DNA of 64,000 nt from Methylopila capsulata (GTDB lineage Bacteria; Pseudomonadota; Alphaproteobacteria; Rhizobiales; Methylopilaceae), in the NCBI RefSeq assembly GCF_016907975.1, contig NZ_JAFBCY010000004.1, positions 62,001 to 126,000 on the forward strand, written 5' to 3'. The notes under the pieces were generated by a model, which made no database searches, was not told where the DNA came from, and saw only the letters and a list, made by a program, of their open reading frames with translations. Position 1 is the stretch's first letter. Each line of letters opens with the position of its first letter. Shown here one piece after another: positions 1-64,000 of this stretch. Position numbers and translations under genes: made by a program.

Positions 1-201
1 GCCGCGACCGGCGGGGCGCTCGGGCTCGCGCTCGGCGGGCCGCGCAGCTACGGTGGCCGTCTGGTCGACGATCCCTACATGAACCGCGACGGCGATCCGC
101 AGGCGACCCCGCAGGACATCAGCCGCGCCCTGCGGCTTTTCCTGACGGCCTGCGCGGTCCACGCCGCGCTTTGGGCGGGCGCGCTCGCGGTCTTCATCTG
201 A
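1..201 (+). CDS. cobD: Adenosylcobinamide-phosphate synthase CobD/CbiB, C-terminal part only
   Basis: The reading frame is open from base 1 and ends at TGA 199-201, leaving the last 66 residues. They contain a GGPRSYGG stretch, a DDPYMN stretch and a final hydrophobic helix, as I recall for the C-terminus of the CobD/CbiB membrane protein. That enzyme attaches the aminopropanol arm to cobyric acid late in cobalamin synthesis. The gene runs convergently into cobQ, overlapping it by 8 bp, which fits a cobalamin locus continuing to the left of the window. The 5' part is missing, so family assignment rests on the tail and on the neighbour. Confidence 0.8.
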
Positions 202-1678
202 GGCTCTCGCGCCGGGCGATCGCGAGCAGCGCCTCGACGTCGAGGTGCGCCTCCAGATGGTCGGCGAGCGCGTCGAGCGTGGCGTCCACCGTCGCGTCGT
301 AGCCGTAGGCCTCGCCGGTCCCGCCGAGCGCTTCGAGGTAGGCGCGACGGAAACCGTCGCGGGCGAAGACGCCGTGGAGATAGGCTCCCGCCACGCGGCC
401 GTCGGGCGAGACCGCGCCCTCGGGGCGGCCCGCCACCTCGAACGGAGCGCGGGCCGCGTCCGGCCCCTCGGTGCGGCCCATGTGAATCTCGTAGGCCTCG
501 ACCTCCTCGCCGCTCGCGACGTGACGGCCCGTGACCAGCGCGAGCCGCTTCTCCGCCCCCAGCACGGTGTCGACCGCAAGCAGGCCGAGGCCCTCGACGG
601 TTCCGGGCGCGCCCTCGACGCCGTCGGGATCGGCGATGGTCCGTCCCAGCATCTGGTAGCCGCCGCAGAGGCCGAGCACGCGTCCGCCGCGGCGCACATG
701 GGCGCGGATGTCCGCGTCCCAACCCCAGGCCCTGAGCGTCGCGAGGTCGGCGATGGTCGCCTTCGATCCGGGGAGAAGAACGAGGTCGGTTTCGGGCGGC
801 AGCGGGGCGCCGTCGCTGAGCAGGGTGAGCGAGACGGACGGGTCGAGCCGCAGAGGATCGAGATCGTCGAAGTTCGCGATCCGCGGCAGAGCGAGCGCGA
901 CGATGCGGATCGGCCCCTCAGGCCGCCCGGCGCGGGAGGCGAGGTCGACGGAGTCCTCCGCCGGCAGCTTCACGGCGTCGGCGAACCAGGGCGCGATCCC
1001 TAGAGACGCCCATCCCGTACGGCTTGCGATCACCCGCAAGCCTTCATCGAACATGGTGACGTCACCGCGGAAGCGGTTGATGAGGAAGCCTTTTACGCGT
1101 GCGAGGTCGCTGGGCGGCAACAGCGCGTGCGTGCCCACCAGCGTCGCGATCACGCCGCCGCGGTCGATGTCGCCCACCAGCACGACCGGCACGTCGGCGG
1201 CCTCGGCGAAGCCCATGTTGGCGATGTCGCCGGCGCGGAGGTTCACCTCCGCCGCGCTGCCGGCGCCCTCGATCACCATGAGATCCACGCCGGCCGCGAG
1301 CCGGTGGTAGCTCTCCAGCACGGCCGGCATCAGGCTCGGTTTCAGCGCGCCGTAGGCCTTGCCGCGGTAGCTTCCGAGCCGGCGGCCCTGCACCACCACC
1401 TGGCTGCCGGTCTCGCTCTCGGGCTTCAGCAGCACGGGGTTCATGTCGGTCAGCGGCTGCAGCCCCGCAGCGCGCGCCTGCAGCGCCTGGGCGCGGCCGA
1501 TTTCGCCGCCGTCGGCGGTCACGGCGGCGTTGTTCGACATGTTCTGCGGCTTGAACGGCGCGACCCTGAGGCCCCGCCGCGCGAACAGGCGGCAGAGCCC
1601 GGCCACGATCAGCGACTTGCCGACGTTCGAGCCGGTGCCCTGCAGCATCACGGCGGGCGTGGGGGACGGCGGGGACAT
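194..1678 (-). CDS. cobQ: Cobyric acid synthase CobQ
   Basis: This cytoplasmic amidotransferase amidates adenosylcobyrinic acid a,c-diamide at four side chains, using glutamine and ATP. The N-terminus carries the P-loop GTGSNVGKS and an FKPQNMSNN segment typical of the dethiobiotin-synthetase-like domain. The C-terminal class I glutaminase domain shows the nucleophile in [10 protein letters not shown] and the catalytic His in YLHGVF. A longer frame opens at 1717, but the ATG at 1678 ([10 protein letters not shown]) has a GAAAG-type ribosome site about 10 bases upstream and fits the family length, giving 494 residues. The product acts just before or beside CobD. No cobalamin riboswitch is recognisable in the upstream 300 bases. 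Confidence 0.95.
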
Positions 1679-1984
1679 CGAAGTCGACTTTCGCTCGACG
1701 GACAGACGTCGCGTCAATGGCTACGAAGAAATGCAGATCACGACGTGGTCGTTCGGCATCAATGGATGCTTAATAATTCGAGTATTAGCTTTTGAACTAA
1801 GGCGGTCGACGGGATTATTGACCGCCGAACAAGGCGTAGCGGCAAGGTTTGGATCGTCAGAACGTGCCGCATCCGCACACGATCTGGCGCAGTTCCAGAT
1901 GCGGCTCCTCCCAGTTCATGAGCCGGCTATCATGTTTCTTGCGATGCAATCCGATTTTTGGGAACGATGCCGGGGGGCATGTCG
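1679..1984. other. Divergent intergenic region between cobQ and a chemoreceptor gene
   Basis: About 300 bases with no convincing gene. The middle (roughly 1765-1830) is AT-richer than its surroundings and probably holds the divergent promoters. No B12-box-like riboswitch, tRNA or strong terminator hairpin is visible. Frames running through here lack family features and a good start. Confidence 0.5.
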
Positions 1985-3472
1985 ATGGCGTTATTTTCAC
2001 TGTTGGTCGGGCGATTAGCGTCGGAGAGACTGAAGGCGTTCGACCGGTCGCATGCGATCGTCGAGCTCGGACTGGACGGCGTGATCCAGACCGCAAACGC
2101 AAACTTTCTCGCGATCTTCGGGTACACGCTCGACGAGGTTCGGGGCAAGCACCACAGGCTGATCGTCGAGCCGGCGGAGGCCGCAAAGCCCGATTACGCG
2201 CTCTTCTGGAGCGGCCTGCGCAACGGCGAGGTTCAGACCGGCGACTTTCGCCGGATCGCCAAGGGGGGCGCCGACGTCTGGATGCACGGCTGCTACGCCC
2301 CCCTGCTTGGGCGGGACGGCAAGCCGCTCGGCGTGGTCGGGTGCGCCTCCAATGTGACGGACGAGAAGACCAAGGCCATCGAGCACGCCGGCCAGATCGC
2401 GGCGGTTCGGCGCTGCCAGGCGGTCATCCGCTTCGATCTCGACGGGACCATCATCGACGCGAACGACAACTTCCTCGCGGCGACCGGATACCGGTCCGAC
2501 GAGGTGGTGGGGCGCCATCACAGCATGTTCATGAGCCCGGCGGCCAGATCCAGTCCGAGCTACACGCAGTTCTGGGAGGCGCTCCGGCGCGGCGAGTACC
2601 AGGCGGGCGAGTTCATGCGTGTCGCAAAGGGCGGCCGCGAGGTCTGGCTCCAGGCGACCTACAATCCGGTCCTGGACCCGGACGGTCGGCCGATCAGCGT
2701 GGTGAAGTTCGCCGCGGACATCACCAGCGAGGTCGCGGAGCGGGCGCGGCGCGCCTCGGTGCAGGTCGCGATCGACGGCGATCTTAACCAGATCGGGGAG
2801 CGCATCGCGATCACGAACGGCGAGGCCGCCAGCGCGGCCAGCGCTGCGGTGCAGTCGACGGCCAACGTGCAGAGCGTCGCGGCCGGCGCCGAGGAGCTTG
2901 CGGCCTCGGTGTCGGAAATCAGCCGCCAGCTGGATTTCGCCCTGAAGACCACCATAGAGGCGGTGGACGCCGCGAACCGCGCGTCGGACACGGCCGGCGG
3001 CCTCGCCAGCTCCGCGACCGAGATCGGGTCGGTCACCGAACTCATCCGCGACATCGCCGCCCAGACCAACCTGCTCGCGCTCAACGCCACCATCGAGGCG
3101 GCGCGCGCCGGCGAGGCCGGCCGCGGCTTCGCGGTGGTGGCCGCCGAGGTGAAGAACCTCGCGGCGCAGACCTCCCAGGCCACCGACGAGATCTCCCGCA
3201 ACGTGGCGACGGTCCAGAGTTCGACCTCCGGCGTCGTCGACGCCATTCGCGCGGTGGTCGCGACCATCCAGCAGATCCACAGCGCCTCCGCCAGCATCGC
3301 TTCGGCGGTGGAGGAGCAGTCCGCGGTGACGCAGGACATGTCGGCGAACATGCACGAGGCGGCGCGGGCGGTTGAGACGGTGACGGAGAGCCTCAACTCG
3401 ATCGCGCGCTCGGCCTCCGACATCGACGCCGCGACGCAGCAGGTGCGGGCGGCGTCGCGCTCGATCGCGTGA
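1985..3472 (+). CDS. Soluble methyl-accepting chemotaxis protein with two PAS domains
   Basis: A sensory chemoreceptor that would feed CheA/CheW signalling. Two tandem PAS domains occupy roughly residues 20-125 and 140-245; each ends with a PAC-like segment ([20 protein letters not shown]). The MCP signalling domain follows to the C-terminus, with the hairpin tip recognisable as [20 protein letters not shown]. No transmembrane segment is visible, so this is a cytoplasmic receptor that probably senses redox state or an intracellular ligand; PAS cofactor residues cannot be assigned by eye. The start at 1985 (MALFSLLVG) is chosen because a run of six G lies 7 bases upstream; ATGs at 1958 and 1979 are in frame but poorly spaced. 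No che genes are nearby. Confidence 0.88.
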
Positions 3473-3524
3473 CCCCGAAATCGGGGCCGGGCGGCTCGTA
3501 GAAGCGCGACGGTCAGTCCACGTT

Positions 3525-3630
3525 CGACGTCGCCCCGGCCGACGTGCCGGGGCCCATCATCCCGCCGTTCGAGAGCGGTCACCACCGGCGGGATGATGGA
3601 TTGCGGGACTTCGCCCGGAATGACGGCGGG
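3525..3630 (+). repeat. Dispersed 106-bp intergenic repeat, copy 1
   Basis: This stretch is the reverse complement of 50872-50977. Aligned by hand without gaps, about 85 of 106 positions match. The ends (CGACGTCGCCCCGGCC at the left, GAATGACGGCGGG at the right) are nearly identical, and each half contains short inverted segments. It lies between a gene end and a terminator, outside coding sequence. Confidence 0.75.
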
Positions 3631-3671
3631 GTTCATTCGCGGAGACGAAAGCCGCGCCGTCCAAACAAAAA

Positions 3672-3697
3672 GGGCCGCGCGATCGCTCGCGCGGCCC
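3672..3697 (-). terminator. Rho-independent terminator of the fdxA-fpr unit
   Basis: A perfect 11-bp stem (GGGCCGCGCGA paired with TCGCGCGGCCC) with a 4-base loop. On the minus strand it is followed by TTTTTGTTT, a good U-tract, just 22 bases beyond the fpr stop. On the plus strand only TTT follows, so it may also weakly stop transcription from the chemoreceptor side. Confidence 0.85.
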
Positions 3698-3718
3698 TTT
3701 CGCGTTTCGTCCCGAGGC

Positions 3719-4492
3719 TCACTTCTCGACGAAGGCCTTCTCGATCACGAAGTGCCCAGCCTCGCCGTGGTTGCCCTCTTCGTAGCCGCCGTCGACCAGC
3801 AGCTGGCGGGTGTCGCGGATCATGTCCGGGCTTCCGCACAGCATGAAGCGGTCGTTCTCTTTCGACATCATCGGCAGGCCGATGTCCTCGAACAGCTTGC
3901 CGGAGGCCATCAGGTCGGTGATGCGGCCGCGGTTGCGGAAGGGCTCGCGCGTGACGGTCGGGTAGTAGATCAGGCCCTCGCTCACGAGCTCGCCGATCAG
4001 CTCGTCCTTCGGCAGGCCTTCGGTGATCAGCTCGCCATAGGCGAGTTCGCTCACCTGGCGGCAGCCGTGGACCAGCACGACCTTCTCGAAGCGCTCGTAG
4101 GTCTCGGGGTCCTTGATGATCGACAGGAACGGCGCGAGGCCGGTGCCGGTGCCGAGCAGGTAGAGGTTCTTGCCTGGCAGCAGGTTGTCGAGCACCAGCG
4201 TGCCGGTCGGCTTCTTGCCGACGAGGATCGGGTCGCCGACCTTGAGATGCTGGAGCCGCGAGGTGAGCGGCCCGTTCTGAACCTTGATCGAGAAGAACTC
4301 GAGCTCCTCGTCGTAGTTCGCCGAGACCACCGAATAAGCGCGCACCAGCGGGCGGCCCTCGACCTCGATGCCGATCATCGTGAACTCGCCGTTGCGGAAG
4401 CGGAACGACGGATCGCGCGTGGTGCGGAAGCTGAACAGGGTGTCCGTCCAGTGCTTCACGTGGGTCACGCGCTCTTCAAGATACTTGCTCAT
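3719..4492 (-). CDS. fpr: Ferredoxin-NADP+ reductase
   Basis: A 257-residue FAD flavoprotein that moves electrons between NADP(H) and ferredoxin or flavodoxin in the cytoplasm. It shows the FAD-binding RAYSVVSANY motif (about residue 50), the NADP-site LLGTGTGLAPFLS (about 113) and a late LCGSPDMI segment. The C-terminal end AFVEK is typical of the bacterial subclass seen in Rhodobacter-type Fpr, as I recall. It lies 27 bases downstream of fdxA and ahead of a strong terminator, so the two form a short operon. These two proteins could supply electrons to the neighbouring ferredoxin/flavoprotein module, but no shared regulatory element ties them to it. Confidence 0.93.
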   Translation of the reverse strand: MSKYLEERVTHVKHWTDTLFSFRTTRDPSFRFRNGEFTMIGIEVEGRPLVRAYSVVSANYDEELEFFSIKVQNGPLTSRLQHLKVGDPILVGKKPTGTLVLDNLLPGKNLYLLGTGTGLAPFLSIIKDPETYERFEKVVLVHGCRQVSELAYGELITEGLPKDELIGELVSEGLIYYPTVTREPFRNRGRITDLMASGKLFEDIGLPMMSKENDRFMLCGSPDMIRDTRQLLVDGGYEEGNHGEAGHFVIEKAFVEK

Positions 4493-4519
4493 CGTCTCTC
4501 GGTCTCTCAGCTCGCGTCG

Positions 4520-4858
4520 TCACGCCGCCGCCGGATCGGACGCCCCGAACACGGCTTCGAGCTTGCCCGACGCCCCGTCCCAGACGGCGGCGTCCGCGGG
4601 CGGCTCGCCTTTCTCGGTCACGTTCGGCCAGACGGCCGCGTATTTCGCGTTGAGCGCGATCCAGCCCTGCAGGTTCGGCTCGGTGTCGGCCTTGATGGCC
4701 TCCGCCGGGCATTCGGGCTCGCACACGCCGCAGTCGATACACTCGTCCGGGGCGATGACCAGCATCGTCTCGCCCATGTAGAAGCAGTCCACCGGACACA
4801 CTTCCACACAATCCATATACTTACACCGAATGCAATTTTCGGTGACGACATACGTCAT
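4520..4858 (-). CDS. fdxA: 7Fe-type ferredoxin FdxA
   Basis: A 112-residue ferredoxin starting [17 protein letters not shown]. The first cluster region ([14 protein letters not shown]) has the spacing of a [3Fe-4S]/[4Fe-4S] protein. The second ([12 protein letters not shown]) is a complete four-cysteine [4Fe-4S] motif. The C-terminal extension to 112 residues matches the usual FdxA length. It acts as a low-potential cytoplasmic electron carrier, and the adjacent Fpr gene strongly suggests it is that reductase's partner. The start ATG is the only sensible one, since the first cysteines follow immediately. Confidence 0.95.
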
Positions 4859-4901
4859 CGCGCGTCGCTTTCCAATGGGGAAGAACGCAGATCGGTTCCG
4901 C

Positions 4902-5813
4902 TCACAGCGCGCGGAACACGTCCTGGCCTTCGAGGTTGATCGCGAGGCCCTGCAGGCCGTCGGCCGTGAGTTCGCCGCCCATGGCCTTGAGGCTCTCCTC
5001 GCGGATGAGCGACATCAGGCCGCGGCGTAGCGCCAGAAACTCCGACGACATGGTCATGGCAGGAAGGCGCGGGCGGGGCAGCGGCACCGCGATCTCGGCT
5101 TTGATCTCGCCCGGCCGCGCCGTCATCACGTAGATGCGGTCCGACAGGAAGATCGCCTCGTCGAGATCGTGGGTCACGAACAGCACCGAGATCTTCAGCC
5201 GCTGCCACATGTTGGTGAGGATCTGCTGCATGATCAGGCGCGTCTGGGCGTCGAGCGCCCCGAAGGGCTCGTCGAGCAGCAGGATGCGCGGGCCGGTGGC
5301 GAGCGCGCGGACGATGCCGACGCGCTGCTTCATGCCGCCGGACAGCCGGTCCGGATAGTGGTTCTCGAACGGGGTGAGCCCGGCGAGCCCCAGCAGCGTG
5401 CGCGCCGCCCGCGAGCGTTCCGAACGGCCCATGCCCTTCATCTTCAGCCCGAACTCGACATTCTCCCGCACGGTCTTCCACGGGAACAGCGAGTACTGCT
5501 GGAAGATCATGCCGCGGTCGGCGCTCGGCCCCGTGATGGGCTCGCCGTCGACCGTGACGACGCCGCGCGTGGGCTTCAGGAAGCCGGCGAGCGCGTTCAG
5601 CAGCGTGGACTTGCCGCAGCCGGAGGGGCCGATGATCGAGACGAACTCGCCGGGCTCGACCGTCAGGTCGACGCTGGAGACCGCGTCGGTCGCGCCGTCG
5701 GCGGTGTCGTAGGTCAGGCCGAAGCCGCGAACCTCCACCCGTCCCTTGGTGGTCTTCGGCGGCGCGTAGGACGTGTCGGCGTCCGCGCTCTGCAGGAAGG
5801 CGGGGGCGGTCAT
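4902..5813 (-). CDS. SsuB/TauB/NrtD-type ABC transporter ATP-binding protein
   Basis: The ATPase of a nitrate/sulfonate/taurine-family importer, 303 residues. It shows Walker [10 protein letters not shown], the Q-loop FQQYSLFPW, the signature LSGGMKQR, Walker [13 protein letters not shown] and the switch His in VTHDLDEA. The start at 5813 (MTAPAFLQS) is fixed by an ATGA overlap with the stop of the upstream permease gene, implying translational coupling. Four further codons upstream are in frame but would break that junction. The family cannot be split by sequence into nitrate, sulfonate, taurine or cyanate uptake; the neighbouring redox genes suggest a sulfur or nitrogen source. Confidence 0.92.
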
Positions 5814-6700
5814 CGTGCGCTCCATGGCATCAGGAGGCGGCCGACCAGCCGGATCGCCCAGCTCGAGGCGAGGCCGAGCACGCCGATCGCAAGCATGCCG
5901 AGCGCGATGTCGGAGTACTGGACCAGGCTGTAGGCCTCCCAGGTGAAGTAGCCGATGCCGAACTGGCCGGAGATCATCTCCGCCGCGATCAGCGACACCC
6001 AGGCGACGCCCATGCCGACCGTGAGCCCGGTGAAGATCTGCGGCAGCGTCGCCGGCAGGTAGACCTCGCGGAAGGTCGCGGTCTCGGTCGCGCCGAGGCA
6101 GCGGGCGGCGCGCACCAGCACGGGATCGACGGTCGCCATGCCGTGCAGCGTGTTGAGCAGGATGGGGAAGAACGAGCCAAGGAAGGTGATGAACACGATC
6201 GACTGCTCGTTGGTGGGCCACAGCATGATCGCCATCGGCACCCAGGCGATGGCGGGGATCGGCCGCAGCACCTCGGAGACGGGGAAGACGATCTCGCTGA
6301 GCAGCTTGAAGCGCCCCATCAGCAGGCCGAGCGGCACCGCGAGCGCCGCGGCCAGCAGGAAGCCATAGAGAATGCGGCGGCAACTGATCGCGACGTGCTG
6401 GAAAAACGTCGCCGTCGCGAAGGCGGTCCGCGCGCTCTCGAGCACGTCGGCGGGCGACGGCACGTTCATGAAGCGGACGTAGATGTTCACCCGGTAGGTC
6501 GTGAGCAGGTGCCAGGCCAGCACGAAGGCCGCGACTGAGAGCGCGCCGACGAGCACGGCGCGGATCTCGCCGCGGTGGCGGCGCGCCATGCGGAGGAGGG
6601 GGGCCGGCCGCGGCGGCGAGGGCGCCGCGGCCGGAGCGGTCGTCTCGCGGGCCGCCGGGGGAGGCGTCTCGCGGGACGATGAGATGGCGGCGGTCTGCAT
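5810..6700 (-). CDS. SsuC/TauC-type ABC transporter permease
   Basis: A 296-residue inner-membrane permease. A Pro/Ala-rich N-terminal tail of about 35 residues precedes the first membrane helix (VLVGALSVAAFVLAWHLL). The core contains further helices and the EAA-loop region around RAARCLGATETATFREV, where the ATPase docks. The start ATG at 6700 lies 5 bases after the binding-protein stop, and the end overlaps the ATPase start as ATGA. The order binding protein, permease, ATPase is standard for this importer family. An in-frame extension reaching back to 7342 lies inside the binding-protein gene and is not coding. Confidence 0.92.
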   Translation of the reverse strand: MQTAAISSSRETPPPAARETTAPAAAPSPPRPAPLLRMARRHRGEIRAVLVGALSVAAFVLAWHLLTTYRVNIYVRFMNVPSPADVLESARTAFATATFFQHVAISCRRILYGFLLAAALAVPLGLLMGRFKLLSEIVFPVSEVLRPIPAIAWVPMAIMLWPTNEQSIVFITFLGSFFPILLNTLHGMATVDPVLVRAARCLGATETATFREVYLPATLPQIFTGLTVGMGVAWVSLIAAEMISGQFGIGYFTWEAYSLVQYSDIALGMLAIGVLGLASSWAIRLVGRLLMPWSAR

Positions 6701-6705
6701 GCGCC

Positions 6706-8130
6706 TCAGCCCGCCGTCGCGGCGGTCAGCGCGTCTTCGAACGGCGCGACCTTGCCGCCGGCTTTCGTCGCGAAGGCTTCGGCGTCCTGCTTCAGCATGA
6801 AGGGGGTCACGCCCGCCTTCGGGTCGATCACGTAGAACGCCTTGTCGGCGAACAGCTTGATGCCGCGGGCGGCGTCGAACACGTAGGCGACGTTCATCGC
6901 CGTGCCCTTGGTCTGCATGTCGCGGTAGGCCGCGAGCGTGCAAGAGGCGCTGGAGAAGGCCAGGATGTCGCCGTCCTTCACCCAGATCTCGCCGGCCTTC
7001 CGCGGCTCGGTGATCGGCTTCTTGCAGAAGGCGTCCTCGCCGCTCACCTCGTAGTTCGCGGTGCTCTTCACGGCGGCGTCGTAGTCGAGGCCGCGCGCCT
7101 TGAAGGCCGCCCGCAGGTAGCCGTCGTTGACCCAGGGATCGACGTCGAACGGCGTCTTGATGCGGTCGAGGCTCTGCAGGACCTTCACGTCCTCCTTGGC
7201 GGCCGCGATCAGCGGCGCCTTGAGGGTCGGGTCCATGGTCATGATGCCGCCGGGCCCAAGGAAGATGTAGACGACCTCCTTGTCGGTCCCGGTCCATTCC
7301 GAGATCTTCTCGGCGGCTCGCTTCGGGTCGCTCTTCACCCATTCGTTGGCGTCGAGCACCGCCTGCAGGTAGGCGTCCACGATCTCCGGATACCTCTCCG
7401 CAAAGTCGGTGCGCACCACCACTCCGTGCCAGGTGGGGAGGTTGGTCTGCACGCCGTCGAACACCTTGCGGGCGAAGCCGCGGAACGGCAGCAGCTCGGC
7501 GAAGGGCACGAAGTCGGCGTGGGCGTCGATCTTCTGCTCCTTCAGATTGGTGGAGCCGACCTCCGGGCTCTGGCTCACAAGCGTGAAGAAGTCCTTCGGC
7601 ATCTTGGCGTCCTGCATCGCCTTCAGCAGCATGCCGTGGGCGGCGGAGCCGAAGGGGACGCTGACGACCTTCCCCTTGAGGTCCTCCAGCGCGAAGTAGG
7701 GCGAGTCCTTGTGCACCACGACGCCGTTGCCGGAGCCGTCGAGGTTATAGGCCGCCACCGAGATCAGCTGCGTCTTGCTCTCGGGGTTCGACTGGAAGGT
7801 GTAGCCGTTCACGACGAGCGGGTAGTCGCCCATGCCGCCGAACTGCAGCTTGCCGGCCATCATGCCGTTGGTGACGGGCGGCCCGGAGGTGAAGTTCTGC
7901 CAGTCGAGCTTGATGTCGAGGCCGGCGTATTTGCCGTCCTTCGGCAGGTGCTTCTCGATCAGCTTGAGCTGGCGGAGCACGACTCCGGTGGTGACGGTGT
8001 TGGTCGTCGTGTCCTGCGTGCCGATGCCGACGATCAGCGTTTCGGCGGAGGCGGGCGCGGCGAGACTGACGCCCGCGGCGATCAGCGCGGCGAGCGAGGC
8101 CGCCGTGCGGGAGAAGGTCGGGAAGGCCAT
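6706..8130 (-). CDS. NrtA/SsuA-type ABC transporter substrate-binding protein
   Basis: A periplasmic receptor of 474 residues. A signal peptide (charged start, hydrophobic stretch, cleavage near APASA-ETL, about residue 29) precedes a NrtA/CmpA/SsuA-like fold. Recognisable features are VGIGTQDTTTNTVTTG near the N-terminus and an HGMLLKAM segment in the first half. It is longer than typical SsuA or TauA (about 320 residues) and closer in length to NrtA/CmpA. The start has the ribosome site GAGGTGA. It heads the importer operon, with the GGCAACTAAT element about 105 bases upstream. Its ligand is unknown; linkage to an AprA-like flavoprotein makes a sulfur compound the leading guess. Confidence 0.88.
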   Translation of the reverse strand: MAFPTFSRTAASLAALIAAGVSLAAPASAETLIVGIGTQDTTTNTVTTGVVLRQLKLIEKHLPKDGKYAGLDIKLDWQNFTSGPPVTNGMMAGKLQFGGMGDYPLVVNGYTFQSNPESKTQLISVAAYNLDGSGNGVVVHKDSPYFALEDLKGKVVSVPFGSAAHGMLLKAMQDAKMPKDFFTLVSQSPEVGSTNLKEQKIDAHADFVPFAELLPFRGFARKVFDGVQTNLPTWHGVVVRTDFAERYPEIVDAYLQAVLDANEWVKSDPKRAAEKISEWTGTDKEVVYIFLGPGGIMTMDPTLKAPLIAAAKEDVKVLQSLDRIKTPFDVDPWVNDGYLRAAFKARGLDYDAAVKSTANYEVSGEDAFCKKPITEPRKAGEIWVKDGDILAFSSASCTLAAYRDMQTKGTAMNVAYVFDAARGIKLFADKAFYVIDPKAGVTPFMLKQDAEAFATKAGGKVAPFEDALTAATAG

Positions 8131-8501
8131 GGCTCACCTCGTTGGAAGCTGGGGTCATCCGCCGGGGCATCCCGACACAGGGATGATCCGGCCCGACCCC
8201 GCCGAGGATCAAACGGAGATGGCCGATCGCGGTTGATTAGTTGCCAAGAAAGCGGGCTCGCCTAAAAACACGCCGTCCTGCCGGAGCGACGCGCGTGGTT
8301 GGGGCAGGGTTTTGGAGGGAGAAGGACGCCCGCTCTGCGCGTGTCGTCGCTCCGCGCCGGGACACCACGGGCCGAGCGACGCGACGGGCGCACCCGTCGA
8401 GGCGCGTTCTTCGATCGCAGCTGTGGGGGTGTTCGCTCCGGCCTAAACCGGGATGCGAGCGCGGCCTCGCCAGCGCCCTGTCGCCCCAAATCCCGCTCAG
8501 G
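8131..8501. other. Regulatory intergenic region upstream of the importer operon
   Basis: 371 bases between the binding-protein start and the end of the crp-like gene. The part next to the importer holds the GGCAACTAAT element and presumably the operon promoter. The part near 8290-8500 is GC-rich without a recognisable gene, RNA or strong terminator. Frames crossing it are arginine-rich shadows. Confidence 0.5.
8236..8245 (-). promoter_or_regulatory. Shared operator-like element, importer copy (GGCAACTAAT)
   Basis: On the minus strand the sequence reads GGCAACTAATCAACC, about 105 bases upstream of the binding-protein start. The first ten bases are identical to those at 12881-12890, upstream of the DUF971/flavoprotein operon. 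The repeat at the heads of two functionally linked units, with a Crp-family gene between them, suggests a common binding site. Confidence 0.45.
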
Positions 8502-9287
8502 TCAGGCGTCGCCGCCGCTCTTCATCTGCGCCAGCACGTCGGGTTTGCGCAGCACGATCTGCGAGCGGCGGACCTCCAGCACGCCTTGAGCGCTCATGCG
8601 CTTCAGGCTGATGGTGATCCACTGCCGCGTCGCGCCCACCATGTGGGCGAGGTCGGCATGGGTGAAGGCGGCCGCGATCGCGACCCCGCCGTCCTCCTCC
8701 TCGACGCCGTAGAGGTCGGCGAGGTGGAGCAGGAGGTGCGCCAGCCGCTCGGTGATCGAGCGGGTGCCGAGCATCTGCGCCAGCGCCGAGTAGCACTTGC
8801 CCTTGAATGCCACGCCCTCGATCACGTTGACGGCGAGCGTCGGGATCTGGGTGACGAGGTCCTTCAGCGTGCGGCCCGGAAGGTGCAGCACCGAGCTGTT
8901 GCTGGCGGCCATGCCCGACCAGCAATGCTGGCCGGTGCCGAACACCTCGGGCCCGCCGACGAAATTGCCCGGATACCAGTAGGCGAGGGTGATCTCGCGC
9001 CCCGTGGGGGCGGCGTAGAACACGCGGATGCGGCCGGTCTCTATCAGCCAGATGCCGTCGTGCGGGGTTTCCTGGCTGAACAGCGTGGCGCCGCGGTAGA
9101 GCACCCGGCGACGGGCGCGCTCCATCACCAGCGCGGTTTCGCGCTCCGTCAGCCCCTGGAGCATCGGCTTGGGGCCGCGCTCCGGGGCCTCGCCGTCGGC
9201 GAGCAGAAGCGCGGAGGCGCGCGCGGGCTCCGCGGCGGCCTGCGGGCGGAGCTGGGGCGGCCAGGCCAGAGGGACGGTCTGCTGCAT
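8502..9287 (-). CDS. Crp/Fnr-family transcriptional regulator with unusual recognition helix
   Basis: A 261-residue regulator. After about 50 variable residues comes a cyclic-nucleotide-binding-type beta-roll (ATLFSQETPHDGIWLIETG), then the dimer helix and a Crp-type winged helix-turn-helix (FTHADLAHMVGATRQWITIS). No FNR-type N-terminal cysteine cluster is visible. The recognition helix reads TRQWITISLKRM where CRP/FNR relatives usually have TRETVSR-like residues, so its DNA target probably differs. The ATG at 9287 is preferred because GGGAG lies 8 bases upstream; a longer frame would start at a TTG at 9350. It sits between the importer operon and the HEAT/ferredoxin/flavoprotein operon and is the obvious candidate regulator of both. 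Confidence 0.9.
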   Translation of the reverse strand: MQQTVPLAWPPQLRPQAAAEPARASALLLADGEAPERGPKPMLQGLTERETALVMERARRRVLYRGATLFSQETPHDGIWLIETGRIRVFYAAPTGREITLAYWYPGNFVGGPEVFGTGQHCWSGMAASNSSVLHLPGRTLKDLVTQIPTLAVNVIEGVAFKGKCYSALAQMLGTRSITERLAHLLLHLADLYGVEEEDGGVAIAAAFTHADLAHMVGATRQWITISLKRMSAQGVLEVRRSQIVLRKPDVLAQMKSGGDA

Positions 9288-9340
9288 CGCGGATCTCCCG
9301 ACATCGCACGTGGTGCGCTGCAGCAGAGCATAGGATTGTT

Positions 9341-9354
9341 TTGATTCCAATCAG
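9341..9354 (-). promoter_or_regulatory. FNR/CRP-like palindrome upstream of the crp-type gene
   Basis: TTGATTCCAATCAG matches the FNR/FixK consensus TTGAT-N4-ATCAA at 9 of the 10 defined positions. It lies 54 bases upstream of the chosen ATG at 9287. A TATGCT hexamer lies only about 17 bases away on the minus strand. If that is the -10 box, the site overlaps the promoter core and would suit repression or autoregulation. Confidence 0.45.
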
Positions 9355-9452
9355 CGGCTGGGCGCTGCGCGGCTTCGTGACCGCGCCGACGCGAAAAAAG
9401 CCGCCGGAGGGGGCTCCGACGGCTTTGATTTCGAAGGTCGATGCGTGCGGGG

Positions 9453-10412
9453 TCAGGCCCCCTGGCAGCGGCCGATCGCCCAGCGGATGAGCTTGCGGAC
9501 GTCCGGGTCGGGATCGTCCATCGCCCGCTCCAGCCAGGGCAGCGCCGCGGGGGCCGCGATCTCGCCGAGCGCCGCAGCGGATTCCTTGCGCAGGTTCGGG
9601 ATCTCGCTGTCGAGCGCCTTGCCGAGCCCCTCGACCGCGCTCTCCGCGCGGAGCCGCCCGAGGGCGTTCGCCGCCTTCACCCGCACCTGCCAGACCTCGT
9701 CGCCCAGCGCGGCGATCAGCGCCGTGGTCGCTTCCGGCAACCGGATCTTGGCCGAGACGATCGCAGCCTCCTCGCGCACCTGCCAATAGGGATCCGAAAG
9801 CCCAGCCACCAGCGTCGTCGCGCCGGGACCGCCGGGGCGCACGAACACCAGGGCCGACATGGTGGCGCGGCGGACCGAGGGGTCCGCGTCGGAGGCGGTC
9901 GCGATCAGCGCCGGCATCGCCTCCTCGGCCTTCAGCCAGCCAATGACGCCGAGGCCCTCGCGGCGCACGTCGGGGGAGGGGTTGCGCAGCGCCTTCAGCG
10001 CCGCGGCGAGCGCGTCCGGCAGCGTCAGCTCGCGCAGCGCTCTCAGCGCCGCGGCCTGCACGAACGGATCGGAGTGCTCCGCCCGCTCGATCAGCAGCGG
10101 GCCGCAGGCGGGCTCCTTCTTGTCGGCGAGCGTCTCGGCGGCCGCATGGCGCACCGCGTCGTCCGGGTCCTCCAGCGAGCCGACGAGTCCCTCGACGACC
10201 TCGGGGCCGTCGTGTTCGTCCAGCGCCTTGGCCGCGGCGGCGCGCACCTGCGCGTCGGGATCGCCGAGGCCCTTCAGGAGCAGCACGGTCGCCTCAGGGC
10301 CCACCTGCTCGGCGAGCTCCATCATGGCGACGCGGCGGACGCCGGCGTCGGGGTCGGAGCAGCGCTCCCGGAGGTCGTCGAGATCGTCGTCGAAGGCGTC
10401 GAACACGGGCAT
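9453..10412 (-). CDS. HEAT-repeat protein
   Basis: A 319-residue protein made almost entirely of about ten HEAT/PBS-lyase-like repeats of roughly 31 residues. Each has a helix pair and a D-x-(D/S)xxVRxxA core (for example DPDAQVRAAAAKAL and DPYWQVREEAAIVSA). Such solenoids are scaffolds or chaperone-like partners; no catalytic motif is seen. The N-terminus is acidic (FDAFDDDLDDL). There is no signal peptide, so it is cytoplasmic. It follows the small ferredoxin gene by 12 bases in a tight operon with the AprA-like flavoprotein, so it probably assembles or bridges that complex. This role is inferred from position only. Confidence 0.88.
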   Translation of the reverse strand: MPVFDAFDDDLDDLRERCSDPDAGVRRVAMMELAEQVGPEATVLLLKGLGDPDAQVRAAAAKALDEHDGPEVVEGLVGSLEDPDDAVRHAAAETLADKKEPACGPLLIERAEHSDPFVQAAALRALRELTLPDALAAALKALRNPSPDVRREGLGVIGWLKAEEAMPALIATASDADPSVRRATMSALVFVRPGGPGATTLVAGLSDPYWQVREEAAIVSAKIRLPEATTALIAALGDEVWQVRVKAANALGRLRAESAVEGLGKALDSEIPNLRKESAAALGEIAAPAALPWLERAMDDPDPDVRKLIRWAIGRCQGA

Positions 10413-10424
10413 GGGTCTGGTCCC

Positions 10425-10658
10425 TCAGCGCAGCAGGTAGGGGATGTTGACCTTGACCGCGCCGGTCGGGCAGTCGGCCTCGCAGGGCATGCAGTACCAG
10501 CACTCGTCGTACTTCATGAACGCCTTCTTCCGCCCCTCGTCGATTGCGAGGATGTCGAGCGGGCACACGTCCACGCAGACGGTGCAGCCTTTTTCCGCGA
10601 TGCACTTCGCGTCGTCGATGACGACCGCCGCGCTCTTGGCCTGGGTGATGATCGGCAT
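10425..10658 (-). CDS. Two-cluster [4Fe-4S] ferredoxin, AprB-like
   Basis: A 77-residue iron-sulfur protein. The first cluster motif is C-x5-C-x2-C-x3-CP (CIAEKGCTVCVDVCP) and the second C-x2-C-x2-C-x3-CP (CWYCMPCEADCP), sufficient for two [4Fe-4S] clusters. The YDECWYCMPC segment and the short tail resemble the beta subunit of adenylylsulfate reductase, as I recall that family. It lies 10 bases after the flavoprotein stop and 12 before the HEAT gene. A flavoprotein/ferredoxin pair in this order mimics aprBA-like or frd-like modules, so it is best read as the electron-transfer subunit of the neighbouring flavoenzyme. Confidence 0.92.
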   Translation of the reverse strand: MPIITQAKSAAVVIDDAKCIAEKGCTVCVDVCPLDILAIDEGRKKAFMKYDECWYCMPCEADCPTGAVKVNIPYLLR

Positions 10659-10668
10659 GGTCTCGTCC

Positions 10669-12408
10669 TTACTCGGCCGCGGCCGGCGTCTTCACGCGGA
10701 GCTGGTGGTAGGCGGCCATCTCGTCGGCCTCGACGGCGACGACGTAGGGGTCGACCTCGCGTTTGGCGTGGGCCATCCGGCCCTGCTCGTCCTTGTAGAG
10801 AACGGTGTGGCAGAACCACTCGTCGTCGTTGGTCTCGGGATGGTCGACGCGCAGGTGGTAGAAGCCCCAGCGGCTCTCGGTGCGGTAGAGCGAGGCGGCG
10901 GCGGCCATGTCGGCGCAGTCGAGGATGGTCTGCATCTCGAGCGCGCGCAGCAGCTCGTGCGGATCGCGGACGCAGAGCTCGGACAGGTCGTCGCGGATCT
11001 CCGCGAAGCGGCGCTGCGCGATCTCCATCTTCGCGGTGACCTTCGGCGGCTCGAGGTAGTCGTTCACCAGCCGGCGGGTCTTGAACTCCATCTCGTTCGG
11101 CGTCAGGCCGTCCTCGCGGCGTGTCGGCGCCAGCACGCGCTCTTGTTCGGCGGCGAGATAACCCTCGTCGTAGTCGGTCAGTTCGACGTTGGCGCAGTAT
11201 TCGGCGGCGTCACGGCCGGCGATGCCGCCGTTCACGAAGGCGCCCAGCATGTAGTTGTGCGGCACGCTCGCCATGTCGCCGACCGCATAGAGGCCGGGGA
11301 TGGTGGTGCGGGCGTTCTCGTCGACCCAGACGCCCGAGGCGGAGTGGCCCGAGCAGAAGCCGATCTCGGAGATGTGCATCTCCACAGGCCGCTTGCGGTA
11401 GTCGTTGCCGCGGCGCTCATGGAAGCGGCCGCGCGAGGGCCGCTCGTTGGTGTGCAGGATGGTCTCGATCTCGGAGATGGTCTCCTCGGCGAGGTGGTCC
11501 ATCTTGAGGTAGACCGGGCCGTTGCCGCTCTGCAGCTCGCGCCAGAACTCCAGCATCATCTGGCCCGACCAGTAGTCGCACTCGATGAAGCGGTCGCCCT
11601 TGTTGTTGGCGGTGTAGCCGCCGAAGGGACCCGTGACGTAGGCGCAGGACGGGCCGTTGTAGTCCTTGATCAGCGGGTTGATCTGGTAGCACTCGAGGTT
11701 CGCGAGCTGGGCGCCGGCATGGTACGCCATGGCGTAGCCGTCGCCGCAGTTCGCGGCGTTCTCGTAGGTGCCGAACATGTAACCGGAGGCCGGCAGGCCG
11801 AGCCGGCCGGCGGCGCCGCAGGCGAGCACCACGGCCTTGGCCTTCACCACCAGGAAGTCGGAGGTGCGGGTGTTGACGCCAACCGCGCCGGCGATGCGGC
11901 CGTCCGGCGCCTTGAGGAGCCGGGTCGCCATGTAGCGGTTGGTCACCGCCACCTGCAGGCGGCGGAGCTGGCGGTACAGCACCTTCTTGACGTTGTGGCC
12001 GTCCGGCATCGGCAGCACGTAGGTCCCCATGTGGTGGACCTTGCGCATGTTGTATTCGCCGGAACCGTCCTTCTCGAACTTCACGCCGAGCTTGTCGAGA
12101 TACTGGATCATCGGGAAGGAGCCGGTGGCGTAGGCCATCACCGCCTTCTGGTTGACGATGCCGTCGTTCGCGACCGTGATCTCCTTCACATACTGCTCGG
12201 GCGTGGCGTAGCCCGGCACCACGGCGTTGTTCAGCCCGTCCATGCCCATGGAGATCGCGCCGGAGCGCTTGACGTTGGCCTTCTCCATCAGCACGACCTT
12301 GAGGCCGGGGTTCGCCTCCTTAGCCTTGATGGCGGCCATGGGCCCGCCGGTGCCGCCGCCGATGACCAGGATGTCGGCCTCGATGATCTCGGTCTTGGTG
12401 TCGGTCAT
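10669..12408 (-). CDS. AprA/FrdA-family flavoprotein subunit
   Basis: A 579-residue FAD enzyme of the fumarate reductase/succinate dehydrogenase/adenylylsulfate reductase superfamily. The N-terminal Rossmann motif is ILVIGGGTGGPMAAIKA, followed by KANVKRSGAISMGMDG. The late FAD motif is TIPGLYAVGDM, and GHSASGVWVDE lies just before it. The KRSGA and GHSxxGxWV segments look closer to AprA than to FrdA, but the APS-binding residues cannot be verified by eye. There is no Tat signal, so it is cytoplasmic. Co-transcription with a ferredoxin and a HEAT protein, and linkage to a NrtA/SsuA-type importer, suggest it reduces or oxidises the imported compound or a product of it. Annotation as plain fumarate reductase would be misleading. 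Confidence 0.85.
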   Translation of the reverse strand: MTDTKTEIIEADILVIGGGTGGPMAAIKAKEANPGLKVVLMEKANVKRSGAISMGMDGLNNAVVPGYATPEQYVKEITVANDGIVNQKAVMAYATGSFPMIQYLDKLGVKFEKDGSGEYNMRKVHHMGTYVLPMPDGHNVKKVLYRQLRRLQVAVTNRYMATRLLKAPDGRIAGAVGVNTRTSDFLVVKAKAVVLACGAAGRLGLPASGYMFGTYENAANCGDGYAMAYHAGAQLANLECYQINPLIKDYNGPSCAYVTGPFGGYTANNKGDRFIECDYWSGQMMLEFWRELQSGNGPVYLKMDHLAEETISEIETILHTNERPSRGRFHERRGNDYRKRPVEMHISEIGFCSGHSASGVWVDENARTTIPGLYAVGDMASVPHNYMLGAFVNGGIAGRDAAEYCANVELTDYDEGYLAAEQERVLAPTRREDGLTPNEMEFKTRRLVNDYLEPPKVTAKMEIAQRRFAEIRDDLSELCVRDPHELLRALEMQTILDCADMAAAASLYRTESRWGFYHLRVDHPETNDDEWFCHTVLYKDEQGRMAHAKREVDPYVVAVEADEMAAYHQLRVKTPAAAE

Positions 12409-12444
12409 GGGGCGTCTCGTCTGTCTGGGGAGATCGTGGCGGTC

Positions 12445-12813
12445 TCAGGCGGCGCGGGCGGGCGCAGGCGCCGCGGCGCAGCCTTCGGCCAGCTGACGGA
12501 TGTAGGTCCAGGGGTAGATCCCGCGGTCGTGCCCATCGGAGAAGCTGAGGTGCGCGGCGTAGCCGCCGATCAGCTTCACGTCGGTCGCGGCGACGGCCTC
12601 GAAGCGTGCGGGGAAGCGATCCTCGATCCGGGCGCGGGTGCACCAGGCGCAGCGGCAGTTCAGGCGGAGCGTCTCGGCGGCGACCGTGGCCTCCGCGCCG
12701 TCGATGAACGTCAGCCTGAGATCGAGCCCGCCGCGCGCGACGGTCACGGCCTCCGGCGCGTCGGCCGGGTCGAAGGGCGGCGGCGCGACCAGCGCGGCGA
12801 GGCCGTGATCCAT
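12445..12813 (-). CDS. DUF971 (gamma-butyrobetaine hydroxylase N-terminal-like) protein
   Basis: A 122-residue protein with the DUF971 fold signature: a C-x-C-x2-C segment (CRCAWC) and a late SDGHDRGIYPWTYIRQL stretch. In other proteins this domain is fused to iron-sulfur carrier ATPases or to Fe(II)/oxoglutarate hydroxylases and is thought to bind metal. Here it stands alone and starts the flavoprotein operon, 36 bases ahead of it, so a role in cluster or cofactor delivery to that enzyme is plausible but unproven. A GGCAACTAAT element lies about 68 bases upstream of its start. Confidence 0.85.
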   Translation of the reverse strand: MDHGLAALVAPPPFDPADAPEAVTVARGGLDLRLTFIDGAEATVAAETLRLNCRCAWCTRARIEDRFPARFEAVAATDVKLIGGYAAHLSFSDGHDRGIYPWTYIRQLAEGCAAAPAPARAA

Positions 12814-12877
12814 GAGGGTTCGCTCCTGAACGCGATGTCCTTGAGGTCAGGAGACAGGAGGGGGTGATCGCGCGACA

Positions 12878-12889
12878 GCAATTAGTTGC
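12878..12889 (-). promoter_or_regulatory. Shared operator-like palindrome, flavoprotein-operon copy
   Basis: GCAATTAGTTGC has perfect 4-base half-sites (GCAA/TTGC) around a 4-base centre, the geometry of Crp/Fnr-family operators. On the minus strand it begins GGCAACTAAT, identical to the element ahead of the importer operon (8236-8245). It sits 65-77 bases upstream of the DUF971 start. The regulator encoded at 8502-9287 is the likely ligand. Confidence 0.5.
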
Positions 12890-13054
12890 CGCATCGGCTC
12901 GTTTGGCCGGGGCGCGCCTTCGACGGCGAGCGCGTGAAGCCCGCAGGGCATCCGGGGCAGGGTGGGCAGATCCGCCGAGAACGGCTGTTCAGCCCGCGCG
13001 CAGGCCGGGCTAAGGTCCGTCCCAACGCGTCAAGAAGCGCCAAGGGAGAGCGGC

Positions 13055-14551
13055 ATGCGTCAGATCGGTCATTTCATCGGGGGCCGTCGCGTCGAGGGGA
13101 CGAGCGGGCGCTTTGCCGACGTCTTCCACCCCAGCACCGGCGACGTGCAGGCCCAGGTGGCGCTGGCGAGCGCCGCCGAGATGCGCGCCGCGGTCGAGAA
13201 CGCCAAGGAGGCCCAGCGCGCCTGGGCGGCCCAGAACCCGCAGAAGCGCGCGCGGGTGATGATGCGGTTCCTGGAGCTGGTGCGCGACGAGTACGACGCG
13301 CTGGCCGAGCTGCTCGCGAGCGAGCACGGCAAGACGGTGCCGGACGCCAAGGGCGACATCCAGCGCGGGCTGGAGGTGGTTGAGTTCGCGATCGGCGCGC
13401 CGCACCTGCTGAAGGGCGAGTACACCGACAGCGCCGGCACGGGCATCGACGTCTACTCCATGCGCCAGCCGCTCGGTGTCGTCGCCGGAATCACGCCGTT
13501 CAACTTCCCCGCGATGATCCCGCTGTGGAAATGCGCCCCTGCGCTCGCCTGCGGCAACGCCTTCATCCTGAAGCCCTCCGAGCGCGACCCTTCCGTGCCG
13601 ATGCGGATCGCGGAGCTGTTCCTCGAGGCGGGGCTGCCGGCCGGCGTGCTGAACGTCGTCAACGGCGACAAGGAGGCGGTCGACGCCATCCTCGACGACC
13701 AGGACATCAAGGCGGTCGGCTTCGTCGGCTCGTCGGCGATCGCGGAGTACATCTATGTCCGCGCGGCGCAGACGGGAAAGCGCGCGCAGTGCTTCGGCGG
13801 CGCCAAGAACCACATGATCGTCATGCCGGACGCCGACCTCGACCAGGCGGTCGACGCGCTGATCGGTGCCGGCTACGGCTCTGCGGGCGAGCGCTGCATG
13901 GCGATCTCGGTCGCGGTGCCCGTAGGCGAGAAGACGGCCGACGCGCTGATGGAGCGGCTGGTCCCGCGGGTGGAGTCGCTCAAGATCGGGCCTTCCACCG
14001 ACGGGTCCGCGGACTACGGCCCGCTGGTCACCCGCGAGGCGGTGGAGCGCGTCACGCGCTACGTGGAGACCGGCGTGTCGGAGGGCGCGGAACTGGCCGT
14101 CGACGGCCGCGGCTTCAAGCTGCAGGGCTACGAGAACGGGTTCTATCTCGGCGGCTGCCTGTTCGACCGCGTGACGCCCGAGATGACGATCTACAGGGAG
14201 GAGATCTTCGGGCCGGTGCTCTCGGTGGTCCGCGCCAAGGACTACGAGCAGGCGCTGGCGCTGCCGACCACGCACTCCTACGGCAACGGCGTCGCGATCT
14301 TCACCCGCGACGGCGACGCCGCCCGCGACTTCGCGGCGCGGGTCGAGGTCGGCATGGTCGGCGTCAACGTGCCGATCCCGGTGCCGATCGCCTACCACAC
14401 CTTCGGCGGCTGGAAGCGCTCGGGAATGGGCGACCTGAACCAGCACGGCCCGGACGCGTTCCGGTTCTACACCAAGACCAAGACCGTCACCTCGCGCTGG
14501 CCGAGCGGCATCAAGACCGGCGCGGAGTTCTCGATCCCGACGATGAAGTGA
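13055..14551 (+). CDS. mmsA: CoA-acylating methylmalonate-semialdehyde dehydrogenase
   Basis: A 498-residue aldehyde dehydrogenase that converts methylmalonate or malonate semialdehyde plus CoA and NAD+ to propionyl- or acetyl-CoA in valine, thymine or inositol breakdown. The catalytic Cys is at about 281 in GSAGERCMAIS. The segment FGGAKNHMIVMPDADL stands where hydrolytic ALDHs have the general-base Glu, which marks the CoA-dependent MMSDH subfamily. TPFNFPAMIPLWK is also typical. The ATG at 13055 has GGGAG 8 bases upstream; an in-frame extension to 12962 lacks family residues. No other valine or inositol genes are adjacent, so the pathway cannot be decided from context. Confidence 0.95.
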   Translation: MRQIGHFIGGRRVEGTSGRFADVFHPSTGDVQAQVALASAAEMRAAVENAKEAQRAWAAQNPQKRARVMMRFLELVRDEYDALAELLASEHGKTVPDAKGDIQRGLEVVEFAIGAPHLLKGEYTDSAGTGIDVYSMRQPLGVVAGITPFNFPAMIPLWKCAPALACGNAFILKPSERDPSVPMRIAELFLEAGLPAGVLNVVNGDKEAVDAILDDQDIKAVGFVGSSAIAEYIYVRAAQTGKRAQCFGGAKNHMIVMPDADLDQAVDALIGAGYGSAGERCMAISVAVPVGEKTADALMERLVPRVESLKIGPSTDGSADYGPLVTREAVERVTRYVETGVSEGAELAVDGRGFKLQGYENGFYLGGCLFDRVTPEMTIYREEIFGPVLSVVRAKDYEQALALPTTHSYGNGVAIFTRDGDAARDFAARVEVGMVGVNVPIPVPIAYHTFGGWKRSGMGDLNQHGPDAFRFYTKTKTVTSRWPSGIKTGAEFSIPTMK

Positions 14552-14573
14552 GGGGCGACGGAGCGGCCGGCGG

Positions 14574-15086
14574 CTAACCCGCCGCCGGCGCCAGCGGCGT
14601 CTTGAAGATCTGGTTGCGCATGAGGTAGCTCGCGCCGTGGCGCCACGACTCGTGGTTGTTGCCGCGGATGTCGACGCTGCCCTTGCGCACGACCTCGCCG
14701 GTCTTCACGTCGCGGATCTCGACGTTGATGTTCAGGATGAGGTTCGAGACCTTCTGGACATAGCCCATCAGGGAGTAGTCGGCGCCCAGCGACTTCGCGA
14801 TCTCCGCCGGGCAGTCGCCGCAGGTGCGCAACACCTGCGCGTCGACCTGGGCCTTGGCCGGCGCGGTGTCCACCACGTCGAGCTTCTGGGCCTTCAGGAA
14901 GGCGCGGATCTGTTCGGTCACCTCGGCGATGCGCTGGGCCTCGTCGGCGCGCGGGCCGTTGAGGTCGCCCTCGGTGCTGGTGTCGTAGAGTTCGAAGTCG
15001 AAGGCCGCCACCTTCGGCGGGGCGGCGGTCGCGACCGCGGTCGAGCTTGCGAGCAGGGCCGCGGCGAGAAGGGCGCTCGTGCGCAT
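14574..15086 (-). CDS. Secreted DUF2380-like protein
   Basis: A 170-residue protein with an N-terminal signal peptide (MRTSALLAAALLASSTAVATA, cleavage near residue 22). The mature part has a VAAFDFELYDTS start, a CGDC pair in the middle and a VDIRGNNHESWRHG segment near the end, which I associate with the DUF2380/DUF3280 family of predicted periplasmic proteins. The two close cysteines could form a disulfide. Function is unknown. It has its own ribosome site (GGGAG) and faces mmsA tail to tail. Confidence 0.7.
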   Translation of the reverse strand: MRTSALLAAALLASSTAVATAAPPKVAAFDFELYDTSTEGDLNGPRADEAQRIAEVTEQIRAFLKAQKLDVVDTAPAKAQVDAQVLRTCGDCPAEIAKSLGADYSLMGYVQKVSNLILNINVEIRDVKTGEVVRKGSVDIRGNNHESWRHGASYLMRNQIFKTPLAPAAG

Positions 15087-15169
15087 GTGGGTCTCCCGGG
15101 TTCAAAGGGGGCGTCTTTCGCGCCCTCCCTTGAAGAACCCGCGCCTTCGGCCTTCCGTTCCGCTTTCGC

Positions 15170-16318
15170 TCAGGGGGCGACGGTGTCCGCCATCTGGGCG
15201 CCGCGCGCGCCGAGGGGCCGCGGGCGCCCCGTCGTGCTGTCCACCTCGGTCTGGTGCTCGATCTCGGCGTTGAGTTCTCCGCCGACCAGCACCACGATCC
15301 CCGACATCCAGATCCAGGTCATGAAGCCGATCGCCGCGCCGAGCGAGCCGTAGGTCTCGTTGTAGGTCGCGATGTTCTCCGCATACCAGGAGAAGGCGAG
15401 CGAACCGGCGATCCAGAGTGCCGACGCGAGCAAAGACCCGGGCGTGATCCAGCGCCATTTTGCCGGGCTGCGGCTCGGCCCGAAGCGGTAGAGCACCGAC
15501 AGGCCGAGGATCACCACCAGCAGGAGAGCCGGCCAGCGGCCGAGCGAGAGCAGCGGCTCCGCGCCGCCGAGGCCGACGTAGGACAGCACGATCGGCAGCA
15601 CCACGACGGCGTTGAAGGCGAGCAGGACGAACGCCAGCGCGCCGGCGGTGAACAGCAGCGACAGCAGGTTGAGCGTCACGAAGGAGCGCTTCTCGCGCTC
15701 GCCGTAGACCACGTTCAGGGCGTCAAACATGGCCTTCATGCCGGCGTTCGCGCTCCAGAGCGCCACGCCGAGACCGAACGCGAAGGCGAAGCCCAGCGCG
15801 CCGTCGCTCTTGGTCACGATCCGCGCCACCTGTTCACGCACGAAGCCGAGCGACGAGGCCGGCACCACGCCGGCGAAGGCGTCGAGATGGCCGTCCAGCG
15901 TCGTGAGATCGGCGGTCAGGCCGTAAAGCGACACCAGTGCGACGATCGCCGGGAACAGGGCGAGCAGGGCGTAGAACGTCACGCCCGCGGCGACTGCGAG
16001 CAGGCGATCCTCGGTCATCTGCTGGAACATGCGGAGGCCGATTTCCTTCCAGCCCCGTGGCGGTATGCGGATCGGGGCGTCCGCGGTCTTCCCCCGCGGA
16101 TCGACGGGCGACGGCGTCGCGCGCGCGGACAACGGCTCTCGCCCCTGCGGACTTGGCGGGCCGACGCGATCGCCCGCGACCGCCCCGCGGCGCGCAAACG
16201 GCGGCGCAAGTTGCGGCCATTGCGCCATGGCGGCGCGCGCCACGGTCCCGATCGCCACCAGCGCGGCTCCCGCCGCCACCATGTCGGCGCTTCCGCCGCG
16301 TCCCCCGCGCTTCGCCAT
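15170..16318 (-). CDS. YihY/BrkB-family inner-membrane protein
   Basis: A 382-residue membrane protein. About 100 N-terminal residues are Pro/Arg-rich and probably cytoplasmic. The BrkB/YihY domain then begins with a WKEIGLRMF segment, AGVTFYALLALFPAIVALVSLYG and at least five more hydrophobic helices, including WRWITPGSLLASALWIAGSL and GAAIGFMTWIWMSGIVVLVG. The family was once called ribonuclease BN, which is now considered wrong; its physiological role is unsettled. The start at 16318 has GGAGG 6 bases upstream. Confidence 0.9.
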   Translation of the reverse strand: MAKRGGRGGSADMVAAGAALVAIGTVARAAMAQWPQLAPPFARRGAVAGDRVGPPSPQGREPLSARATPSPVDPRGKTADAPIRIPPRGWKEIGLRMFQQMTEDRLLAVAAGVTFYALLALFPAIVALVSLYGLTADLTTLDGHLDAFAGVVPASSLGFVREQVARIVTKSDGALGFAFAFGLGVALWSANAGMKAMFDALNVVYGEREKRSFVTLNLLSLLFTAGALAFVLLAFNAVVVLPIVLSYVGLGGAEPLLSLGRWPALLLVVILGLSVLYRFGPSRSPAKWRWITPGSLLASALWIAGSLAFSWYAENIATYNETYGSLGAAIGFMTWIWMSGIVVLVGGELNAEIEHQTEVDSTTGRPRPLGARGAQMADTVAP

Positions 16319-16494
16319 GTCGCCTCCATTTCGTCACGATTGGACAACGTCCGGCAACGAGGTTCGTTTCGCGACGCTGCGTCGCAACCGGATTCCTTCG
16401 CAATGCCGTGAGACGGCCGCTCCTCGGGTTTCGTCGGGGTCTGCGGACTGACAGTTTGATCGTCCGATAACGATTCGAATCCGAGAGAGGCATA

Positions 16495-18192
16495 GTGGCG
16501 TCCGGACGGTTCACTCTTCCGGCGGCGGTCGCGCTTGCGTGCGCCGTGGCCGCGACTTCGCCCGCCGCGGCCCAACACGCCTGGCTCGCCGATTGGGCCT
16601 CGCAGAAACAGGCCGCAATCGCGGCGTCGAATGAGGCGAATCCGTTCGTCGACCCGACGTCGCTGCTCTTTCCAAAGATCGGGCTTCGCCCCTCCACCAC
16701 ACCGGAGCGCGCGCGCCAGGAGGCGACGATCGGGGCCTACGAGCGGCTGATCGGCGAGAACACCTCGCGCAGTCTGCTCTGGACGGGGGTCGAGACGGCG
16801 AACCCGCTGACGAAGGCGGAGGACTACCGCTGGAACGCGCTGCGGGACCAGAAGCTGTTCGACGCCGAGGTCCGCCGCGCCGTGACGACCGAGCTGCAGG
16901 CGCTCGGATTGGGGAACGTGCGCCTCGGGCTCGCCAACCACGAGATTGACCTCGACGAGCCGGAAAGCTGGGCTGAGCATGACGCTCTGATCGGCGACTT
17001 CGCCGGCGCCGGGATCAACGTCAGCCTGGACATGCATCACTTCGGGGTCGAAGACCGCTTCCGGACGATCGGCCCGGACGGCCGCACCGATCCGCGCGCG
17101 AGCTACTACCTGCATCCGGCCTGGCCGGACTATTTCGCCCGCTTCGCGGGCGCGGCCTTTGCGCGCTACGGCGGGGCGATCAAGGCGGTGACGCTGGTGA
17201 ACGAACCCGAGACCACGATCGGCTTCAACAGCGAGATGTGGCACGGCGGCTTTCCCGGCTGGGGATCGGCCGAGCATGACGTCATCTATGTCGAGCGGGC
17301 TCTGCAGGTGGCGCTCGGCGCGGTGAAGGCGCGGATCGCCATCGAGACCGAGCGCCGCCGCCGGCCCCAGGACGTGGTGTTCATGCACACCGAGGCCGTG
17401 GTCACGAAGCCCGGCCGGGTCGCGTTCGACCGCGTCGTCCGCTTCTTCCCGAGCGATCTCATCTTAGGTCACCGCTGGCTGATGGACGCCGACCTCGACC
17501 GCTTCGCGGCGGCGGCGCCGTCGAGGCTCGTGGCGGTCGCGCGCCTCAAGCCCGAGACGTCGCACACCCCGCTGGATTGGCTCGCGCTTCACTACGTCGG
17601 GGCGGCGCGGGGCTCCGTCGCGCAGGCCGCGGCGCGCGATCGGCTCGTCGAGCGCCTGCGCGTTCTGCGCGGCCTCCACGCGGACCTTCGGCGGGCGTTC
17701 GGCAAGACGATGATGTCGGAGACGGTGTTCGCAGCGGATTACTACGCGCACAACGAGGCCTACGGCGCCGCGAGCGGGGAGTGGCTGCCGCCAGAGCCGC
17801 AGTTCTACGCCGCGCAGGTCGACGCCGGCGAGCGGGTCGGCCTCTATCCCCTGATCATGGCCTATTACGACCGCTACCGGCTGCCGATGATGATCGGCGA
17901 GACCGGCACGCCCTACTACAGCTTCGGCGCGCGCTGGCACCAGCAGATGCTGCTCGAATGCGCGACGGCGATGGAGCAGGGCGTGCCGATGCTCGGCTAC
18001 ACGCTCTATCCCCTGTTGGACACCTGGGGCTGGGAGACGGCGCTGTCCCGTCCGAAGGACGGCACGCTGCACAACCCCTCCGGCGTGCTCGACCTCGATC
18101 TGAAGCCGAGGCCGTTCATGGAGGCGCTGATTGCGGCGTTGAGCACCCAGACCGCCGCGGCCCGGATTGGCGAGACTCCGGACGTCAGGTAG
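16495..18192 (+). CDS. Secreted clan GH-A glycoside hydrolase-like protein
   Basis: A 565-residue exported enzyme with a signal peptide (LPAAVALACAVAATSPAAA, cleavage near residue 26). The TIM-barrel acid/base candidate is E237 in TLVNEPET and the nucleophile candidate is E469 in MMIGETGTPY, the strand-4 and strand-7 glutamates of clan GH-A. It resembles distant GH1/GH5-type proteins; a specific family and substrate cannot be given. The GTG start is supported by GAGAGG 5 bases upstream. It is tail-to-tail with a diguanylate cyclase gene, which may reflect a link to surface polysaccharide, but there is no synthesis cluster nearby. Confidence 0.8.
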   Translation: MASGRFTLPAAVALACAVAATSPAAAQHAWLADWASQKQAAIAASNEANPFVDPTSLLFPKIGLRPSTTPERARQEATIGAYERLIGENTSRSLLWTGVETANPLTKAEDYRWNALRDQKLFDAEVRRAVTTELQALGLGNVRLGLANHEIDLDEPESWAEHDALIGDFAGAGINVSLDMHHFGVEDRFRTIGPDGRTDPRASYYLHPAWPDYFARFAGAAFARYGGAIKAVTLVNEPETTIGFNSEMWHGGFPGWGSAEHDVIYVERALQVALGAVKARIAIETERRRRPQDVVFMHTEAVVTKPGRVAFDRVVRFFPSDLILGHRWLMDADLDRFAAAAPSRLVAVARLKPETSHTPLDWLALHYVGAARGSVAQAAARDRLVERLRVLRGLHADLRRAFGKTMMSETVFAADYYAHNEAYGAASGEWLPPEPQFYAAQVDAGERVGLYPLIMAYYDRYRLPMMIGETGTPYYSFGARWHQQMLLECATAMEQGVPMLGYTLYPLLDTWGWETALSRPKDGTLHNPSGVLDLDLKPRPFMEALIAALSTQTAAARIGETPDVR

Positions 18193-18198
18193 GCGTCT

Positions 18199-19848
18199 TC
18201 AGGCGCGTGGCGCCATGGCGAGGCCGGGCCCCTGACCGACGGCGTGCTGGTTCCGGCCTGCGCTCTTGGCGGCGTAGAGCGCCTGGTCCGCGGTGCGCAC
18301 GAACATCTCGGGCGTCAGCGCGCCCCGCCTCTTCGGCGAGGACGAGACGCTGCCGACGCTGACCGTCGCCGCCCCGCCGGGCGTCCCGCCGTGGGCGATC
18401 CTGAGGTCCCGTACGCTCGAGAGGATGCGGGCGGCGACCGACGCCGCGCCATCTTCGCCGGTGTTCGGCAGGATCACCGCGAACTCCTCCCCGCCATAGC
18501 GCGCGGCGACGTCGCCGGGTCGATTGGCGCAGGCGCGGATTGCAGCTCCGATCCGCCGGAGCGCGTCGTCGCCCGCGAGATGGCCGAAGTTGTCGTTGAA
18601 CGCTTTGAAATGATCGACGTCGATCAGCAGGATCGACAGCGCGGCGCCGTCCCGTTCCGCCTGGGCGCAGGCTGCCTTCATCTCGGCGTCGAACCGGCGG
18701 CGGTTGGCGAGCCCTGTCAGCCCGTCCTCGTCGGCGAGCGACTGGAGGCGCAGCTTCGCGGCCGAGAGCCGCTCGGCGGTCGTGTTGAGCGTCGCGCCCA
18801 GCACGCGGATTTCGGCCGGCTGCATCATGCCGATCTCGGTCCGGGCCGTGAGGTCGCCGGCGCCGATCTGCTCGGCGGTGCTGGTCAGCAGCCGGATGGG
18901 GCGCGCGAGCGCCCAATAGCCGAGGAGCCAGGCCGCGAGCAGCGCGGCCGCGGCGACGAAGATCGCGATGACGAGACGGCTTGCGGCGATGGCGGCGGCG
19001 TCTTTCAGCATCGCGTCGCGAGGCTCGCCGATGACGATCACCAGGCGGGACAGTCCGCCGATCCGCACGGGAGCGAAGCCGACGATCTCGTCGGCGCCGT
19101 TGAGCCCCCGGACCTCCGCCGAGCCCTCGTAGCGGGCCTCGACGAGGGCCATCAGCAGCGGATGCCCTTCGATCGAGGTGTTGACCAGTTGCCGAAGCGT
19201 TCCGGACCCGGCGACGACCTTGCCGTCCCGCGCGTCGACGACGGCCACGCTGCGCTCGCCGTCCCGGTCCGCCGCGTCCGCGAGATCGCTCATGGCGCTC
19301 AGGTTGATCGAGGCGAACAGCATGCCGTCCACAGTCGCGCCGTCCGTTGTGGTCGGCGTGGCCACCGCGATGGTGGGACGCCCGGTCACCTTGCCGAGCA
19401 CAAGCCGTCCAATCATCCTGTCGCCGGGACGCGCCGCGAGCACATGGCGGAGCAGGTCGAGATCGGTGAAGCGGACGCGGGCGTCGAGACGGCTGTGGCA
19501 GACGACGTCGCCGGCCTGGTCGACCACTCCGATGGTCATGAACTGCCGGTTGCGGTCCGCCACGCGGGCGACCAGCCTCCTGCACCCTGCGGAGCCCGAG
19601 GCGTCGATCTCCGCCAGGCTCGACAGCGTCGACAGCAGAACGACCGCGTCATCGAAGATGTGGGACTGACGCTCCGCGACGATGCGGGCTTCGGCCCGAA
19701 CGTCGTCGGTCGCGCGCTCGATGGCGATCCGGCGGTCGTCGATCGCTCCGATAACGAGCAGGGCGAGCAGCGGCAGCACGGCGCCGATGACCAGGACGAC
19801 CAGCCGCGAGCGAATACCGAAGACGGAGAGCACGGATCGCAATCGCAC
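18199..19848 (-). CDS. Membrane-bound diguanylate cyclase with periplasmic sensor
   Basis: An enzyme that would make cyclic di-GMP. One transmembrane helix near the N-terminus (VVLVIGAVLPLLALLVIGAI) and a second near the middle (LVIAIFVAAAALLAAWLLGYWAL) enclose a periplasmic dCache-like sensor of about 230 residues. A HAMP region and a GGDEF domain with an intact RYGGEEFAVILP active site follow. The family I-site RxxD is not obvious at the expected place. I prefer the GTG at 19848, with AAAGG 7 bases upstream, giving 549 residues; ATGs at 19914 and 19974 are in frame but have weaker ribosome sites. Confidence 0.88.
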   Translation of the reverse strand: MRLRSVLSVFGIRSRLVVLVIGAVLPLLALLVIGAIDDRRIAIERATDDVRAEARIVAERQSHIFDDAVVLLSTLSSLAEIDASGSAGCRRLVARVADRNRQFMTIGVVDQAGDVVCHSRLDARVRFTDLDLLRHVLAARPGDRMIGRLVLGKVTGRPTIAVATPTTTDGATVDGMLFASINLSAMSDLADAADRDGERSVAVVDARDGKVVAGSGTLRQLVNTSIEGHPLLMALVEARYEGSAEVRGLNGADEIVGFAPVRIGGLSRLVIVIGEPRDAMLKDAAAIAASRLVIAIFVAAAALLAAWLLGYWALARPIRLLTSTAEQIGAGDLTARTEIGMMQPAEIRVLGATLNTTAERLSAAKLRLQSLADEDGLTGLANRRRFDAEMKAACAQAERDGAALSILLIDVDHFKAFNDNFGHLAGDDALRRIGAAIRACANRPGDVAARYGGEEFAVILPNTGEDGAASVAARILSSVRDLRIAHGGTPGGAATVSVGSVSSSPKRRGALTPEMFVRTADQALYAAKSAGRNQHAVGQGPGLAMAPRA

Positions 19849-20112
19849 TGAGAAGCCTTTCGTAGCCTGTCGGTGAAGACGCGCGGCGGAGCTTTCTCGC
19901 CTATAGATTGCCATCTTTAGCGCACAGATGAGAAGCGGAAGCGCCGCGCCGCCCCCCGTGGCGGCACGTTTCACGGTTCGTTAAAGTTTGTAGGAAAGCT
20001 TCAGGCTTGGTTTTCGGCCTGCGTTCAGGTCGGAAAATGCCGTTGGCGTGTAGTGTCCGCGGCGCGTCTCTCCGTTGGCCGCACTGTGCGGCCGCGTAGC
20101 ACGGAGCTTGTC

Positions 20113-20946
20113 ATGGCCGCCTCGTCGCGCCGCAATCCGCTCGTCCTCCTGATGCTCGCGGGGCTCGCCCTCGCGATCGCCGGCTGCTCCTCCGATCGCG
20201 CGCGCCGCGTGAAGACCGGCTCGGTCTCCTACGCCACGGTCAGCCTGATGAAGGACCGCGACATGCCGCGGCAGGCGCCGATCCTGATCCGGGTGTTCAA
20301 GGAGGAGGGCGTCCTCGAGGTCTGGAAGCAGGAGAGGGCGGGCCACTACGGCCTTCTACGGTCTTACGAGATCTGCAAATTCTCGGGGCAGCTGGGCCCG
20401 AAGATCCGCGAAGGCGACCGCCAGGCGCCCGAGGGCTTCTACGAGATCTCGGCGAAGAGCCTGAATCCGTTCTCCCGCAACCATCTCGCCTTCGACGTCG
20501 GCTTTCCCAACGCCTTCGATCGCTCGCTCGGCCGCACCGGCAGCCATCTGATGGTCCACGGCGGCTGCAAGTCGGTCGGCTGCTACGCCATGACCCACAA
20601 AAACATGGAAGAGATCTACGGGCTCGTCCGCGAGGCGCTGCTGAGCGGCCAGACCAGCGTGCCGATCCAGGCGTTTCCGTTCCGCATGACCGAGAGCAAC
20701 ATGATCCGGCACGCGGACAACCCGAACATGCCGTTCTGGGTCATGCTGAAGCAGGGCCACGACATGTTCGCGGCGACCGGCCGTCCGCCGCGCGTCGGCG
20801 CCTGTCCCGGCCGCTACGTGTTCGCGCCCGCCGGCCGCGCCCTCGACCCCTACGCCTGCGAGGCCCAGGCGAGCCTCGCCACCGACCGGTCTTACGCCGC
20901 CGACCGGTCCTATGCGGCGGAGCCGAACTACTACGAGCCGCGCTGA
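20113..20946 (+). CDS. YafK-type murein L,D-transpeptidase lipoprotein
   Basis: A 277-residue lipoprotein of the YkuD family. The lipobox is LAIAGC (acylated Cys about residue 25). The catalytic motif is HGGCKSVGCYAMT, with His and the nucleophilic Cys in the usual HGxxxSxGC spacing. The nearest named relative is E. coli YafK/DpaA, which cuts peptidoglycan-lipoprotein links, as I recall. The C-terminal tail carries a short repeat (DRSYAADRSYAA) and a Tyr-rich end. The ATG at 20113 has GGAG 7-8 bases upstream; the in-frame upstream start at 20053 would bury the lipoprotein signal. Confidence 0.9.
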   Translation: MAASSRRNPLVLLMLAGLALAIAGCSSDRARRVKTGSVSYATVSLMKDRDMPRQAPILIRVFKEEGVLEVWKQERAGHYGLLRSYEICKFSGQLGPKIREGDRQAPEGFYEISAKSLNPFSRNHLAFDVGFPNAFDRSLGRTGSHLMVHGGCKSVGCYAMTHKNMEEIYGLVREALLSGQTSVPIQAFPFRMTESNMIRHADNPNMPFWVMLKQGHDMFAATGRPPRVGACPGRYVFAPAGRALDPYACEAQASLATDRSYAADRSYAAEPNYYEPR

Positions 20947-20950
20947 GATC

Positions 20951-23560
20951 TCAGCCGCGCGGCGGCTTCGGCGGCGCGTCCAGGACGTCGCGGATCCGGG
21001 CGGCCAGATCGGCGTAGGTGAACGGCTTGGTGATCAGCTCCACGCCGACGTCCAGCCGCCCGTGGTGCACGATCGCGTTGCGGGCGTAGCCGGTGGTGAA
21101 CAGCACTTTCAGGTCCGGCCGGAGAACGCGGGCGCGCTTCGCGATCTGCTCGCCGTTCATGCCGCCCGGGAGCACGACGTCGGTGAACAGAAGGTCCACG
21201 CGGCTCTCCGGGCGCTCCAGCAGTCGCAGCGCCGACGCGCCGTCGTAGGCTTCGAGCACGCGGTAGCCGAGTTCGCGCAGCACTTCGACCGAGTACATGC
21301 GCACGTCGTCGTCGTCCTCGACCACGAGCACCGTCTCCGCGCGCGAGCCCTCGGGCACGATGGCTTCGGCCGCGGCGGTCTCCTCCGGAGTCTCGCCCAT
21401 CAGGCGCGGGAGGTAGATCTTCACGGTCGTGCCTTCGTCGATCTCCGAATAGATCTTCACATGCCCGCCGGACTGCTTCACGAAGCCGTAGACCATCGAA
21501 AGCCCGAGCCCGGTGCCTTTGCCCACCTCCTTGGTGGTGAAGAACGGCTCGAAGGCTTTGGCGAGGGTCTCCTTCGTCATGCCCGACCCGTTGTCGGACA
21601 CGCTCACGACGACGTACTGGCCCACGGGCACTTCGGCGTGTTCCGCCGCATAGCTCTTGTCCAGGTGGGTGTTCGAGGTCTCGATCGTGAGCTTGCCCCC
21701 GCTTGGCATCGCGTCGCGGGCGTTGACCGCGAGGTTGAGAATCGCCGCTTCGAGCTGGTTGGGGTCGGCCTCGACGCGCCACACGCCGGCGCCCTGGACG
21801 GTCTCGAGATGGATGGTCTCGCCGAGCGTTCGGGCGAGCAGCTCGGCCATGCCGGTGACCAGCCGATTGGCGTCGATGGGCTGGGGCGCGAGCGGCTGCC
21901 GGCGTGAAAAGGCGAGGAGCCGCTGCGTCAGCGTCGCCGCGCGGTTCGCGCCGGTGGTGGCGTTCTCCGCCGCGCGGCGCAGCCGCCCGGACTCCTCCGG
22001 CAGATTGCGCCGCAGGATCTCGAGATTGCCCACGACGACCTGCAGCAGATTGTTGAAGTCGTGGGCGACGCCGCCCGTGAGCTGGCCGAGCGACTCCATC
22101 TTCTGCGCCTGCCGCAGCGCGTCCTCCGCGGTCCGGCGTTCGGCGATCGCGGAGGCGACGCGCGCCTCGAGCGTCTCGTTCAATTCGCGCAGAGCCGCCT
22201 CGGCGGTCTTCAGATCATGGATGTCGGTGCAGGTGCCGTACCAGCGGACGATCGCGCCGGCCGCGTCGCGCACGCACTGCGCGCGGCCGATGACCCAGCG
22301 GTACTGGCCGGACCGATGCCGCAGCCGATACTCGATGTGGTAGGGCGCGCCCGTCTCGAGCGAGCGCCGCCAGGTGGACCAGGCGCGCTCCTGATCCTCG
22401 GGATGGAACATGCCGTTCCACGCCGCGCCGTCGGTGGAGCCGTAGGGCACGCCGGTGAATTCGTACCAGCGGTCGTTGAAGTAGTCGTGATAGCCGTCGG
22501 CCTGGGTCGACCAGATCATCTGGTCGATCGAGTTGGCGATGGCCTGGAAGCGCGCCTCGCTCGCGACGACGAGCTGTTCGGCGCGCGCCTGCTCGACCGC
22601 CGCCCAGGTGCGCTCCGCCGCGCCTGCGACGATCTCGACCTCGTGGTCGGTCCAGAGCCGCGGCGCCGCAGCGTGGAGATAGAACACGGCGCGGGGGGCG
22701 CCGTCCTTGACCAGCGGAACGGCGATCATCCCTGGAGCGCCCAGGCGGGCGAAGGCCTCCTGGGCGCCCTGCGCGACCGTGTCCGCGGCGACGTCGTCGA
22801 TGCGGATGACGGCGCCTGACCGCAGCCGGTCGAGCAGCGGCCCGCCGAAGGCCGACAGGTCGTGGCGGCCCGCGAGGCTCGCCATGACGCCGTCCGTCCA
22901 GTCCTCGTCGATGACGAAGGCCCGCGCCTCGTCGACGATCTCGGCGTAGCCCGCCCGGCCGCCGCCCAGCTTGCGGCCGACCAGCTCGGCCGCGGACCGC
23001 TTGACGCTGACCGGGTCGGAGTGGGCGCGCAGGCGATCCGACAGCTCGACCATGAAGTTGAGGCGCATCTCGGTGAGCACGCGCTTGGTCTGCTCGCTGA
23101 CGATGCAGAGGATGCCCGCGACGGCGCCCGCCTCGTCGCGCACGGCCTGGTAGGAGATGTCGAACCAGACGGTCTCAGGGCGCTCGCCGCGCTCGATGTA
23201 GAACGGGCGATCCTTGGCGTAACAGGTCTCGCCGGTTTCCCACACGCCGCGCAACAGGGGCTCGAGGTCGTCCCAGAGCTCGCTCCAGTTTTCGCGCGCG
23301 GGGCGGCAGAGGGCCCGCGGGTGCTTGTCGCCGATCGTCGGGGCGTAGGCGTCGTTGTACAGCGCGAGATGGTCGGGACCCCAGAACAGCACGATCTGCG
23401 CGCGCGCCGCGAGCATGAGGCCCACCGTGGTCCGAAGGCTCTGCGGCCATGCCTGAGGATCGCCGAGCGGCGTCCCCGCGAGATCCATGCCCGTGAGCAG
23501 GGTCGCGACCTCGCCGGAGAAGCCGCGGAGAGGATCGGAAGCGAAGGAGCCATCAGTCAT
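20951..23560 (-). CDS. Hybrid sensor histidine kinase with PAS, GAF and receiver domains
   Basis: An 869-residue soluble kinase. Order: PAS-like sensor (about 30-165), GAF-like domain (about 170-330), PAS with PAC (about 340-460), a coiled linker, HisKA with the phospho-His in [12 protein letters not shown], HATPase_c ([28 protein letters not shown]) and a C-terminal receiver ([11 protein letters not shown], phospho-Asp in [16 protein letters not shown]). This layout is common in alphaproteobacterial HWE-unrelated hybrid kinases that signal to a separate phosphotransfer partner. No partner is adjacent. No transmembrane helix is present, so the signal is intracellular. It faces the transpeptidase gene tail to tail with a 4-base gap. 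Confidence 0.9.
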
Positions 23561-23638
23561 CGGGAAACGCGGTCTTCAACGCAGAGGAGGCGGCGATCGC
23601 AAACTAGGGGGACACGCCCGAAAGTCACGGGCTGCGCG

Positions 23639-25699
23639 TCACCGCGGGGGCAATGCGTCGCGCAGCTCCTTCAGCCAGGCGTCCGGGAGCCCGTCGGAGG
23701 GCGCGCGCCAGTCGCCGCGCGGCGAGAGCGCCCCGCCGGGCGAGATCTTGGGGCCGTTCGGCATCGCGCTGCGCTTGAACTGGCTGGTCGCGAAGAAGCG
23801 CGTGATGAAGGCCTCCAGCCACCGGACGATCGTCGGCAGGTCGTAGGCGCGCCGCTCCTCTTCCGGAAAGCCCGCCGGCCAGGCGCCGGCTTCGCGCTCG
23901 GCCCAGGCGCGCCAGGCGAGGAACGCCACCTTCGACGGCGGCAGTCCGTAGCGCAGGATGTGAAACAGGAAGAAGTCGTGCAGCTCGTAGGGGCCGATCT
24001 TGGACTGCGTGCTCTGGATCGCGCCCGAGGCGTCCGCCGGCACCAGCTCCGGCGAAATCTCGGTGCCGAGGATCGCCTCGAGCACCTCGGCCGCGGCGCC
24101 GCGGAACTCGCCGGTGCGCACCGTCCAGCGGATCAGGTGCTGGATCAGCGTCTTCGGCAGCCCGGCGTTGACCGCGTAGTGGCTCATGTGGTCGCCGACG
24201 CCGTAGGTGCACCACCCCAGCGCGAGCTCCGACAGGTCGCCGGTGCCCACCACGAAGCCGTTGCGCTGGTTTGCGAGCCGGAACAGGTAATCGGTCCGCA
24301 GGCCCGCCTGCACGTTCTCGAACGCGATGTCGTAGACCGGCTCGCCGCGGGCGAAGGGATGGTCCATGTCGGCCAGCATCTGCCTCGCGGCCGGGCGGAT
24401 GTCGATCTCTTCCGCGGCGACGCCGAGCGCGCGCATCAGGCTCCAGGCGTTGGCGCGGGTCTCCTCGCCGGTGGCGAAGCCCGGCATGGTGAAGCCCAGG
24501 ATCGCCGTCCGGGGCAGGCCCATCAGATCGCAGGCCTTGGCCGCCACGATCAGCGCCTGCGTGGAGTCGAGGCCGCCGGAGACGCCGATCACCATCGTCC
24601 GCGCGCGCGTCGCCTCGAACCGGCGGACGAGGCCGTGGACCTGGATGTTGAAGGCCTCGTAGCAGTCCTGGTCGAGCCGGGCGGGGACGTCCGGCACATA
24701 GGGGAACCGCCGTAGCGGGCGCTTCAGCCCCAGGTCGGCGTAGCTCGGCTGGTGGCGAAACCCCACGGCGCGGAACCCGGTCTCCGGATGGCCGGCGAGC
24801 GCGGCGGCGTCGTTGAACGTGCCGAACCGCGCCCGCTCGAGCCGCAGCCGCTGCACGTCCACGTCGGCCACGATCAGCTGCGGCTCGCGCGCGAAGCGCT
24901 CGGACTGGGCGAGCAGCTCGCCGAGCTCGTGGATCGAGCCCTGACCGTCCCAGGCGAGGTCGGTCGTGCTCTCGCCGGCTCCCGCCGCCGAATAGGCGTA
25001 GGCCGCGACGCAGCGCATGGACTGCGAGGCGGACAGCAGCGACCGGTCCTCCGCCTTGCCGATCACGATGTTGGAGGCCGAGAGGTTGCACAGGATCAGC
25101 GCCCCGGCGAGCGCCCCTTGCGTCGACGGCGGCGTCGGCGCCCAATAATCCTCGCAGATCTCGACGTGGAAGGTGAAGTCGGCGAGGTCGTCCGCCGCGA
25201 AGATCAGGTCCGTCCCGAACGGCGCGGTCTGCCCGGCGACGTCAATCTCCAGGCTGGCGAGCCCGGCGCCGGACGCGAACCAGCGCTTCTCGTAATACTC
25301 GCGATAGTTCGGCAGGAAGGTCTTCGGCACGACGCCCAGGATCTTGCCGCGCGCGAGCGCCACCGCGCAGTTGTAGACGCGCCCGTTGCGCCGGAGCGGC
25401 GCGCCGATCAGCGCCACGGTGGCGAGCGCCTGCGTCCGCGCCGCGAGATCCTCCAGCGCGCGCTCGACGCCGACGAGGAGGGCGTCCTGCAGCAGCAGGT
25501 CGTCGATGGCGTAGCCCGACAGCGCGAGCTCCGGGAAGATCAGCAGATCGACGCCGTCGTCCGCCGCCCGCGTCATCGCCTGCAGGATCGCGGCGGCGTT
25601 GCGCTCCGGGTCCGCCACCGCGACCGCTGGCGTCGCGACGCCGACCCTGACGAAGCCGTGCCCGTGAAGCGCGGAAAAGTCCGGACGAGCGGGCGGCAT
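23639..25699 (-). CDS. nadE: Glutamine-dependent NAD+ synthetase
   Basis: A 686-residue two-domain enzyme that amidates nicotinic acid adenine dinucleotide to NAD+. The N-terminal nitrilase-like glutaminase shows the Glu (FPELALSGY), Lys (VPKTFLPNY) and Cys (VEICEDYW) triad. The C-terminal ATP-pyrophosphatase domain has VIGVSGGLDSTQAL and later GTGDLSELALGW. The length matches the long, glutamine-using form. The start at 25699 has AAGG about 8 bases upstream. It is probably monocistronic; the hybrid kinase gene begins 78 bases downstream. Confidence 0.95.
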   Translation of the reverse strand: MPPARPDFSALHGHGFVRVGVATPAVAVADPERNAAAILQAMTRAADDGVDLLIFPELALSGYAIDDLLLQDALLVGVERALEDLAARTQALATVALIGAPLRRNGRVYNCAVALARGKILGVVPKTFLPNYREYYEKRWFASGAGLASLEIDVAGQTAPFGTDLIFAADDLADFTFHVEICEDYWAPTPPSTQGALAGALILCNLSASNIVIGKAEDRSLLSASQSMRCVAAYAYSAAGAGESTTDLAWDGQGSIHELGELLAQSERFAREPQLIVADVDVQRLRLERARFGTFNDAAALAGHPETGFRAVGFRHQPSYADLGLKRPLRRFPYVPDVPARLDQDCYEAFNIQVHGLVRRFEATRARTMVIGVSGGLDSTQALIVAAKACDLMGLPRTAILGFTMPGFATGEETRANAWSLMRALGVAAEEIDIRPAARQMLADMDHPFARGEPVYDIAFENVQAGLRTDYLFRLANQRNGFVVGTGDLSELALGWCTYGVGDHMSHYAVNAGLPKTLIQHLIRWTVRTGEFRGAAAEVLEAILGTEISPELVPADASGAIQSTQSKIGPYELHDFFLFHILRYGLPPSKVAFLAWRAWAEREAGAWPAGFPEEERRAYDLPTIVRWLEAFITRFFATSQFKRSAMPNGPKISPGGALSPRGDWRAPSDGLPDAWLKELRDALPPR

Positions 25700-25913
25700 G
25701 GGGAAGACCTTTTCGACGGTCGCTCGAGCGGAGGAGCGGCAGTGGCGGGACCCTAGGTCGCCGGTCCCACGGCGTCAAAGCGTCGACGCTCCCTGTCGGA
25801 TCGCTTCGGTGAACTCATGGTCCGCAGTGGCTTCTGGAAGGGTTTGAAGATCCGGGTAGCCAAGACGCCTCAGTCACCATTAGCGTTCGGACTGTTCGAA
25901 GGAAGGGTGCGCC

Positions 25914-27092
25914 ATGCTTTACATCTGCTACGGAGCGAAAAAATCAGGATCCACTCTCGCATACAATTTGACGAGAGGGGTTCTCGAAGCGGCGGGAGAG
26001 CCGCAGATCTTGATCCCGGCGGAGCTGAGAGGCGAGAGGCAGCGCATCGGGGGCTTGAACGTCGTCGGCGCCTTGAGGCCGGAGATCCTGGTCGCCGCCG
26101 AGATCTTCGTGCCCCGGGACAGAATCGTCGCGCTGCGCACCCACGCTTCGCCGACGCGCTACCTCCTCCCGCTGCTGATGGAGGGGCGAGCTCAGGCGCA
26201 GGTCACGATCCGGGACCCGAGAGACCTCGCGCTCTCGCTGCTCGACGTGGCCGAGAAGCAGAACGCCCTCGGCCTCAGCCGGCGCGACGATCTGATCGCG
26301 CAGCGCGGCGCGGTCTCGGCGACCCTGGAGAGGCTCTCCGTCAACGTCGGCATGATGTCGGCCTGGGCCGACATGCCCGGGGCGCTGGTCCTCGATTACG
26401 AACAGACGGCTTTCGATCCGAGGCTTTCGATCGCCTCGATCTGTCGCCAGCTCGGGATCGCTGTTCCCGAAGAGCAGTTTGACGCCGTGTTCGCGCAGGC
26501 GGCGACCGATCCGAGGGGCAAGAAGAACGTCGCCGCGCCGCGTCGCCACAGGCGCGAGATGGCCCCTGAGGATCAACGGCTCGTGCTGGACCGTTTCCCC
26601 GAATTCTACGAGCGGTTTTATCCCGGTGCCGATGTCGACGTCGACGACTCGGACCGGAATGAGGACCGCGTCGGCTCGCCGGCGGACCGCGCCGCCGCCT
26701 ATCGTGAGACGCTGGTCGAGAAGATGCGGGATCGGCTCGCCGCGTCTGCCGCGAAGACCGGCAGGCCCATGCGGAGCGCCGAGGCCGAGATCGATCGCGT
26801 GCTCGAACGCCGCGCGCAGCAGAGGCGCGACAAGATCGCGAAAAAGGAGGCGGATCTGGCGGAGCGCTACGGCGACGCGGCGTCGACGATCTCCAGCGCG
26901 GCGATGAGCCAGAATAGGGTCGCAAGGGCGAAGGCGGTCGCGGCCGCGGCGCTCTCCGAGGACTGGCGCGCGCATCTCGTCGACGACCTGTCCGAAGAGG
27001 AGGCCCGCGAGCAGGAGGAGCGGATCGACGCCGCGCGTCTCCGCGCGATCGAACTGGTCAACGCCGCTATGGCGCCCAAGACGGGGGATTAA
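25914..27092 (+). CDS. Sulfotransferase-like P-loop protein with charged C-terminal extension
   Basis: A 392-residue protein of unknown role. The first ~215 residues resemble PAPS sulfotransferase-type folds: GAKKSGSTLAYNL at residue 8 could be the 5'-phosphosulfate-binding loop and TIRDPRDLALSLLD the 3'-phosphate-binding motif. The remaining ~175 residues are rich in Arg, Glu and Ala and look helical or coiled (for example RVLERRAQQRRDKIAKKEAD). There is no signal peptide. AAGGG lies 7 bases before the ATG. It is the last native gene before the mobile element. Sulfotransferase activity is inferred from two short motifs only. Confidence 0.6.
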   Translation: MLYICYGAKKSGSTLAYNLTRGVLEAAGEPQILIPAELRGERQRIGGLNVVGALRPEILVAAEIFVPRDRIVALRTHASPTRYLLPLLMEGRAQAQVTIRDPRDLALSLLDVAEKQNALGLSRRDDLIAQRGAVSATLERLSVNVGMMSAWADMPGALVLDYEQTAFDPRLSIASICRQLGIAVPEEQFDAVFAQAATDPRGKKNVAAPRRHRREMAPEDQRLVLDRFPEFYERFYPGADVDVDDSDRNEDRVGSPADRAAAYRETLVEKMRDRLAASAAKTGRPMRSAEAEIDRVLERRAQQRRDKIAKKEADLAERYGDAASTISSAAMSQNRVARAKAVAAAALSEDWRAHLVDDLSEEEAREQEERIDAARLRAIELVNAAMAPKTGD

Positions 27093-27206
27093 GACGAGGA
27101 AAGGCAAGGTGGCGGGCCGCGACCGATAGTGATGAGCACTACGTTTTCGCCATAGCCCTCCATGCCCCTCCGCCTTGAGCAATCGAGACCATACAGCCCA
27201 AAGCCA

Positions 27207-29273
27207 TCAGTCGATATTGATACCTTCTGCACGCGCTTTCTCGATGGTGTCCAACAGGACGACGCATTGTTTTTCTGTTGGAATTTTCATCGGCATCTGC
27301 ATGGCGACGTTCAATATGCCGATCTCCTTCGGCGTCAGTAGACGCTTGGCAGCAAGCGTTTCATGCACAGCGATCCATCTGGCCGCCGGGATCGCGAAGA
27401 CCTTCGTCTGCGCCTCAATGCCGTTATCCACCTTCTGGGTATTCCGGGCAGCCCGCTTTTCAGACAGATGATCGTCGCGGGACAGACATTCGCAGTCGAA
27501 CTCATCCGGCAGAAGGTCGGCAAATTCGTCCATATTTTCCAGCATCCGCGTCCAGCAGGCCTCACGCTTGGCCCATTCCGAAATGTTCGAAATACCCTGC
27601 ATCGGGCGCAGGAGGTCATCGTTCACGCGGGAAGCCACAACCGCGATGGTGCTTTCAAGGACAGGACTTATCGCCTGCGCATTCCAGACCCGCTGAAAAT
27701 CGAGACTTTTTTCCTGCCGCCTTGTCAGTTCGCTGAGAACGGCCAGCGTATAGGCGACGATGTTGGCGCGATAACCGTTGTTATACCACGGCTGCGCTGA
27801 CACAATCCGTTCGGTCGCACGGAATATGATTCCTCGCGCAACGGCGCGTTTGAAGTACGCTTCGTTGAAGCTGTCCGACGACTTGTCCCATTCCTTGCCG
27901 ATTCGGGCAGCGTAGCGGGCGAAGTTCTTTTCGGCTCCAAGGTTCACGTATCGCGGATGGTCATCCCAGACGTTCTCGAACTTCGCAAGATCCGTCTTGG
28001 TCAGCATCTGCGGCTTCGGATTTTCCGCCTTGAACCGCTTCTGCTCGGCAGGGGTGAGTTTGGCCTGCGCATCCGCATACTGACCACGGGCACGTTCATA
28101 AAACCACTTGGTTTCCCGCTGCGCACCTTTGCCCGCAGGCGCCCATAGGCGCCGGGAAAACTCCTCCATACGGATATGATACGCATGGTTTGAGAAGAAA
28201 TCCGCAGCCTGAACCCGGTTCTGGGTATTGGCGTACTCGGAAATACGCGGAACGACCTTCTCGCTCTCCTCGTTGTCAATCACGGACAGCTTCATCTGCA
28301 CGAATATCTGCGTGAGGTCGGCTTTGTCCTTCCTGCGGGTGTGGAACAGCGATGCGGTGGTCTGACCGCCATTCACAATCTGAAGGTCGGTTATCCTAGT
28401 GATCTGGAGGCCGTCGCCGGTCCGCTTCGTTTCGACCCCCTGGGCCGTGGCCGTGATGCCGTTGTTGTAGGCGAAGAACATACCCGGCTCAGTCATGATG
28501 GTTGTGCGGATACCTTGGTTGACCTTCGCTCTGGCCTGAAGAAACGTGCGGACGTTCTGCTCCAGCAGCCTCGCGCCGAACTTCTCGTATATTGTCGAAA
28601 GGATCGGTCCCGGCATGACGACGAGATAGGACTGATAGGCATCTGTCCCCAGATGGGCGGGAAGGCAGGATATGCCGGTTCCGAACATCGCCTCGAAGTC
28701 GAGGTCCAGCGCCTCTTTGTGGCTGCGGGAACTGCGCTGGCGGTGAAGGCGGGAGATATCCCAGATGTGAAAGCTCGTTGCGATACCGGCTGTCTCGGCA
28801 TCCGGTAGCGCCTGAATCCGGTCGCTCAATATACGCTCGGAAACGAGAATAAGATTGAGATGCCGGATCAGTGATTTCCTGTCCGCGATCTGCCTTGCGA
28901 GGCCATATTCCGGCGACGTGATTTCCAGATCAGCCGCCAGATTCTTCCGCAGACTGGCGTCGAAGAAATTGACCGCACGCTTGAACGCGGCATCAACATC
29001 GGTGCGGGTAAGTGATGCCAGCTCGGTGCGGCTGTCGAAATCCGCGACGAAAAGGTTCAGACCGCCTTCGTCGTTGAACCAGTATCCGTCCACACGCATA
29101 CCGCGCTGCGCTCGATAGTGCGCGAACTCAAAGCCCTCCGTGAACCCCGTCTCTGTCAGCTCGCGGGACACGACATCCATGAACTCGGCCAGCAGGAAGC
29201 TGCCGTTCGCCTCGGCCCCGGCCAGCAAATCCTGACGGAAATCATGGAAGAACTCTTCGGCGGTCGTTTCCAA
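27207..29273 (-). CDS. AIPR-family abortive-infection protein (Mza component)
   Basis: A 688-residue protein of the AIPR family (abortive infection phage resistance). Recognisable parts are the central PGMFFAYNNGITATAQG and ITDLQIVNGGQTTASL segments, the strongest signatures of the family. Nothing in the sequence names its biochemical activity. The start is a TTG immediately after the TGA of the upstream gene, supported by GGAGG 7 bases before it. It is the last gene of the defence operon and lies at the left end of the element. In systems described as Mza (Gao et al. 2020, as I recall) an AIPR protein accompanies MutL-like and Z1 proteins, as here. Confidence 0.88.
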   Translation of the reverse strand: METTAEEFFHDFRQDLLAGAEANGSFLLAEFMDVVSRELTETGFTEGFEFAHYRAQRGMRVDGYWFNDEGGLNLFVADFDSRTELASLTRTDVDAAFKRAVNFFDASLRKNLAADLEITSPEYGLARQIADRKSLIRHLNLILVSERILSDRIQALPDAETAGIATSFHIWDISRLHRQRSSRSHKEALDLDFEAMFGTGISCLPAHLGTDAYQSYLVVMPGPILSTIYEKFGARLLEQNVRTFLQARAKVNQGIRTTIMTEPGMFFAYNNGITATAQGVETKRTGDGLQITRITDLQIVNGGQTTASLFHTRRKDKADLTQIFVQMKLSVIDNEESEKVVPRISEYANTQNRVQAADFFSNHAYHIRMEEFSRRLWAPAGKGAQRETKWFYERARGQYADAQAKLTPAEQKRFKAENPKPQMLTKTDLAKFENVWDDHPRYVNLGAEKNFARYAARIGKEWDKSSDSFNEAYFKRAVARGIIFRATERIVSAQPWYNNGYRANIVAYTLAVLSELTRRQEKSLDFQRVWNAQAISPVLESTIAVVASRVNDDLLRPMQGISNISEWAKREACWTRMLENMDEFADLLPDEFDCECLSRDDHLSEKRAARNTQKVDNGIEAQTKVFAIPAARWIAVHETLAAKRLLTPKEIGILNVAMQMPMKIPTEKQCVVLLDTIEKARAEGINID

Positions 29274-30245
29274 TCAGGGCCTCCGGAACATATCGGCTTC
29301 ATCGCAGGAGAACGGCGTTATCGCCTCCAGCATGATATCGTAGGAAACCTTGGTGATGCCGGGTGGCAGTTCCGAGCGGATCAGGCGGGGAAACCCATCG
29401 GTCACGCGGTATCCCTGAAGGCCGCCGACAATGAAGCGCGGAGCATCGTATTCCGCGAGCGGCACGTAGCTCATGCCTGCGAGTTTGTCGGCGAACTGCT
29501 CTATGGCATCGGCATCCCCCAGCTCGCTGTCGATTAGCCCGACAATGCCGTTCAGTGACAATGCCTGTCCAGCATCAGGCTGACTGCTCAGGCGCTGGGT
29601 CAGGAGAAACAGCTCATCAGCGAGCGATTCCAACTGATCCTCGGACGAAATGCGGACGGTGCTGCGCTCCCGACCGGAAAGCGATTTCACCTCGATGGCC
29701 CGGTTGCCGAAAATGAAGTCCTGATGGGAATCGTCCGGTCCACACCAAGCATCGACCGCAGCGGCCTGAGGCAGAGTATCCTGATAGAGAAGCCGCAGAA
29801 CGTGCAGCTCGCCGAACAGACCGCGCACCTCTCCAGGTGAGAGAAGGCGAGCATTGCGCCCGGCCAGAAACGCTTTCCAGCGCCGCAGATGGGCAAGTGC
29901 GACGGCCAGTGCCGTCGCCGGATCAGCAACATCTCTAAGGTTGCCGATAAGCGTTTCACAAAGGCCAAGGAACAGATCGCTGTCGATATGTCGAGCAAGG
30001 GTGAGAACAAACCGCTGCTGTCCGACACCATCGCCGTTTCGGAGATCGACGCTGATACCGTGCAGGGAGACCATGTCACGGCGGAACTGCACGGTGTGAT
30101 CGCCGTCCAGCTCTATAATCAGCAGGCACTGCGCTCCGGCATCGCGGCCCCAGAAGATGGCAACACCCGTCGTTCCCGCGACGCGGAGAACATTGAGATC
30201 AGCCGCCGGTGTCGGAATAGCGTCCCACGGCGCGGACCTACTCAT
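29274..30245 (-). CDS. PD-(D/E)XK-motif protein, DUF4420 family (Mza component)
   Basis: A 323-residue predicted nuclease-fold protein. The core is GLFGELHVLRLLY, followed by an Asp (SHQDFIFG) and the E-x-K of RAIEVKSLSG, together a plausible PD-(D/E)XK site. Its stop abuts the AIPR TTG start and its start overlaps the end of the Z1 gene, so translation is probably coupled. Two in-frame ATGs (30251, 30245) exist; the second is better spaced from the GAGG ribosome site. DUF4420 proteins occur with Z1 and MORC-type ATPases in predicted restriction-like operons (Iyer, Abhiman and Aravind 2008, from memory), which supports a DNA-cleavage role in defence. Confidence 0.85.
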   Translation of the reverse strand: MSRSAPWDAIPTPAADLNVLRVAGTTGVAIFWGRDAGAQCLLIIELDGDHTVQFRRDMVSLHGISVDLRNGDGVGQQRFVLTLARHIDSDLFLGLCETLIGNLRDVADPATALAVALAHLRRWKAFLAGRNARLLSPGEVRGLFGELHVLRLLYQDTLPQAAAVDAWCGPDDSHQDFIFGNRAIEVKSLSGRERSTVRISSEDQLESLADELFLLTQRLSSQPDAGQALSLNGIVGLIDSELGDADAIEQFADKLAGMSYVPLAEYDAPRFIVGGLQGYRVTDGFPRLIRSELPPGITKVSYDIMLEAITPFSCDEADMFRRP

Positions 30246-32919
30246 CGTCATAGTCCTCGTCGGCGTCCGGATCGTCGTCCATCGAGCCGTACATCTCCTC
30301 CATCCAGACCTTGTTGGCGATCACCTCGATCTCGAAGTCGGCACCGTATAGGCCGTCAGGGAAGCTCAGCCCCCATGCGGGAACCCTGTAACCTGCGAAT
30401 GCAGGATTTTCGGTCGGCTCCAGAACATGGATCATCAACAGCGGCTTTTTACGGACCATGCGATAATGAACGTCAGAAGGCTTTTTCTTTTTGGACTTGG
30501 TGTCCTCAGACGCCAGCTTCTCCGCGGCGGAAATCTGATCGTCTGTCAGGCCAAGCTTCTCGTCGCCGCGACTGGCGACGCGGTATCCTGAAACCTGCCA
30601 TTTATCAGGCGTGGCATCCTTTTCAGCAGTCCGGTCCTGTGCGCCAAGCCGATATGCTGCCGGGTCGCCAAGCCCTTTCGAGATAAGCAGAACATCAGCT
30701 TTGGAGAATTTCGGCGCAATCTTGAGCAGGTACTCAACCGCGTCGGCTTTCCGCTTTCTCGCGGATTTATGCGCTTTGAACCGCAACAGGAATTCATCGA
30801 CTTTCCCGACATCAACGTCAGGAATAAACCATCCCTTTTCGGTCGGCTCCACTGTGCCGCCAAAACCGTCGCGCCAGTATTCCGCGATCATCTCCTCGTT
30901 GTCCTGATTGGTCTTAGGATCGAGAGGAAGCAACCAGCTTTCCTGAAGTGTGCCAGTCAGATTCTGGTTCAGAATGACCTTCTCGCCGCTGCGCATCTTG
31001 TTGGCGGCAGTCACCATCAGGCTGTCGGGGTGGGACTTCACGTAGAGGCCGAAATCCCGTGGACTCATGTCGGCCTGACGCATCCGCGTGATCTGCTGAC
31101 GCAGTTCCTCGGATGCCAGTGCAATGTGCCTATACCAGTTGATCGAGTCGTTTGGCAGCCAGACCCGGCAGACATCCTCATAGCCCGGTCGATAACCGAA
31201 CCAGCGTCCCATCTGCATCAGCGTGTCGTACATCTTCGTGTTGCGGTACATGTAGCTGATTGTCAGCCCTTCAATCGTCAGGCCACGTGACAGGCTGAGG
31301 CCGCCGATTGCGATGGCGGTCAGGCCGATGTTATCCTTCTCGTACTTCGCGAAATCGAGAACCTCGTCGCTCTTGCTGTTGACCACATAGGTGCGCAGGC
31401 TTTCGAAGACGCCCCAGAGAGCCGTTTTCACTTCATCCCAAGAGTAATTTCTCCCGCCAAATTCGTTGGCGGCGAACTCGGCATCATACGCGGCGCGCAG
31501 GCGTGCCATGTGTTCGTTTTTCGATGATGCGGCTTCCGGCATCATGTAATTGGCTTTCACGGCTTCCCGCATCCGGTCGAGGCGCAGTCCGATGAAGCTC
31601 CGCACTTCCTTCTGAACGGATACGAAGCGGGACACGTTGATCAGCATGGAGCAGTGTTTCCGCTCCTGACCTCTGAGGTTGCGGATGGCTCGCGCGACAA
31701 TGAACTGATCCAGCGCACGATAGAGACTGGGTGGGAGTTCCGCGACCGGAAAACCGTTCTTATGAATGAACGGCAGGTATTCCTCGCAGTCCTCGACCTG
31801 CCGCAGGACCGCACTGCTGCTCTCGTCGTTCAGGAAAACCTTGTCCGGCCCGAAATATGTGGTCGGCGCGTCCAGCGAGTGAATGAAATCGCTCGGGAAC
31901 AGCTCTTCGTAGGCATCCTTGTCGAAAGCGTCGGGGTCGATGAATATGTTGGCGAACGGCGTGGCCGTATATCCGACGTAGCAGTTCTTGGTGAACAACC
32001 GCAGAATCTTCCTTATCCACGCATTGGTGGCGGTCGGATTGATATCCGGCTTGTTGGTGTTGATCGATGCGTTGTCAGCCTCGTCGTCAATGACCAGCAT
32101 AGGGACATCGGCAATGCGGTCGCGTCCTTTCGCGTTCAGCTCCCGCAACCAGATGTGCAGAGCTTCGAGCGTCTTCACATTCTTTTTGATGACAAGGATG
32201 ACAGGATTTTTGAAATCGTTCAGTTGCGCGCCGCTGACATTCGCGGTCTGCTTGTTGAAATCGGAGTTTATGTTCGTGAGCGTGACAGGGTTCGGGTAAC
32301 TCCTGTCCAGCCCTACACCGATGTTCACGCGATTTTCCGGGTCGCTGGAGCGTCCGACAAATCCCTCGTCGACGCGCTGCTGGGTCTGCTTGCGCAGATT
32401 ATTGTGGATGCCCGCGATGACGATGATGAACTTGTATCCGGCATCGGCAGCCTTCGCGATCACGCCCATGTAGTTGGCAGTCTTGCCAGACTGGACATGA
32501 CCGATGACGAGGCCACGGCGCTTCCATTCGCCTTCGCTGGTCGGGTCCTGGAGCAGGCCGAGAATTTTTGAACCGTCAGCGTTGAGGAGGGTGTTCACAA
32601 CGGTGGGCTTCCAGCCCTGGCTGCGCAGATAGCCACCATAAGCATCTGCATAGGTCGTGTCGATTTCGCGCTTGTGAATCCAGTCTTCGTCGTGCGCGGC
32701 ATCGACATCGATTAGTGAGACGCCCGCGTTCATGCGCGACGGGATTGCCGTCTCGGCTTCAGTGATGATGTTCTGAAGATCGCCGGAGTAACCGAGCAGC
32801 GGCGCGAGGAGGGCAGCCTTGGCCGTGATCTCGTCGCGTGATGGCAGACCGTTCTGATCGTCGAATGCGCCGATCAGTGCAGCAAGAACAATCTTCTCCT
32901 TATCGCCCTGCGTACTCAA
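30238..32919 (-). CDS. Z1-domain helicase-like protein (Mza component)
   Basis: An 893-residue protein with a superfamily II-like ATPase core. Walker A is GHVQSGKT (about residue 138), Walker B is VIDDEADNAS, followed by a motif III-like GYTATPFANIF. The Z1 domain with ISYMYRNTKMYDTLMQMGRWFG then gives the arginine-finger region of motif VI. The C-terminal third is unassigned and ends in an acidic tail (DDDPDADEDYDDE). The start is TTG, overlapping the MORC-like stop as TTGA, with a strong GGGAGG site 7 bases upstream. Z1 proteins are a fixed member of MORC/MutL-linked restriction-like operons and are expected to translocate or unwind DNA for the linked nucleases. Confidence 0.9.
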   Translation of the reverse strand: MSTQGDKEKIVLAALIGAFDDQNGLPSRDEITAKAALLAPLLGYSGDLQNIITEAETAIPSRMNAGVSLIDVDAAHDEDWIHKREIDTTYADAYGGYLRSQGWKPTVVNTLLNADGSKILGLLQDPTSEGEWKRRGLVIGHVQSGKTANYMGVIAKAADAGYKFIIVIAGIHNNLRKQTQQRVDEGFVGRSSDPENRVNIGVGLDRSYPNPVTLTNINSDFNKQTANVSGAQLNDFKNPVILVIKKNVKTLEALHIWLRELNAKGRDRIADVPMLVIDDEADNASINTNKPDINPTATNAWIRKILRLFTKNCYVGYTATPFANIFIDPDAFDKDAYEELFPSDFIHSLDAPTTYFGPDKVFLNDESSSAVLRQVEDCEEYLPFIHKNGFPVAELPPSLYRALDQFIVARAIRNLRGQERKHCSMLINVSRFVSVQKEVRSFIGLRLDRMREAVKANYMMPEAASSKNEHMARLRAAYDAEFAANEFGGRNYSWDEVKTALWGVFESLRTYVVNSKSDEVLDFAKYEKDNIGLTAIAIGGLSLSRGLTIEGLTISYMYRNTKMYDTLMQMGRWFGYRPGYEDVCRVWLPNDSINWYRHIALASEELRQQITRMRQADMSPRDFGLYVKSHPDSLMVTAANKMRSGEKVILNQNLTGTLQESWLLPLDPKTNQDNEEMIAEYWRDGFGGTVEPTEKGWFIPDVDVGKVDEFLLRFKAHKSARKRKADAVEYLLKIAPKFSKADVLLISKGLGDPAAYRLGAQDRTAEKDATPDKWQVSGYRVASRGDEKLGLTDDQISAAEKLASEDTKSKKKKPSDVHYRMVRKKPLLMIHVLEPTENPAFAGYRVPAWGLSFPDGLYGADFEIEVIANKVWMEEMYGSMDDDPDADEDYDDE

Positions 32920-34391
32920 GCGAATCCTCCCTGAATGTAATTCTCAACGATCTCCCCGTGATCGTCAAAGAGTCGTGTCGATCTGACAATATCCCTGAAT
33001 GCATCCGCATTCCCCGGCCTGTCACCCCACAGAGCGCGTCTGAGGTCGTCAAGGCGATCCTTCACGTCATCGACCTGCGGCATCTGGCTCACGTCGCGGG
33101 GGTGCGTCGAATAATCCGAGTAGATCATCTCAACGGGCAGTGATGCTGAAACTGCTTCCAGCAGAAGGTCGAGGTGACGCACGCCTTCGCTGTCCAGTTT
33201 CTCGTGCAGGCGCTGTGCCAGCGGATGCGTCCTGTTCAGGGCATACCGGATGCCAGTCTTGTCGGCATATCGCTCCCACAGCGGCGCGGTAATTTCATGG
33301 AAGAGCTTCTGGCCGCGCGCCCGGTGAACGGTCGTGCTTGCACCTGAGACCTGCGCGATAATCTGCCGGAGCCGTTCCCTTACTGGCAGCGGCGGACGGG
33401 ATCGCGACTTCTTGATATCGATGGTCCACGCCTCATCGAGGCTGTTCGGAAAGTCGATCTGAACGCGGGCCAGCTTGGTCGCTTCCCCCTTCGGTATCAG
33501 CCGGAACCAGTCACCCCACGCCATCAGCCTGCCGTTGCGGTAGATGTAGGCTCCCTGATTGGAGATGAAATCGCTGCGGTTCTGATAGAAATCGTATTCG
33601 CGCGCCGTCAGGTTCGAATGGTGTGGAAGGATGTACGGTTGCAGATGCACCGCTGCCGATCCGATCCGCACAATCTCTTCCGGCAGATGCCTGGTATGAG
33701 TGTTTTTGCGGCAGAATGGGTCAAAGGCTTCGACCGGATGTCCGTTCACCGTGATCGCGATGCGGCCCCGGCCTCGGATTTCACCGACCAGAAAACGGTG
33801 GAAGACGAGCGCTAGATGCTTCTCCAGAACATCCAGCTTCTCATTTACGATCTCATCCCGGCGGTTGCCGGTTTCATCCTCCAGCAGGCGATCCATTTCC
33901 CGCCAGATGATGGCGGTGCCGTGTACACCAAGGTGGTCCACGTATGGTAGAGCCGCGATATCCTCTTCGTCGAGAATGCTGAGAATCCAGTCATCTGCCT
34001 GGTCGATAACGTCAAGGTTCCATTCAGCCCCTGACAGGCTGCCATCCTTTGCGCTCACGACGGTGAGGGAGCGGCATTGAGAGAAAGAGGCGGTTTTGAG
34101 ACCGAGCCCGAACCGACCCAAGTCTTTGGGGGATCGCTCCATGCGCGGATTTGCGGCCCCATGCCGCATGGCCACCAGAAGCTCGGCTGCGTCCATGCCA
34201 CGCCCGTTATCAAGGATGACGAGGACGGGCTGCGGAACTGACGGTTCACAGAAGATATCGATCTTCGACGCATCGGCGGAGATGCTGTTGTCGATAAGGT
34301 CTGCAACCGCAGCTTCAAGCGAATAGCCCAGATCGCGCATTGAGGCAGAGAGGCAGGCCGCACTTGGCGGAAGCGGGATATTTCGTGCCAT
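32916..34391 (-). CDS. MORC/MutL-type GHKL ATPase (Mza component)
   Basis: A 491-residue GHKL ATPase. The Bergerat fold is visible as the N-box EAAVADLIDNSISADAS, the G1 box LDNGRGMD and the G2 box GRFGLGLKTASFSQ. A second, S5-like domain follows, with a conserved-looking Lys segment (IDIKKSRSRPPLP) that may reach the nucleotide. There is no MutL-type C-terminal endonuclease motif. ATP-driven dimer clamping on DNA is the family behaviour. The start overlaps the vsr stop by one base (TGATG), and GAGG precedes it by 7 bases. Iyer et al. (2008) linked such proteins to restriction-modification operons and to the origin of MORC. Confidence 0.9.
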   Translation of the reverse strand: MARNIPLPPSAACLSASMRDLGYSLEAAVADLIDNSISADASKIDIFCEPSVPQPVLVILDNGRGMDAAELLVAMRHGAANPRMERSPKDLGRFGLGLKTASFSQCRSLTVVSAKDGSLSGAEWNLDVIDQADDWILSILDEEDIAALPYVDHLGVHGTAIIWREMDRLLEDETGNRRDEIVNEKLDVLEKHLALVFHRFLVGEIRGRGRIAITVNGHPVEAFDPFCRKNTHTRHLPEEIVRIGSAAVHLQPYILPHHSNLTAREYDFYQNRSDFISNQGAYIYRNGRLMAWGDWFRLIPKGEATKLARVQIDFPNSLDEAWTIDIKKSRSRPPLPVRERLRQIIAQVSGASTTVHRARGQKLFHEITAPLWERYADKTGIRYALNRTHPLAQRLHEKLDSEGVRHLDLLLEAVSASLPVEMIYSDYSTHPRDVSQMPQVDDVKDRLDDLRRALWGDRPGNADAFRDIVRSTRLFDDHGEIVENYIQGGFA

Positions 34392-34810
34392 CAGCCCGCC
34401 TCACGGATATCGCAGGAAAGTTTTTCCACCACGCCGGGCGCATCGCTTTTCAGCTCACATTCCCATACCGTGAAGACAGTCCATCCCGCCGCCTTGAGGG
34501 CGGCCCGGTTGCGCTCGTCCCTATCTACATTGGAATCGAATTTGGACTTCCAGAATTCCGTTCTGGTCGAAGGCATTGTGGCATTACGACACCCTTCATG
34601 GCGATGCCAGAAGCATCCGTGGACGAATATCGCCGCACGGTATTTCGGTAGGATGATATCAGGTTTGCCTGAAAGCTCCTTGGCGTGAAGCCTGAACCTG
34701 AAGCCCGCACGATGCAGCAGCGAACGCAGCCGCAATTCCGGGCCGGTATCTCGCCCCTTTATCCGGGACATATTCCAGCTTCGCCGTTCGCGCGTGATCG
34801 TATCTCCCAT
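34391..34810 (-). CDS. vsr: Very-short-patch-repair (Vsr) endonuclease
   Basis: A 139-residue Vsr nuclease that nicks at T:G mismatches left by deamination of 5-methylcytosine. It shows MSRIKGRDTGPELRLR at the N-terminus, the metal-binding Asp in GKPDIILP, the FVHGCFWHRHEGC core with catalytic His and zinc ligands, and the late TVFTVWECEL. Length and motif order match E. coli Vsr. It starts inside the stop of the C5 methyltransferase gene (TGATG junction), which is the usual pairing. In the Mza context it could protect the host from methylation-induced mutation, or act as an effector nuclease; only the first role is known for the family. Confidence 0.95.
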   Translation of the reverse strand: MGDTITRERRSWNMSRIKGRDTGPELRLRSLLHRAGFRFRLHAKELSGKPDIILPKYRAAIFVHGCFWHRHEGCRNATMPSTRTEFWKSKFDSNVDRDERNRAALKAAGWTVFTVWECELKSDAPGVVEKLSCDIREAG

Positions 34811-36426
34811 CAACGGTCATCTCGGATGGAATCGAGCACCTGCGCCACGATTTCCGCAATCTGTTTTGCAAGCTGCGGCGGAACGGCATTTCCGACCTGA
34901 TGGTACTGGGCTGTGCGTGGCCCGGCGAAAAAGTAATTGTCGGGGAATGTCTGAAGACGTGCCGCCTCCCGCACGGTGAGGCTGCGGCACTGCGCGGGAT
35001 CGTAATGGATGAAATAGTGTCCATCCTTTGAGATATGGGACGTGATGGTGCTGGAGACGTGATCCGACAGTTGCACCCGGAAGCGATCCGAAAACATCTT
35101 GCCAGTGCGGCCAAGCTCGACATTCCTGTGCTCCGGCAGCAGCCCCTCGGGAAAATCCGCCAACTTGGGGCTACGTCCTGTCTTCTGCGCAAAGGTCGCG
35201 GCGTAGAGATATCGCCTGAGATCAGAGGCCATATGACTGCGCGCTTCGTGCGCGGTCAGCACCGAAAGCCGCTCGTCGTAGAGGCTGCGCAACACATCAT
35301 GCGCGGGCCTGCGCATAGGATATCGCGTGGACGAGACTGCGCGGGGCGATTTCACCTCGATCAGATTATGGAAATCGAGAGCCCGGGCGACCTCGCCTGC
35401 GTAGGTCGCGCCGTTCAACTGACGGCGAACATTCATGCTCGATATGGCCCGTAGTTCACTCAGCCAGGCCGTCGCACTGTCCTTCTCCTTGGATAGACCG
35501 CTACGTATGGATGGAAGCGATCCTATCGTCTCCTGTACGGACGGAGCCGCCATCTTTTTCAGCACTCCGGGGCGAACATTCAGGTCGCTACGGATGCCGA
35601 CAATGAACATGCGGTGCCGAGCCTGAGGGATGCCGTGTTCTTCGGCGCGCACGACAAACAGGCGAGGGTCCACTTCCTCGTCCGCCATATCCTCTTCGGC
35701 CAGTGAGTACAGCCTGTATGTCAGATCGCTCGGAGCGTCAGGAATAGCGGTATTCGGACGGGAAAGATCACGTACAATCCGCGCGATTGCCGATTTGCCT
35801 TCGATAGTAGCGGAAAGCAGACCCTTCACGTTCTCCATCACGAACACGGGCGGGCGGTGGTCGGCAATGATCCTGAGATATTCGAGATAGAGCGTGTGGC
35901 GTTCGTCCTTCTCAAAATCAGATCGGCCCATCATCCTTGAGCGCCCGACAAGCGAATAAGCTTGACAGGGAGGACCTCCGACAAGCGCCCATCGACGGCT
36001 TCCACCGATCCGCCCCCGAATGATCTCCTGCACCTGCCCATGAGACTCTGAGCCGAGCGAAATCTGAAGAGCGGACGATGCCGCATGACGATGCGCGGCA
36101 GGATAGCGCTGGTAAAGTTGGTCGCGTAAAATTTCTCCGGCGAGAAACGCATAATAGTCGTCAGGCACTTCGCCTTCCGGGAACTGCCTGATGAAGTGCC
36201 GCAGGAGAAGGGTCTGATGTGAAAACTCGTCCCGCTCAATCGATACGACGCTGGTGAAACGAGAACACCCTTTCTCGTCAACGCTTGAAGCGAAGCCTTC
36301 CCCTAGCCCCCCAGGCCCCGCAAACAGATCGACTACTTTGTAAGCCGGAAACCGCTGTTGGGCCTGCCCCCTGTGCTCACGCCCACGTACCAACATTTCT
36401 GCTCTCGTTCGCCCCCCGGCATACAT
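34810..36426 (-). CDS. DNA (cytosine-5)-methyltransferase (Mza component)
   Basis: A 538-residue C5 methyltransferase. Motif I is VVDLFAGPGGLGEGF, motif IV with the catalytic Cys is GGPPCQAYSLVG, motif VI is FVMENVKGLL, motif VIII is IPQARHRMFIVG and motif X is QVGNAVPPQLAKQIA. The region between VIII and IX holds the target-recognition domain; the target sequence is unknown. The ATG at 36426 lies 8 bases after the antitoxin-like stop. Upstream in-frame codons reach into that gene and were not used. It probably marks host DNA so that the Mza nuclease components spare it, which is an inference. Confidence 0.93.
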   Translation of the reverse strand: MYAGGRTRAEMLVRGREHRGQAQQRFPAYKVVDLFAGPGGLGEGFASSVDEKGCSRFTSVVSIERDEFSHQTLLLRHFIRQFPEGEVPDDYYAFLAGEILRDQLYQRYPAAHRHAASSALQISLGSESHGQVQEIIRGRIGGSRRWALVGGPPCQAYSLVGRSRMMGRSDFEKDERHTLYLEYLRIIADHRPPVFVMENVKGLLSATIEGKSAIARIVRDLSRPNTAIPDAPSDLTYRLYSLAEEDMADEEVDPRLFVVRAEEHGIPQARHRMFIVGIRSDLNVRPGVLKKMAAPSVQETIGSLPSIRSGLSKEKDSATAWLSELRAISSMNVRRQLNGATYAGEVARALDFHNLIEVKSPRAVSSTRYPMRRPAHDVLRSLYDERLSVLTAHEARSHMASDLRRYLYAATFAQKTGRSPKLADFPEGLLPEHRNVELGRTGKMFSDRFRVQLSDHVSSTITSHISKDGHYFIHYDPAQCRSLTVREAARLQTFPDNYFFAGPRTAQYHQVGNAVPPQLAKQIAEIVAQVLDSIRDDR

Positions 36427-36433
36427 ATTGACT

Positions 36434-36631
36434 TCAGCCTTCTTCCGGCCTTTGCCGTTCGGAAACCTGCCTCCCTTTTGCGCGGGCGCTGGAAAGCTTC
36501 TCGAACGCCTCAACGCTCATGACGACCACAACTGGCCGACCATGCTTCTCCACCTGAACTGGCTCTGCTCTGGCTTGATCCAACAACAGGCCGAAGCTGT
36601 TTTTGGCATCTTTGGCAGACATGGTTTTCAT
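36434..36631 (-). CDS. Phd/YefM-family antitoxin-like protein without a toxin
   Basis: A 65-residue protein starting MKTMSAKDAKNSFGLLLDQA, with VEKHGRPVVVVMSVEAFEKL in the middle. These are the N-terminal DNA-binding features of the Phd/YefM antitoxin family. The C-terminal toxin-neutralising part is short and basic. The next gene downstream is not a RelE/Doc/VapC toxin but the C5 methyltransferase, 8 bases away, so it leads the defence operon. It may act as an autorepressor of the operon. A promoter with TTGCGA-N16-TAAAAT lies 27 bases upstream of its start. Confidence 0.8.
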   Translation of the reverse strand: MKTMSAKDAKNSFGLLLDQARAEPVQVEKHGRPVVVVMSVEAFEKLSSARAKGRQVSERQRPEEG

Positions 36632-36657
36632 GTGATCAGCCCCACAGCGGATAAGCC

Positions 36658-36685
36658 ATTTTAGCTATTTCATGCGTGCTCGCAA
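36658..36685 (-). promoter_or_regulatory. Sigma-70-type promoter of the defence operon
   Basis: On the minus strand TTGCGA (36685-36680) and TAAAAT (36663-36658) are separated by 16 bases. The -10 box ends 26 bases before the antitoxin-like ATG, leaving a short leader. It is the only good promoter match seen ahead of the seven overlapping defence genes. Confidence 0.5.
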
Positions 36686-36830
36686 TGCCATTGTTGTGGC
36701 GACCGATGAAGTGATTTCGCCCGTGTCAACGTCGAGAAACAGGACGAGCACATGCCGCATTGGCGCGGCGATGCCGCGCGATGGCAGGCTGCGCTGCGAT
36801 ATGTAGGGTCTCCGCGCCGCCCGCCATCGG

Positions 36831-37097
36831 TCACGCCCCATCCTGCCGTGACTGCGGTCTGTTGTGCGCGCCTGCTGAATGTTCCACCTCGAACGCCTCT
36901 TTTCCTTTTCCGGCCCAGAGTACCCGCGCGCGTTCAGCGTCGTCGCTCTTGAGTTTGTCGGCGATCCAGATCAGTGCGCCGAGGATGGTGGCGCGGTCGT
37001 CGCCGGTTAGGTCCACGACGCCGGATTTAACAACGAGACCGCCGAGTTCGATCAGGTGTTTTGTGCGCTTGCGGCGCTCAACCTGCCATGTGCGCAT
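36831..37097 (-). CDS. traD: Conjugal transfer protein TraD (small, Ti/MOBQ type)
   Basis: An 88-residue protein beginning MRTWQVERRKRTKHLIELGGLVVKSGVVDL, the typical start of the small TraD of Ti-type and related mobilization regions. It is basic at the N-terminus and probably an accessory relaxosome protein. Its start overlaps the end of traC within two bases. It is unrelated to the large F-plasmid TraD coupling protein. The usual next gene, traG, is absent: about 200 bases of non-coding DNA, with a GCGCGGC/GCCGCGC hairpin at 36763-36779, separate it from the defence operon. Confidence 0.8.
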   Translation of the reverse strand: MRTWQVERRKRTKHLIELGGLVVKSGVVDLTGDDRATILGALIWIADKLKSDDAERARVLWAGKGKEAFEVEHSAGAHNRPQSRQDGA

Positions 37098-37098
37098 G

Positions 37099-37425
37099 TC
37101 ATACCGCGCCCGCGCCGCCTGATGCCGGTTGCGCGCCGCCCGGTTGCGTCGGAGCCCCGCCAGCGTTGCGGTCAGGCGCTGGTGCAGATCGCCGCGCCCG
37201 TCCGTGAAAGAACGCCGCGCCGCGCTTGGCCCATGCCTCCTTCCTTCCGGCTTCGGTGGTTTCCGCCAGCACGATCAACGCGCCCGCCAGTTCGTCGGTG
37301 CTGAGCGCGTCGGCCCCGGTGGCGATCACCAGTTCGCCAAGCTGCTGCACCTTGCGCGCTTTCAGTTCCCGCGCCTTGTCCTCCAGCGCTTTCAGTTCGG
37401 AATCGTAGTCGCGTGGTTTTCGCAT
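37099..37425 (-). CDS. traC: Conjugal transfer protein TraC-like relaxosome accessory
   Basis: A 108-residue protein with a coiled N-terminal half (SELKALEDKARELKARKVQQ) and a QLGELVIATGADALS core, as seen in small TraC proteins next to oriT in Ti-type mobilization regions. The C-terminal 35 residues are low-complexity. It lies divergent from traA, with oriT between, as in Ti plasmids. GGAG lies 7 bases before the ATG. Expected role: binding oriT to help the relaxase nick. The TraC/TraD names are often swapped in databases for this family. Confidence 0.78.
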   Translation of the reverse strand: MRKPRDYDSELKALEDKARELKARKVQQLGELVIATGADALSTDELAGALIVLAETTEAGRKEAWAKRGAAFFHGRARRSAPAPDRNAGGAPTQPGGAQPASGGAGAV

Positions 37426-37548
37426 GTATCGTCTCCATCGTCTTCGTCTGCTGCCGATGCAATGAAGATAATTGAGCGCGGCGCGGAATGCTGTAATGTT
37501 GCCGGGACTGCCTGACGCGGCGCGGGTGGTCCCGAGAAATTCATTTCG

Positions 37549-37576
37549 AGGGCGCGCTTATACGTCGTTCCGACGT
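37549..37576 (-). other. MOBQ-type origin of transfer (oriT) with predicted nic site
   Basis: On the minus strand a perfect 6-bp hairpin (ACGTCG-GAA-CGACGT, 37576-37562) is followed at once by ATAAGCGCGCCCT. This resembles the RSF1010/Ti nic core GTAAGTG-CGCCCT. By analogy the nick would fall between 37555 and 37554 on the minus strand. The position between divergent traC and traA is where the Ti-type oriT lies. Confidence 0.7.
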
Positions 37577-37605
37577 GCGCTTGACCGTGCCAATTCTTGA
37601 TCGCG

Positions 37606-40600
37606 ATGGCGATCTATCATCTTCACGTCAAGGTCATTGGCCGCAAGGCTGGCTCAAGCGCGGTGGTGTCCGCCGCCTACCGCTCGGCTTCGCGGATGCG
37701 TGACGAGCGCATTGACCGTGTGCAGGACTTTTCCCACAAGCGCGGCGTCGTCCATTCCGAAGTCATGCTGCCTGAGGGCGCGCCGGAGCATCTTGGCGAC
37801 CGCGAACGGCTCTGGAACGAGGTCGAAGCCTGCGAGGTCCGCAAGGACGCGCAGCTTGCCCGCGAGGTGGAATTCGCCATTCCGCGCGAGATGACCCGCA
37901 CGCAAGGCATCGCGCTCGCCCGCGACTTCGCGCAGGCCGAGTTTGTCGATCAGGGCATGATCGCCGATGTGAACGTGCATTGGGATATCGGCGAGGACGG
38001 CATGCCGAAGCCCCATGCGCATGTCATGCTCACCATGCGCTCGGTGGACGAGAACGGTTTCGGGCAGAAGGTGCGGGACTGGAACCGCACGGAAATGGTC
38101 GAGCGCTGGCGCGAACGCTGGGCCGAGCATGTCAACGAGCGGCTGGCCGAACTCGACATAGATGCCCGCATCGATCATCGCAGCCTTGAGGCGCAGGGCA
38201 TCGCGCTCGAACCGCAAAGCCAGATCGGCGCGCCCGCTCATCGGATCGAGGGCGAAGGGTTCGATGCGGCCGACCGCGCGGAGATGCACCGCGAGATCGC
38301 GCGCAACAACGGCGACAGGATCATTGCCGATCCGGGCATTGCGCTGGACGCGATCACGCAGCAGCAATCGACCTTCACCAGCCGCGACATGGCGAAGTTC
38401 GCGCATCGGCATAGCGACGGCATCGATCAGTTCAACGCGGTCACGAGCGCGATGCGGAATGCGCCCGATCTGGTCGAACTCGGCAAGGACGGACGCGGCG
38501 AGGACCGCTTCACCACCCGCGACATGATCGAGGCCGAACAGCGCCTGCATCGTGCCGCCGATCTGATGGCCGAGCGCGAACATCATGCCGTTGGTGATGC
38601 AGATCGTGACGCCGCTCTTGCCCGTGCCGAACAGCGCGGCCTTGTCCTGTCCGGTGAGCAGGCCGACGCGCTGACGCATGTCACGGACGGGCGCGATCTT
38701 GGCATGGTCGTCGGCTATGCCGGAACGGGAAAGAGCGCCATGCTCGGCGTCGCACGCGAGGCGTGGGAGGCGGCAGGCTATGAGGTTCGGGGCGCTGCCT
38801 TGTCCGGCATCGCGGCGGAAAATCTCGAAAGTGGATCAGGGATTTCGTCGCGCACCATCGCCAGCATGGAGCATGGCTGGAAGAACGGCCGCGATACGCT
38901 GACTTCCCGCGATGTGCTGGTCATCGACGAGGCCGGCATGGTCGGCACACGGCAGTTGGAGCGCGTGTTGTCCCATGCGGCCGAGGCCGGCGCGAAGGTC
39001 GTGCTGGCCGGCGATCCGCAGCAGTTGCAATCCATCGAAGCGGGCGCGGCGTTTCGTTCGATCCATGATCGTCATGGCGGCGTGGAAATCAGCGAGGTGC
39101 GCCGCCAGCGCGAGGACTGGCAGCGCGACGCCACCCGCCACCTCGCCACCGGCAGAACCGGCCATGCGATCCATGCCTACGAGAGGCATGGCATGGTGCA
39201 TGTCGCCGAATCCCGCGAACAGGCGCGCGGCGATTTGATCGAGCGTTGGGACCGCGAGCGGCAGGCGTCCCCGGATCGCAGCCGTATCATCCTCACCCAC
39301 ACCAAGGACGAGGTGCTGGCGCTCAACGACGCGGCGCGGGAGCGGATGCGCGAAGCCGGAAACCTTGGCGACGAGGTGTGCGTCACCGTCGAGCGCGGCG
39401 CGCGCGACTTCGCCGCCGGAGATCGCGTCATGTTCCTGCAAAACGAGCGCGGATTGAGCGTGAAGAACGGCACGCTCGGCACCATCGAACACGTCAGCGC
39501 GCAGAGCATGACCGTGCGCACCGACGACGGGCGCAGAGTTGCCTTCAACGTGAAGGACTACGACCGCATCGACCACGGCTATGCGGCGACGATCCACAAG
39601 GCGCAGGGCATGACGGTGGACCGCACCCATGTTCTGGCGACGCCGGGCATGGATGCTCACGGCAGCTATGTTGCGCTATCGCGGCATCGCGACGGCACGG
39701 ACCTGCATTATGGCCGTGACGACTTCGCCGATCAGAACCGGCTTGCCCGCACCCTGTCGCGGGATCTGTCGAAGGACATGGCGTCGGATTACGAGCGGAT
39801 CGATCCGGCGCAGAGATATGCCGAACGGCGCGGCATCAGTTTCCGCGAGCGTGTCGCCGAGATCGTGCGCAAGGTTGTACCGGAAAAGGTGCGCGACCGG
39901 ATCGGCGCCCTGTTCGACGGTCTGCGCCCGCCCGCAGAGGCCGCACCTGGCTCAGATGTCGTGCCGAAGCCGGAAAGGGGAAGCGAACAGGCAGGCCCCG
40001 GCGTGTTCGTCCGGCGCGAAGCGGATGCGATGGAAAGGACGGTGGCGAAAGACCCGGAGGCGGCTTTGCGCAAGGCCCGCACGGACGCGCTTGTGCGCCA
40101 CGCCCGCGCGTCCGAAGCCATCATTGAAGCCAAACATCAGGGTCTTGCGCCTTCCGCCGAACAGCGGCGCGAGCTTGGCGAGGCAAGGCGCGGCTTTGAT
40201 GAGGTTCGACCCCACGGCTGGCAGGATGCGGAAGCCGCCTATAGCAAGGACAACAGCCTCGCTCGTGAAGCGGGCTCCGGCAGTCCCGCCCGCGCAATCC
40301 GCGCGCTTCAGCTCGAAGCCGAAATCCGAACCGGACGAGGCCCCGACATGGGGCTCACTTCCAGCGCTCGCGCCGACCGTTTCGTGGAACGCTGGCAGAA
40401 GCTCGATCAGGCCAGCCAGCGGCAATATCAGGCAGGCGACATGACCGGATACAAATCCACACGGACGGAAATGGGCAATATGGCGAAAAGCCTTGAACGC
40501 GATCCGCAGCTTGAATCTCTGCTCGCCAACCGCAAGCAGCAACTCGGCATCGGCGGAGATTTCGAGGGAGGCCGCAGTCTCAGCCGGGCGTTGGCCTTCA

Positions 40601-40644
40601 CCCACGGTCTCGACCTCGGCAGAGGCCGAGGTATCGGGCTGTAG
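37606..40644 (+). CDS. traA: Ti-type relaxase/helicase TraA
   Basis: A 1012-residue conjugative relaxase. The N-terminal MobA/MobL (MOBQ) domain has the catalytic Tyr at residue 25 (SAAYRSASR) and the metal-binding histidines in VHWDIGEDG and KPHAHVMLTMR. The second half is a RecD/TraI-like helicase: Walker A GYAGTGKSAML, Walker B VIDEAGMVG, LAGDPQQLQ and the late GYAATIHKAQGMTVD. The C-terminal ~200 residues are charged. It nicks oriT and pilots the strand into the recipient. The ATG at 37606 (MAIYHLHVK) is the conserved family start; a TTG nine bases earlier is in frame. Confidence 0.95.
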   Translation: MAIYHLHVKVIGRKAGSSAVVSAAYRSASRMRDERIDRVQDFSHKRGVVHSEVMLPEGAPEHLGDRERLWNEVEACEVRKDAQLAREVEFAIPREMTRTQGIALARDFAQAEFVDQGMIADVNVHWDIGEDGMPKPHAHVMLTMRSVDENGFGQKVRDWNRTEMVERWRERWAEHVNERLAELDIDARIDHRSLEAQGIALEPQSQIGAPAHRIEGEGFDAADRAEMHREIARNNGDRIIADPGIALDAITQQQSTFTSRDMAKFAHRHSDGIDQFNAVTSAMRNAPDLVELGKDGRGEDRFTTRDMIEAEQRLHRAADLMAEREHHAVGDADRDAALARAEQRGLVLSGEQADALTHVTDGRDLGMVVGYAGTGKSAMLGVAREAWEAAGYEVRGAALSGIAAENLESGSGISSRTIASMEHGWKNGRDTLTSRDVLVIDEAGMVGTRQLERVLSHAAEAGAKVVLAGDPQQLQSIEAGAAFRSIHDRHGGVEISEVRRQREDWQRDATRHLATGRTGHAIHAYERHGMVHVAESREQARGDLIERWDRERQASPDRSRIILTHTKDEVLALNDAARERMREAGNLGDEVCVTVERGARDFAAGDRVMFLQNERGLSVKNGTLGTIEHVSAQSMTVRTDDGRRVAFNVKDYDRIDHGYAATIHKAQGMTVDRTHVLATPGMDAHGSYVALSRHRDGTDLHYGRDDFADQNRLARTLSRDLSKDMASDYERIDPAQRYAERRGISFRERVAEIVRKVVPEKVRDRIGALFDGLRPPAEAAPGSDVVPKPERGSEQAGPGVFVRREADAMERTVAKDPEAALRKARTDALVRHARASEAIIEAKHQGLAPSAEQRRELGEARRGFDEVRPHGWQDAEAAYSKDNSLAREAGSGSPARAIRALQLEAEIRTGRGPDMGLTSSARADRFVERWQKLDQASQRQYQAGDMTGYKSTRTEMGNMAKSLERDPQLESLLANRKQQLGIGGDFEGGRSLSRALAFTHGLDLGRGRGIGL

Positions 40645-40700
40645 ACAAGGGCAGCGACGGGCTTGGTGCCGCGCGCATGGTTATAACCTTGAGCCTTTTA

Positions 40701-41204
40701 TCATCTTGGCGCGGACGGCAGATTGTCCCAACGGATGCGCAGGAACCGGCCAGTTCGCTTTGGCAAAAGCTTGCGGTCGATCATTCGCCCGGCAACCTGA
40801 AACTCCTCGTTGATCTTGACCACGAGCAGTTTGCTGAAATGCCGCGTTGTATCCACGACAACAACGTCTTTTGACTTGAACGGGGTTATGGTCTTGATCT
40901 CGACGTGATCGTTCCCGAGCCTGCCGTCAGAACCCTGCGCATAGGTCTTGTTCAGTTCGATACCGTAAGTGATTGCGCCAAAAAGCTCGCCGATGTCGCC
41001 ATAGACAGAAAGGTGAAGCCCGGTTTCGAGATGAAAGCTCTCGGCTAAGGAAATCAAATCTTCAAAATAGGGAATGATCGATCTATTTGCGTTCGGATAC
41101 TTCGCGCCCCACTCTTTGTAGCGCAACTGCTCATCGATTTCGGACCATGTCACCCATTCCCCGTCGTCATAGAAGGCACGGTCTGCCCAATCGATTTCCC
41201 CCAA
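40701..41204 (-). CDS. Hypothetical protein with PD-(D/E)XK nuclease-like core
   Basis: A 167-residue protein I cannot assign to a named family with confidence. GDIGELFGAITYGIEL, GSDGRLG and HVEIKTITPF follow the order of a PD-(D/E)XK fold (helix Glu, strand Asp, then E-x-K), resembling uncharacterised DUF6998-like proteins. The C-terminus is basic (KRTGRFLRIRWDN). The start is TTG at 41204 with AAGGA 9 bases upstream; no in-frame ATG precedes the core. It faces traA tail to tail and is divergent from alpA. It could be accessory defence cargo or part of the mobilization module. Confidence 0.6.
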   Translation of the reverse strand: MGEIDWADRAFYDDGEWVTWSEIDEQLRYKEWGAKYPNANRSIIPYFEDLISLAESFHLETGLHLSVYGDIGELFGAITYGIELNKTYAQGSDGRLGNDHVEIKTITPFKSKDVVVVDTTRHFSKLLVVKINEEFQVAGRMIDRKLLPKRTGRFLRIRWDNLPSAPR

Positions 41205-41377
41205 TTCCGCGCATCCTTCGTGCTTGCCTGTAAGGTCCAGGATTTCATGTCCGTCCTATTTACCGCCGTTTCTTCGCCGTAGCACGACGACATCTAAAAC
41301 TCTATTGCGCAAAGGCAATTCCTTCTTCTGTCTGGCTCAACAGCAATCAGAAACAGCCAGCAGGAGGCAGTATCGCC

Positions 41378-41599
41378 ATGCGTCAACCAGACCGTATTAT
41401 CCGCATGAAGACCGTTCTCACCCGCACCGGGCTTTCGCAGTCAACTATCTACCGCAAGATCGCCGAAGGCACGTTCCCGCCGCGACTCAAGATCAGCGCC
41501 AACGGCGCAGGATGGCATGAATCCGAGATCAACCGCTGGATCGCCAATCCCGCCGGGTGGAGGAAACGCAGCGAGTTCGATTTCGATGACATCATCTGA
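41378..41599 (+). CDS. AlpA-family excisionase-like regulator
   Basis: A 73-residue MerR/AlpA-type DNA-binding protein. RMKTVLTRTGLSQSTIYRKI is the helix-turn-helix and GTFPPRLKIS the wing; the rest (GWHESEINRWI) completes the domain. AlpA proteins regulate or assist excision of integrated elements. AGGAGG lies 10 bases upstream of the ATG at 41378; a second ATG at 41405 is possible. Its stop overlaps the next small gene. The recombinase lies about 1.1 kb downstream on the same strand. Confidence 0.88.
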   Translation: MRQPDRIIRMKTVLTRTGLSQSTIYRKIAEGTFPPRLKISANGAGWHESEINRWIANPAGWRKRSEFDFDDII

Positions 41600-41855
41600 T
41601 CGCGCCGATGATGACACCGCAGGCAGCACAGACCGTTCCCCGCGTGTCAGGCCACCCACGGCGTCAGAGCAGCTTGAGGAACTTTTGGGTTATTCGTGGC
41701 CGTTCCCCGGCAGACCGCCCAAGCACGACCTCAGCACATGGAGCGTCACCGACGACTGGCCCGATCCCGTTCCGGTTACGGAAGCCGAGATCGAGGTGTT
41801 CGAGCGATGGTTCGGCGACCTGTTCGATGAATTGTTCGGCTCATCCGATCCTTGA
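41586..41855 (+). CDS. Small hypothetical protein downstream of alpA
   Basis: An 89-residue acidic protein with no motif I recognise. The frame from ATG 41586 overlaps the alpA stop by 14 bases, suggesting translational coupling. The second half (WPFPGRPPKHDLSTW, EAEIEVFERWFGDLFDELFG) is Trp/Phe-rich and looks folded rather than random. It ends just where the antitoxin promoter begins. A protein of this type commonly sits behind AlpA in such elements, as I recall, but no function is known. Confidence 0.55.
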   Translation: MTSSDRADDDTAGSTDRSPRVRPPTASEQLEELLGYSWPFPGRPPKHDLSTWSVTDDWPDPVPVTEAEIEVFERWFGDLFDELFGSSDP

Positions 41856-41880
41856 TAAATCCGGCAATATGCCGTATATA
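41852..41880 (+). promoter_or_regulatory. Promoter and operator of the toxin-antitoxin-recombinase operon
   Basis: TTGATA (41852-41857), a 17-base spacer and TATATA (41875-41880) form a sigma-70-like promoter; TATAAT two bases further on is an alternative -10. The spacer contains the palindrome CGGCAATATGCCG (41862-41874), ideally placed for autorepression by the antitoxin. AAGGAG follows before the antitoxin ATG at 41902. Confidence 0.6.
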
Positions 41881-41901
41881 ATCAAGACAAGGAGATCAGC
41901 C

Positions 41902-42192
41902 ATGTCCAGACCCGCAAGTGAAGTCGAAACGGCCCGCCTCGAAGCGCGAGTGCCAGTCAATGTCTATGAACAGATGCAGCGCGCCGCACGGCTGCGCGGT
42001 ATGACGCTGACCGGCTATCTTATCGCGACGGCAGGCGAGGATGCCCGCCGCACGGTCGAGGAAGCCGACGTGCTGCGTCTGGCTGCCGAGGATCAGGTGC
42101 GCTTTGCCAAGGCCCTGATCGATCCGCCCGCGCCCAACGCCCGTTTGGCCCGCGCCGCAAAGCGTCATGCTGATCTGATTGCGCCCCGGTGA
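41902..42192 (+). CDS. DUF1778 (TacA-like) antitoxin
   Basis: A 96-residue ribbon-helix-helix antitoxin. The N-terminal RLEARVPVNVYEQMQRAARLRG is the DNA-binding strand-helix, and the C-terminal half (EEADVLRLAAEDQVRFAKAL) is the segment that normally wraps the GNAT toxin. Its stop overlaps the toxin GTG as GTGA. AGGAG lies 7-8 bases before the ATG. A promoter with an internal palindrome is directly upstream, fitting autoregulation by the pair. Known family function: neutralise a tRNA-acetylating toxin. Confidence 0.9.
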   Translation: MSRPASEVETARLEARVPVNVYEQMQRAARLRGMTLTGYLIATAGEDARRTVEEADVLRLAAEDQVRFAKALIDPPAPNARLARAAKRHADLIAPR

Positions 42193-42704
42193 GTGCAAGG
42201 TTTGCGATTGAGCCGCTTGCCAAAGCTCACCAGCGCAAGACGTTCTCATGTGGCAATGACCGGATAGACCGCTATTTCCGCGAGGCAGTCACACAGGACA
42301 TCAAGCGCCGATATGCGACCTGCTTTGTCGCCCGCGACCTTGAGACCGACCGGGTTGCGGGCTTCTACACGCTCTCATCGAGCAACGTGCCGCTCATGGC
42401 CGTGCCGGAACCGTTGGCGAGCCGGTTGCCGCGCTATCCGACAGTCCCGGCGGTGCTGATCGGATGGCTCGGGCGCGATAACTCCTATGCCGGGTTTGGA
42501 CTCGGGGAGGCGCTATTGTTCGATGCCATCAGGACAATCGCCGAAGCGCCGATAGGCGCTCATGCCATATTCGCCGACGCCATCGATGAGAAGGCGGCGG
42601 CTTTCTACGCCGCTTTCGGGTTCACGGCGCTCATTGATCGACCCAATACGCTGTATCTGCCTGTTGCGACGGCGCAGCGCCTTTTGTCGGGAGAAACGCC
42701 ATGA
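42189..42704 (+). CDS. GNAT-family (TacT-like) toxin
   Basis: A 171-residue acetyltransferase toxin. GYS-type acetyl-CoA binding is seen in GRDNSYAGFGLGEALLFDA (about residues 95-113), and the late AAFYAAFGF supplies the usual aromatic residue. The N-terminus (AIEPLAKAHQRKTFSCGND) is typical of toxins paired with DUF1778. Such toxins acetylate aminoacyl-tRNA and stop translation. The start is GTG overlapping the antitoxin stop, and the end overlaps the recombinase start as ATGA, so three genes are translationally chained. The pair probably stabilises the element after integration or loss. Confidence 0.9.
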   Translation: MSARFAIEPLAKAHQRKTFSCGNDRIDRYFREAVTQDIKRRYATCFVARDLETDRVAGFYTLSSSNVPLMAVPEPLASRLPRYPTVPAVLIGWLGRDNSYAGFGLGEALLFDAIRTIAEAPIGAHAIFADAIDEKAAAFYAAFGFTALIDRPNTLYLPVATAQRLLSGETP

Positions 42705-44377
42705 CCTCTCCGAGCGAGGGCAAGCCTCTGCCTTATGTAGCGCAGCGCGCCGCCCTTTACCTTCGCGTCTCGACGGCGCGGCAGGCCGAGCATGATGTCT
42801 CGATTCCCGACCAGAAGCGGCAGGGCGAAGCCTATTGCGAGGCGCGCGGCCTGCAACTGGCCGAGACCTTCATCGAACCCGGCGCATCAGCGACCAATGA
42901 TCGCCGCCCCGAGTTCCAGCGCATGATCGAGGCCGGAACGTCCAAGCCCGCGCCCTTCGATGTCGTCGTGGTCCATTCGTTCAGCCGCTTCTTCCGCGAC
43001 CACTTTGAGCTTGAGTTCTATGTCCGCAAGCTGGCGAAGAACGGCGTGAAGCTGATTTCGATCACGCAGGAAATGGGGGATGACCCCATGCACGTCATGA
43101 TGCGGCAGATCATGGCGCTGTTTGACGAATACCAGTCCAAGGAAAACGCCAAGCACGTCATCCGGGCCTTGAAAGAGAATGCCAGGCAAGGCTTCTGGAA
43201 CGGCTCGCTTCCTCCTATCGGCTATCGCACCGTCGCCGCCGAGCAGCGGGGAGCCAAGACCAAGAAAAAACTGGAAATTGATCCGCTCCACGCCGACACG
43301 GTACGCCTGATCTATCGTCTCGCGTTGGAAGGCGACGGCACCACCGGCCAGATGGGCGTCAAGAAGATCGTCTCTTACCTCAACAGCCGCCGCATCTTCA
43401 CCCGTGACGGCGGACGCTGGGGCATCGGTCAGGTTCACCGAATCCTCACCCGCCGCACCTACATGGGCGAGCACGAGTTCAACAAGCGCACCAAGACCAA
43501 GGAATTGAAGCCGGTCAGCGAGATCGTCACCGTTCCCGTGCCACCGATCATCGACCCCGAGACCTTTGACTCGGTTCAGAAGCTGCTCAAGGCGCGCAAT
43601 CCCAAGGTCATGCCCTCCCGCGTCATCAGCGGCCCGACCATGCTAACCGGCCTGATCCATTGCGCCAAGTGCGGCGGAGCCATGACCATCCGAACCGGCA
43701 AGGGCGGGCGCTATCGCTATTACGCCTGCTCCATGAAAGCACGGCAGGGGCCGACCGCCTGCGAAGGGATGGCGGTGCCGATGGACAAATTGGACGATCT
43801 GGTCGCCAGCCATCTTGAGAACCAGCTTCTCCGGTCCGAGCGGCTGGAAACCGTCCTTGCCGCCGCGCTCGACCGTAGGGAAGAACATGCCGAGCGCCGT
43901 CGCGAGCATATCGCCGAATTGAACAAACGCTCCACCGAATCGGAATTGCGCCTCAAGCGCCTCTATGACGCTATCGAGGCAGGTGTCGCCGATCTAGACG
44001 ACCCGGCGCTGAAAGACCGGATCGACGGCCTCAAGGCGATCCGGGATCAGGCCAAGGCCGATGCTGACCGGGCGCAGGCCATGCTCCAGAACTCAGGGCA
44101 AAAGGCGGTGACGCCGCAGATGTTACGAAAATTCGCTACGACAGCGCGTCAGCGTATCCGGCTCGACGGCGGCGGCTATCGCCGTGACCACCTGCGCGCA
44201 CTTGCACAGCGCGTCGAGGTCGCAGAAGGCGAGGTTCGGATCGTGGGATCGAAGTCCCGGCTGCTTCAGACGTTGGTGGCGGGCAGTGGCGTAAACTCAG
44301 TGCCCACTCAGGGACTGAAGTGGCGGAGACGGAGGGATTCGAACCCTCGAGACCCGTTTCCAGGTCTGCTCATTTAG
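42701..44377 (+). CDS. Large serine recombinase (site-specific integrase)
   Basis: A 558-residue resolvase-type recombinase. The N-terminal catalytic domain has the Ser nucleophile at about residue 24 (LYLRVSTARQ) and the SFSRFFRD segment. A 'recombinase' domain (GYRTVAAEQ onward), a zinc ribbon (CAKCGGAM ... YYACSMKARQGPTAC) and a coiled-coil region rich in charged residues follow, the standard order of large serine integrases. The last ~16 residues (RRRRDSNPRDPFPG) are encoded by the antisense strand of the tRNA-Ser gene, so in the excised form the C-terminus would differ. ATGA overlap with the toxin gene. It should integrate and, with a cofactor, excise the element. Confidence 0.93.
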   Translation: MTSPSEGKPLPYVAQRAALYLRVSTARQAEHDVSIPDQKRQGEAYCEARGLQLAETFIEPGASATNDRRPEFQRMIEAGTSKPAPFDVVVVHSFSRFFRDHFELEFYVRKLAKNGVKLISITQEMGDDPMHVMMRQIMALFDEYQSKENAKHVIRALKENARQGFWNGSLPPIGYRTVAAEQRGAKTKKKLEIDPLHADTVRLIYRLALEGDGTTGQMGVKKIVSYLNSRRIFTRDGGRWGIGQVHRILTRRTYMGEHEFNKRTKTKELKPVSEIVTVPVPPIIDPETFDSVQKLLKARNPKVMPSRVISGPTMLTGLIHCAKCGGAMTIRTGKGGRYRYYACSMKARQGPTACEGMAVPMDKLDDLVASHLENQLLRSERLETVLAAALDRREEHAERRREHIAELNKRSTESELRLKRLYDAIEAGVADLDDPALKDRIDGLKAIRDQAKADADRAQAMLQNSGQKAVTPQMLRKFATTARQRIRLDGGGYRRDHLRALAQRVEVAEGEVRIVGSKSRLLQTLVAGSGVNSVPTQGLKWRRRRDSNPRDPFPGLLI

Positions 44378-44412
44378 CAAACGAGTGCCTTCAGCCTCTC
44401 GGCCACGTCTCC
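44321..44412 (-). tRNA. tRNA-Ser(GCU)
   Basis: Read on the minus strand, the acceptor arm GGAGACG pairs with CGTCTCC. The D-arm is GCCGAGAGGC, the anticodon arm CTCGT-TTGCTAA-ATGAG has anticodon GCU, a long class II variable arm (AGACC...GGTCT) follows, and the T-arm is GAGGGTTCGAATCCCTC. CCA is encoded (TGG at 44321-44323 on the plus strand). The integrated element abuts its 3' end, and the gene remains complete. Confidence 0.95.
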
Positions 44413-44534
44413 GGCGCAGGGAGGGGTACACGCGTCGGATGGGCGGGTCAACGGGCCTGCGCCGCCGGATGGGCGGAGACGGGCGTGGGCCTGTCGCCGG
44501 GCGCGCCGCCGGCGGGGGCGGGCGGCGGTCCGGC

Positions 44535-44801
44535 TCAGCCCTGCGCGAGCCACGCGCGGGCGGCGCGCTGGGCTTCGGCGACCTCGTCGGAGGTCATCTC
44601 GAGCGCCAGCTCCTTGCGAAGCCGGGCGGCCTCGGCGACGCCCTCGCGGGCCGCGAGGTTGAACCATTTGTGCGCGGCCACCCGGTCGGTCGGCACCGAA
44701 CGGCCGACCGCGTACATCAGACCAAGCTGGAAGAGCACCGTGCCGGTCGCGACGGCGCCGAGCGCGCCGCAGTCCACCGAGGAGATTTCGTAACGGGCCA
44801 T
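44535..44801 (-). CDS. Sel1-like repeat protein
   Basis: An 88-residue protein with about one and a half Sel1-like repeats (FQLGLMYAVGRSVPTDRVAAHKWFNLAA). There is no signal peptide. It is probably a small protein-binding module of unknown partner. It begins MARYEISSVDCGALG and ends shortly before the tRNA region. It is native in composition and marks the return to chromosomal DNA right of the element. Confidence 0.75.
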   Translation of the reverse strand: MARYEISSVDCGALGAVATGTVLFQLGLMYAVGRSVPTDRVAAHKWFNLAAREGVAEAARLRKELALEMTSDEVAEAQRAARAWLAQG

Positions 44802-45215
44802 CTCTGCGAACCTTCGTCCTGTCGTCGGGCGCCAAGCTTTGAGCCGTCGCCTCTGGCGTTGATCTCCGGTTTGCTTTGCAGCGTCCGGCTTGATCGAAGG
44901 GTCGCAGCAGAATTCTACAATGCGATTAAAAGTCGACGTAAATCAAAACTCAATGAAGTGAAAACCGGACGTTAAATTAGAGCGCCGTTTACCGAAAGTT
45001 GCGCTCAAGGCCGAACAAATCCTGACCTCCGACGCGCAGGGTGCAGGTCGACGTCTTCAGGGATCGTGAACCACGACGGACGAAGACGTCGCCGGCCGGA
45101 TCTCAGCATAAGGTCGGGTTGGCGCGGCGCGCGATTGGGCGTCGCCTGAGGGCGTCGCGCGCCGGCATTGCCGCACGGGCGGCGTCCGACGGGTCTGGCT
45201 TCCGGGAGATTCTCG
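44802..45215. other. Long divergent intergenic region
   Basis: 414 bases between two divergent genes. A locally AT-rich segment (about 44915-44990) may hold promoters. I see no RNA gene, repeat shared with the other intergenic repeats, or coding frame with a sensible start and family signal. Confidence 0.45.
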
Positions 45216-45650
45216 ATGTCCGCCACGTTCCGCCGCTTCGCGGCAGCAGCCGTCATCCTCGCGGCGCTCGGGTCCGCGCCTGCGCGCTCGGACCCGCTCG
45301 GCCTCTGGAGCACGCCCGGAGGGAAAGCCAAGGTCAAAATCAGCGCGTGCGGAGCCGCGCTCTGCGGCGCGATCGTCTCGTTGCGCGAGCCGACGGACGA
45401 GACCGGCAAAGCCAAGCTCGACATCAACAACGTCGACAAGGCGAAGCAGGGGCGCCCGATCGTGGGCCTGTCGCTGCTCAGCGGCATGAAGCCCGACGGC
45501 GCGCGCTGGACGGGCCAGATCTACAACCCGGGAGACGGCAAGACCTACAAGGCCTACATGACGCCGCAAAGCGACGGCGCGCTCAAGATCGAGGGGTGCG
45601 CGCTGGCCGGTCTGGTCTGCAAGACGCAGGTTTGGACGCCTGCGAACTGA
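45216..45650 (+). CDS. DUF2147-family secreted protein
   Basis: A 144-residue periplasmic protein. The signal peptide (FRRFAAAAVILAALGSAPARS) ends about residue 26. The mature part starts DPLGLWSTPGGKAKVKI and contains CGAALCGAIV, GSLL-like and YNPGDGKTYKAYM segments, then a terminal CALAGLVCKTQVW: the DUF2147 layout, a lipocalin-like beta-barrel with two likely disulfide cysteine pairs. Function is unknown. GGGAG lies about 8 bases before the ATG at 45216; an upstream in-frame ATG (45168) would hide the signal peptide. Confidence 0.85.
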   Translation: MSATFRRFAAAAVILAALGSAPARSDPLGLWSTPGGKAKVKISACGAALCGAIVSLREPTDETGKAKLDINNVDKAKQGRPIVGLSLLSGMKPDGARWTGQIYNPGDGKTYKAYMTPQSDGALKIEGCALAGLVCKTQVWTPAN

Positions 45651-45653
45651 ACG

Positions 45654-45860
45654 TCAGGCGCGAGCGCGCCGGCGCTTCTTCGGCGCGCTCTTCGCCGCCG
45701 CGGGCGCCGCGCCGGTCGTCCAGAACGCCAGAGTCTGGCGCGTCATGTCCTCGATCGCCGTCTTCTGGGCGCGCGCGAGGTTGGCCGCGAACAGTCCGCG
45801 CGCGGAGGAGGCCTGCGCGTTCGCCGCGCTCAGCCAGAGACTCATCCAAGGGTTTTTCAT
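45654..45860 (-). CDS. Small phasin-like hypothetical protein
   Basis: A 68-residue protein starting MKNPWMSLWLSAANAQASSA and ending in a basic KKRRRARA tail. The pattern of a short aromatic N-terminus, alanine-rich helix and basic end is shared with small Rhizobiales proteins whose role is unclear, sometimes compared with phasins. The frame extends upstream to 45908 but the ATG at 45860 gives the usual compact form. It converges with the DUF2147 gene, 3 bases apart. Confidence 0.55.
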   Translation of the reverse strand: MKNPWMSLWLSAANAQASSARGLFAANLARAQKTAIEDMTRQTLAFWTTGAAPAAAKSAPKKRRRARA

Positions 45861-45927
45861 AGCGACGGAACGGTCCGACGAGCGGAAGGTTCCGTCCGCG
45901 CCCAACAAGGCGCGGACGGACCCGCGA

Positions 45928-46365
45928 TCACAGCCGGCGACCGAGCACGATCCCGGCGAGCGCGGCGATCAGGATCATGTTGACCCCGCGGGAGCGCCGT
46001 TCGCCCGGCAGGCGCGGTCGGTCCGAACCGGAGAACGCCGATCCGACAGCGCTCAGTTCCGACCTTACGCGGTCGGCGATCGGCGCCGCGGTCGGTCGCG
46101 CCGTCCGCTTCGGAGTCCAAGTCGCCGCCCAGCCGACGAACGCCGCGACGACGAGCGTCACGCCGCCGACGATGCCCGCGGCGCCCGCGGCGCCGAAGCG
46201 GGGCTCAAGTAGGGCGCCCAGCGCGAACAGCAGCGCGCCGAGGGCAAGGAGCCCCAGCACCCCCGCGATCGCGAAGCAGACCGCCATGCGCTTCAGCCGC
46301 GCGATCCGGCCGGCGACGTTCAACGTCGCGGCCCCCATGCCGGCCTGAAGCAGGAAACGCCACAT
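45928..46365 (-). CDS. Phage-holin-like small membrane protein (DUF1469-type)
   Basis: A 145-residue membrane protein. Two strong helices (MAVCFAIAGVLGLLALGALLFALGAL and GAAGIVGGVTLVVAAFVGW) make up the holin superfamily/DUF1469-type core; a third hydrophobic stretch ends the protein (NMILIAALAGIVLG). Despite the name, such proteins are cell-envelope proteins, not lysis factors, and usually partner a DUF883 protein as here. Its start overlaps the DUF883 stop by one base. Confidence 0.7.
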   Translation of the reverse strand: MWRFLLQAGMGAATLNVAGRIARLKRMAVCFAIAGVLGLLALGALLFALGALLEPRFGAAGAAGIVGGVTLVVAAFVGWAATWTPKRTARPTAAPIADRVRSELSAVGSAFSGSDRPRLPGERRSRGVNMILIAALAGIVLGRRL

Positions 46366-46643
46366 CAGCGGCGACGCCCGAGCGCGCCGACCACGTAGCC
46401 CACTCCAAGCGCGATCAGCACCGCGGTCAGCGGGTTCTGCTCGATCGAGGCGCTGACGTCGTCGACGGCGGAGACCGCCTTGTCGCGCGCGGTGTTGGCG
46501 GCGTCGGCGGCGGCCACCTTGGCGGTCGCCGCGCCGTCGGCGACGAGGGTCGAGATGGTGTCGGCGAGGCGGGAGACGTCTTCGCGAAGGGTCGCCAGAT
46601 CGTTCTCGAGAGCGTCGGCGCCGGTTCCGGTGGATTCGGACAT
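46365..46643 (-). CDS. DUF883 (ElaB/YqjD-like) membrane-anchored protein
   Basis: A 92-residue protein. The N-terminal two-thirds are a helical coiled region (LATLREDVSRLADTISTLV) and the C-terminus is one transmembrane segment ending GYVVGALGRRR. This is the DUF883/YqjD layout; E. coli relatives bind ribosomes at the membrane in stationary phase. The ATG at 46643 gives the compact protein; an upstream ATG (46697) lacks support. It is co-transcribed with the holin-like gene. Confidence 0.85.
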   Translation of the reverse strand: MSESTGTGADALENDLATLREDVSRLADTISTLVADGAATAKVAAADAANTARDKAVSAVDDVSASIEQNPLTAVLIALGVGYVVGALGRRR

Positions 46644-46788
46644 GAGGTTTACTCCTGGAGAGTGTGAAGCGGTTCGCGCCTGAGCGCCCGAGCGCATAAC
46701 TGGATCGCGTGCTCGTCCCGTCGAGCGGTGGGCGGCCGGAAAAACGCCCTGCGGGCCCGGATCGCGCCGAAACGGCGCCGCAACGGCG

Positions 46789-47502
46789 TCAGCCCGCGCG
46801 AGCGCGCTGGCCGAACAGCATCTTCTGCGCGTCCTTGTCGGTCGCGAGGTCCATCGGCGGCTGGTCGACCTTGACCTCCAGGCCGCGCGCGACCGCGGGC
46901 CGGGCGAGCATGACGTCGAGCCAGCGCTTCACGTGCGGGAACTCGGCGATGTCCTGGCCCTGACGCTCCCAGAGCTTCGCCCATCCGATGACCGCCATGT
47001 CGGCGATCGAATAGTCGCCGCAGATGAACTCGCGGTCCTTCAGGCGTTCGTTCAGCACGCCGTAGAGCCGGTGGGTCTCGTTGGTGTAGCGCTCGATCGC
47101 GTAGGGCACCTTCTCCGGCGCGTACTGGCGGAAGTGATGCGTCTGGCCGAGCATCGGGCCGAAGCCGCCCATCTGCCAGAACAGCCACTCGTCGACCTCC
47201 ACCCGGCGGCGCTCGTCGGACGGATAGAACCTGCAGGTCTTGCGGCCGAGATACTGCAGGATCGCGCCCGATTCGAAGACCGAGATCGGCTGCCCGCCGG
47301 GCCCGTCGGGGTCGACGATCGCCGGCATCTTGTTGTTGGGCGAGATGCTCAGGAACTCGGGCTTGAACTGGTCGCCCTTGCCGATGTTCACGGGGCGGAC
47401 GGCGTAGGGCAGGCCGCACTCCTCGAGCATGATGGTGATCTTCCAGCCGTTCGGCGTGGGCCAGTAGAACAGGTCGATCGGCGGCGTCGTCACTTCGGCC
47501 AT
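46789..47502 (-). CDS. Glutathione S-transferase, YfcG/YghU-like
   Basis: A 237-residue GST. The N-terminal thioredoxin-like domain begins DLFYWPTPNGWKI, where Thr/Asn replace the catalytic Tyr or Cys of other classes, as in the nu-class YfcG and YghU disulfide-bond reductases. ISPNNKMPAIVDPDG, a cis-Pro loop, and ESGAILQYLGRK form the glutathione site. A helical C-terminal domain follows. A perfect AAGGAGG ribosome site lies 6-7 bases before the ATG. Expected role: glutathione-dependent reduction of small disulfides or peroxides in the cytoplasm. Confidence 0.92.
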   Translation of the reverse strand: MAEVTTPPIDLFYWPTPNGWKITIMLEECGLPYAVRPVNIGKGDQFKPEFLSISPNNKMPAIVDPDGPGGQPISVFESGAILQYLGRKTCRFYPSDERRRVEVDEWLFWQMGGFGPMLGQTHHFRQYAPEKVPYAIERYTNETHRLYGVLNERLKDREFICGDYSIADMAVIGWAKLWERQGQDIAEFPHVKRWLDVMLARPAVARGLEVKVDQPPMDLATDKDAQKMLFGQRARAG

Positions 47503-47637
47503 CGCGGCCTCCTTGGATGAGAACTGCCCGCGGGCGGCGCGGGCCTGATCGTGCGTCCAAAGCTAGCCGGCGCGACGGCTGCGGCAAGCGGGCGCGCCGC
47601 GGGCGCGACCTTGCGGCCGCGCATGGCTCCCGCGACG

Positions 47638-48477
47638 TCAGATCATCGGGAGGCGTCGCGGCTCCCGGCCGCGCGGAAACACCGCGTCGATCCGCGTGAG
47701 CTGCGCCGGGGTCAGCTCGATGTCGGCGGCGGCGGCGTTGTCACGGGCGTGGGCGACGCTGGACGCCTTCGGGATGACGAACACCGACGGCCGCCGGGAG
47801 AGGGCGGCCAGCGCTGCCTGCCGGGCCGTCGCGCCGTGCGTCGCGCCGATTTCCGCAAGCGCCCGCCCGCCGGGTGAGTTCGGGGGCGGAAAATCGTCGT
47901 GGCCGAACGGGCTGTAGGCGACGAGCGCGACGCCGTTCGCCTCGCACCACGGCAGGACGCGGTGCTCGATGGCGCGTTCGCCGAGATGGTAGAGCACCTG
48001 GTTGCAGGCGATGCGGCCGGGCTCGGTGACGGCGAGGAGTTCGTCGAGGTCCTTGGCGTCGAAGTTGCTGACGCCCCAGGAGGCGATCTTGCCGGCCTCG
48101 ACCAGACGCTCGAAGGCTCCAACCGTCTCGGCCAGCGGGTAGGACCCGCGCCAGTGCAGCAGGTAGCAGTCGAGCCGCTCGGTCTTCAGCCGCTTCAGCG
48201 AGCGCTCGCAGGCCGCAATCGTCCCGCGCGCGGAGGCGTTCTCGGGGAGCACCTTCGAGACCAGGAACACCTCGTCGCGGCGGTCGGCGATGGCCTCGGC
48301 CACCATCACCTCGGCGTCGCCGTACATCTCGGCGGTGTCGACATGCGTCATCCCGACGTCGAGGCCGGCCCGAAGCGCCTCCACGGGGCCGAGACGGTCG
48401 TCCTCATCGATCAGCCACGTGCCCTGGCCGATGGCGGAGACCTGGCGGCCGGTGGGGCCGAACGGCGCGGTGCGCAT
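47638..48477 (-). CDS. Aldo/keto reductase
   Basis: A 279-residue NADP(H)-dependent oxidoreductase with a TIM barrel. The catalytic tetrad reads D47 and Y52 (VDTAEMYGD), K75 (LVSKVLP) and H108 (YLLHWRG). The cofactor region includes VFVIPKASSVAHARDN. Short length without the usual C-terminal loop suggests an AKR5-like or YeaE-like branch. Substrate unknown. AAGGAGA precedes the ATG. It is near the GST gene but has its own ribosome site and probably its own promoter. Confidence 0.92.
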   Translation of the reverse strand: MRTAPFGPTGRQVSAIGQGTWLIDEDDRLGPVEALRAGLDVGMTHVDTAEMYGDAEVMVAEAIADRRDEVFLVSKVLPENASARGTIAACERSLKRLKTERLDCYLLHWRGSYPLAETVGAFERLVEAGKIASWGVSNFDAKDLDELLAVTEPGRIACNQVLYHLGERAIEHRVLPWCEANGVALVAYSPFGHDDFPPPNSPGGRALAEIGATHGATARQAALAALSRRPSVFVIPKASSVAHARDNAAAADIELTPAQLTRIDAVFPRGREPRRLPMI

Positions 48478-48532
48478 GGCGTGTCTCCTTCAACAGTCGG
48501 GGCGCGGAACCTCCGACACCCGGAAGGGCGCG

Positions 48533-49270
48533 TCAACGCGGGGGTTCGGCGTAGCCCTTGTAAAGAATCGGGCCGGTCGGCCGCGCGGTCGGCGATCCGC
48601 CGGCGGGCTCGAGGGTGATCTCGTAAAGCTGGCGCGGTTTCGGGGCCGGCAGCTCCATGGACGCGAGCCGCGTTCGAGCGGCCCGCGGCATCAGGCCGAT
48701 GGAGACCGGGCCACGCTGGACGTCCGGCAGCGTCCACACCTGCAGCGTCCTCCCGTCCGGCACGGAGACGTCCTGCAGCGGCGCGACCAGCGCTTCGCCG
48801 TCGGCGTAGATGTCGACGATCGCGCCGGGAACGCCGTCTGATGTCAGCAAGACGGCGATCGCGATCGGCGCGCGGGGCTTCGGGGTCGCGACCAGGACGA
48901 GGCCCAGCGCGATGCTCGCCGCCGCGCCGGCGAAACCTACGCCGCGCCAGAGCGTCAGGTTTTCCCAGAGGCCGGCGAAGACCGACGGTCGGCCTTCGAC
49001 CTGCGGGCGGACGGACCGGGGAGGGGAGGCCGCAGCGACCCGGGGCGGGGCTTCGACCGCGCCTTCGATCTTCGCCCAGAGGTCGGGAGAGGGCGCGATC
49101 GGCGGCGCCGCTGCGTCAAGCTCGTGGAGGCGGTCGCGCCACGCGGCGACGGCGAGCGCCAGGGTCCGGTCGGTCGCGAGCCGGAGCTCGAACGCCTCAT
49201 GCTCGGCGGGCGGCAGCAGGCCGAGCGCGTATTCGCCGGCGAGGGCGAGGTCGGTCTCCCGCGGGCTCAC
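48533..49270 (-). CDS. RskA-type anti-sigma factor
   Basis: A 245-residue regulator of the adjacent ECF sigma factor. The N-terminal ~70 residues (LALAGEYALGLLPPAEHEAF) form the sigma-binding domain without a zinc motif. One transmembrane helix (VGFAGAAASIALGLVLVA) follows, then an RskA-type extracytoplasmic domain (LLTSDGVPGAIVDIYADGE; VSVPDGRTLQVWTLPD). It starts at a GTG that overlaps the sigma stop as GTGA, so the pair is translated in concert. Signal-dependent proteolysis would release the sigma factor. A frame running on to 50509 crosses the sigma gene and is not coding. Confidence 0.9.
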   Translation of the reverse strand: MSPRETDLALAGEYALGLLPPAEHEAFELRLATDRTLALAVAAWRDRLHELDAAAPPIAPSPDLWAKIEGAVEAPPRVAAASPPRSVRPQVEGRPSVFAGLWENLTLWRGVGFAGAAASIALGLVLVATPKPRAPIAIAVLLTSDGVPGAIVDIYADGEALVAPLQDVSVPDGRTLQVWTLPDVQRGPVSIGLMPRAARTRLASMELPAPKPRQLYEITLEPAGGSPTARPTGPILYKGYAEPPR

Positions 49271-49827
49271 GCCATGCACTCCTTCAGCGCAAGCAGCGAG
49301 CGCCGCACCCAGGCCTTGGCGGTGCCAAGCGGCACGTTGAGGCGCTCGGCGATCTCGCCATGGCTGAGGCCCGCGACATACGCGAGCAGCAGGCTCGCTC
49401 GGCGCCGGGGCTCCAGGCCGCCGAGGCAGCGGCGAAGCGCGCTCGAGGCGGCCAGCCGGCCGAAGGCGTCGTCCACGTCGGTCGCGGCCTCCGCATAGGC
49501 CGCCAGCGCCTCGTCCTCCACGGGCACGTGGCGCTCGTCGCGGACCGCGTTCAGCGCCCGGTTGCGGACGATGGCGAAGACCCAGCCGCGGCCGGAGCCG
49601 AGGGCGGGATCGAAGCTTCCCGCGCGCCGCCAGATCTGGACGAAGGCCTCCTGCACGACCTCCTCGGCGACCTCGCGCCGGCGCACGATGCGCGCCGCGA
49701 CCGCGATCAGCGTCGCGGCCTCGCGCTCGTAGATCGCGCGCAACGCCGCCCGGTCGCCGCGCGCGCAGGCGGCGAGGTCGGCGGCGCAGAGGTCGGTCCG
49801 GTCGGTGGCGACGGCGTCGGCGGTCAT
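49267..49827 (-). CDS. ECF-family RNA polymerase sigma factor (SigK/ECF19-like)
   Basis: A 186-residue ECF sigma factor. Region 2 is seen in AEEVVQEAFVQIWRRAGSFDP and WVFAIVRNRALNAVRDE; region 4 in LEPRRRASLLLAYVAGLSHGEIAERL and GTAKAWVRRSL. Pairing with an RskA-type anti-sigma factor and a neighbouring DUF4394 gene fits the SigK-like group. The start at 49827 is preferred: a promoter-like TGCATCC-N15-GGGTA lies at 49901-49875 and its -10 overlaps the alternative ATG at 49875, which would then not be in the transcript. The operon is probably autoregulated. Confidence 0.9.
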   Translation of the reverse strand: MTADAVATDRTDLCAADLAACARGDRAALRAIYEREAATLIAVAARIVRRREVAEEVVQEAFVQIWRRAGSFDPALGSGRGWVFAIVRNRALNAVRDERHVPVEDEALAAYAEAATDVDDAFGRLAASSALRRCLGGLEPRRRASLLLAYVAGLSHGEIAERLNVPLGTAKAWVRRSLLALKECMA

Positions 49828-49874
49828 GCTCGTTCGATCTCCGGAGCCGCGGTCGGCGGGCGGGTCCCGAGTCA

Positions 49875-49901
49875 TACCCGAGCGACCGCTCCGGGGATGC
49901 A
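49875..49901 (-). promoter_or_regulatory. Candidate autoregulated ECF promoter of the sigma/anti-sigma operon
   Basis: On the minus strand TGCATCC is followed after 15 bases by GGGTA. The same pair, 16 bases apart, stands on the plus strand ahead of the divergent DUF4394 gene. The mycobacterial SigK -35 element also contains CATCC, as I recall. It lies 48-75 bases upstream of the sigma-factor start. Confidence 0.5.
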
Positions 49902-49946
49902 GGGACGGCCAAAAATCTCCGCTCACGAAAAAGACATCGCATCCGC

Positions 49947-49974
49947 TGCATCCGCCGCCGGCGTCCCGCGGGTA
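49947..49974 (+). promoter_or_regulatory. Candidate ECF promoter of the DUF4394 gene
   Basis: TGCATCC (49947-49953), 16 bases, GGGTA (49970-49974). It mirrors the element of the divergent sigma operon and lies about 57 bases before the ATG at 50031. A second GCATCC (49939-49944) sits just upstream. Confidence 0.5.
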
Positions 49975-50030
49975 GGGTCAGTGCGGGTCGCGTTCGGCGG
50001 CGCGCCACGACACGACAGGAGACGCACCCG

Positions 50031-50834
50031 ATGTCCTTCGCCCTTTCGTCCAAGCTCCGCCTCGCCGCCGCCGTCGGCGCCCTTAGCCTCGCGGCTGCAG
50101 CGCCCGCGTCCGCCGACACCGTGATCGCGCTGGTCGGCGGCAAGGCGCTGGCGCTGGTCGACGCCTCGACCCTCAAGGTCTCCGGCGCGGTCGAGCTGAC
50201 CGGCGCGAGCGACCTCGTCGGCATCGACGTCCGCCCGGCCGACGGCATGCTGTACGGCGTCACCGCCGCCGGCGACATCGTCACGATCGATCCGAAGTCC
50301 GGCGCGGCGACGAAGAAGAGCACGCTGAGCGAGAAGATCCCTGCAGGCGCCAAGGTGACCGTGGACTTCAACCCGATGGCGGACCGCCTCCGCATCCTGA
50401 CCGACGGCGGCATGAGCCTCCGCGTCAACGTCGACGACGGCAAGGCGACGGTCGACGGGTCGCTGAAGTACGCCGAGACCGACATGCACAAGGGCGAAAA
50501 GCCCAACATCGTGGCGGGCGCCTACACCAACTCGGTCAACGGCAAGAAGGCCGAGAAGACCGAGCTCTACGACATCGACGCCACCATCCCGGCGCTTGTG
50601 AAGCAGGCCCCGCCGAACGACGGCGTCCTGTCCGCCATCGGCAAGATCGACGTGAAGCTCTCGGGTCCGGTCGGCTTCGAGATCGCCGCGATGGCCGACG
50701 GCAAGAACGCCGGCTGGCTGATGGCGGGCGGCGCGCTCTATTCGATCGACCTCGCCACCGGCAAGACCACCAAGGCCGGCGACATCGAGGGCGGCAAGGA
50801 CGTCACCGACATCGCCTGGTGGCCGAAGAGCTGA
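50031..50834 (+). CDS. DUF4394-family secreted protein
   Basis: A 267-residue exported protein. The signal peptide (LRLAAAVGALSLAAAAPASA) is cleaved near residue 29. The rest looks like a beta-propeller or repeat-strand protein (ELTGASDLVGIDVRP, DGMLYGVTAAGDIVTIDP, VTVDFNPMADRLRIL), the DUF4394 signature. Function is unknown. It is divergent from an ECF sigma gene with a matching promoter, so it is probably a direct target in an envelope-stress response. GGAG lies 10 bases before the ATG. Confidence 0.88.
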   Translation: MSFALSSKLRLAAAVGALSLAAAAPASADTVIALVGGKALALVDASTLKVSGAVELTGASDLVGIDVRPADGMLYGVTAAGDIVTIDPKSGAATKKSTLSEKIPAGAKVTVDFNPMADRLRILTDGGMSLRVNVDDGKATVDGSLKYAETDMHKGEKPNIVAGAYTNSVNGKKAEKTELYDIDATIPALVKQAPPNDGVLSAIGKIDVKLSGPVGFEIAAMADGKNAGWLMAGGALYSIDLATGKTTKAGDIEGGKDVTDIAWWPKS

Positions 50835-50871
50835 GCTTGAAGCGCTTTCGGTCGTCGTCGACGCACTGAAT

Positions 50872-50977
50872 CCCGCCGTCATTCCGGCCGAAGCGCCGGA
50901 ATCCATAACCTCGCCGGTTCAGGATCATCTCGAACGGCGGGGCTATGGGCCCCGGCGCTCCGGCCGGGGCGACGTCG
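50872..50977 (-). repeat. Dispersed 106-bp intergenic repeat, copy 2 (inverted relative to copy 1)
   Basis: This is the reverse complement of 3525-3630, with about 85 of 106 positions matching by hand alignment without gaps. It lies in a 288-base non-coding gap between the ends of two convergent genes. Its arms CCGGCCGAAGCGCCGG and CCCCGGCGCTCCGGCCGGGG can each form a hairpin. Confidence 0.75.
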
Positions 50978-51122
50978 AGCTTGCCAGGCGCACGTCCACC
51001 TCACCTGAAACACGCGAGCCTATCGGAGCGCCGGTATGCTTTGCCTTGCGTCGGCGTGACGGCGTTCAGACAAAGGACGGACGGCAACCACCGCGGGCGT
51101 TTCTGAACCGCCAGCCGAGCTT

Positions 51123-52983
<1,861 letters not shown>

Positions 52984-52985
<2 letters not shown>

Positions 52986-53033
52986 GAGATCTCGTCTCTC
53001 ACTTACGAATAATCGTGACTAACGATATTTCGT
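52984..53033. promoter_or_regulatory. Three ACGA-N4-TCGT palindromes (candidate activator-binding sites)
   Basis: ACGAGATCTCGT (52984-52995), ACGAATAATCGT (53005-53016) and ACGATATTTCGT (53022-53033) share ACGA-N4-TCGT half-sites; the first is a perfect palindrome. Starts are 21 and 17 bases apart. They lie 60-110 bases upstream of the sigma-54 promoter, a normal place for enhancer sites, and the first overlaps the activator's start codon. Confidence 0.65.
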
Positions 53034-53092
53034 GAATCCGAAGTCAGTGCAAGTCCGTTGGACTCTCACGTCTTTGCGCGTCGCGCGGCGCT

Positions 53093-53108
53093 TGGCACGT
53101 CGCCTGCA
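53093..53108 (+). promoter_or_regulatory. Sigma-54 (-24/-12) promoter of the cyanate operon
   Basis: TGGCACGTCGCCTGCA carries the -24 GG (53094-53095) and the -12 GC (53106-53107) at the required 12-base distance and matches the TGGCAC-N5-TTGCA consensus at all but one defined base. The transcript would start about 53120, leaving a leader of ~27 bases before the ATG at 53147. Confidence 0.75.
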
Positions 53109-53146
53109 AGGAGTTCGGCACGATCGTTCACCCGGAGCCCGCGCCG

Positions 53147-54505
53147 ATGACCACATTCGATGATCCATTCGACGCCCGTTATCGCCTGCGTAGCCGCGGT
53201 TGTTCCTGCGGCCAGCACGGCAGCGAGGCCGAGCACGCCGCGGCGCAGGCGTCCGAAGACGCGCGCGCGACCCGCGTCGTCGAGGGCGCGGTGATGCGCG
53301 CGCTGTTCCCGCACGACGCCACCCGGCGCGCCTTCCTGAGCGCGGTCGGCGCCGGAACGGCCTTCGCCGCCGTGAACGCGCTGTTCCCGCTGGCCTCCGC
53401 CACCGAGGTCTTCGCGCAAGGAGCGAAGCCCGAGAAGACCGACCTCAAGGTCGGCTTCATCCCGATCACCTGCGCGACGCCGATCATCATGGCGAAGCCC
53501 ATGGGCTTCTATGAGAAGCAGGGCTTGAACGTCGAGGTGGTGAAGACCGCCGGCTGGGCCGTGATCCGAGACAAGGCGATCAACAAGGAATACGACGCCG
53601 CGCACATGCTCTCGCCCATGCCGCTCGCGATCTCCATGGGCGTCGGCTCGAACCCGATCCCGTGGACCATGCCGGCGGTCGAGAACGTCAACGGCCAGGC
53701 GATCACGCTCGCGGTCAAGCACAAGGACAAGCGCGACCCCAAGGACTGGAAGGGCATGAAGTTCGCGGTGCCCTTTGACTACTCCATGCACAACTACCTG
53801 CTGCGCTACTATCTCGCCGAAGCCGGGATCGACCCCGACCGCGACGTGCAGATCCGCGCCGTGCCGCCGCCCGAGATGGTCGCGAACCTGCGGGCCGACA
53901 ACATCGACGGCTTCCTGGCGCCGGACCCGGTCAACCAGCGCGCGGTCTACGACGGCGTCGGCTTCATCCACATGCTGTCGAAGGAGATGTGGGACGGCCA
54001 CCCCTGCTGCGCCTTCTCGGCCTCGAAGCAGTTCGTGACCGAGATGCCGGGGACCTACCAGGCGCTGCTGAAGGCGATCATCGAGGCGACGGCCTTCGCG
54101 CAGAAGGCCGAGAACCGCAAGGAGATCGCGGCCGCGATCGCCCCGACCAACTACCTCAACCAGCCGGTGACGGTGGTGGAGCAGGTGCTGACAGGCACCT
54201 ACGCCGACGGCCTCGGCGGCGTGAAGAAGGACCCGAACCGCATCGCCTTCGATCCGTTCCCGTGGGAGAGCTTCGCGGTCTGGATCCTCACCCAGATGAA
54301 GCGCTGGGGCCAGATCAAGGGCGACGTCGACTACGCCAAGGTCGCGAACGACGTGTTCCTCGCGACCGACGCCAAGAGGTTGATGGCGGAAGCCGGCCTG
54401 ACCCCGCCCGAGACGACCACCAAGACCTTCTCCGTCATGGGCAAGCCGTTCGATCCGACGAAGCCGGACGAGTACGTCGCGTCCTTCGCGATCAAGCGGG
54501 GCTGA
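53147..54505 (+). CDS. cynA: Cyanate (NrtA/CmpA-type) ABC transporter substrate-binding protein
   Basis: A 452-residue periplasmic receptor. The first ~60 residues (with a CSCGQHG pair and VVEGAVMRALFP) precede a twin-arginine-like signal (TRRAFLSAVGAGTAFAA), so export could be by Tat. The mature part has DLKVGFIPITCATPIIMAKP and WKGMKFAVPFDYSMHNYL, the NrtA/CmpA family signatures. Cyanate specificity is inferred from the operon ending in cyanase and from the family, whose known ligands are nitrate, bicarbonate and cyanate. GGAG lies about 9 bases before the ATG. Confidence 0.88.
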   Translation: MTTFDDPFDARYRLRSRGCSCGQHGSEAEHAAAQASEDARATRVVEGAVMRALFPHDATRRAFLSAVGAGTAFAAVNALFPLASATEVFAQGAKPEKTDLKVGFIPITCATPIIMAKPMGFYEKQGLNVEVVKTAGWAVIRDKAINKEYDAAHMLSPMPLAISMGVGSNPIPWTMPAVENVNGQAITLAVKHKDKRDPKDWKGMKFAVPFDYSMHNYLLRYYLAEAGIDPDRDVQIRAVPPPEMVANLRADNIDGFLAPDPVNQRAVYDGVGFIHMLSKEMWDGHPCCAFSASKQFVTEMPGTYQALLKAIIEATAFAQKAENRKEIAAAIAPTNYLNQPVTVVEQVLTGTYADGLGGVKKDPNRIAFDPFPWESFAVWILTQMKRWGQIKGDVDYAKVANDVFLATDAKRLMAEAGLTPPETTTKTFSVMGKPFDPTKPDEYVASFAIKRG

Positions 54506-54509
54506 GGGG

Positions 54510-55355
54510 GTGGCGTCGTCTCTCACCCTGCGCGCGGGGCTGCTGTCGCTGCTGATCTTCGCGGCGTTCATCGGGGCCTGGCAGTGGGCGACGCTGCCGA
54601 CCGCGGGCGTCGCCGGGAACGTCGACCCGGAATACGCCGCGCTCGTCTCGGGCGCCGCGGCGCAGGGGGCGAAAAGCGCGTTCCCGACGCCCGCGGACGT
54701 CGCCGCGACGCTTTGGGGGCACCTGAAGGACCCGTTCTATGTCCGCGGCGCCAACGACCAGGGCGTCGGGATCCAGCTCGCCTATTCGCTCGGCCGCGTG
54801 ATCGTCGGCTACCTGCTGGCGGCCGCCGTCGCGATCCCGCTCGGCTTCCTGATCGGCATGTCGCCGCTGACCTACCGCGCGCTCGACCCGTTCATCCAGA
54901 TCCTCAAGCCGATCTCGCCTTTGGCTTGGATGCCGCTCGCGCTCTACACGATCAAGGACAGCGGGATCTCGGCGATCTTCGTGATCTTCATCTGCTCGCT
55001 CTGGCCGATGCTGATCAACACCGCCTTCGGCGTCGCGAGCGTCCGCAAGGAGTGGCTGAACGTCGCCGCCACGCTCGAGGTCGGCGCCTTCCGCAAGGCG
55101 TTTCTCGTGATCCTGCCGGCCGCGGCCCCCACCATCATGACCGGCATGCGGATCTCGATCGGCATCGCCTGGCTCGTCATCGTGGCGGCGGAGATGCTCG
55201 TGGGCGGCACCGGCATCGGCTACTTCGTCTGGAACGAGTGGAACAACCTTTCGATCGGCAACATCATCACCGCGATCCTGCTGATCGGCCTCGTCGGCAT
55301 GGCGCTCGACCTCGCGCTCGCACGCGCCGCCCGCCTCGTGGCCTACCGGGAGTGA
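54510..55355 (+). CDS. cynB: Cyanate (NrtB-type) ABC transporter permease
   Basis: A 281-residue inner-membrane permease. Helices are visible from the N-terminus (LLSLLIFAAFIGAWQWA), with VIVGYLLAAAVAIPLGFLIG and a terminal NIITAILLIGLVGMALDLAL. The coupling loop is EVGAFRKAFLVILPAAAP. A ~55-residue periplasmic insert follows the first helix, as in NrtB. It starts with GTG 4 bases after the cynA stop. The gene lies between the receptor and ATPase genes of one operon. Confidence 0.9.
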   Translation: MASSLTLRAGLLSLLIFAAFIGAWQWATLPTAGVAGNVDPEYAALVSGAAAQGAKSAFPTPADVAATLWGHLKDPFYVRGANDQGVGIQLAYSLGRVIVGYLLAAAVAIPLGFLIGMSPLTYRALDPFIQILKPISPLAWMPLALYTIKDSGISAIFVIFICSLWPMLINTAFGVASVRKEWLNVAATLEVGAFRKAFLVILPAAAPTIMTGMRISIGIAWLVIVAAEMLVGGTGIGYFVWNEWNNLSIGNIITAILLIGLVGMALDLALARAARLVAYRE

Positions 55356-55360
55356 GCGGG

Positions 55361-56242
55361 ATGACCGAAAAGCCCCTCATCTCCATCGAGGCGCTGGCGC
55401 GGCGCTACCCCAAGCGCGGCGGCGGCGAAACCACGGTGTTCGAAGACCTGTGGCTGCCGATCCAGAAAGGCGAGTTCGTCTGCCTGATCGGCCACTCCGG
55501 CTGCGGCAAGACCACGATCCTCAACGTGCTCGCGGGTCTCGACCAGCCCTCCTCGGGCTCCGTCATCGTCGACGGACGCGAGATTTCCGGCCCCAGCCTC
55601 GATCGCGCGGTGATCTTCCAGGGTCATTCGCTGCTGCCCTGGATGACCGTGCTCGGCAACATCGCCTTCGCGGTGTCGTCCCGACGTCCGGAGTGGTCGC
55701 GGGAGACGGTCCGGGCGCATTGCCAGCGTTACGTCGACCTCGTCCATCTCTCAGGCTCGGAGCACAAGAAGCCGTCGGAGCTCTCCGGCGGCATGAAGCA
55801 GCGCGTCGGCATCGCCCGCGCGCTCGCGATCGAGCCCAAGATGCTGCTGATGGACGAGCCGTTCTCGGCGCTCGACGCGCTGACCCGCGGCTCGCTCCAG
55901 GAGGAAGCGCGGCGCATCTGCCGGGAGACCGGGCAGACCGTGTTCATGATCACCCACGACATCGACGAGGCCATGCTGCTCGCCGACCGGATCGTGCTCA
56001 TGACCAACGGGCCGCAGGCGGAGATCGTCGAGAATCCGCTGCCGCGCGACCGGCTTGCGGCCTCGATGCACCGGCACGCCGACTACTATCCGCTGCGGAA
56101 CCACCTGCTGGAGTTTCTGGTGACCCGCTCGAAGAGCTTCGCGAGCGAGATCGAGGGCCGACCCTACGACCCTCGCAAGCCGGCTGTGGTGCGTCCGTGC
56201 GCCGTAGCCGAGGACAAGGTGCCGGCTGCGGCCTCCGTCTGA
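55361..56242 (+). CDS. cynD: Cyanate (NrtD-type) ABC transporter ATP-binding protein
   Basis: A 293-residue ATPase. Walker A GHSGCGKTT, Q-loop FQGHSLLPW, signature LSGGMKQR, Walker B MLLMDEPFSALD and switch His ITHDIDEA are all intact. It resembles NrtD/CmpD/SsuB; no C-terminal receptor domain is fused, unlike NrtC. The ATG at 55361 lies 5 bases after the permease stop. The long tail (RKPAVVRPCAVAEDK) is not conserved in the family as far as I can tell. Confidence 0.92.
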   Translation: MTEKPLISIEALARRYPKRGGGETTVFEDLWLPIQKGEFVCLIGHSGCGKTTILNVLAGLDQPSSGSVIVDGREISGPSLDRAVIFQGHSLLPWMTVLGNIAFAVSSRRPEWSRETVRAHCQRYVDLVHLSGSEHKKPSELSGGMKQRVGIARALAIEPKMLLMDEPFSALDALTRGSLQEEARRICRETGQTVFMITHDIDEAMLLADRIVLMTNGPQAEIVENPLPRDRLAASMHRHADYYPLRNHLLEFLVTRSKSFASEIEGRPYDPRKPAVVRPCAVAEDKVPAAASV

Positions 56243-56288
56243 GGCCGCAGCGCTCGACCCAACGCCCATCCCTGAAGGAGGAAGCGCC

Positions 56289-56738
56289 ATGACCCGCGCC
56301 GAAGTGACCGAACTTGTGCTGTCCGCCAAGCGGATGAAGGGCCTGACCTGGAAGCAGATCCACGAGAAGGTGTCGATCTCGACCTCGCAGATCGTCATCA
56401 CCGCCGCGATGCTGGGGCAGATGCGGCTGGAGCCGAACGAGGCCGCCAAGGCCGCCGAACTGCTCGACCTGCCGAAGGAGGCCGAGATCCTGCTGACGGA
56501 AATCCCGTATCGCGGATCGCTGCCCGAAGTGCCGCCGACGGACCCGGTGATCTACCGGTTCTACGAGCTCATCCAGGTCTACGGCACGACGTGGAAAGAA
56601 CTGATCCACGAGGAGTTCGGCGACGGCATCATGTCGGCGATCGACTTCGACATGACGCTGGAGCGCCAGCCCGACCAGAAGGGCGACCGCGTCAAGCTCG
56701 GGATGTCCGGCAAGTTCCTGAGCTACAAGAGGTATTGA
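56289..56738 (+). CDS. cynS: Cyanase (cyanate hydratase)
   Basis: A 149-residue enzyme that converts cyanate and bicarbonate to ammonia and two CO2. The N-terminal helix-turn-helix-like domain (MKGLTWKQIHEKVSIS) is followed by the catalytic domain with R90 and E93 (VIYRFYELIQ) and S116 (GIMSAIDFDM), the same spacing as R96/E99/S122 of E. coli CynS. GAAGGAGG-like AAGGAGG lies about 10 bases upstream. It closes an operon for cyanate uptake and use as nitrogen source, under a sigma-54 promoter. Confidence 0.97.
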   Translation: MTRAEVTELVLSAKRMKGLTWKQIHEKVSISTSQIVITAAMLGQMRLEPNEAAKAAELLDLPKEAEILLTEIPYRGSLPEVPPTDPVIYRFYELIQVYGTTWKELIHEEFGDGIMSAIDFDMTLERQPDQKGDRVKLGMSGKFLSYKRY

Positions 56739-56869
56739 GATACGGCTAAGCGGCGCCGCTCCGGGCCTCATGTCGCGGCGTCGCCGGCGTTCGCCGCTCC
56801 ACAACCGCGACATGACGCGCTAATGGATCGCTGACCGTCGGCGCGTCGTCGGGATGGGCGGGGGGAGCC

Positions 56870-57655
56870 ATGGCCGCGATACGGCGGGTGTTGTTGCGGT
56901 CGACCGGCGCCGCCGCCCTGTCGGTCGCGCTTTCGCTCGGCCTTGCGGTCACCATCGTTCCCGCCCTCGGCGGCGTCGTCGACGGCAACGCCTGGTTGAT
57001 GTGCGTCCTCTGCCCGCTCCTCATCGCCTGGCCGGCGAGCGCGTGGCAACTCTGGCAGCACGAGCAGTTGCGCGCCGCCCGCGCCGCGCTCGTGCTGGCC
57101 CACGAGGAGCTTCAGCGGGCGCATGACGCCCTGGCGGAGACCGCGCGCCGGGACGGCCTGACGGGGCTGCTCAACCGCGAGAGCCTGCTGGCGGTCGTGG
57201 AGCAGGCGCGCTCGTCGTCGGACGTCGCGTGGCTGCTCGTCGCCGACCTCGACCACTTCAAGACGATCAACGACCGCCACGGCCATGCGGTCGGCGACGA
57301 CGTGCTGACGCAGGTGGCCTCTCGGCTTTCGTCCGGGCTTGGCGAGGGCGACGCGGTCGGGCGGCTCGGCGGCGAAGAGTTTGCGGTGGTTCTGGCGGCC
57401 GCAGATGATGGCCATGCGGCGGCTGCGGCCGAACGTCTGCGCGCGGCGGTCGCTCAGACGCCGATCCTGGTCGAGGGCGGCGTCGCATTGAGCGTGACGA
57501 TCAGCGTCGGCGGGTCGGCGATCGATCCGGCGCTGCCGGTCCGCGCCGCCTACACCTCCGCCGACGCGCGGCTCTACGAGGCGAAGAGGGCGGGGCGCAA
57601 CCGCGTCGTCCTGGCCGCCGCCGAGAAGGTCGACGCACTCCTGGCGTCGTCCTGA
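56870..57655 (+). CDS. Small membrane diguanylate cyclase
   Basis: A 261-residue GGDEF protein. Two N-terminal helices (AALSVALSLGLAVTIVPAL and WLMCVLCPLLIAWPASAW) lie close together, leaving almost no periplasmic loop. A short coiled linker precedes the GGDEF domain (RDGLTGLLNRESL; active site RLGGEEFAVVLA). The catalytic residues are intact, so it probably makes cyclic di-GMP. It has its own promoter region after cynS and is convergent with the gamma-glutamyltransferase gene. Confidence 0.88.
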   Translation: MAAIRRVLLRSTGAAALSVALSLGLAVTIVPALGGVVDGNAWLMCVLCPLLIAWPASAWQLWQHEQLRAARAALVLAHEELQRAHDALAETARRDGLTGLLNRESLLAVVEQARSSSDVAWLLVADLDHFKTINDRHGHAVGDDVLTQVASRLSSGLGEGDAVGRLGGEEFAVVLAAADDGHAAAAAERLRAAVAQTPILVEGGVALSVTISVGGSAIDPALPVRAAYTSADARLYEAKRAGRNRVVLAAAEKVDALLASS

Positions 57656-57665
57656 ACGGGCTCAC

Positions 57666-57697
57666 GACGTTACGCCGGGCTCCGCCGGCGTAACGTC
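57666..57697. terminator. Hairpin between convergent genes
   Basis: A perfect 13-bp inverted repeat (GACGTTACGCCGG and its complement) with a 6-base loop lies between the GGDEF stop and the ggt stop. No U-tract follows on either side, so it is a bidirectional stem that may aid termination rather than a classic terminator. A GATCATGATC palindrome follows at 57701-57710. Confidence 0.6.
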
Positions 57698-57714
57698 GAA
57701 GATCATGATCCCCT

Positions 57715-59304
57715 TTAAAACCCGAGCGCGCAGCCATCCTTGCGGGGGTCGGAGCCCGCCAGCAGCAGGCCGTTGGCGCGGTCGATCCAGATCGCCTGGG
57801 CGCCGCCGATCGGCGAATCCGCCACCTTGATGCGATGGCCGAGAGCGCCGAGACGCTCGAGCACGAGCGGGTCGATCGTGGGCTCCACCTCCAATACGCC
57901 GTCGAAGGCGAAGGAGCGCGGCGCGTCGATCGCTTCCTGGATCCCGAGGCCGCGGTCGAGCACTCCCGACAGAAACGCGGCGTGACCCGCCGCCTGGTAG
58001 TGCCCGCCCATGACGCCGAAGGGCGCGACGGTCTGGCCGTCCTTGCGCAGCATGCCTGGGATGATCGTGTGCATCGGGCGTTTGCGCGGGCCGATGGCGT
58101 TGGGGTGCCCCTCGATCAGGCGGAACGACGCGCCGCGATTGTGCAGCAGGATGCCGGTCTCGGGGTCGAGGCGCGTGGAGCCGAACGAGTTGAAGATCGA
58201 GTTGATGAAGGAGATCGCGTTGCCGTCGCGGTCGACCACCGAAAGGTAGACGGTGTCCTTGTGCTCCGGCTCGGTCCAGAGCGTCGCCGGGCGTGCCGTC
58301 TCGCGCGAAACGCGCTGGCGCAGCGCCGCGGTGGTCTCGGCCGAGAGCAGCGTCTCGGTCGGGTGGGGCAGGTGGTCGTGGTCCGCGATCAGGTGGTCGC
58401 GGTGGTGGTAGGCGAGCTTGGTCGCCTCCGCGTGCAGGTGGATGCGCTCCGCCATCTGCACGTCCGGGCCGAGATCGAAGCCGCCGAGAACGTTCAGGAT
58501 CATCAGCGCGGCCACGCCCTGGCCGTTCGGTGGGCACTCGTAGACGTCGTAGCCGCGGTAGTTGGAATGGATCGGCGTGACGTAGTCCGCGCCGTCCAAG
58601 CCGGCCGCGAAATCGTCCATCGTGTGCAGGCCGCCGAGGGCGTTGAGCCGCTTCACCAGGCTCTCGGCCACCGCGCCGGCATAGAACGCCGCGGCGCCGT
58701 CCTTGGCGATCTCGCGCAGGCGCGCGCCGATCTTCGGCTGCGCGTGGCGCTCGCCGGCGCGGGGCGCGCGGCCGCCGTCCACCAGCATCACCTCGGCCGC
58801 GCCTTCGTCGAGCGCGAGCAGCGGAACCGCGCGGGCCCAGTCGAACGCCACGCGCTGCGTCACGGGATAGCCGTTCTCGGCGTAGGCGATCGCGTCGCGG
58901 AACAGGCGCTCCAGCGGCAGCGAACCGTGGTCGCCGTGCAGCTTCATCCAGGCCGAGATCGCGCCGGGAACCGTGACGGCGTGGGCGCTCGTCGGCGGGA
59001 TCTCGGAGAGCCCGAGCGCCTTCAGCGCCTCTACGGTGGCGGCCGCCGGCGCGCGGCCGCTGCCATTGAGGGCGATCACCTCGCCGCCGGCCGGCGCGTA
59101 GAGCACGAAGCAGTCGCCCGCGATGCCCGTCATGTGCGGCTCGACCACGCACTGGACCGAGACGGCCGCGAGCGCCGCGTCCACGGCGTTGCCGCCCTCG
59201 CGCAGCACGGCGAGGCCGGCCGCGGTCGACAGAGGGTGGGACGTCGCGATCGCGGCGTTCGGGGCGAGCAGCGTGCTGCGGCCGGGGCGGAACAGGTCTC
59301 TCAT
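57715..59304 (-). CDS. Gamma-glutamyltransferase-family protein
   Basis: A 529-residue Ntn-hydrolase that cleaves or transfers gamma-glutamyl groups from glutathione and related peptides. The autocatalytic nucleophile is T351 in EHKDTVYLSVVDRDG, and FINSIFNSFGS follows as in the family. The large-subunit motif NAVDAALAA and a GSGRAP segment are present. No signal peptide is visible, so unlike E. coli GGT it may be cytoplasmic. AAGGA lies 8 bases before the ATG. It lies downstream of a peptide/glutathione-type importer, separated by a 171-base gap containing a repeat, and may process imported gamma-glutamyl peptides. Confidence 0.9.
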   Translation of the reverse strand: MRDLFRPGRSTLLAPNAAIATSHPLSTAAGLAVLREGGNAVDAALAAVSVQCVVEPHMTGIAGDCFVLYAPAGGEVIALNGSGRAPAAATVEALKALGLSEIPPTSAHAVTVPGAISAWMKLHGDHGSLPLERLFRDAIAYAENGYPVTQRVAFDWARAVPLLALDEGAAEVMLVDGGRAPRAGERHAQPKIGARLREIAKDGAAAFYAGAVAESLVKRLNALGGLHTMDDFAAGLDGADYVTPIHSNYRGYDVYECPPNGQGVAALMILNVLGGFDLGPDVQMAERIHLHAEATKLAYHHRDHLIADHDHLPHPTETLLSAETTAALRQRVSRETARPATLWTEPEHKDTVYLSVVDRDGNAISFINSIFNSFGSTRLDPETGILLHNRGASFRLIEGHPNAIGPRKRPMHTIIPGMLRKDGQTVAPFGVMGGHYQAAGHAAFLSGVLDRGLGIQEAIDAPRSFAFDGVLEVEPTIDPLVLERLGALGHRIKVADSPIGGAQAIWIDRANGLLLAGSDPRKDGCALGF

Positions 59305-59344
59305 TTCGAAGTCCTTGAGCGTCGGTCAGTGTGGCGGCGGCGCG

Positions 59345-59459
59345 GTGCGTGCTTCGAGACGCGACCTTACAGGTCGCTGCTCAGCATGAGGACGCGGAGC
59401 AAGCTAAGAGCTCCTCATGCTGAGGAGCCTGCCACAGGCAGGCGTCTCGAAGCACGCAC
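59345..59459. repeat. 115-bp nested inverted repeat
   Basis: Perfect 18-bp outer arms (GTGCGTGCTTCGAGACGC and its complement, 59345-59362 and 59442-59459) enclose inner 13-bp arms CTCAGCATGAGGA/TCCTCATGCTGAG (59380-59392, 59412-59424) and a small CCTGCC/GGCAGG hairpin. CCTCATGCTGAGGAGC-type palindromes are common intergenic repeats in Rhizobiales. It lies between the ABC operon end and the ggt start. Confidence 0.85.
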
Positions 59460-59475
59460 ACGGCCGCCCTGTCTA

Positions 59476-60471
59476 TCAGGCGAAGGCGGGTTCGCCGATC
59501 AGCGGGTGAAGGCAGGCGAACGCGCGGTTCGGCGCGCCGGCGACGAGCTCCGGATCGCGGGCGCGGCAATCGTCGCGCGCCTCCGGGCAGCGGCCGGCGA
59601 AGCGGCAGCCGGGCGGCAGGTCGATCGGGCTCGGGATCTCGCCGCCGAGCGGTTCCGCGATCGGCTCGAAGAACTTCGGCGCAGCGTTGAGCAGGGCGCG
59701 GGTGTAGGGGTGCGCCGGGGCCGACAGCACGTCCTTCGTCAGCCCGGTCTCGACGATGCGGCCGAGGTACATCACCGCGATCCGCTCGCAGAGGTAGGCC
59801 GCCACGCCGAGGTCGTGGGTGATGAACAGCATGCTCACGCCCATCTCGCGCTGCAGGTCGCGCAGCAGCTTGAGCAGCTGCGCCTGGGTCGAGACGTCGA
59901 GGCCGGACACCGCCTCGTCGGCGACCAGCACGGCAGGCGCGGAGGCGAGCGCGCGGGCGATCGCGACGCGGCGCACCTGCCCGCCGGACAGGGCGGAGGT
60001 GTAGCGCTCCATCATCTCGGGCGGCAGGCCCACGCGCGACAGCAGCGCCGCCACCCGGTCCCGCCGCTCCGAGGGTTTGCAGAGGCCGTGGTGGTCGAGG
60101 GGCTCGGCGACGAGGTCGAGGATGCTCATCCGCGGGTTCAGCGAGCCGCGGGCGTCCTGGTAGATCATCGCGACTTCGCGGCAGAAGCGGTCGCGGTCGT
60201 CGCCCTGGAGCAGGGTGATGTCCTTCTCCCGGTACAGCGCGCGCCCGTCCGTGGGCGAGGTGAGGCCAAGCAGCACCCGCAGCAGCGTGGTCTTGCCCGA
60301 ACCGCTTTCGCCGACGATCGCGACGCTTTCGCCAGCCTTCAGCGACAGCCGCACGCCGTCGAGCGCGGCCAGCCGCCGCCGCGGGCCGGAGGCGAACAGG
60401 CCGCCCTTGCGGCCGACGTCGTAGGCCTTCTCGACGTCGAGCAGGCGAAACAGTTCGGGTGGCGTGCTCAT
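59476..60471 (-). CDS. Peptide/glutathione-type ABC transporter ATP-binding protein (DppF-like)
   Basis: A 331-residue ATPase with Walker A GESGSGKTT, signature LSGGQVRR, Walker B VLVADEAVSGLD, switch FITHDLGV and the C-terminal oligopeptide-type extension (HPYTRALLNA, then GCRFAGRCPEARDDC with a cysteine-rich iron-sulfur-like motif). It is the last gene of a five-gene importer operon; its start overlaps the preceding ATPase stop as ATGA. Dpp/Opp/Gsi-type transporters use two such ATPases. Substrate is not decided by sequence. Confidence 0.93.
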   Translation of the reverse strand: MSTPPELFRLLDVEKAYDVGRKGGLFASGPRRRLAALDGVRLSLKAGESVAIVGESGSGKTTLLRVLLGLTSPTDGRALYREKDITLLQGDDRDRFCREVAMIYQDARGSLNPRMSILDLVAEPLDHHGLCKPSERRDRVAALLSRVGLPPEMMERYTSALSGGQVRRVAIARALASAPAVLVADEAVSGLDVSTQAQLLKLLRDLQREMGVSMLFITHDLGVAAYLCERIAVMYLGRIVETGLTKDVLSAPAHPYTRALLNAAPKFFEPIAEPLGGEIPSPIDLPPGCRFAGRCPEARDDCRARDPELVAGAPNRAFACLHPLIGEPAFA

Positions 60472-61478
60472 GCGGCGGGGTTCCAGCAGGCGAGCTTGCG
60501 GCCGCGCACGGTTTCGAGCGGCGGCTTCTCGTCGACGCATTTCGGCAAGGCGTTGCCGCAACGGGGCGCGAAGCGGCAGCCGGGCGTCCTCGAGGCGAAC
60601 GACGGCGCCCCGCTCGGGAGCGGCGTCAGCTCCTCGGTGTCGAGCTCCAGCACGCAGGCTTTGAGGCCGAGCGTGTAGGGGTGGAGCGGCTCGGCCAGCA
60701 GCACGTCGCTCGGGCCCGCCTCCATCACCTGGCCGCCATAGAGCACCACGATCTCGTCGCAGGCCTGGCTTGCGAGCGCCAGGTCGTGCAGCACGAAGAT
60801 GCAGCTTGCGCCGCGCTTCTGGGTCTCGTCGAGGATGAGGCGGACGATCTGCGCCTGGATGGTGACGTCGAGCGCGCTGGTGGGCTCGTCGGCGAGCAGC
60901 AGCTCCGGGTTGGTCGCGAGCGCGATGGCGATCATCACGCGTTGCTGCATGCCGCCGGAAAGCTGGTGCGGGTAGGCGTCGAGGCGCGAGGAAGCGTCGT
61001 TGAGGCCGACGCTTTCCAGAAGCTCGATCGCCCGGGAGCGCGCGTCCTTGGGTCCCATGCCGAGCAGCCGGCGCAGCGGCGACATCAGCTGGCTGCCGAC
61101 CGTGAAGCAGGGGTTGAGCGCCGAGGAGGCGTCCTGGAAGATCATCGAGACGCGGCGGCCCCGCAGCTTCAGCCAGTCCTTCTCGGTCGCGTCGACCAGA
61201 TTGGCGGAGCCGTCGAGCGCCATGCTCCCCTCAAGCCCGACCTGAGGTTTCTGCAGCAAGCCTATGAGGGCCAAGGCGATCGTGGATTTTCCTGCGCCGG
61301 ACTCGCCGACGAGGCCAAGCGTGGCACCGCGCTTCAACGTGAACGACACCTCGTCGAGGATCAGCTTCTCGCCGCGGCTGAGCGAGAGCCGCGCGACGGT
61401 CAGAAGCGGAGCGGGCGCCGGCGCGGCTGACGGCGTTTCCGGCTGGGCGGAGGCGGGGCGGGCGAGGGCGAGCGCCAT
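60468..61478 (-). CDS. Peptide/glutathione-type ABC transporter ATP-binding protein (DppD-like)
   Basis: A 336-residue ATPase. A Pro/Ala-rich N-terminus precedes Walker [20 protein letters not shown], the signature LSGGMQQR, Walker [13 protein letters not shown], switch FVLHDLAL and the C-terminal GCRFAPRCG cluster motif of the peptide branch. It starts 3 bases before the stop of the permease gene is reached on the other side and overlaps the next ATPase as ATGA. It pairs with the DppF-like subunit to energise uptake. Confidence 0.93.
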
Positions 61479-61480
61479 GG

Positions 61481-62368
61481 TCAGCCCTCCTTGCGAAGCT
61501 TGGGGTCGAACTGCTCGCGCACGCCGTCGCCGACGACGCTGAGCGCGATCAGCAGCACCGCGAGCGCGGCGCCCGGCACCCCGGCGATCCACGGCGCGAA
61601 GCTCACGAAGCTGCGGCCTTCGGCGATCATCAGGCCCCAGTCCGGCGTCGGCGGGGTCACGCCGATGCCGATGAAGGAAAGGCCGGAGGATACGAGGATC
61701 GCGTAGCTCACGCGGATCGTCGCCTGCACCGCGAGCGGGAAGATCACGTTGGGGATGATGTGCCGCCAGACGATGGCGAGCGTGCCGACGCCCATCAGGC
61801 GCGCGGCCTCCACGAAAGGCTGCGCCTTCACCTGCAGCACGTCGCCGCGCACGGTGCGCGAGAACGGCCCGATCAGCGCCACGCCGACCGCGAGCACCAC
61901 CTTGTCGACGCCCTGGCCGAGGATCGAGATGAAGGCGATCGCCATGATGAGCGACGGCAACGCCAGCAGCGAATCCACAAGGCGCATCAGCGCCCATTCC
62001 ACGCGGCCGCCGATCAGGCCGGCGGCGAGGCCGATCACGAGCCCGCCGCCGGCGCCGATCGCGACCGCGCCGAGGCCGATCAGCAGCGCGTAGCGCGCGC
62101 CATAGATGGTGCGGGACAAGAGGTCCTGCCCGAAGCTGTCGGTGCCGAGCAGGTGCGCGCCCCAGGCCGGCGGGGCCATGAAGCTCATCATGTCCTGCTC
62201 GGTCGGGGCGAAGGGCGCGACGAACGGCGCGAAGGCGGCGGCGAAGACGTAGGCCCCGACGACGACGGCCGCGATCACGAACCAGACGTGGCCGCGGACG
62301 TAGGCCCAAGCCATGGCGCCGCGAGAGTGCGCCGCGCGGGGCGGCGACGAGAGAGCGACGTCCGCCAT
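61481..62368 (-). CDS. Peptide/glutathione-type ABC transporter permease (DppC-like)
   Basis: A 295-residue permease with an N-terminal helix (WFVIAAVVVGAYVFAAAFAPF), LLGTDSFGQDLLSRTIYGAR typical of DppC, the coupling loop EAARLMGVGTLAIVWRHIIP and SSGLSFIGIGVTPPTPDWG near the end. Its start overlaps the DppB-like stop (TGATG). With the DppB-like protein it makes the membrane channel of the operon. Confidence 0.93.
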   Translation of the reverse strand: MADVALSSPPRAAHSRGAMAWAYVRGHVWFVIAAVVVGAYVFAAAFAPFVAPFAPTEQDMMSFMAPPAWGAHLLGTDSFGQDLLSRTIYGARYALLIGLGAVAIGAGGGLVIGLAAGLIGGRVEWALMRLVDSLLALPSLIMAIAFISILGQGVDKVVLAVGVALIGPFSRTVRGDVLQVKAQPFVEAARLMGVGTLAIVWRHIIPNVIFPLAVQATIRVSYAILVSSGLSFIGIGVTPPTPDWGLMIAEGRSFVSFAPWIAGVPGAALAVLLIALSVVGDGVREQFDPKLRKEG

Positions 62369-63315
62369 CAGCGTGGCCTCAAGCGCGGATCGAGGAAGGG
62401 ATAGGCGAGGTCGACCAGCAGGTTGGTCAGCACGAACAGGCAGGCGGTCATCATCACGCCGGCTTGCACCACGCCGTACTCGCGGTTGAGCACCGCGCTG
62501 GTCATCATCTGGCCGACGCCGGGCAGCGAGAACACCGTTTCGGTCAGCACCGCGCCCTGCAGCAGCGCGCCGAGCTGCAGGCCGAGGATGGTGACGAGCG
62601 GCAGCATGACGTTGCGCAGGCCATGCACCCACACGACGCGCCAGCGCGGCTCGCCGCGGGCGCGGGCGGCGGCGACGTAGGGCTGTTCGAGCTGCTCGAT
62701 CAGGTTCGCGCGGGTCAGCCGCACGATCATGGCGAGGAAGTAGGTGGAGAGCGTGATCGCAGGCAGCGTCATGTGCACGATCCCGCCCCACAGGTCGTCC
62801 CAAGGTGCGACGAAGCCGAGCGTCGGAAACCAGCCGAGCTGCACGCCGAACAGCCAGATCAGCAGGATGCCGAGGTAGAAGCTCGGAAACGAGGTGCCGG
62901 TCAGCGTCAGGGTCGCGACCGCCGCGTCCCAGCCGGTGTCCTTGCGGGTGGCGGACAGCACGCCGAGCGGCACGCCGATGACGATGGCGAGGCCGAGCGC
63001 CGAGGCGGCGAGCGTCAGCGTCACCGGCAGCGCCTCGAGGAAGGCGTAGCGGAAGATCGGCGCCTTGCTGACGAAGGAGGTTCCCCAGTCGCCGCTGAGG
63101 AAGCCCGCGAGCCAGCGCACGTACTGCTCCGCGATCGGCCGGTCGAGGCCGAGCTGCTTCACCAGCGAGGCGTGGGCCTCGGCCGAATACTCCGAGCCCA
63201 GCATCAGCTGCACCGGATCGCCCGGCGCGAACTTCAGCAGGCTGAAGCTCGCAATCGAGACGATGAGCAGCACCAGAAGGGTCTGCAGGATTTTCTTGGA
63301 GACGAACCAGGCCAT
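62368..63315 (-). CDS. Peptide/glutathione-type ABC transporter permease (DppB-like)
   Basis: A 315-residue permease starting with a helix (ILQTLLVLLIVSIASFSLLKF) and the FAPGDPVQLMLG motif of DppB. DWGTSF, the coupling loop AAARARGEPRWRVVWVHGLRN, and a final LPGVGQMMTSAVLNREY segment are all family features. It follows the binding-protein gene by 142 bases that contain a stable hairpin, which could lower expression of the membrane parts relative to the receptor. Confidence 0.93.
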   Translation of the reverse strand: MAWFVSKKILQTLLVLLIVSIASFSLLKFAPGDPVQLMLGSEYSAEAHASLVKQLGLDRPIAEQYVRWLAGFLSGDWGTSFVSKAPIFRYAFLEALPVTLTLAASALGLAIVIGVPLGVLSATRKDTGWDAAVATLTLTGTSFPSFYLGILLIWLFGVQLGWFPTLGFVAPWDDLWGGIVHMTLPAITLSTYFLAMIVRLTRANLIEQLEQPYVAAARARGEPRWRVVWVHGLRNVMLPLVTILGLQLGALLQGAVLTETVFSLPGVGQMMTSAVLNREYGVVQAGVMMTACLFVLTNLLVDLAYPFLDPRLRPR

Positions 63316-63401
63316 CAGGCGAAGCGGCCCTCGTGCGGCGACGCGACCTACGCCTGTCCGGCGGGGCCGGACGTGGCGGGCGGCGTCGGTGAATCTGTGA
63401 A

Positions 63402-63425
63402 CGCCCGGACCCTTGGGTCCGGGCG
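63402..63425 (-). terminator. Intercistronic hairpin after the binding-protein gene
   Basis: CGCCCGGACCC and GGGTCCGGGCG form a perfect 11-bp stem with a 2-base loop. It lies 33 bases past the receptor stop and 87 before the permease start, all on the minus strand. There is no U-tract, so it is a processing or partial-attenuation hairpin rather than a full terminator. Confidence 0.55.
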
Positions 63426-63457
63426 CGTCGAGGCGCCTGTCGCGAGACGGGCGCCGG

Positions 63458-64000
63458 TTACGACACCGTGACGGTGTGCAGGTTCAGGCTGTCGACCGGG
63501 ATGTACTTGAAGCCCTGGACCTTCTTGGCGAAGATCTTGAACACCGGCATGTGCGAGGTGATGGCGATCGGCGCCTCGTCCATGATGATGTCGCTGGCCT
63601 CGGTGTAGAGCGCCTTGCGGGTGGGCACGTCGAGGCTCACCTGCGCCTGCTCCACGCACTCGTCGAAGCGCTTGTTCGACCAGCCGGGATAGTTCCAGGC
63701 GGCGCCGGTGTGGAACTCCGGGAACAGCGTCTCGTCCGGATCGAGGTCGGCCCACCAGTTGAAGTCCAGCATCTCGAAGTCGCCGGCGTTACGGCGGCTG
63801 ACCCAGGCGGCGCGCTCGACGAGCTCCAGCTTCGGCTTGATCCCGATCTCGGCCAGCATCGGCAGAACGGTCTGCGCGAGGCGCGAGCCGTAGGTGCCTT
63901 CCTCGGTCACCATGAACTTCGGCTCGATCACGTCCTGCACCTTGGCCTTGGCGCGGAACTCTTTGGCCTTCGCGAGGTCGAAGCGCTGGCCTCGGCCGGT
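63458..64000 (-). CDS. Peptide/glutathione-type ABC transporter substrate-binding protein, C-terminal part
   Basis: Only the last 180 residues are inside the window; the frame is open at base 64000. Segments such as PMLAEIGIKPKLELVE, HTGAAWNYPGWSNKRFDECV and EAPIAITSHMP are typical of the C-terminal lobe of extracellular solute-binding family 5 (DppA/GsiB). It is the first gene of the importer operon. Neither the signal peptide nor the ligand-binding first lobe is visible, so the substrate cannot be predicted; proximity of a gamma-glutamyltransferase makes glutathione a guess. Confidence 0.88.
   Translation of the reverse strand, partial: TGRGQRFDLAKAKEFRAKAKVQDVIEPKFMVTEEGTYGSRLAQTVLPMLAEIGIKPKLELVERAAWVSRRNAGDFEMLDFNWWADLDPDETLFPEFHTGAAWNYPGWSNKRFDECVEQAQVSLDVPTRKALYTEASDIIMDEAPIAITSHMPVFKIFAKKVQGFKYIPVDSLNLHTVTVS

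Follow-up and report, generated by a model that had tools for sequence, protein, structure and literature searches.

Aerobic assimilation of sulfur from sulfonates is known so far to proceed through the oxygenases SsuD and TauD, and, to our knowledge, the question of how sulfur is obtained from sulfonates without oxygen has been open for decades. Among the described systems, those closest to the locus presented here are the APS reductase AprAB, the importers SsuABC and TauABC, and the PAPS reductase of Methanothermococcus thermolithotrophicus, which, according to the relevant passages of PMC10322725, pairs an FAD alpha subunit with a beta subunit of ferredoxin type that carries two [4Fe-4S] clusters. 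The plasmids of Acidithiobacillus (Fervidacidithiobacillus) caldus carry a 'Ferredoxin/APS reductase/GntR' cargo with a sulfonate transporter, and the relevant passages of a 2025 paper predict, for this one species and from annotation, that such operons serve the uptake and assimilation of organosulfonates (PMC12375680). The plasmid pTcM1, named in a figure of that paper, carries the GntR, FLAV, FDX, HEAT, and FdxA genes of the module described below (abbreviations as in the table), while the HEAT protein, the operator, the spread over phyla, and the residues discussed here are absent from its section on cargo. The original prediction that no function had been assigned to this gene combination has to be narrowed, as organosulfonate use had been predicted for one relative in the passages cited; our literature search, thin on subscription journals and therefore weak as to absence, found no experiment on the module. 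A NifA-dependent sulfonate-transporter operon (PMC8305402) and an abundant DUF971 protein (PMC6865838) have been reported, in passages that do not say whether they correspond to the module, and the relevant parts of PMC8557817 and PMC6971185 contain nothing that can be linked to it.

The window, a stretch of 64,000 nucleotides of Methylopila capsulata contig NZ_JAFBCY010000004.1, contains at positions 4902-12813, according to its open reading frames, two operons and the gene of a Crp-type regulator, all on the minus strand, as originally predicted. The open reading frames are all present and tightly packed, with intergenic gaps of 5-43 nt within the operons and one overlap. The importer operon extends past the ATPase gene into genes of FdxA (gap of 43 nt) and a ferredoxin-NADP reductase (gap of 27 nt), down to position 3719. 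All ten gene assignments are backed by Pfam or NCBIfam matches and by homologues that occur in the same company elsewhere, which indicates that this set of open reading frames is not a chance reading. FdxA, the ferredoxin-NADP reductase, whose best NCBIfam match (PRK10926, 175 bits) is under the cut-off of 390, and the NosL-like domain of the receptor are parts that the original prediction did not list.

Features of the locus and their positions in the window (the ATPase start is taken from the sequence reading)
Feature	Position	Strand	Evidence or remark
DUF971 (GBBH-like_N), first gene of enzyme operon	12445-12813	-	PF06155, 62.3 bits, cut-off 22.8
FLAV, AprA/PAPS-reductase-related FAD flavoprotein, 579 aa	10669-12408	-	NF006131, closest solved structure 8a8o, tree
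FDX, two-[4Fe-4S] ferredoxin, 77 aa, like AprB N-terminal part	10425-10658	-	Pfam Fer4_7
HEAT, HEAT-repeat protein	9453-10412	-	PF13646, 204 bits
Crp/Fnr-type regulator (cNMP-binding + HTH_Crp_2)	8502-9350	-	PF13545, PF00027
Importer receptor, SsuA/TauA-like core + C-terminal NosL-like domain	6706-8130	-	NMT1, NosL
ABC permease	5810-6700	-	PF00528
ABC ATPase	4902 to about 5813	-	PF00005; start overlaps permease stop (ATGA)
FdxA ferredoxin, importer operon by spacing	4520-4858	-	NF045490, 161.6 bits, cut-off 135
Ferredoxin-NADP reductase (Fpr-like), importer operon by spacing	3719-4492	-	PF00175, PF00970
Candidate operator GGCAACTAATTGCT	12877-12890	-	63 nt before DUF971
Candidate operator GGCAACTAATCAAC	8232-8245	-	101 nt before receptor gene

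The gene set recurs in proteobacteria, cyanobacteria, and actinobacteria, well past close relatives, in keeping with the idea of a dedicated module; FLAV grouping with FrdA/SdhA together with a gene order kept only in close kin, the outcome named beforehand as speaking against it, was not found. FDX and HEAT were detected near FLAV in 106 of the 106 loci examined and an SsuA-like receptor with a NosL-like tail in 88 of them, the 80 named loci being the best 80 of at least 514 relatives, leaning to close kin and not independent of each other. No NosL-type receptor match was obtained in the remaining 18: eleven are loci of at least 19.9 kb without a module-type receptor core (L033, L051, L053, L068, L069, L070, L075, L081, L100, L118, and L132), three are on shorter contigs, and four have the core without a NosL match. 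The permease and ATPase counts obtained by tblastn can include other importers. For Fpr and FdxA, the number of loci with a gene close to FLAV drops to 37 and 33 of the 106, respectively. Genes in the retrieved loci were called with a simple program based on codon usage, which overlooks some small genes; FDX, for instance, was called in 88 loci and detected by tblastn in 106.

By its score, FLAV fully belongs to the NCBIfam family NF006131 (PRK08275; 1071 bits, cut-off 587), named 'fumarate reductase/succinate dehydrogenase', and it lies in the wider FAD_binding_2/Succ_DH_flav_C family. In a tree that compares AprA, SdhA, and NadB, with PAPS reductase outside it, FLAV shares its side with AprA and is separated from SdhA and NadB, as had been expected of a flavoprotein distinct from ordinary SdhA. 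Its scores against the SdhA/FrdA models TIGR01812 (159.6 bits, cut-off 567.3), TIGR01816 (122.5 bits, cut-off 727.35), and fum_red_Fp (129.2 bits, cut-off 932.7) are all under the cut-offs. The residues that we take to be the marks of SdhA/FrdA, namely the His that binds FAD covalently, the His of HPT, and the Arg of NRLG, are absent in FLAV, which has Gly50, Asn244, and HNYMLGAF at those places, while the SdhA of the host genome carries RSH, HPT, and NRLG. An ordinary succinate dehydrogenase or fumarate reductase identity is ruled out by the tree, the cut-offs, and these residues. The name given to NF006131/PRK08275 and to the fused form NF010374/PRK13800 claims a function for which the compared residues offer no support. 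The module further suggests that the family so labelled in public genomes is of another kind, accompanied by a receptor, ferredoxins, and a HEAT partner and, over part of its range, by a dedicated operator.

The likeness of the module to AprAB comprises the common side of the tree, two residues of the active site, and the two clusters of FDX with its CW pair. The score of FLAV against the AprA model TIGR02061 is, however, 153 bits, under the cut-off of 641.75 (about 642), while six AprA comparison proteins reach 976-1091 bits. Since the structure model of FLAV has pLDDT below 50 in several stretches and low confidence around the flavin, the comparison with the AprA active site, proposed originally for a structure model, was made by sequence alignment. 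Of the catalytic residues of A. fulgidus AprA, which we take to be N74, W234, R265, and H398, the Asn and His have counterparts in N60 and H355 of FLAV, whereas Trp234 and Arg265 are replaced by Tyr215 and Leu246, so that the full set is not found in FLAV; the Asn is kept, and Tyr stands in place of Trp, in 29 of 29 FLAV rows of the alignment. Both in sequence and in fold, FLAV is nearest to PAPS and APS reductase, and the closest solved structure is the PAPS reductase of M. thermolithotrophicus, 8a8o (217 bits and 27% identity by sequence, TM 0.82 by fold). The module differs from it in adding a separate importer and HEAT as a partner, by Leu in place of the Arg kept in APS/PAPS reductase, and by an unlike nucleotide-binding loop region, which in FLAV is a KVHHxGxYVLPMP-type stretch. 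The lost Arg and the unlike loop region suggest that the chemistry of FLAV may differ from that of these reductases. A true APS/PAPS reductase of sulfate assimilation is not favoured, in view of the missing Arg, the different substrate loop, and the presence of a CysH-family gene (PF01507) in 21 of 21 carriers.

The eight Cys residues and W54 of FDX are invariant in the 88 called homologues, W54 being part of a CW pair that is presumably a feature of AprB; FDX thus has the two [4Fe-4S] clusters and the CW pair of that type. Its profile matches do not single it out as AprB-like, since its several NCBIfam matches are weak and under their cut-offs, the best of them, HgcB (38.8 bits, cut-off 99), scores above AprB (TIGR02060; 34.7 bits, cut-off 135.65), and only positions 6-65 of the 132 of the AprB model are matched, FDX stopping where that model runs for 67 positions more. 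HEAT was originally taken for an assembly or cofactor partner; it looks more like a subunit of the enzyme. In Tsukamurella it is fused to FLAV, with the importer adjoining the fusion, and NF010374 (PRK13800; 898 positions) represents a fused form, with positions 8-567 matched by FLAV and the C-terminal part, positions 631-894, by HEAT, while FLAV itself is a full NF006131 member. HEAT is, therefore, a probable subunit or dock of FLAV. The DUF971 protein has a CxCxxC motif (CRCAWC), kept in 58 of the 70 called homologues from the module, and an Mrp/NBP35 gene follows HEAT on cyanobacterial plasmids; an iron-sulfur role of DUF971 would fit both observations.

The regulator belongs to the Crp/Fnr family by its cNMP-binding domain and Crp-type HTH. 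The palindrome CAACTAATYRMY, spotted by eye as a site shared by the upstream sequences and then tested, has exactly two matches in the 4.1-Mb genome, one ahead of each operon. Its pattern occurs in Crp-type loci on the enzyme side in 33 of 40 and on the receptor side in 30 of 38, a fit that is not independent, as the pattern was written after viewing the sites of the window and its kin. Better tests are the genome-wide count and the comparison with GntR-type loci, where the respective numbers are 4 of 52 and 0 of 46. No palindrome with exact half sites of 5-6 nt was common to both operons in more than one locus. The candidate site GGCAACTAATTGC may be bound by the Crp-type regulator.

The original assignment of the importer to the SsuABC/NrtABC type was confirmed by matches to receptor, permease, and ATPase domains, and the best folds for the receptor are TauA and SsuA, ahead of NrtA/CmpA. 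The receptor keeps Gln39 and Ser82-Gly83 at the sulfonate contacts of TauA, as expected of an SsuA/TauA receptor. It differs from SsuA and TauA in the additional NosL-like domain, in scores below the cut-offs (SsuA_fam, 125.3 bits vs. 163.5; taurine_ABC_bnd, 64.7 bits vs. 304.25), and in Asn135 and His235, which replace Glu106 and Asp205 binding the taurine amine in TauA; the enzyme genes of the module, moreover, are not ssuD or tauD. Taurine is not favoured as the substrate because of these two replacements. The NosL-like domain, the Met and His of the receptor core, and the SCO1-like, PCuAC, and cytochrome c genes that a few loci carry next to the module could be taken to mean that a copper-bound or copper-protected compound is imported, with copper handling as the central task. 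This seems highly improbable, as no Cys, Met, or His that could serve as a copper ligand is conserved in the NosL-like domain of 91 receptors, and the clusters of SCO1-like and PCuAC genes are found in 9 and 5 of the 106 loci, respectively. Copper import via this domain is likewise not favoured.

Near a third of the loci there are recurring sulfur genes and sulfite exporters. At least 20 of 117 loci were found by tblastn to have an exporter close to FLAV, counts of this kind having a background for YeiH only: YeiH lies at most 9 kb from FLAV in 6 of 21 genomes drawn regardless of YeiH, five of the six from one genus, with 0.17 expected within 20 kb. The copy of Sinorhizobium chiapasense has ssuD, tauD, and genes for the transport of sulfate and sulfonates as its neighbours. 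The receptor fold and, in part of the loci, the exporters and sulfur-scavenging neighbours point to a sulfonate or another sulfo compound as the probable substrate. Import of nitrate, bicarbonate, a carboxylate, or another anion, with FLAV reducing or oxidising it by fumarate-reductase-like hydride chemistry, would agree with the common fold of NrtA/CmpA-type receptors, with the wider family of FLAV, and with the 76 of 117 loci where tblastn detected no sulfur gene of those probed, a YeiH-type gene turning up in the gene clusters of a few of them. The fold ranking, the sulfur neighbourhood of the remaining loci, and the absence from FLAV of the three marks that the host's own SdhA carries make it improbable.

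We propose that the locus is a dedicated sulfur-acquisition module of import followed by ferredoxin-driven reductive release of sulfite, a reading to which we would give an even chance. Against it weigh Leu246 at the place of Arg265 with the unlike loop region, the HgcB score of FDX, the 18 loci with no NosL-type receptor match, the 76 loci with no probed sulfur gene, the single genus behind five of the six YeiH neighbours, the other sulfur routes of the carriers, and the small share of loci with Fpr and FdxA. From gene content and homology we infer the following course. The substrate of the SsuABC-like importer would be an organosulfonate or some other molecule that bears a terminal sulfo group; electrons would pass from NADPH through Fpr and FdxA to the small two-cluster FDX, which, docked with HEAT on FLAV, would reduce the FAD. 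As happens in APS/PAPS reductase, the reduced FAD may attack the sulfo group; the released sulfite would be assimilated or, where YeiH/TauE-type exporters are present, exported. DUF971, in cyanobacteria Mrp/NBP35, may supply iron-sulfur clusters, and the Crp-type regulator would control both operons via the palindrome GGCAACTAAT. The original suggestion that the flavoprotein and ferredoxin act on the imported compound is strengthened as to the link between importer and redox genes; co-occurrence, the candidate operator shared in this genome by these operons only, and the importer beside the FLAV-HEAT fusion of Tsukamurella make the action itself likely.

Fpr and FdxA in the operon, together with Rnf genes in three loci, would suit a supply of low-potential electrons. 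APS reductases work both ways in nature and ferredoxin-NADP reductases are reversible in principle, so that FLAV could also oxidise an imported reduced sulfur compound, with electrons leaving via FDX, FdxA, and Fpr to NADP; this is quite improbable, since an NADPH-ferredoxin reductase by assimilatory sulfur genes would better suit reduction, and Rnf would suggest that ferredoxin is being reduced. With the same importer and electron path, the sulfo group may instead be bound to S or O with a good leaving group, as in thiosulfate, S-sulfocysteine, or a sulfate ester, and the attack of FAD would displace thiolate, sulfide, or alkoxide without C-S cleavage. Such a reaction keeps the logic of APS/PAPS reductase, where the leaving group is good, and fits the exporters and the ferredoxin supply, and a soft sulfur ligand could be accommodated by Met100, H204, and H235, which are invariant in the receptor core. 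We consider it unlikely, given that the receptor fold is nearest to alkanesulfonate receptors and that the uptake of thiosulfate and sulfate esters normally relies on other systems.

Within the proposed reductive release, a more specific idea is that FLAV-FDX-HEAT is an oxygen-independent reductive desulfonase, which would use ferredoxin electrons to cleave the C-S bond of the organosulfonate via a flavin-sulfite adduct after import. It would be a widespread substitute for SsuD/TauD-type oxygenases, and its regulon in Crp-type bacteria would comprise no more than the two operons. This idea is tentative, and we would sooner expect it to fail than to hold. For the oxygen-free use of sulfonate sulfur, the module provides a candidate that is named, widely distributed, and open to testing; if its substrate is found, one gene set would mark that sulfur source in soil and plant-associated bacteria, methylotrophs, cyanobacteria, and actinobacteria. 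SsuD is encoded in 18 of the 21 carriers, which, along with the CysH-family gene in each of them, indicates that the module is an addition to other sulfur routes and not the sole one.

The minus strand of the window between positions 3719 and 12813 carries ten genes, arranged as two operons and one regulator gene. The enzyme operon encodes, in this order, a DUF971 protein, the AprA/PAPS-reductase-related flavoprotein (FLAV), a ferredoxin with two [4Fe-4S] clusters (FDX), and a HEAT-repeat protein (HEAT); their genes are 36, 10, and 12 nt apart. It is followed by a gene of a Crp-type regulator, which lies ahead of the importer operon of receptor, permease, ATPase, ferredoxin (FdxA), and ferredoxin-NADP reductase (Fpr) genes (in turn, a 5-nt gap, an overlap, a 43-nt gap, and a 27-nt gap). 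The original prediction gave the coordinates and the flavoprotein length correctly. Judging by their spacing and their company in near relatives, the FdxA and Fpr genes look like parts of the importer transcription unit. Methylopila is the nearest named genome among the matches listed (98% FLAV identity). Elsewhere, the window contains an apparent integrated element, encoding an AIPR abortive-infection protein, a Z1-domain protein, a MobA/MobL relaxase, and a large serine recombinase, the gene of which overlaps tRNA-Ser at its end, as well as another NMT1-type ABC importer adjoining a sigma-54-dependent PAS regulator.

Coordinates of the module genes, candidate operators, and additional features
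Feature	Location	Remark
FLAV	10669..12408 (-)	579 aa
FDX	10425..10658 (-)	
HEAT	9453..10412 (-)	
Receptor	6706..8130 (-)	SsuA/TauA-like core, NosL-like C-terminal domain
FdxA	4520..4858 (-)	
Fpr	3719..4492 (-)	
Candidate operator, enzyme operon	12877..12890 (-)	
Candidate operator, importer operon	8232..8245 (-)	
Apparent integrated element	27207-44412	
Another NMT1-type importer	51123-56242	
Receptor piece, pTcM1	L138:16065-18870	
FAD-dependent oxidoreductase, A. caldus	L138:10574-14035	
LysR with receptor-core-like domain	L140:7670-9670	scanned
LysR with receptor-core-like domain	L143:7394-9430	scanned
LysR with receptor-core-like domain	L151:9655-11670	

In HMM searches, FLAV is a full member of the NCBIfam family NF006131 (1071 bits vs. 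a cut-off of 587) and scores far below every cut-off of the AprA, SdhA, FrdA, and NadB models. Its best solved relative by sequence is the PAPS reductase alpha subunit (217 bits; a full-length match to the Methanothermococcus thermolithotrophicus protein), ahead of AprA (150 bits) and SdhA (86 bits). Foldseek ranked this PAPS reductase (8a8o) first for the FLAV AlphaFold model (pTM 0.82, poor near the flavin), followed by AprA (1jnr/2fja) and then fumarate reductase; a second AprA structure, 3gyx, ranked only 17th. A quick tree of 39 rows, with long outgroup branches and no PAPS reductase, included FLAV proteins of proteobacteria, cyanobacteria, and actinobacteria. One of its branches, with an SH-aLRT support of 100%, separates 29 FLAV and seven AprA rows (six of the seven checked by HMM) from two SdhA/FrdA rows and NadB; the FLAV clade proper has 88% support.

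The active site was compared with those of AprA and SdhA by alignment (FLAV numbering counts Met1). Of the AprA positions that we take to have a catalytic role, Asn74 and His398 correspond to FLAV Asn60 and His355, and Trp234 and Arg265 to Tyr215 and Leu246. Features of SdhA are absent: FLAV has Gly50 in place of the covalent-FAD His and Asn244 in place of the HPT His, and reads HNYMLGAF at the stretch of the NRLG arginine. Where PAPS reductase has the PAPS-binding-loop region (PMC10322725), FLAV has instead a KVHHxGxYVLPMP-type stretch. Given the residues kept and those replaced, FLAV belongs to the APS/PAPS reductase side but should have a substrate of its own.

Among 88 called FDX homologues, eight Cys and a CW pair are invariant; the beta subunit of methanogen PAPS reductase has two [4Fe-4S] clusters and a Trp involved in electron transfer (PMC10322725). 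By HMM alone FDX was not singled out, the HgcB (38.8 bits) and AprB (34.7 bits) models each scoring below their own cut-offs. FLAV and HEAT form one fused protein of 893 aa in Tsukamurella, and the NF010374 model represents a fusion of the FLAV-HEAT type. A CxCxxC motif is present in 58 of 70 DUF971 homologues, and the iron-sulfur carrier HCF101 contains a C-terminal DUF971 domain with such a motif, the function of which is called "elusive" (PMC7980591). On four cyanobacterial plasmids, HEAT is followed by an Mrp/NBP35 gene.

NF006131 was over the cut-off in 21 of the 398 Pseudomonadota genomes sampled, including that of the window, and in the 20-kb regions of the 20 other carriers FDX and HEAT are always near FLAV, with the NosL-type receptor in 18. 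These regions, five plasmid loci, the window, and 80 named-contig loci (the best 80 of at least 514 relatives) make up 106 loci, in which we found FDX and HEAT in all, the NosL-type receptor in 88, DUF971 in 85, the Crp-type regulator in 40, Fpr in 37, and FdxA in 33. The 18 loci with no NosL-type match comprise 11 long loci that lack any receptor core of the module type, three short contigs, and four loci with the core but no NosL match. Counted per genus label (32 named and 10 others, with possible overlap), FDX and HEAT are present in 42/42 and the receptor in 38/42. The gene order is FLAV-FDX-receptor-HEAT-DUF971 at 21 loci, DUF971-FLAV-FDX-HEAT-receptor at 25, and different at others; thus, the set stays together through rearrangement. 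Plasmid records add carriers from Acidithiobacillus, Nostoc, Pseudanabaena, Leptolyngbya, Tsukamurella, and Nonomuraea; in Nostoc, FLAV and FDX are separated by other genes, and the nearby receptors are just 24-26% like the module receptor.

Certain loci contain further genes. The A. caldus plasmid pTcM1 has only a short NosL-like receptor piece, adjoining genes for a permease and an ATPase as well as an ISL3 element, and a 1153-aa FAD-dependent oxidoreductase (only match Pyr_redox_2) is encoded after FdxA. In three gammaproteobacterial loci (L078, L079, and L095), an Rnf-type operon lies downstream of FLAV, HEAT, and FdxA; some of its genes in L078 and L095 were checked by Pfam. Within or right after the importer operon of seven loci (L094, L097, L105, L113, L124, L131, and L133) there are genes of a SCO1-like protein and of a membrane protein with no Pfam match, accompanied by a PCuAC gene in 5/7 and a cytochrome c gene in 6/7.

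For the receptor, the structure model of which is good (pLDDT 92), the top eight folds are TauA and SsuA structures; NrtA and CmpA rank lower. TauA contacts the sulfonate through the side chain of Gln30 and the main chain of Gly61, Gly79, and Thr132, and the amine through Glu106, Thr132, and Asp205 (PMC6906117). Among 91 receptors, the Gln is retained as Gln39 in 97% and Ser82-Gly83 in 100%, and Asn135 for Glu106 and His235 for Asp205 are each found in 100%. The retention of Gln and Ser-Gly, together with these two replacements, favours as the predicted ligand a sulfo compound that is not taurine, perhaps one with a second acidic group. Copper binding by the NosL-like tail is not supported, since no Cys, Met, or His is conserved in it among the 91 receptors.

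The best reading of the module is that it imports a sulfo compound and releases sulfite by reduction. The importer would bring in the compound, and sulfite would be released with the participation of NADPH, Fpr, FdxA, FDX, and FAD; the bond cut would be either a C-S bond, which would make this a reductive desulfonation, or a bond to a group that leaves more readily. Organosulfonate uptake and assimilation were predicted earlier for A. caldus plasmid operons, and the same paper draws a 'ferredoxin/APS reductase/GntR' module and a sulfonate transporter for several plasmids, among them pTcM1 (PMC12375680), where we also found the module. The literature searched yielded no experimental report on it. 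We rate the module as a predicted AprAB-like enzyme that has an importer of its own and, in loci with the Crp-type regulator, a candidate operator as well.

By tblastn, at least one probed sulfur gene is present at 41 of 117 loci, none of those probed at 76, and a YeiH- or TauE-type exporter near FLAV at 20. The counts of loci with such genes are lower bounds, to which gene clusters add YeiH-type genes in further loci (e.g., L093, L094, and L113). For 19 of the 21 carriers, a total of 25 YeiH-family genes were listed (with two additional pieces of a single gene taken as one); six, five of them from one genus, are at most 9 kb from FLAV, with 0.17 expected within 20 kb. Further sulfite-exporter cases near FLAV come from Halomonas, Marinobacter, Azoarcus, Aquabacter, and cyanobacteria, and Pseudanabaena has YeiH and TauE directly 3' of Mrp. 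Sulfate-receptor neighbours are in 9/10 cases from the Burkholderia-Caballeronia-Trinickia group, and Sinorhizobium chiapasense has ssuD, tauD, and sulfate and sulfonate transport genes within 12 kb upstream. SsuD is over the cut-off in 18/21 carriers, and a PF01507 gene is present in 21/21.

The candidate operator is a palindrome, GGCAACTAATTGCT upstream of DUF971 and GGCAACTAATCAAC upstream of the receptor gene, and the window holds just these two sites at up to one mismatch (0.07 expected). The pattern CAACTAATYRMY occurs twice in the whole 4.1-Mb genome, each time at the module, and 1, 2, 0, 4, and 2 times in five other genomes, 8/9 of these occurrences being at the module and one (G159:C22) elsewhere; the reversed pattern, as a control, occurs 1, 0, 2, 0, 1, and 0 times in the six genomes. 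Within 300 nt upstream and with up to two mismatches of 14, the site precedes an enzyme-operon gene in 33/40 and the receptor gene in 30/38 Crp-type loci (both in 26), as compared to 4/52 and 0/46 GntR-type loci and 118/3000 and 46/3000 random windows. Because the sites are shared in Crp-type loci and rare in the latter two sets, importer and enzyme seem to form a single regulon there, with the Crp-type protein as the inferred binder. At 55 loci the region includes a GntR-family gene; the single such protein scanned contains a UTRA domain. Three cyanobacterial plasmids encode a LysR protein extended at its C-terminus by a domain of ~36% identity to the receptor core; of the two such proteins scanned, one matched an NMT1-type Pfam model above the cut-off. 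It is as if this regulator sensed the same ligand as the importer, and it may share a sensor fold with the transporter.
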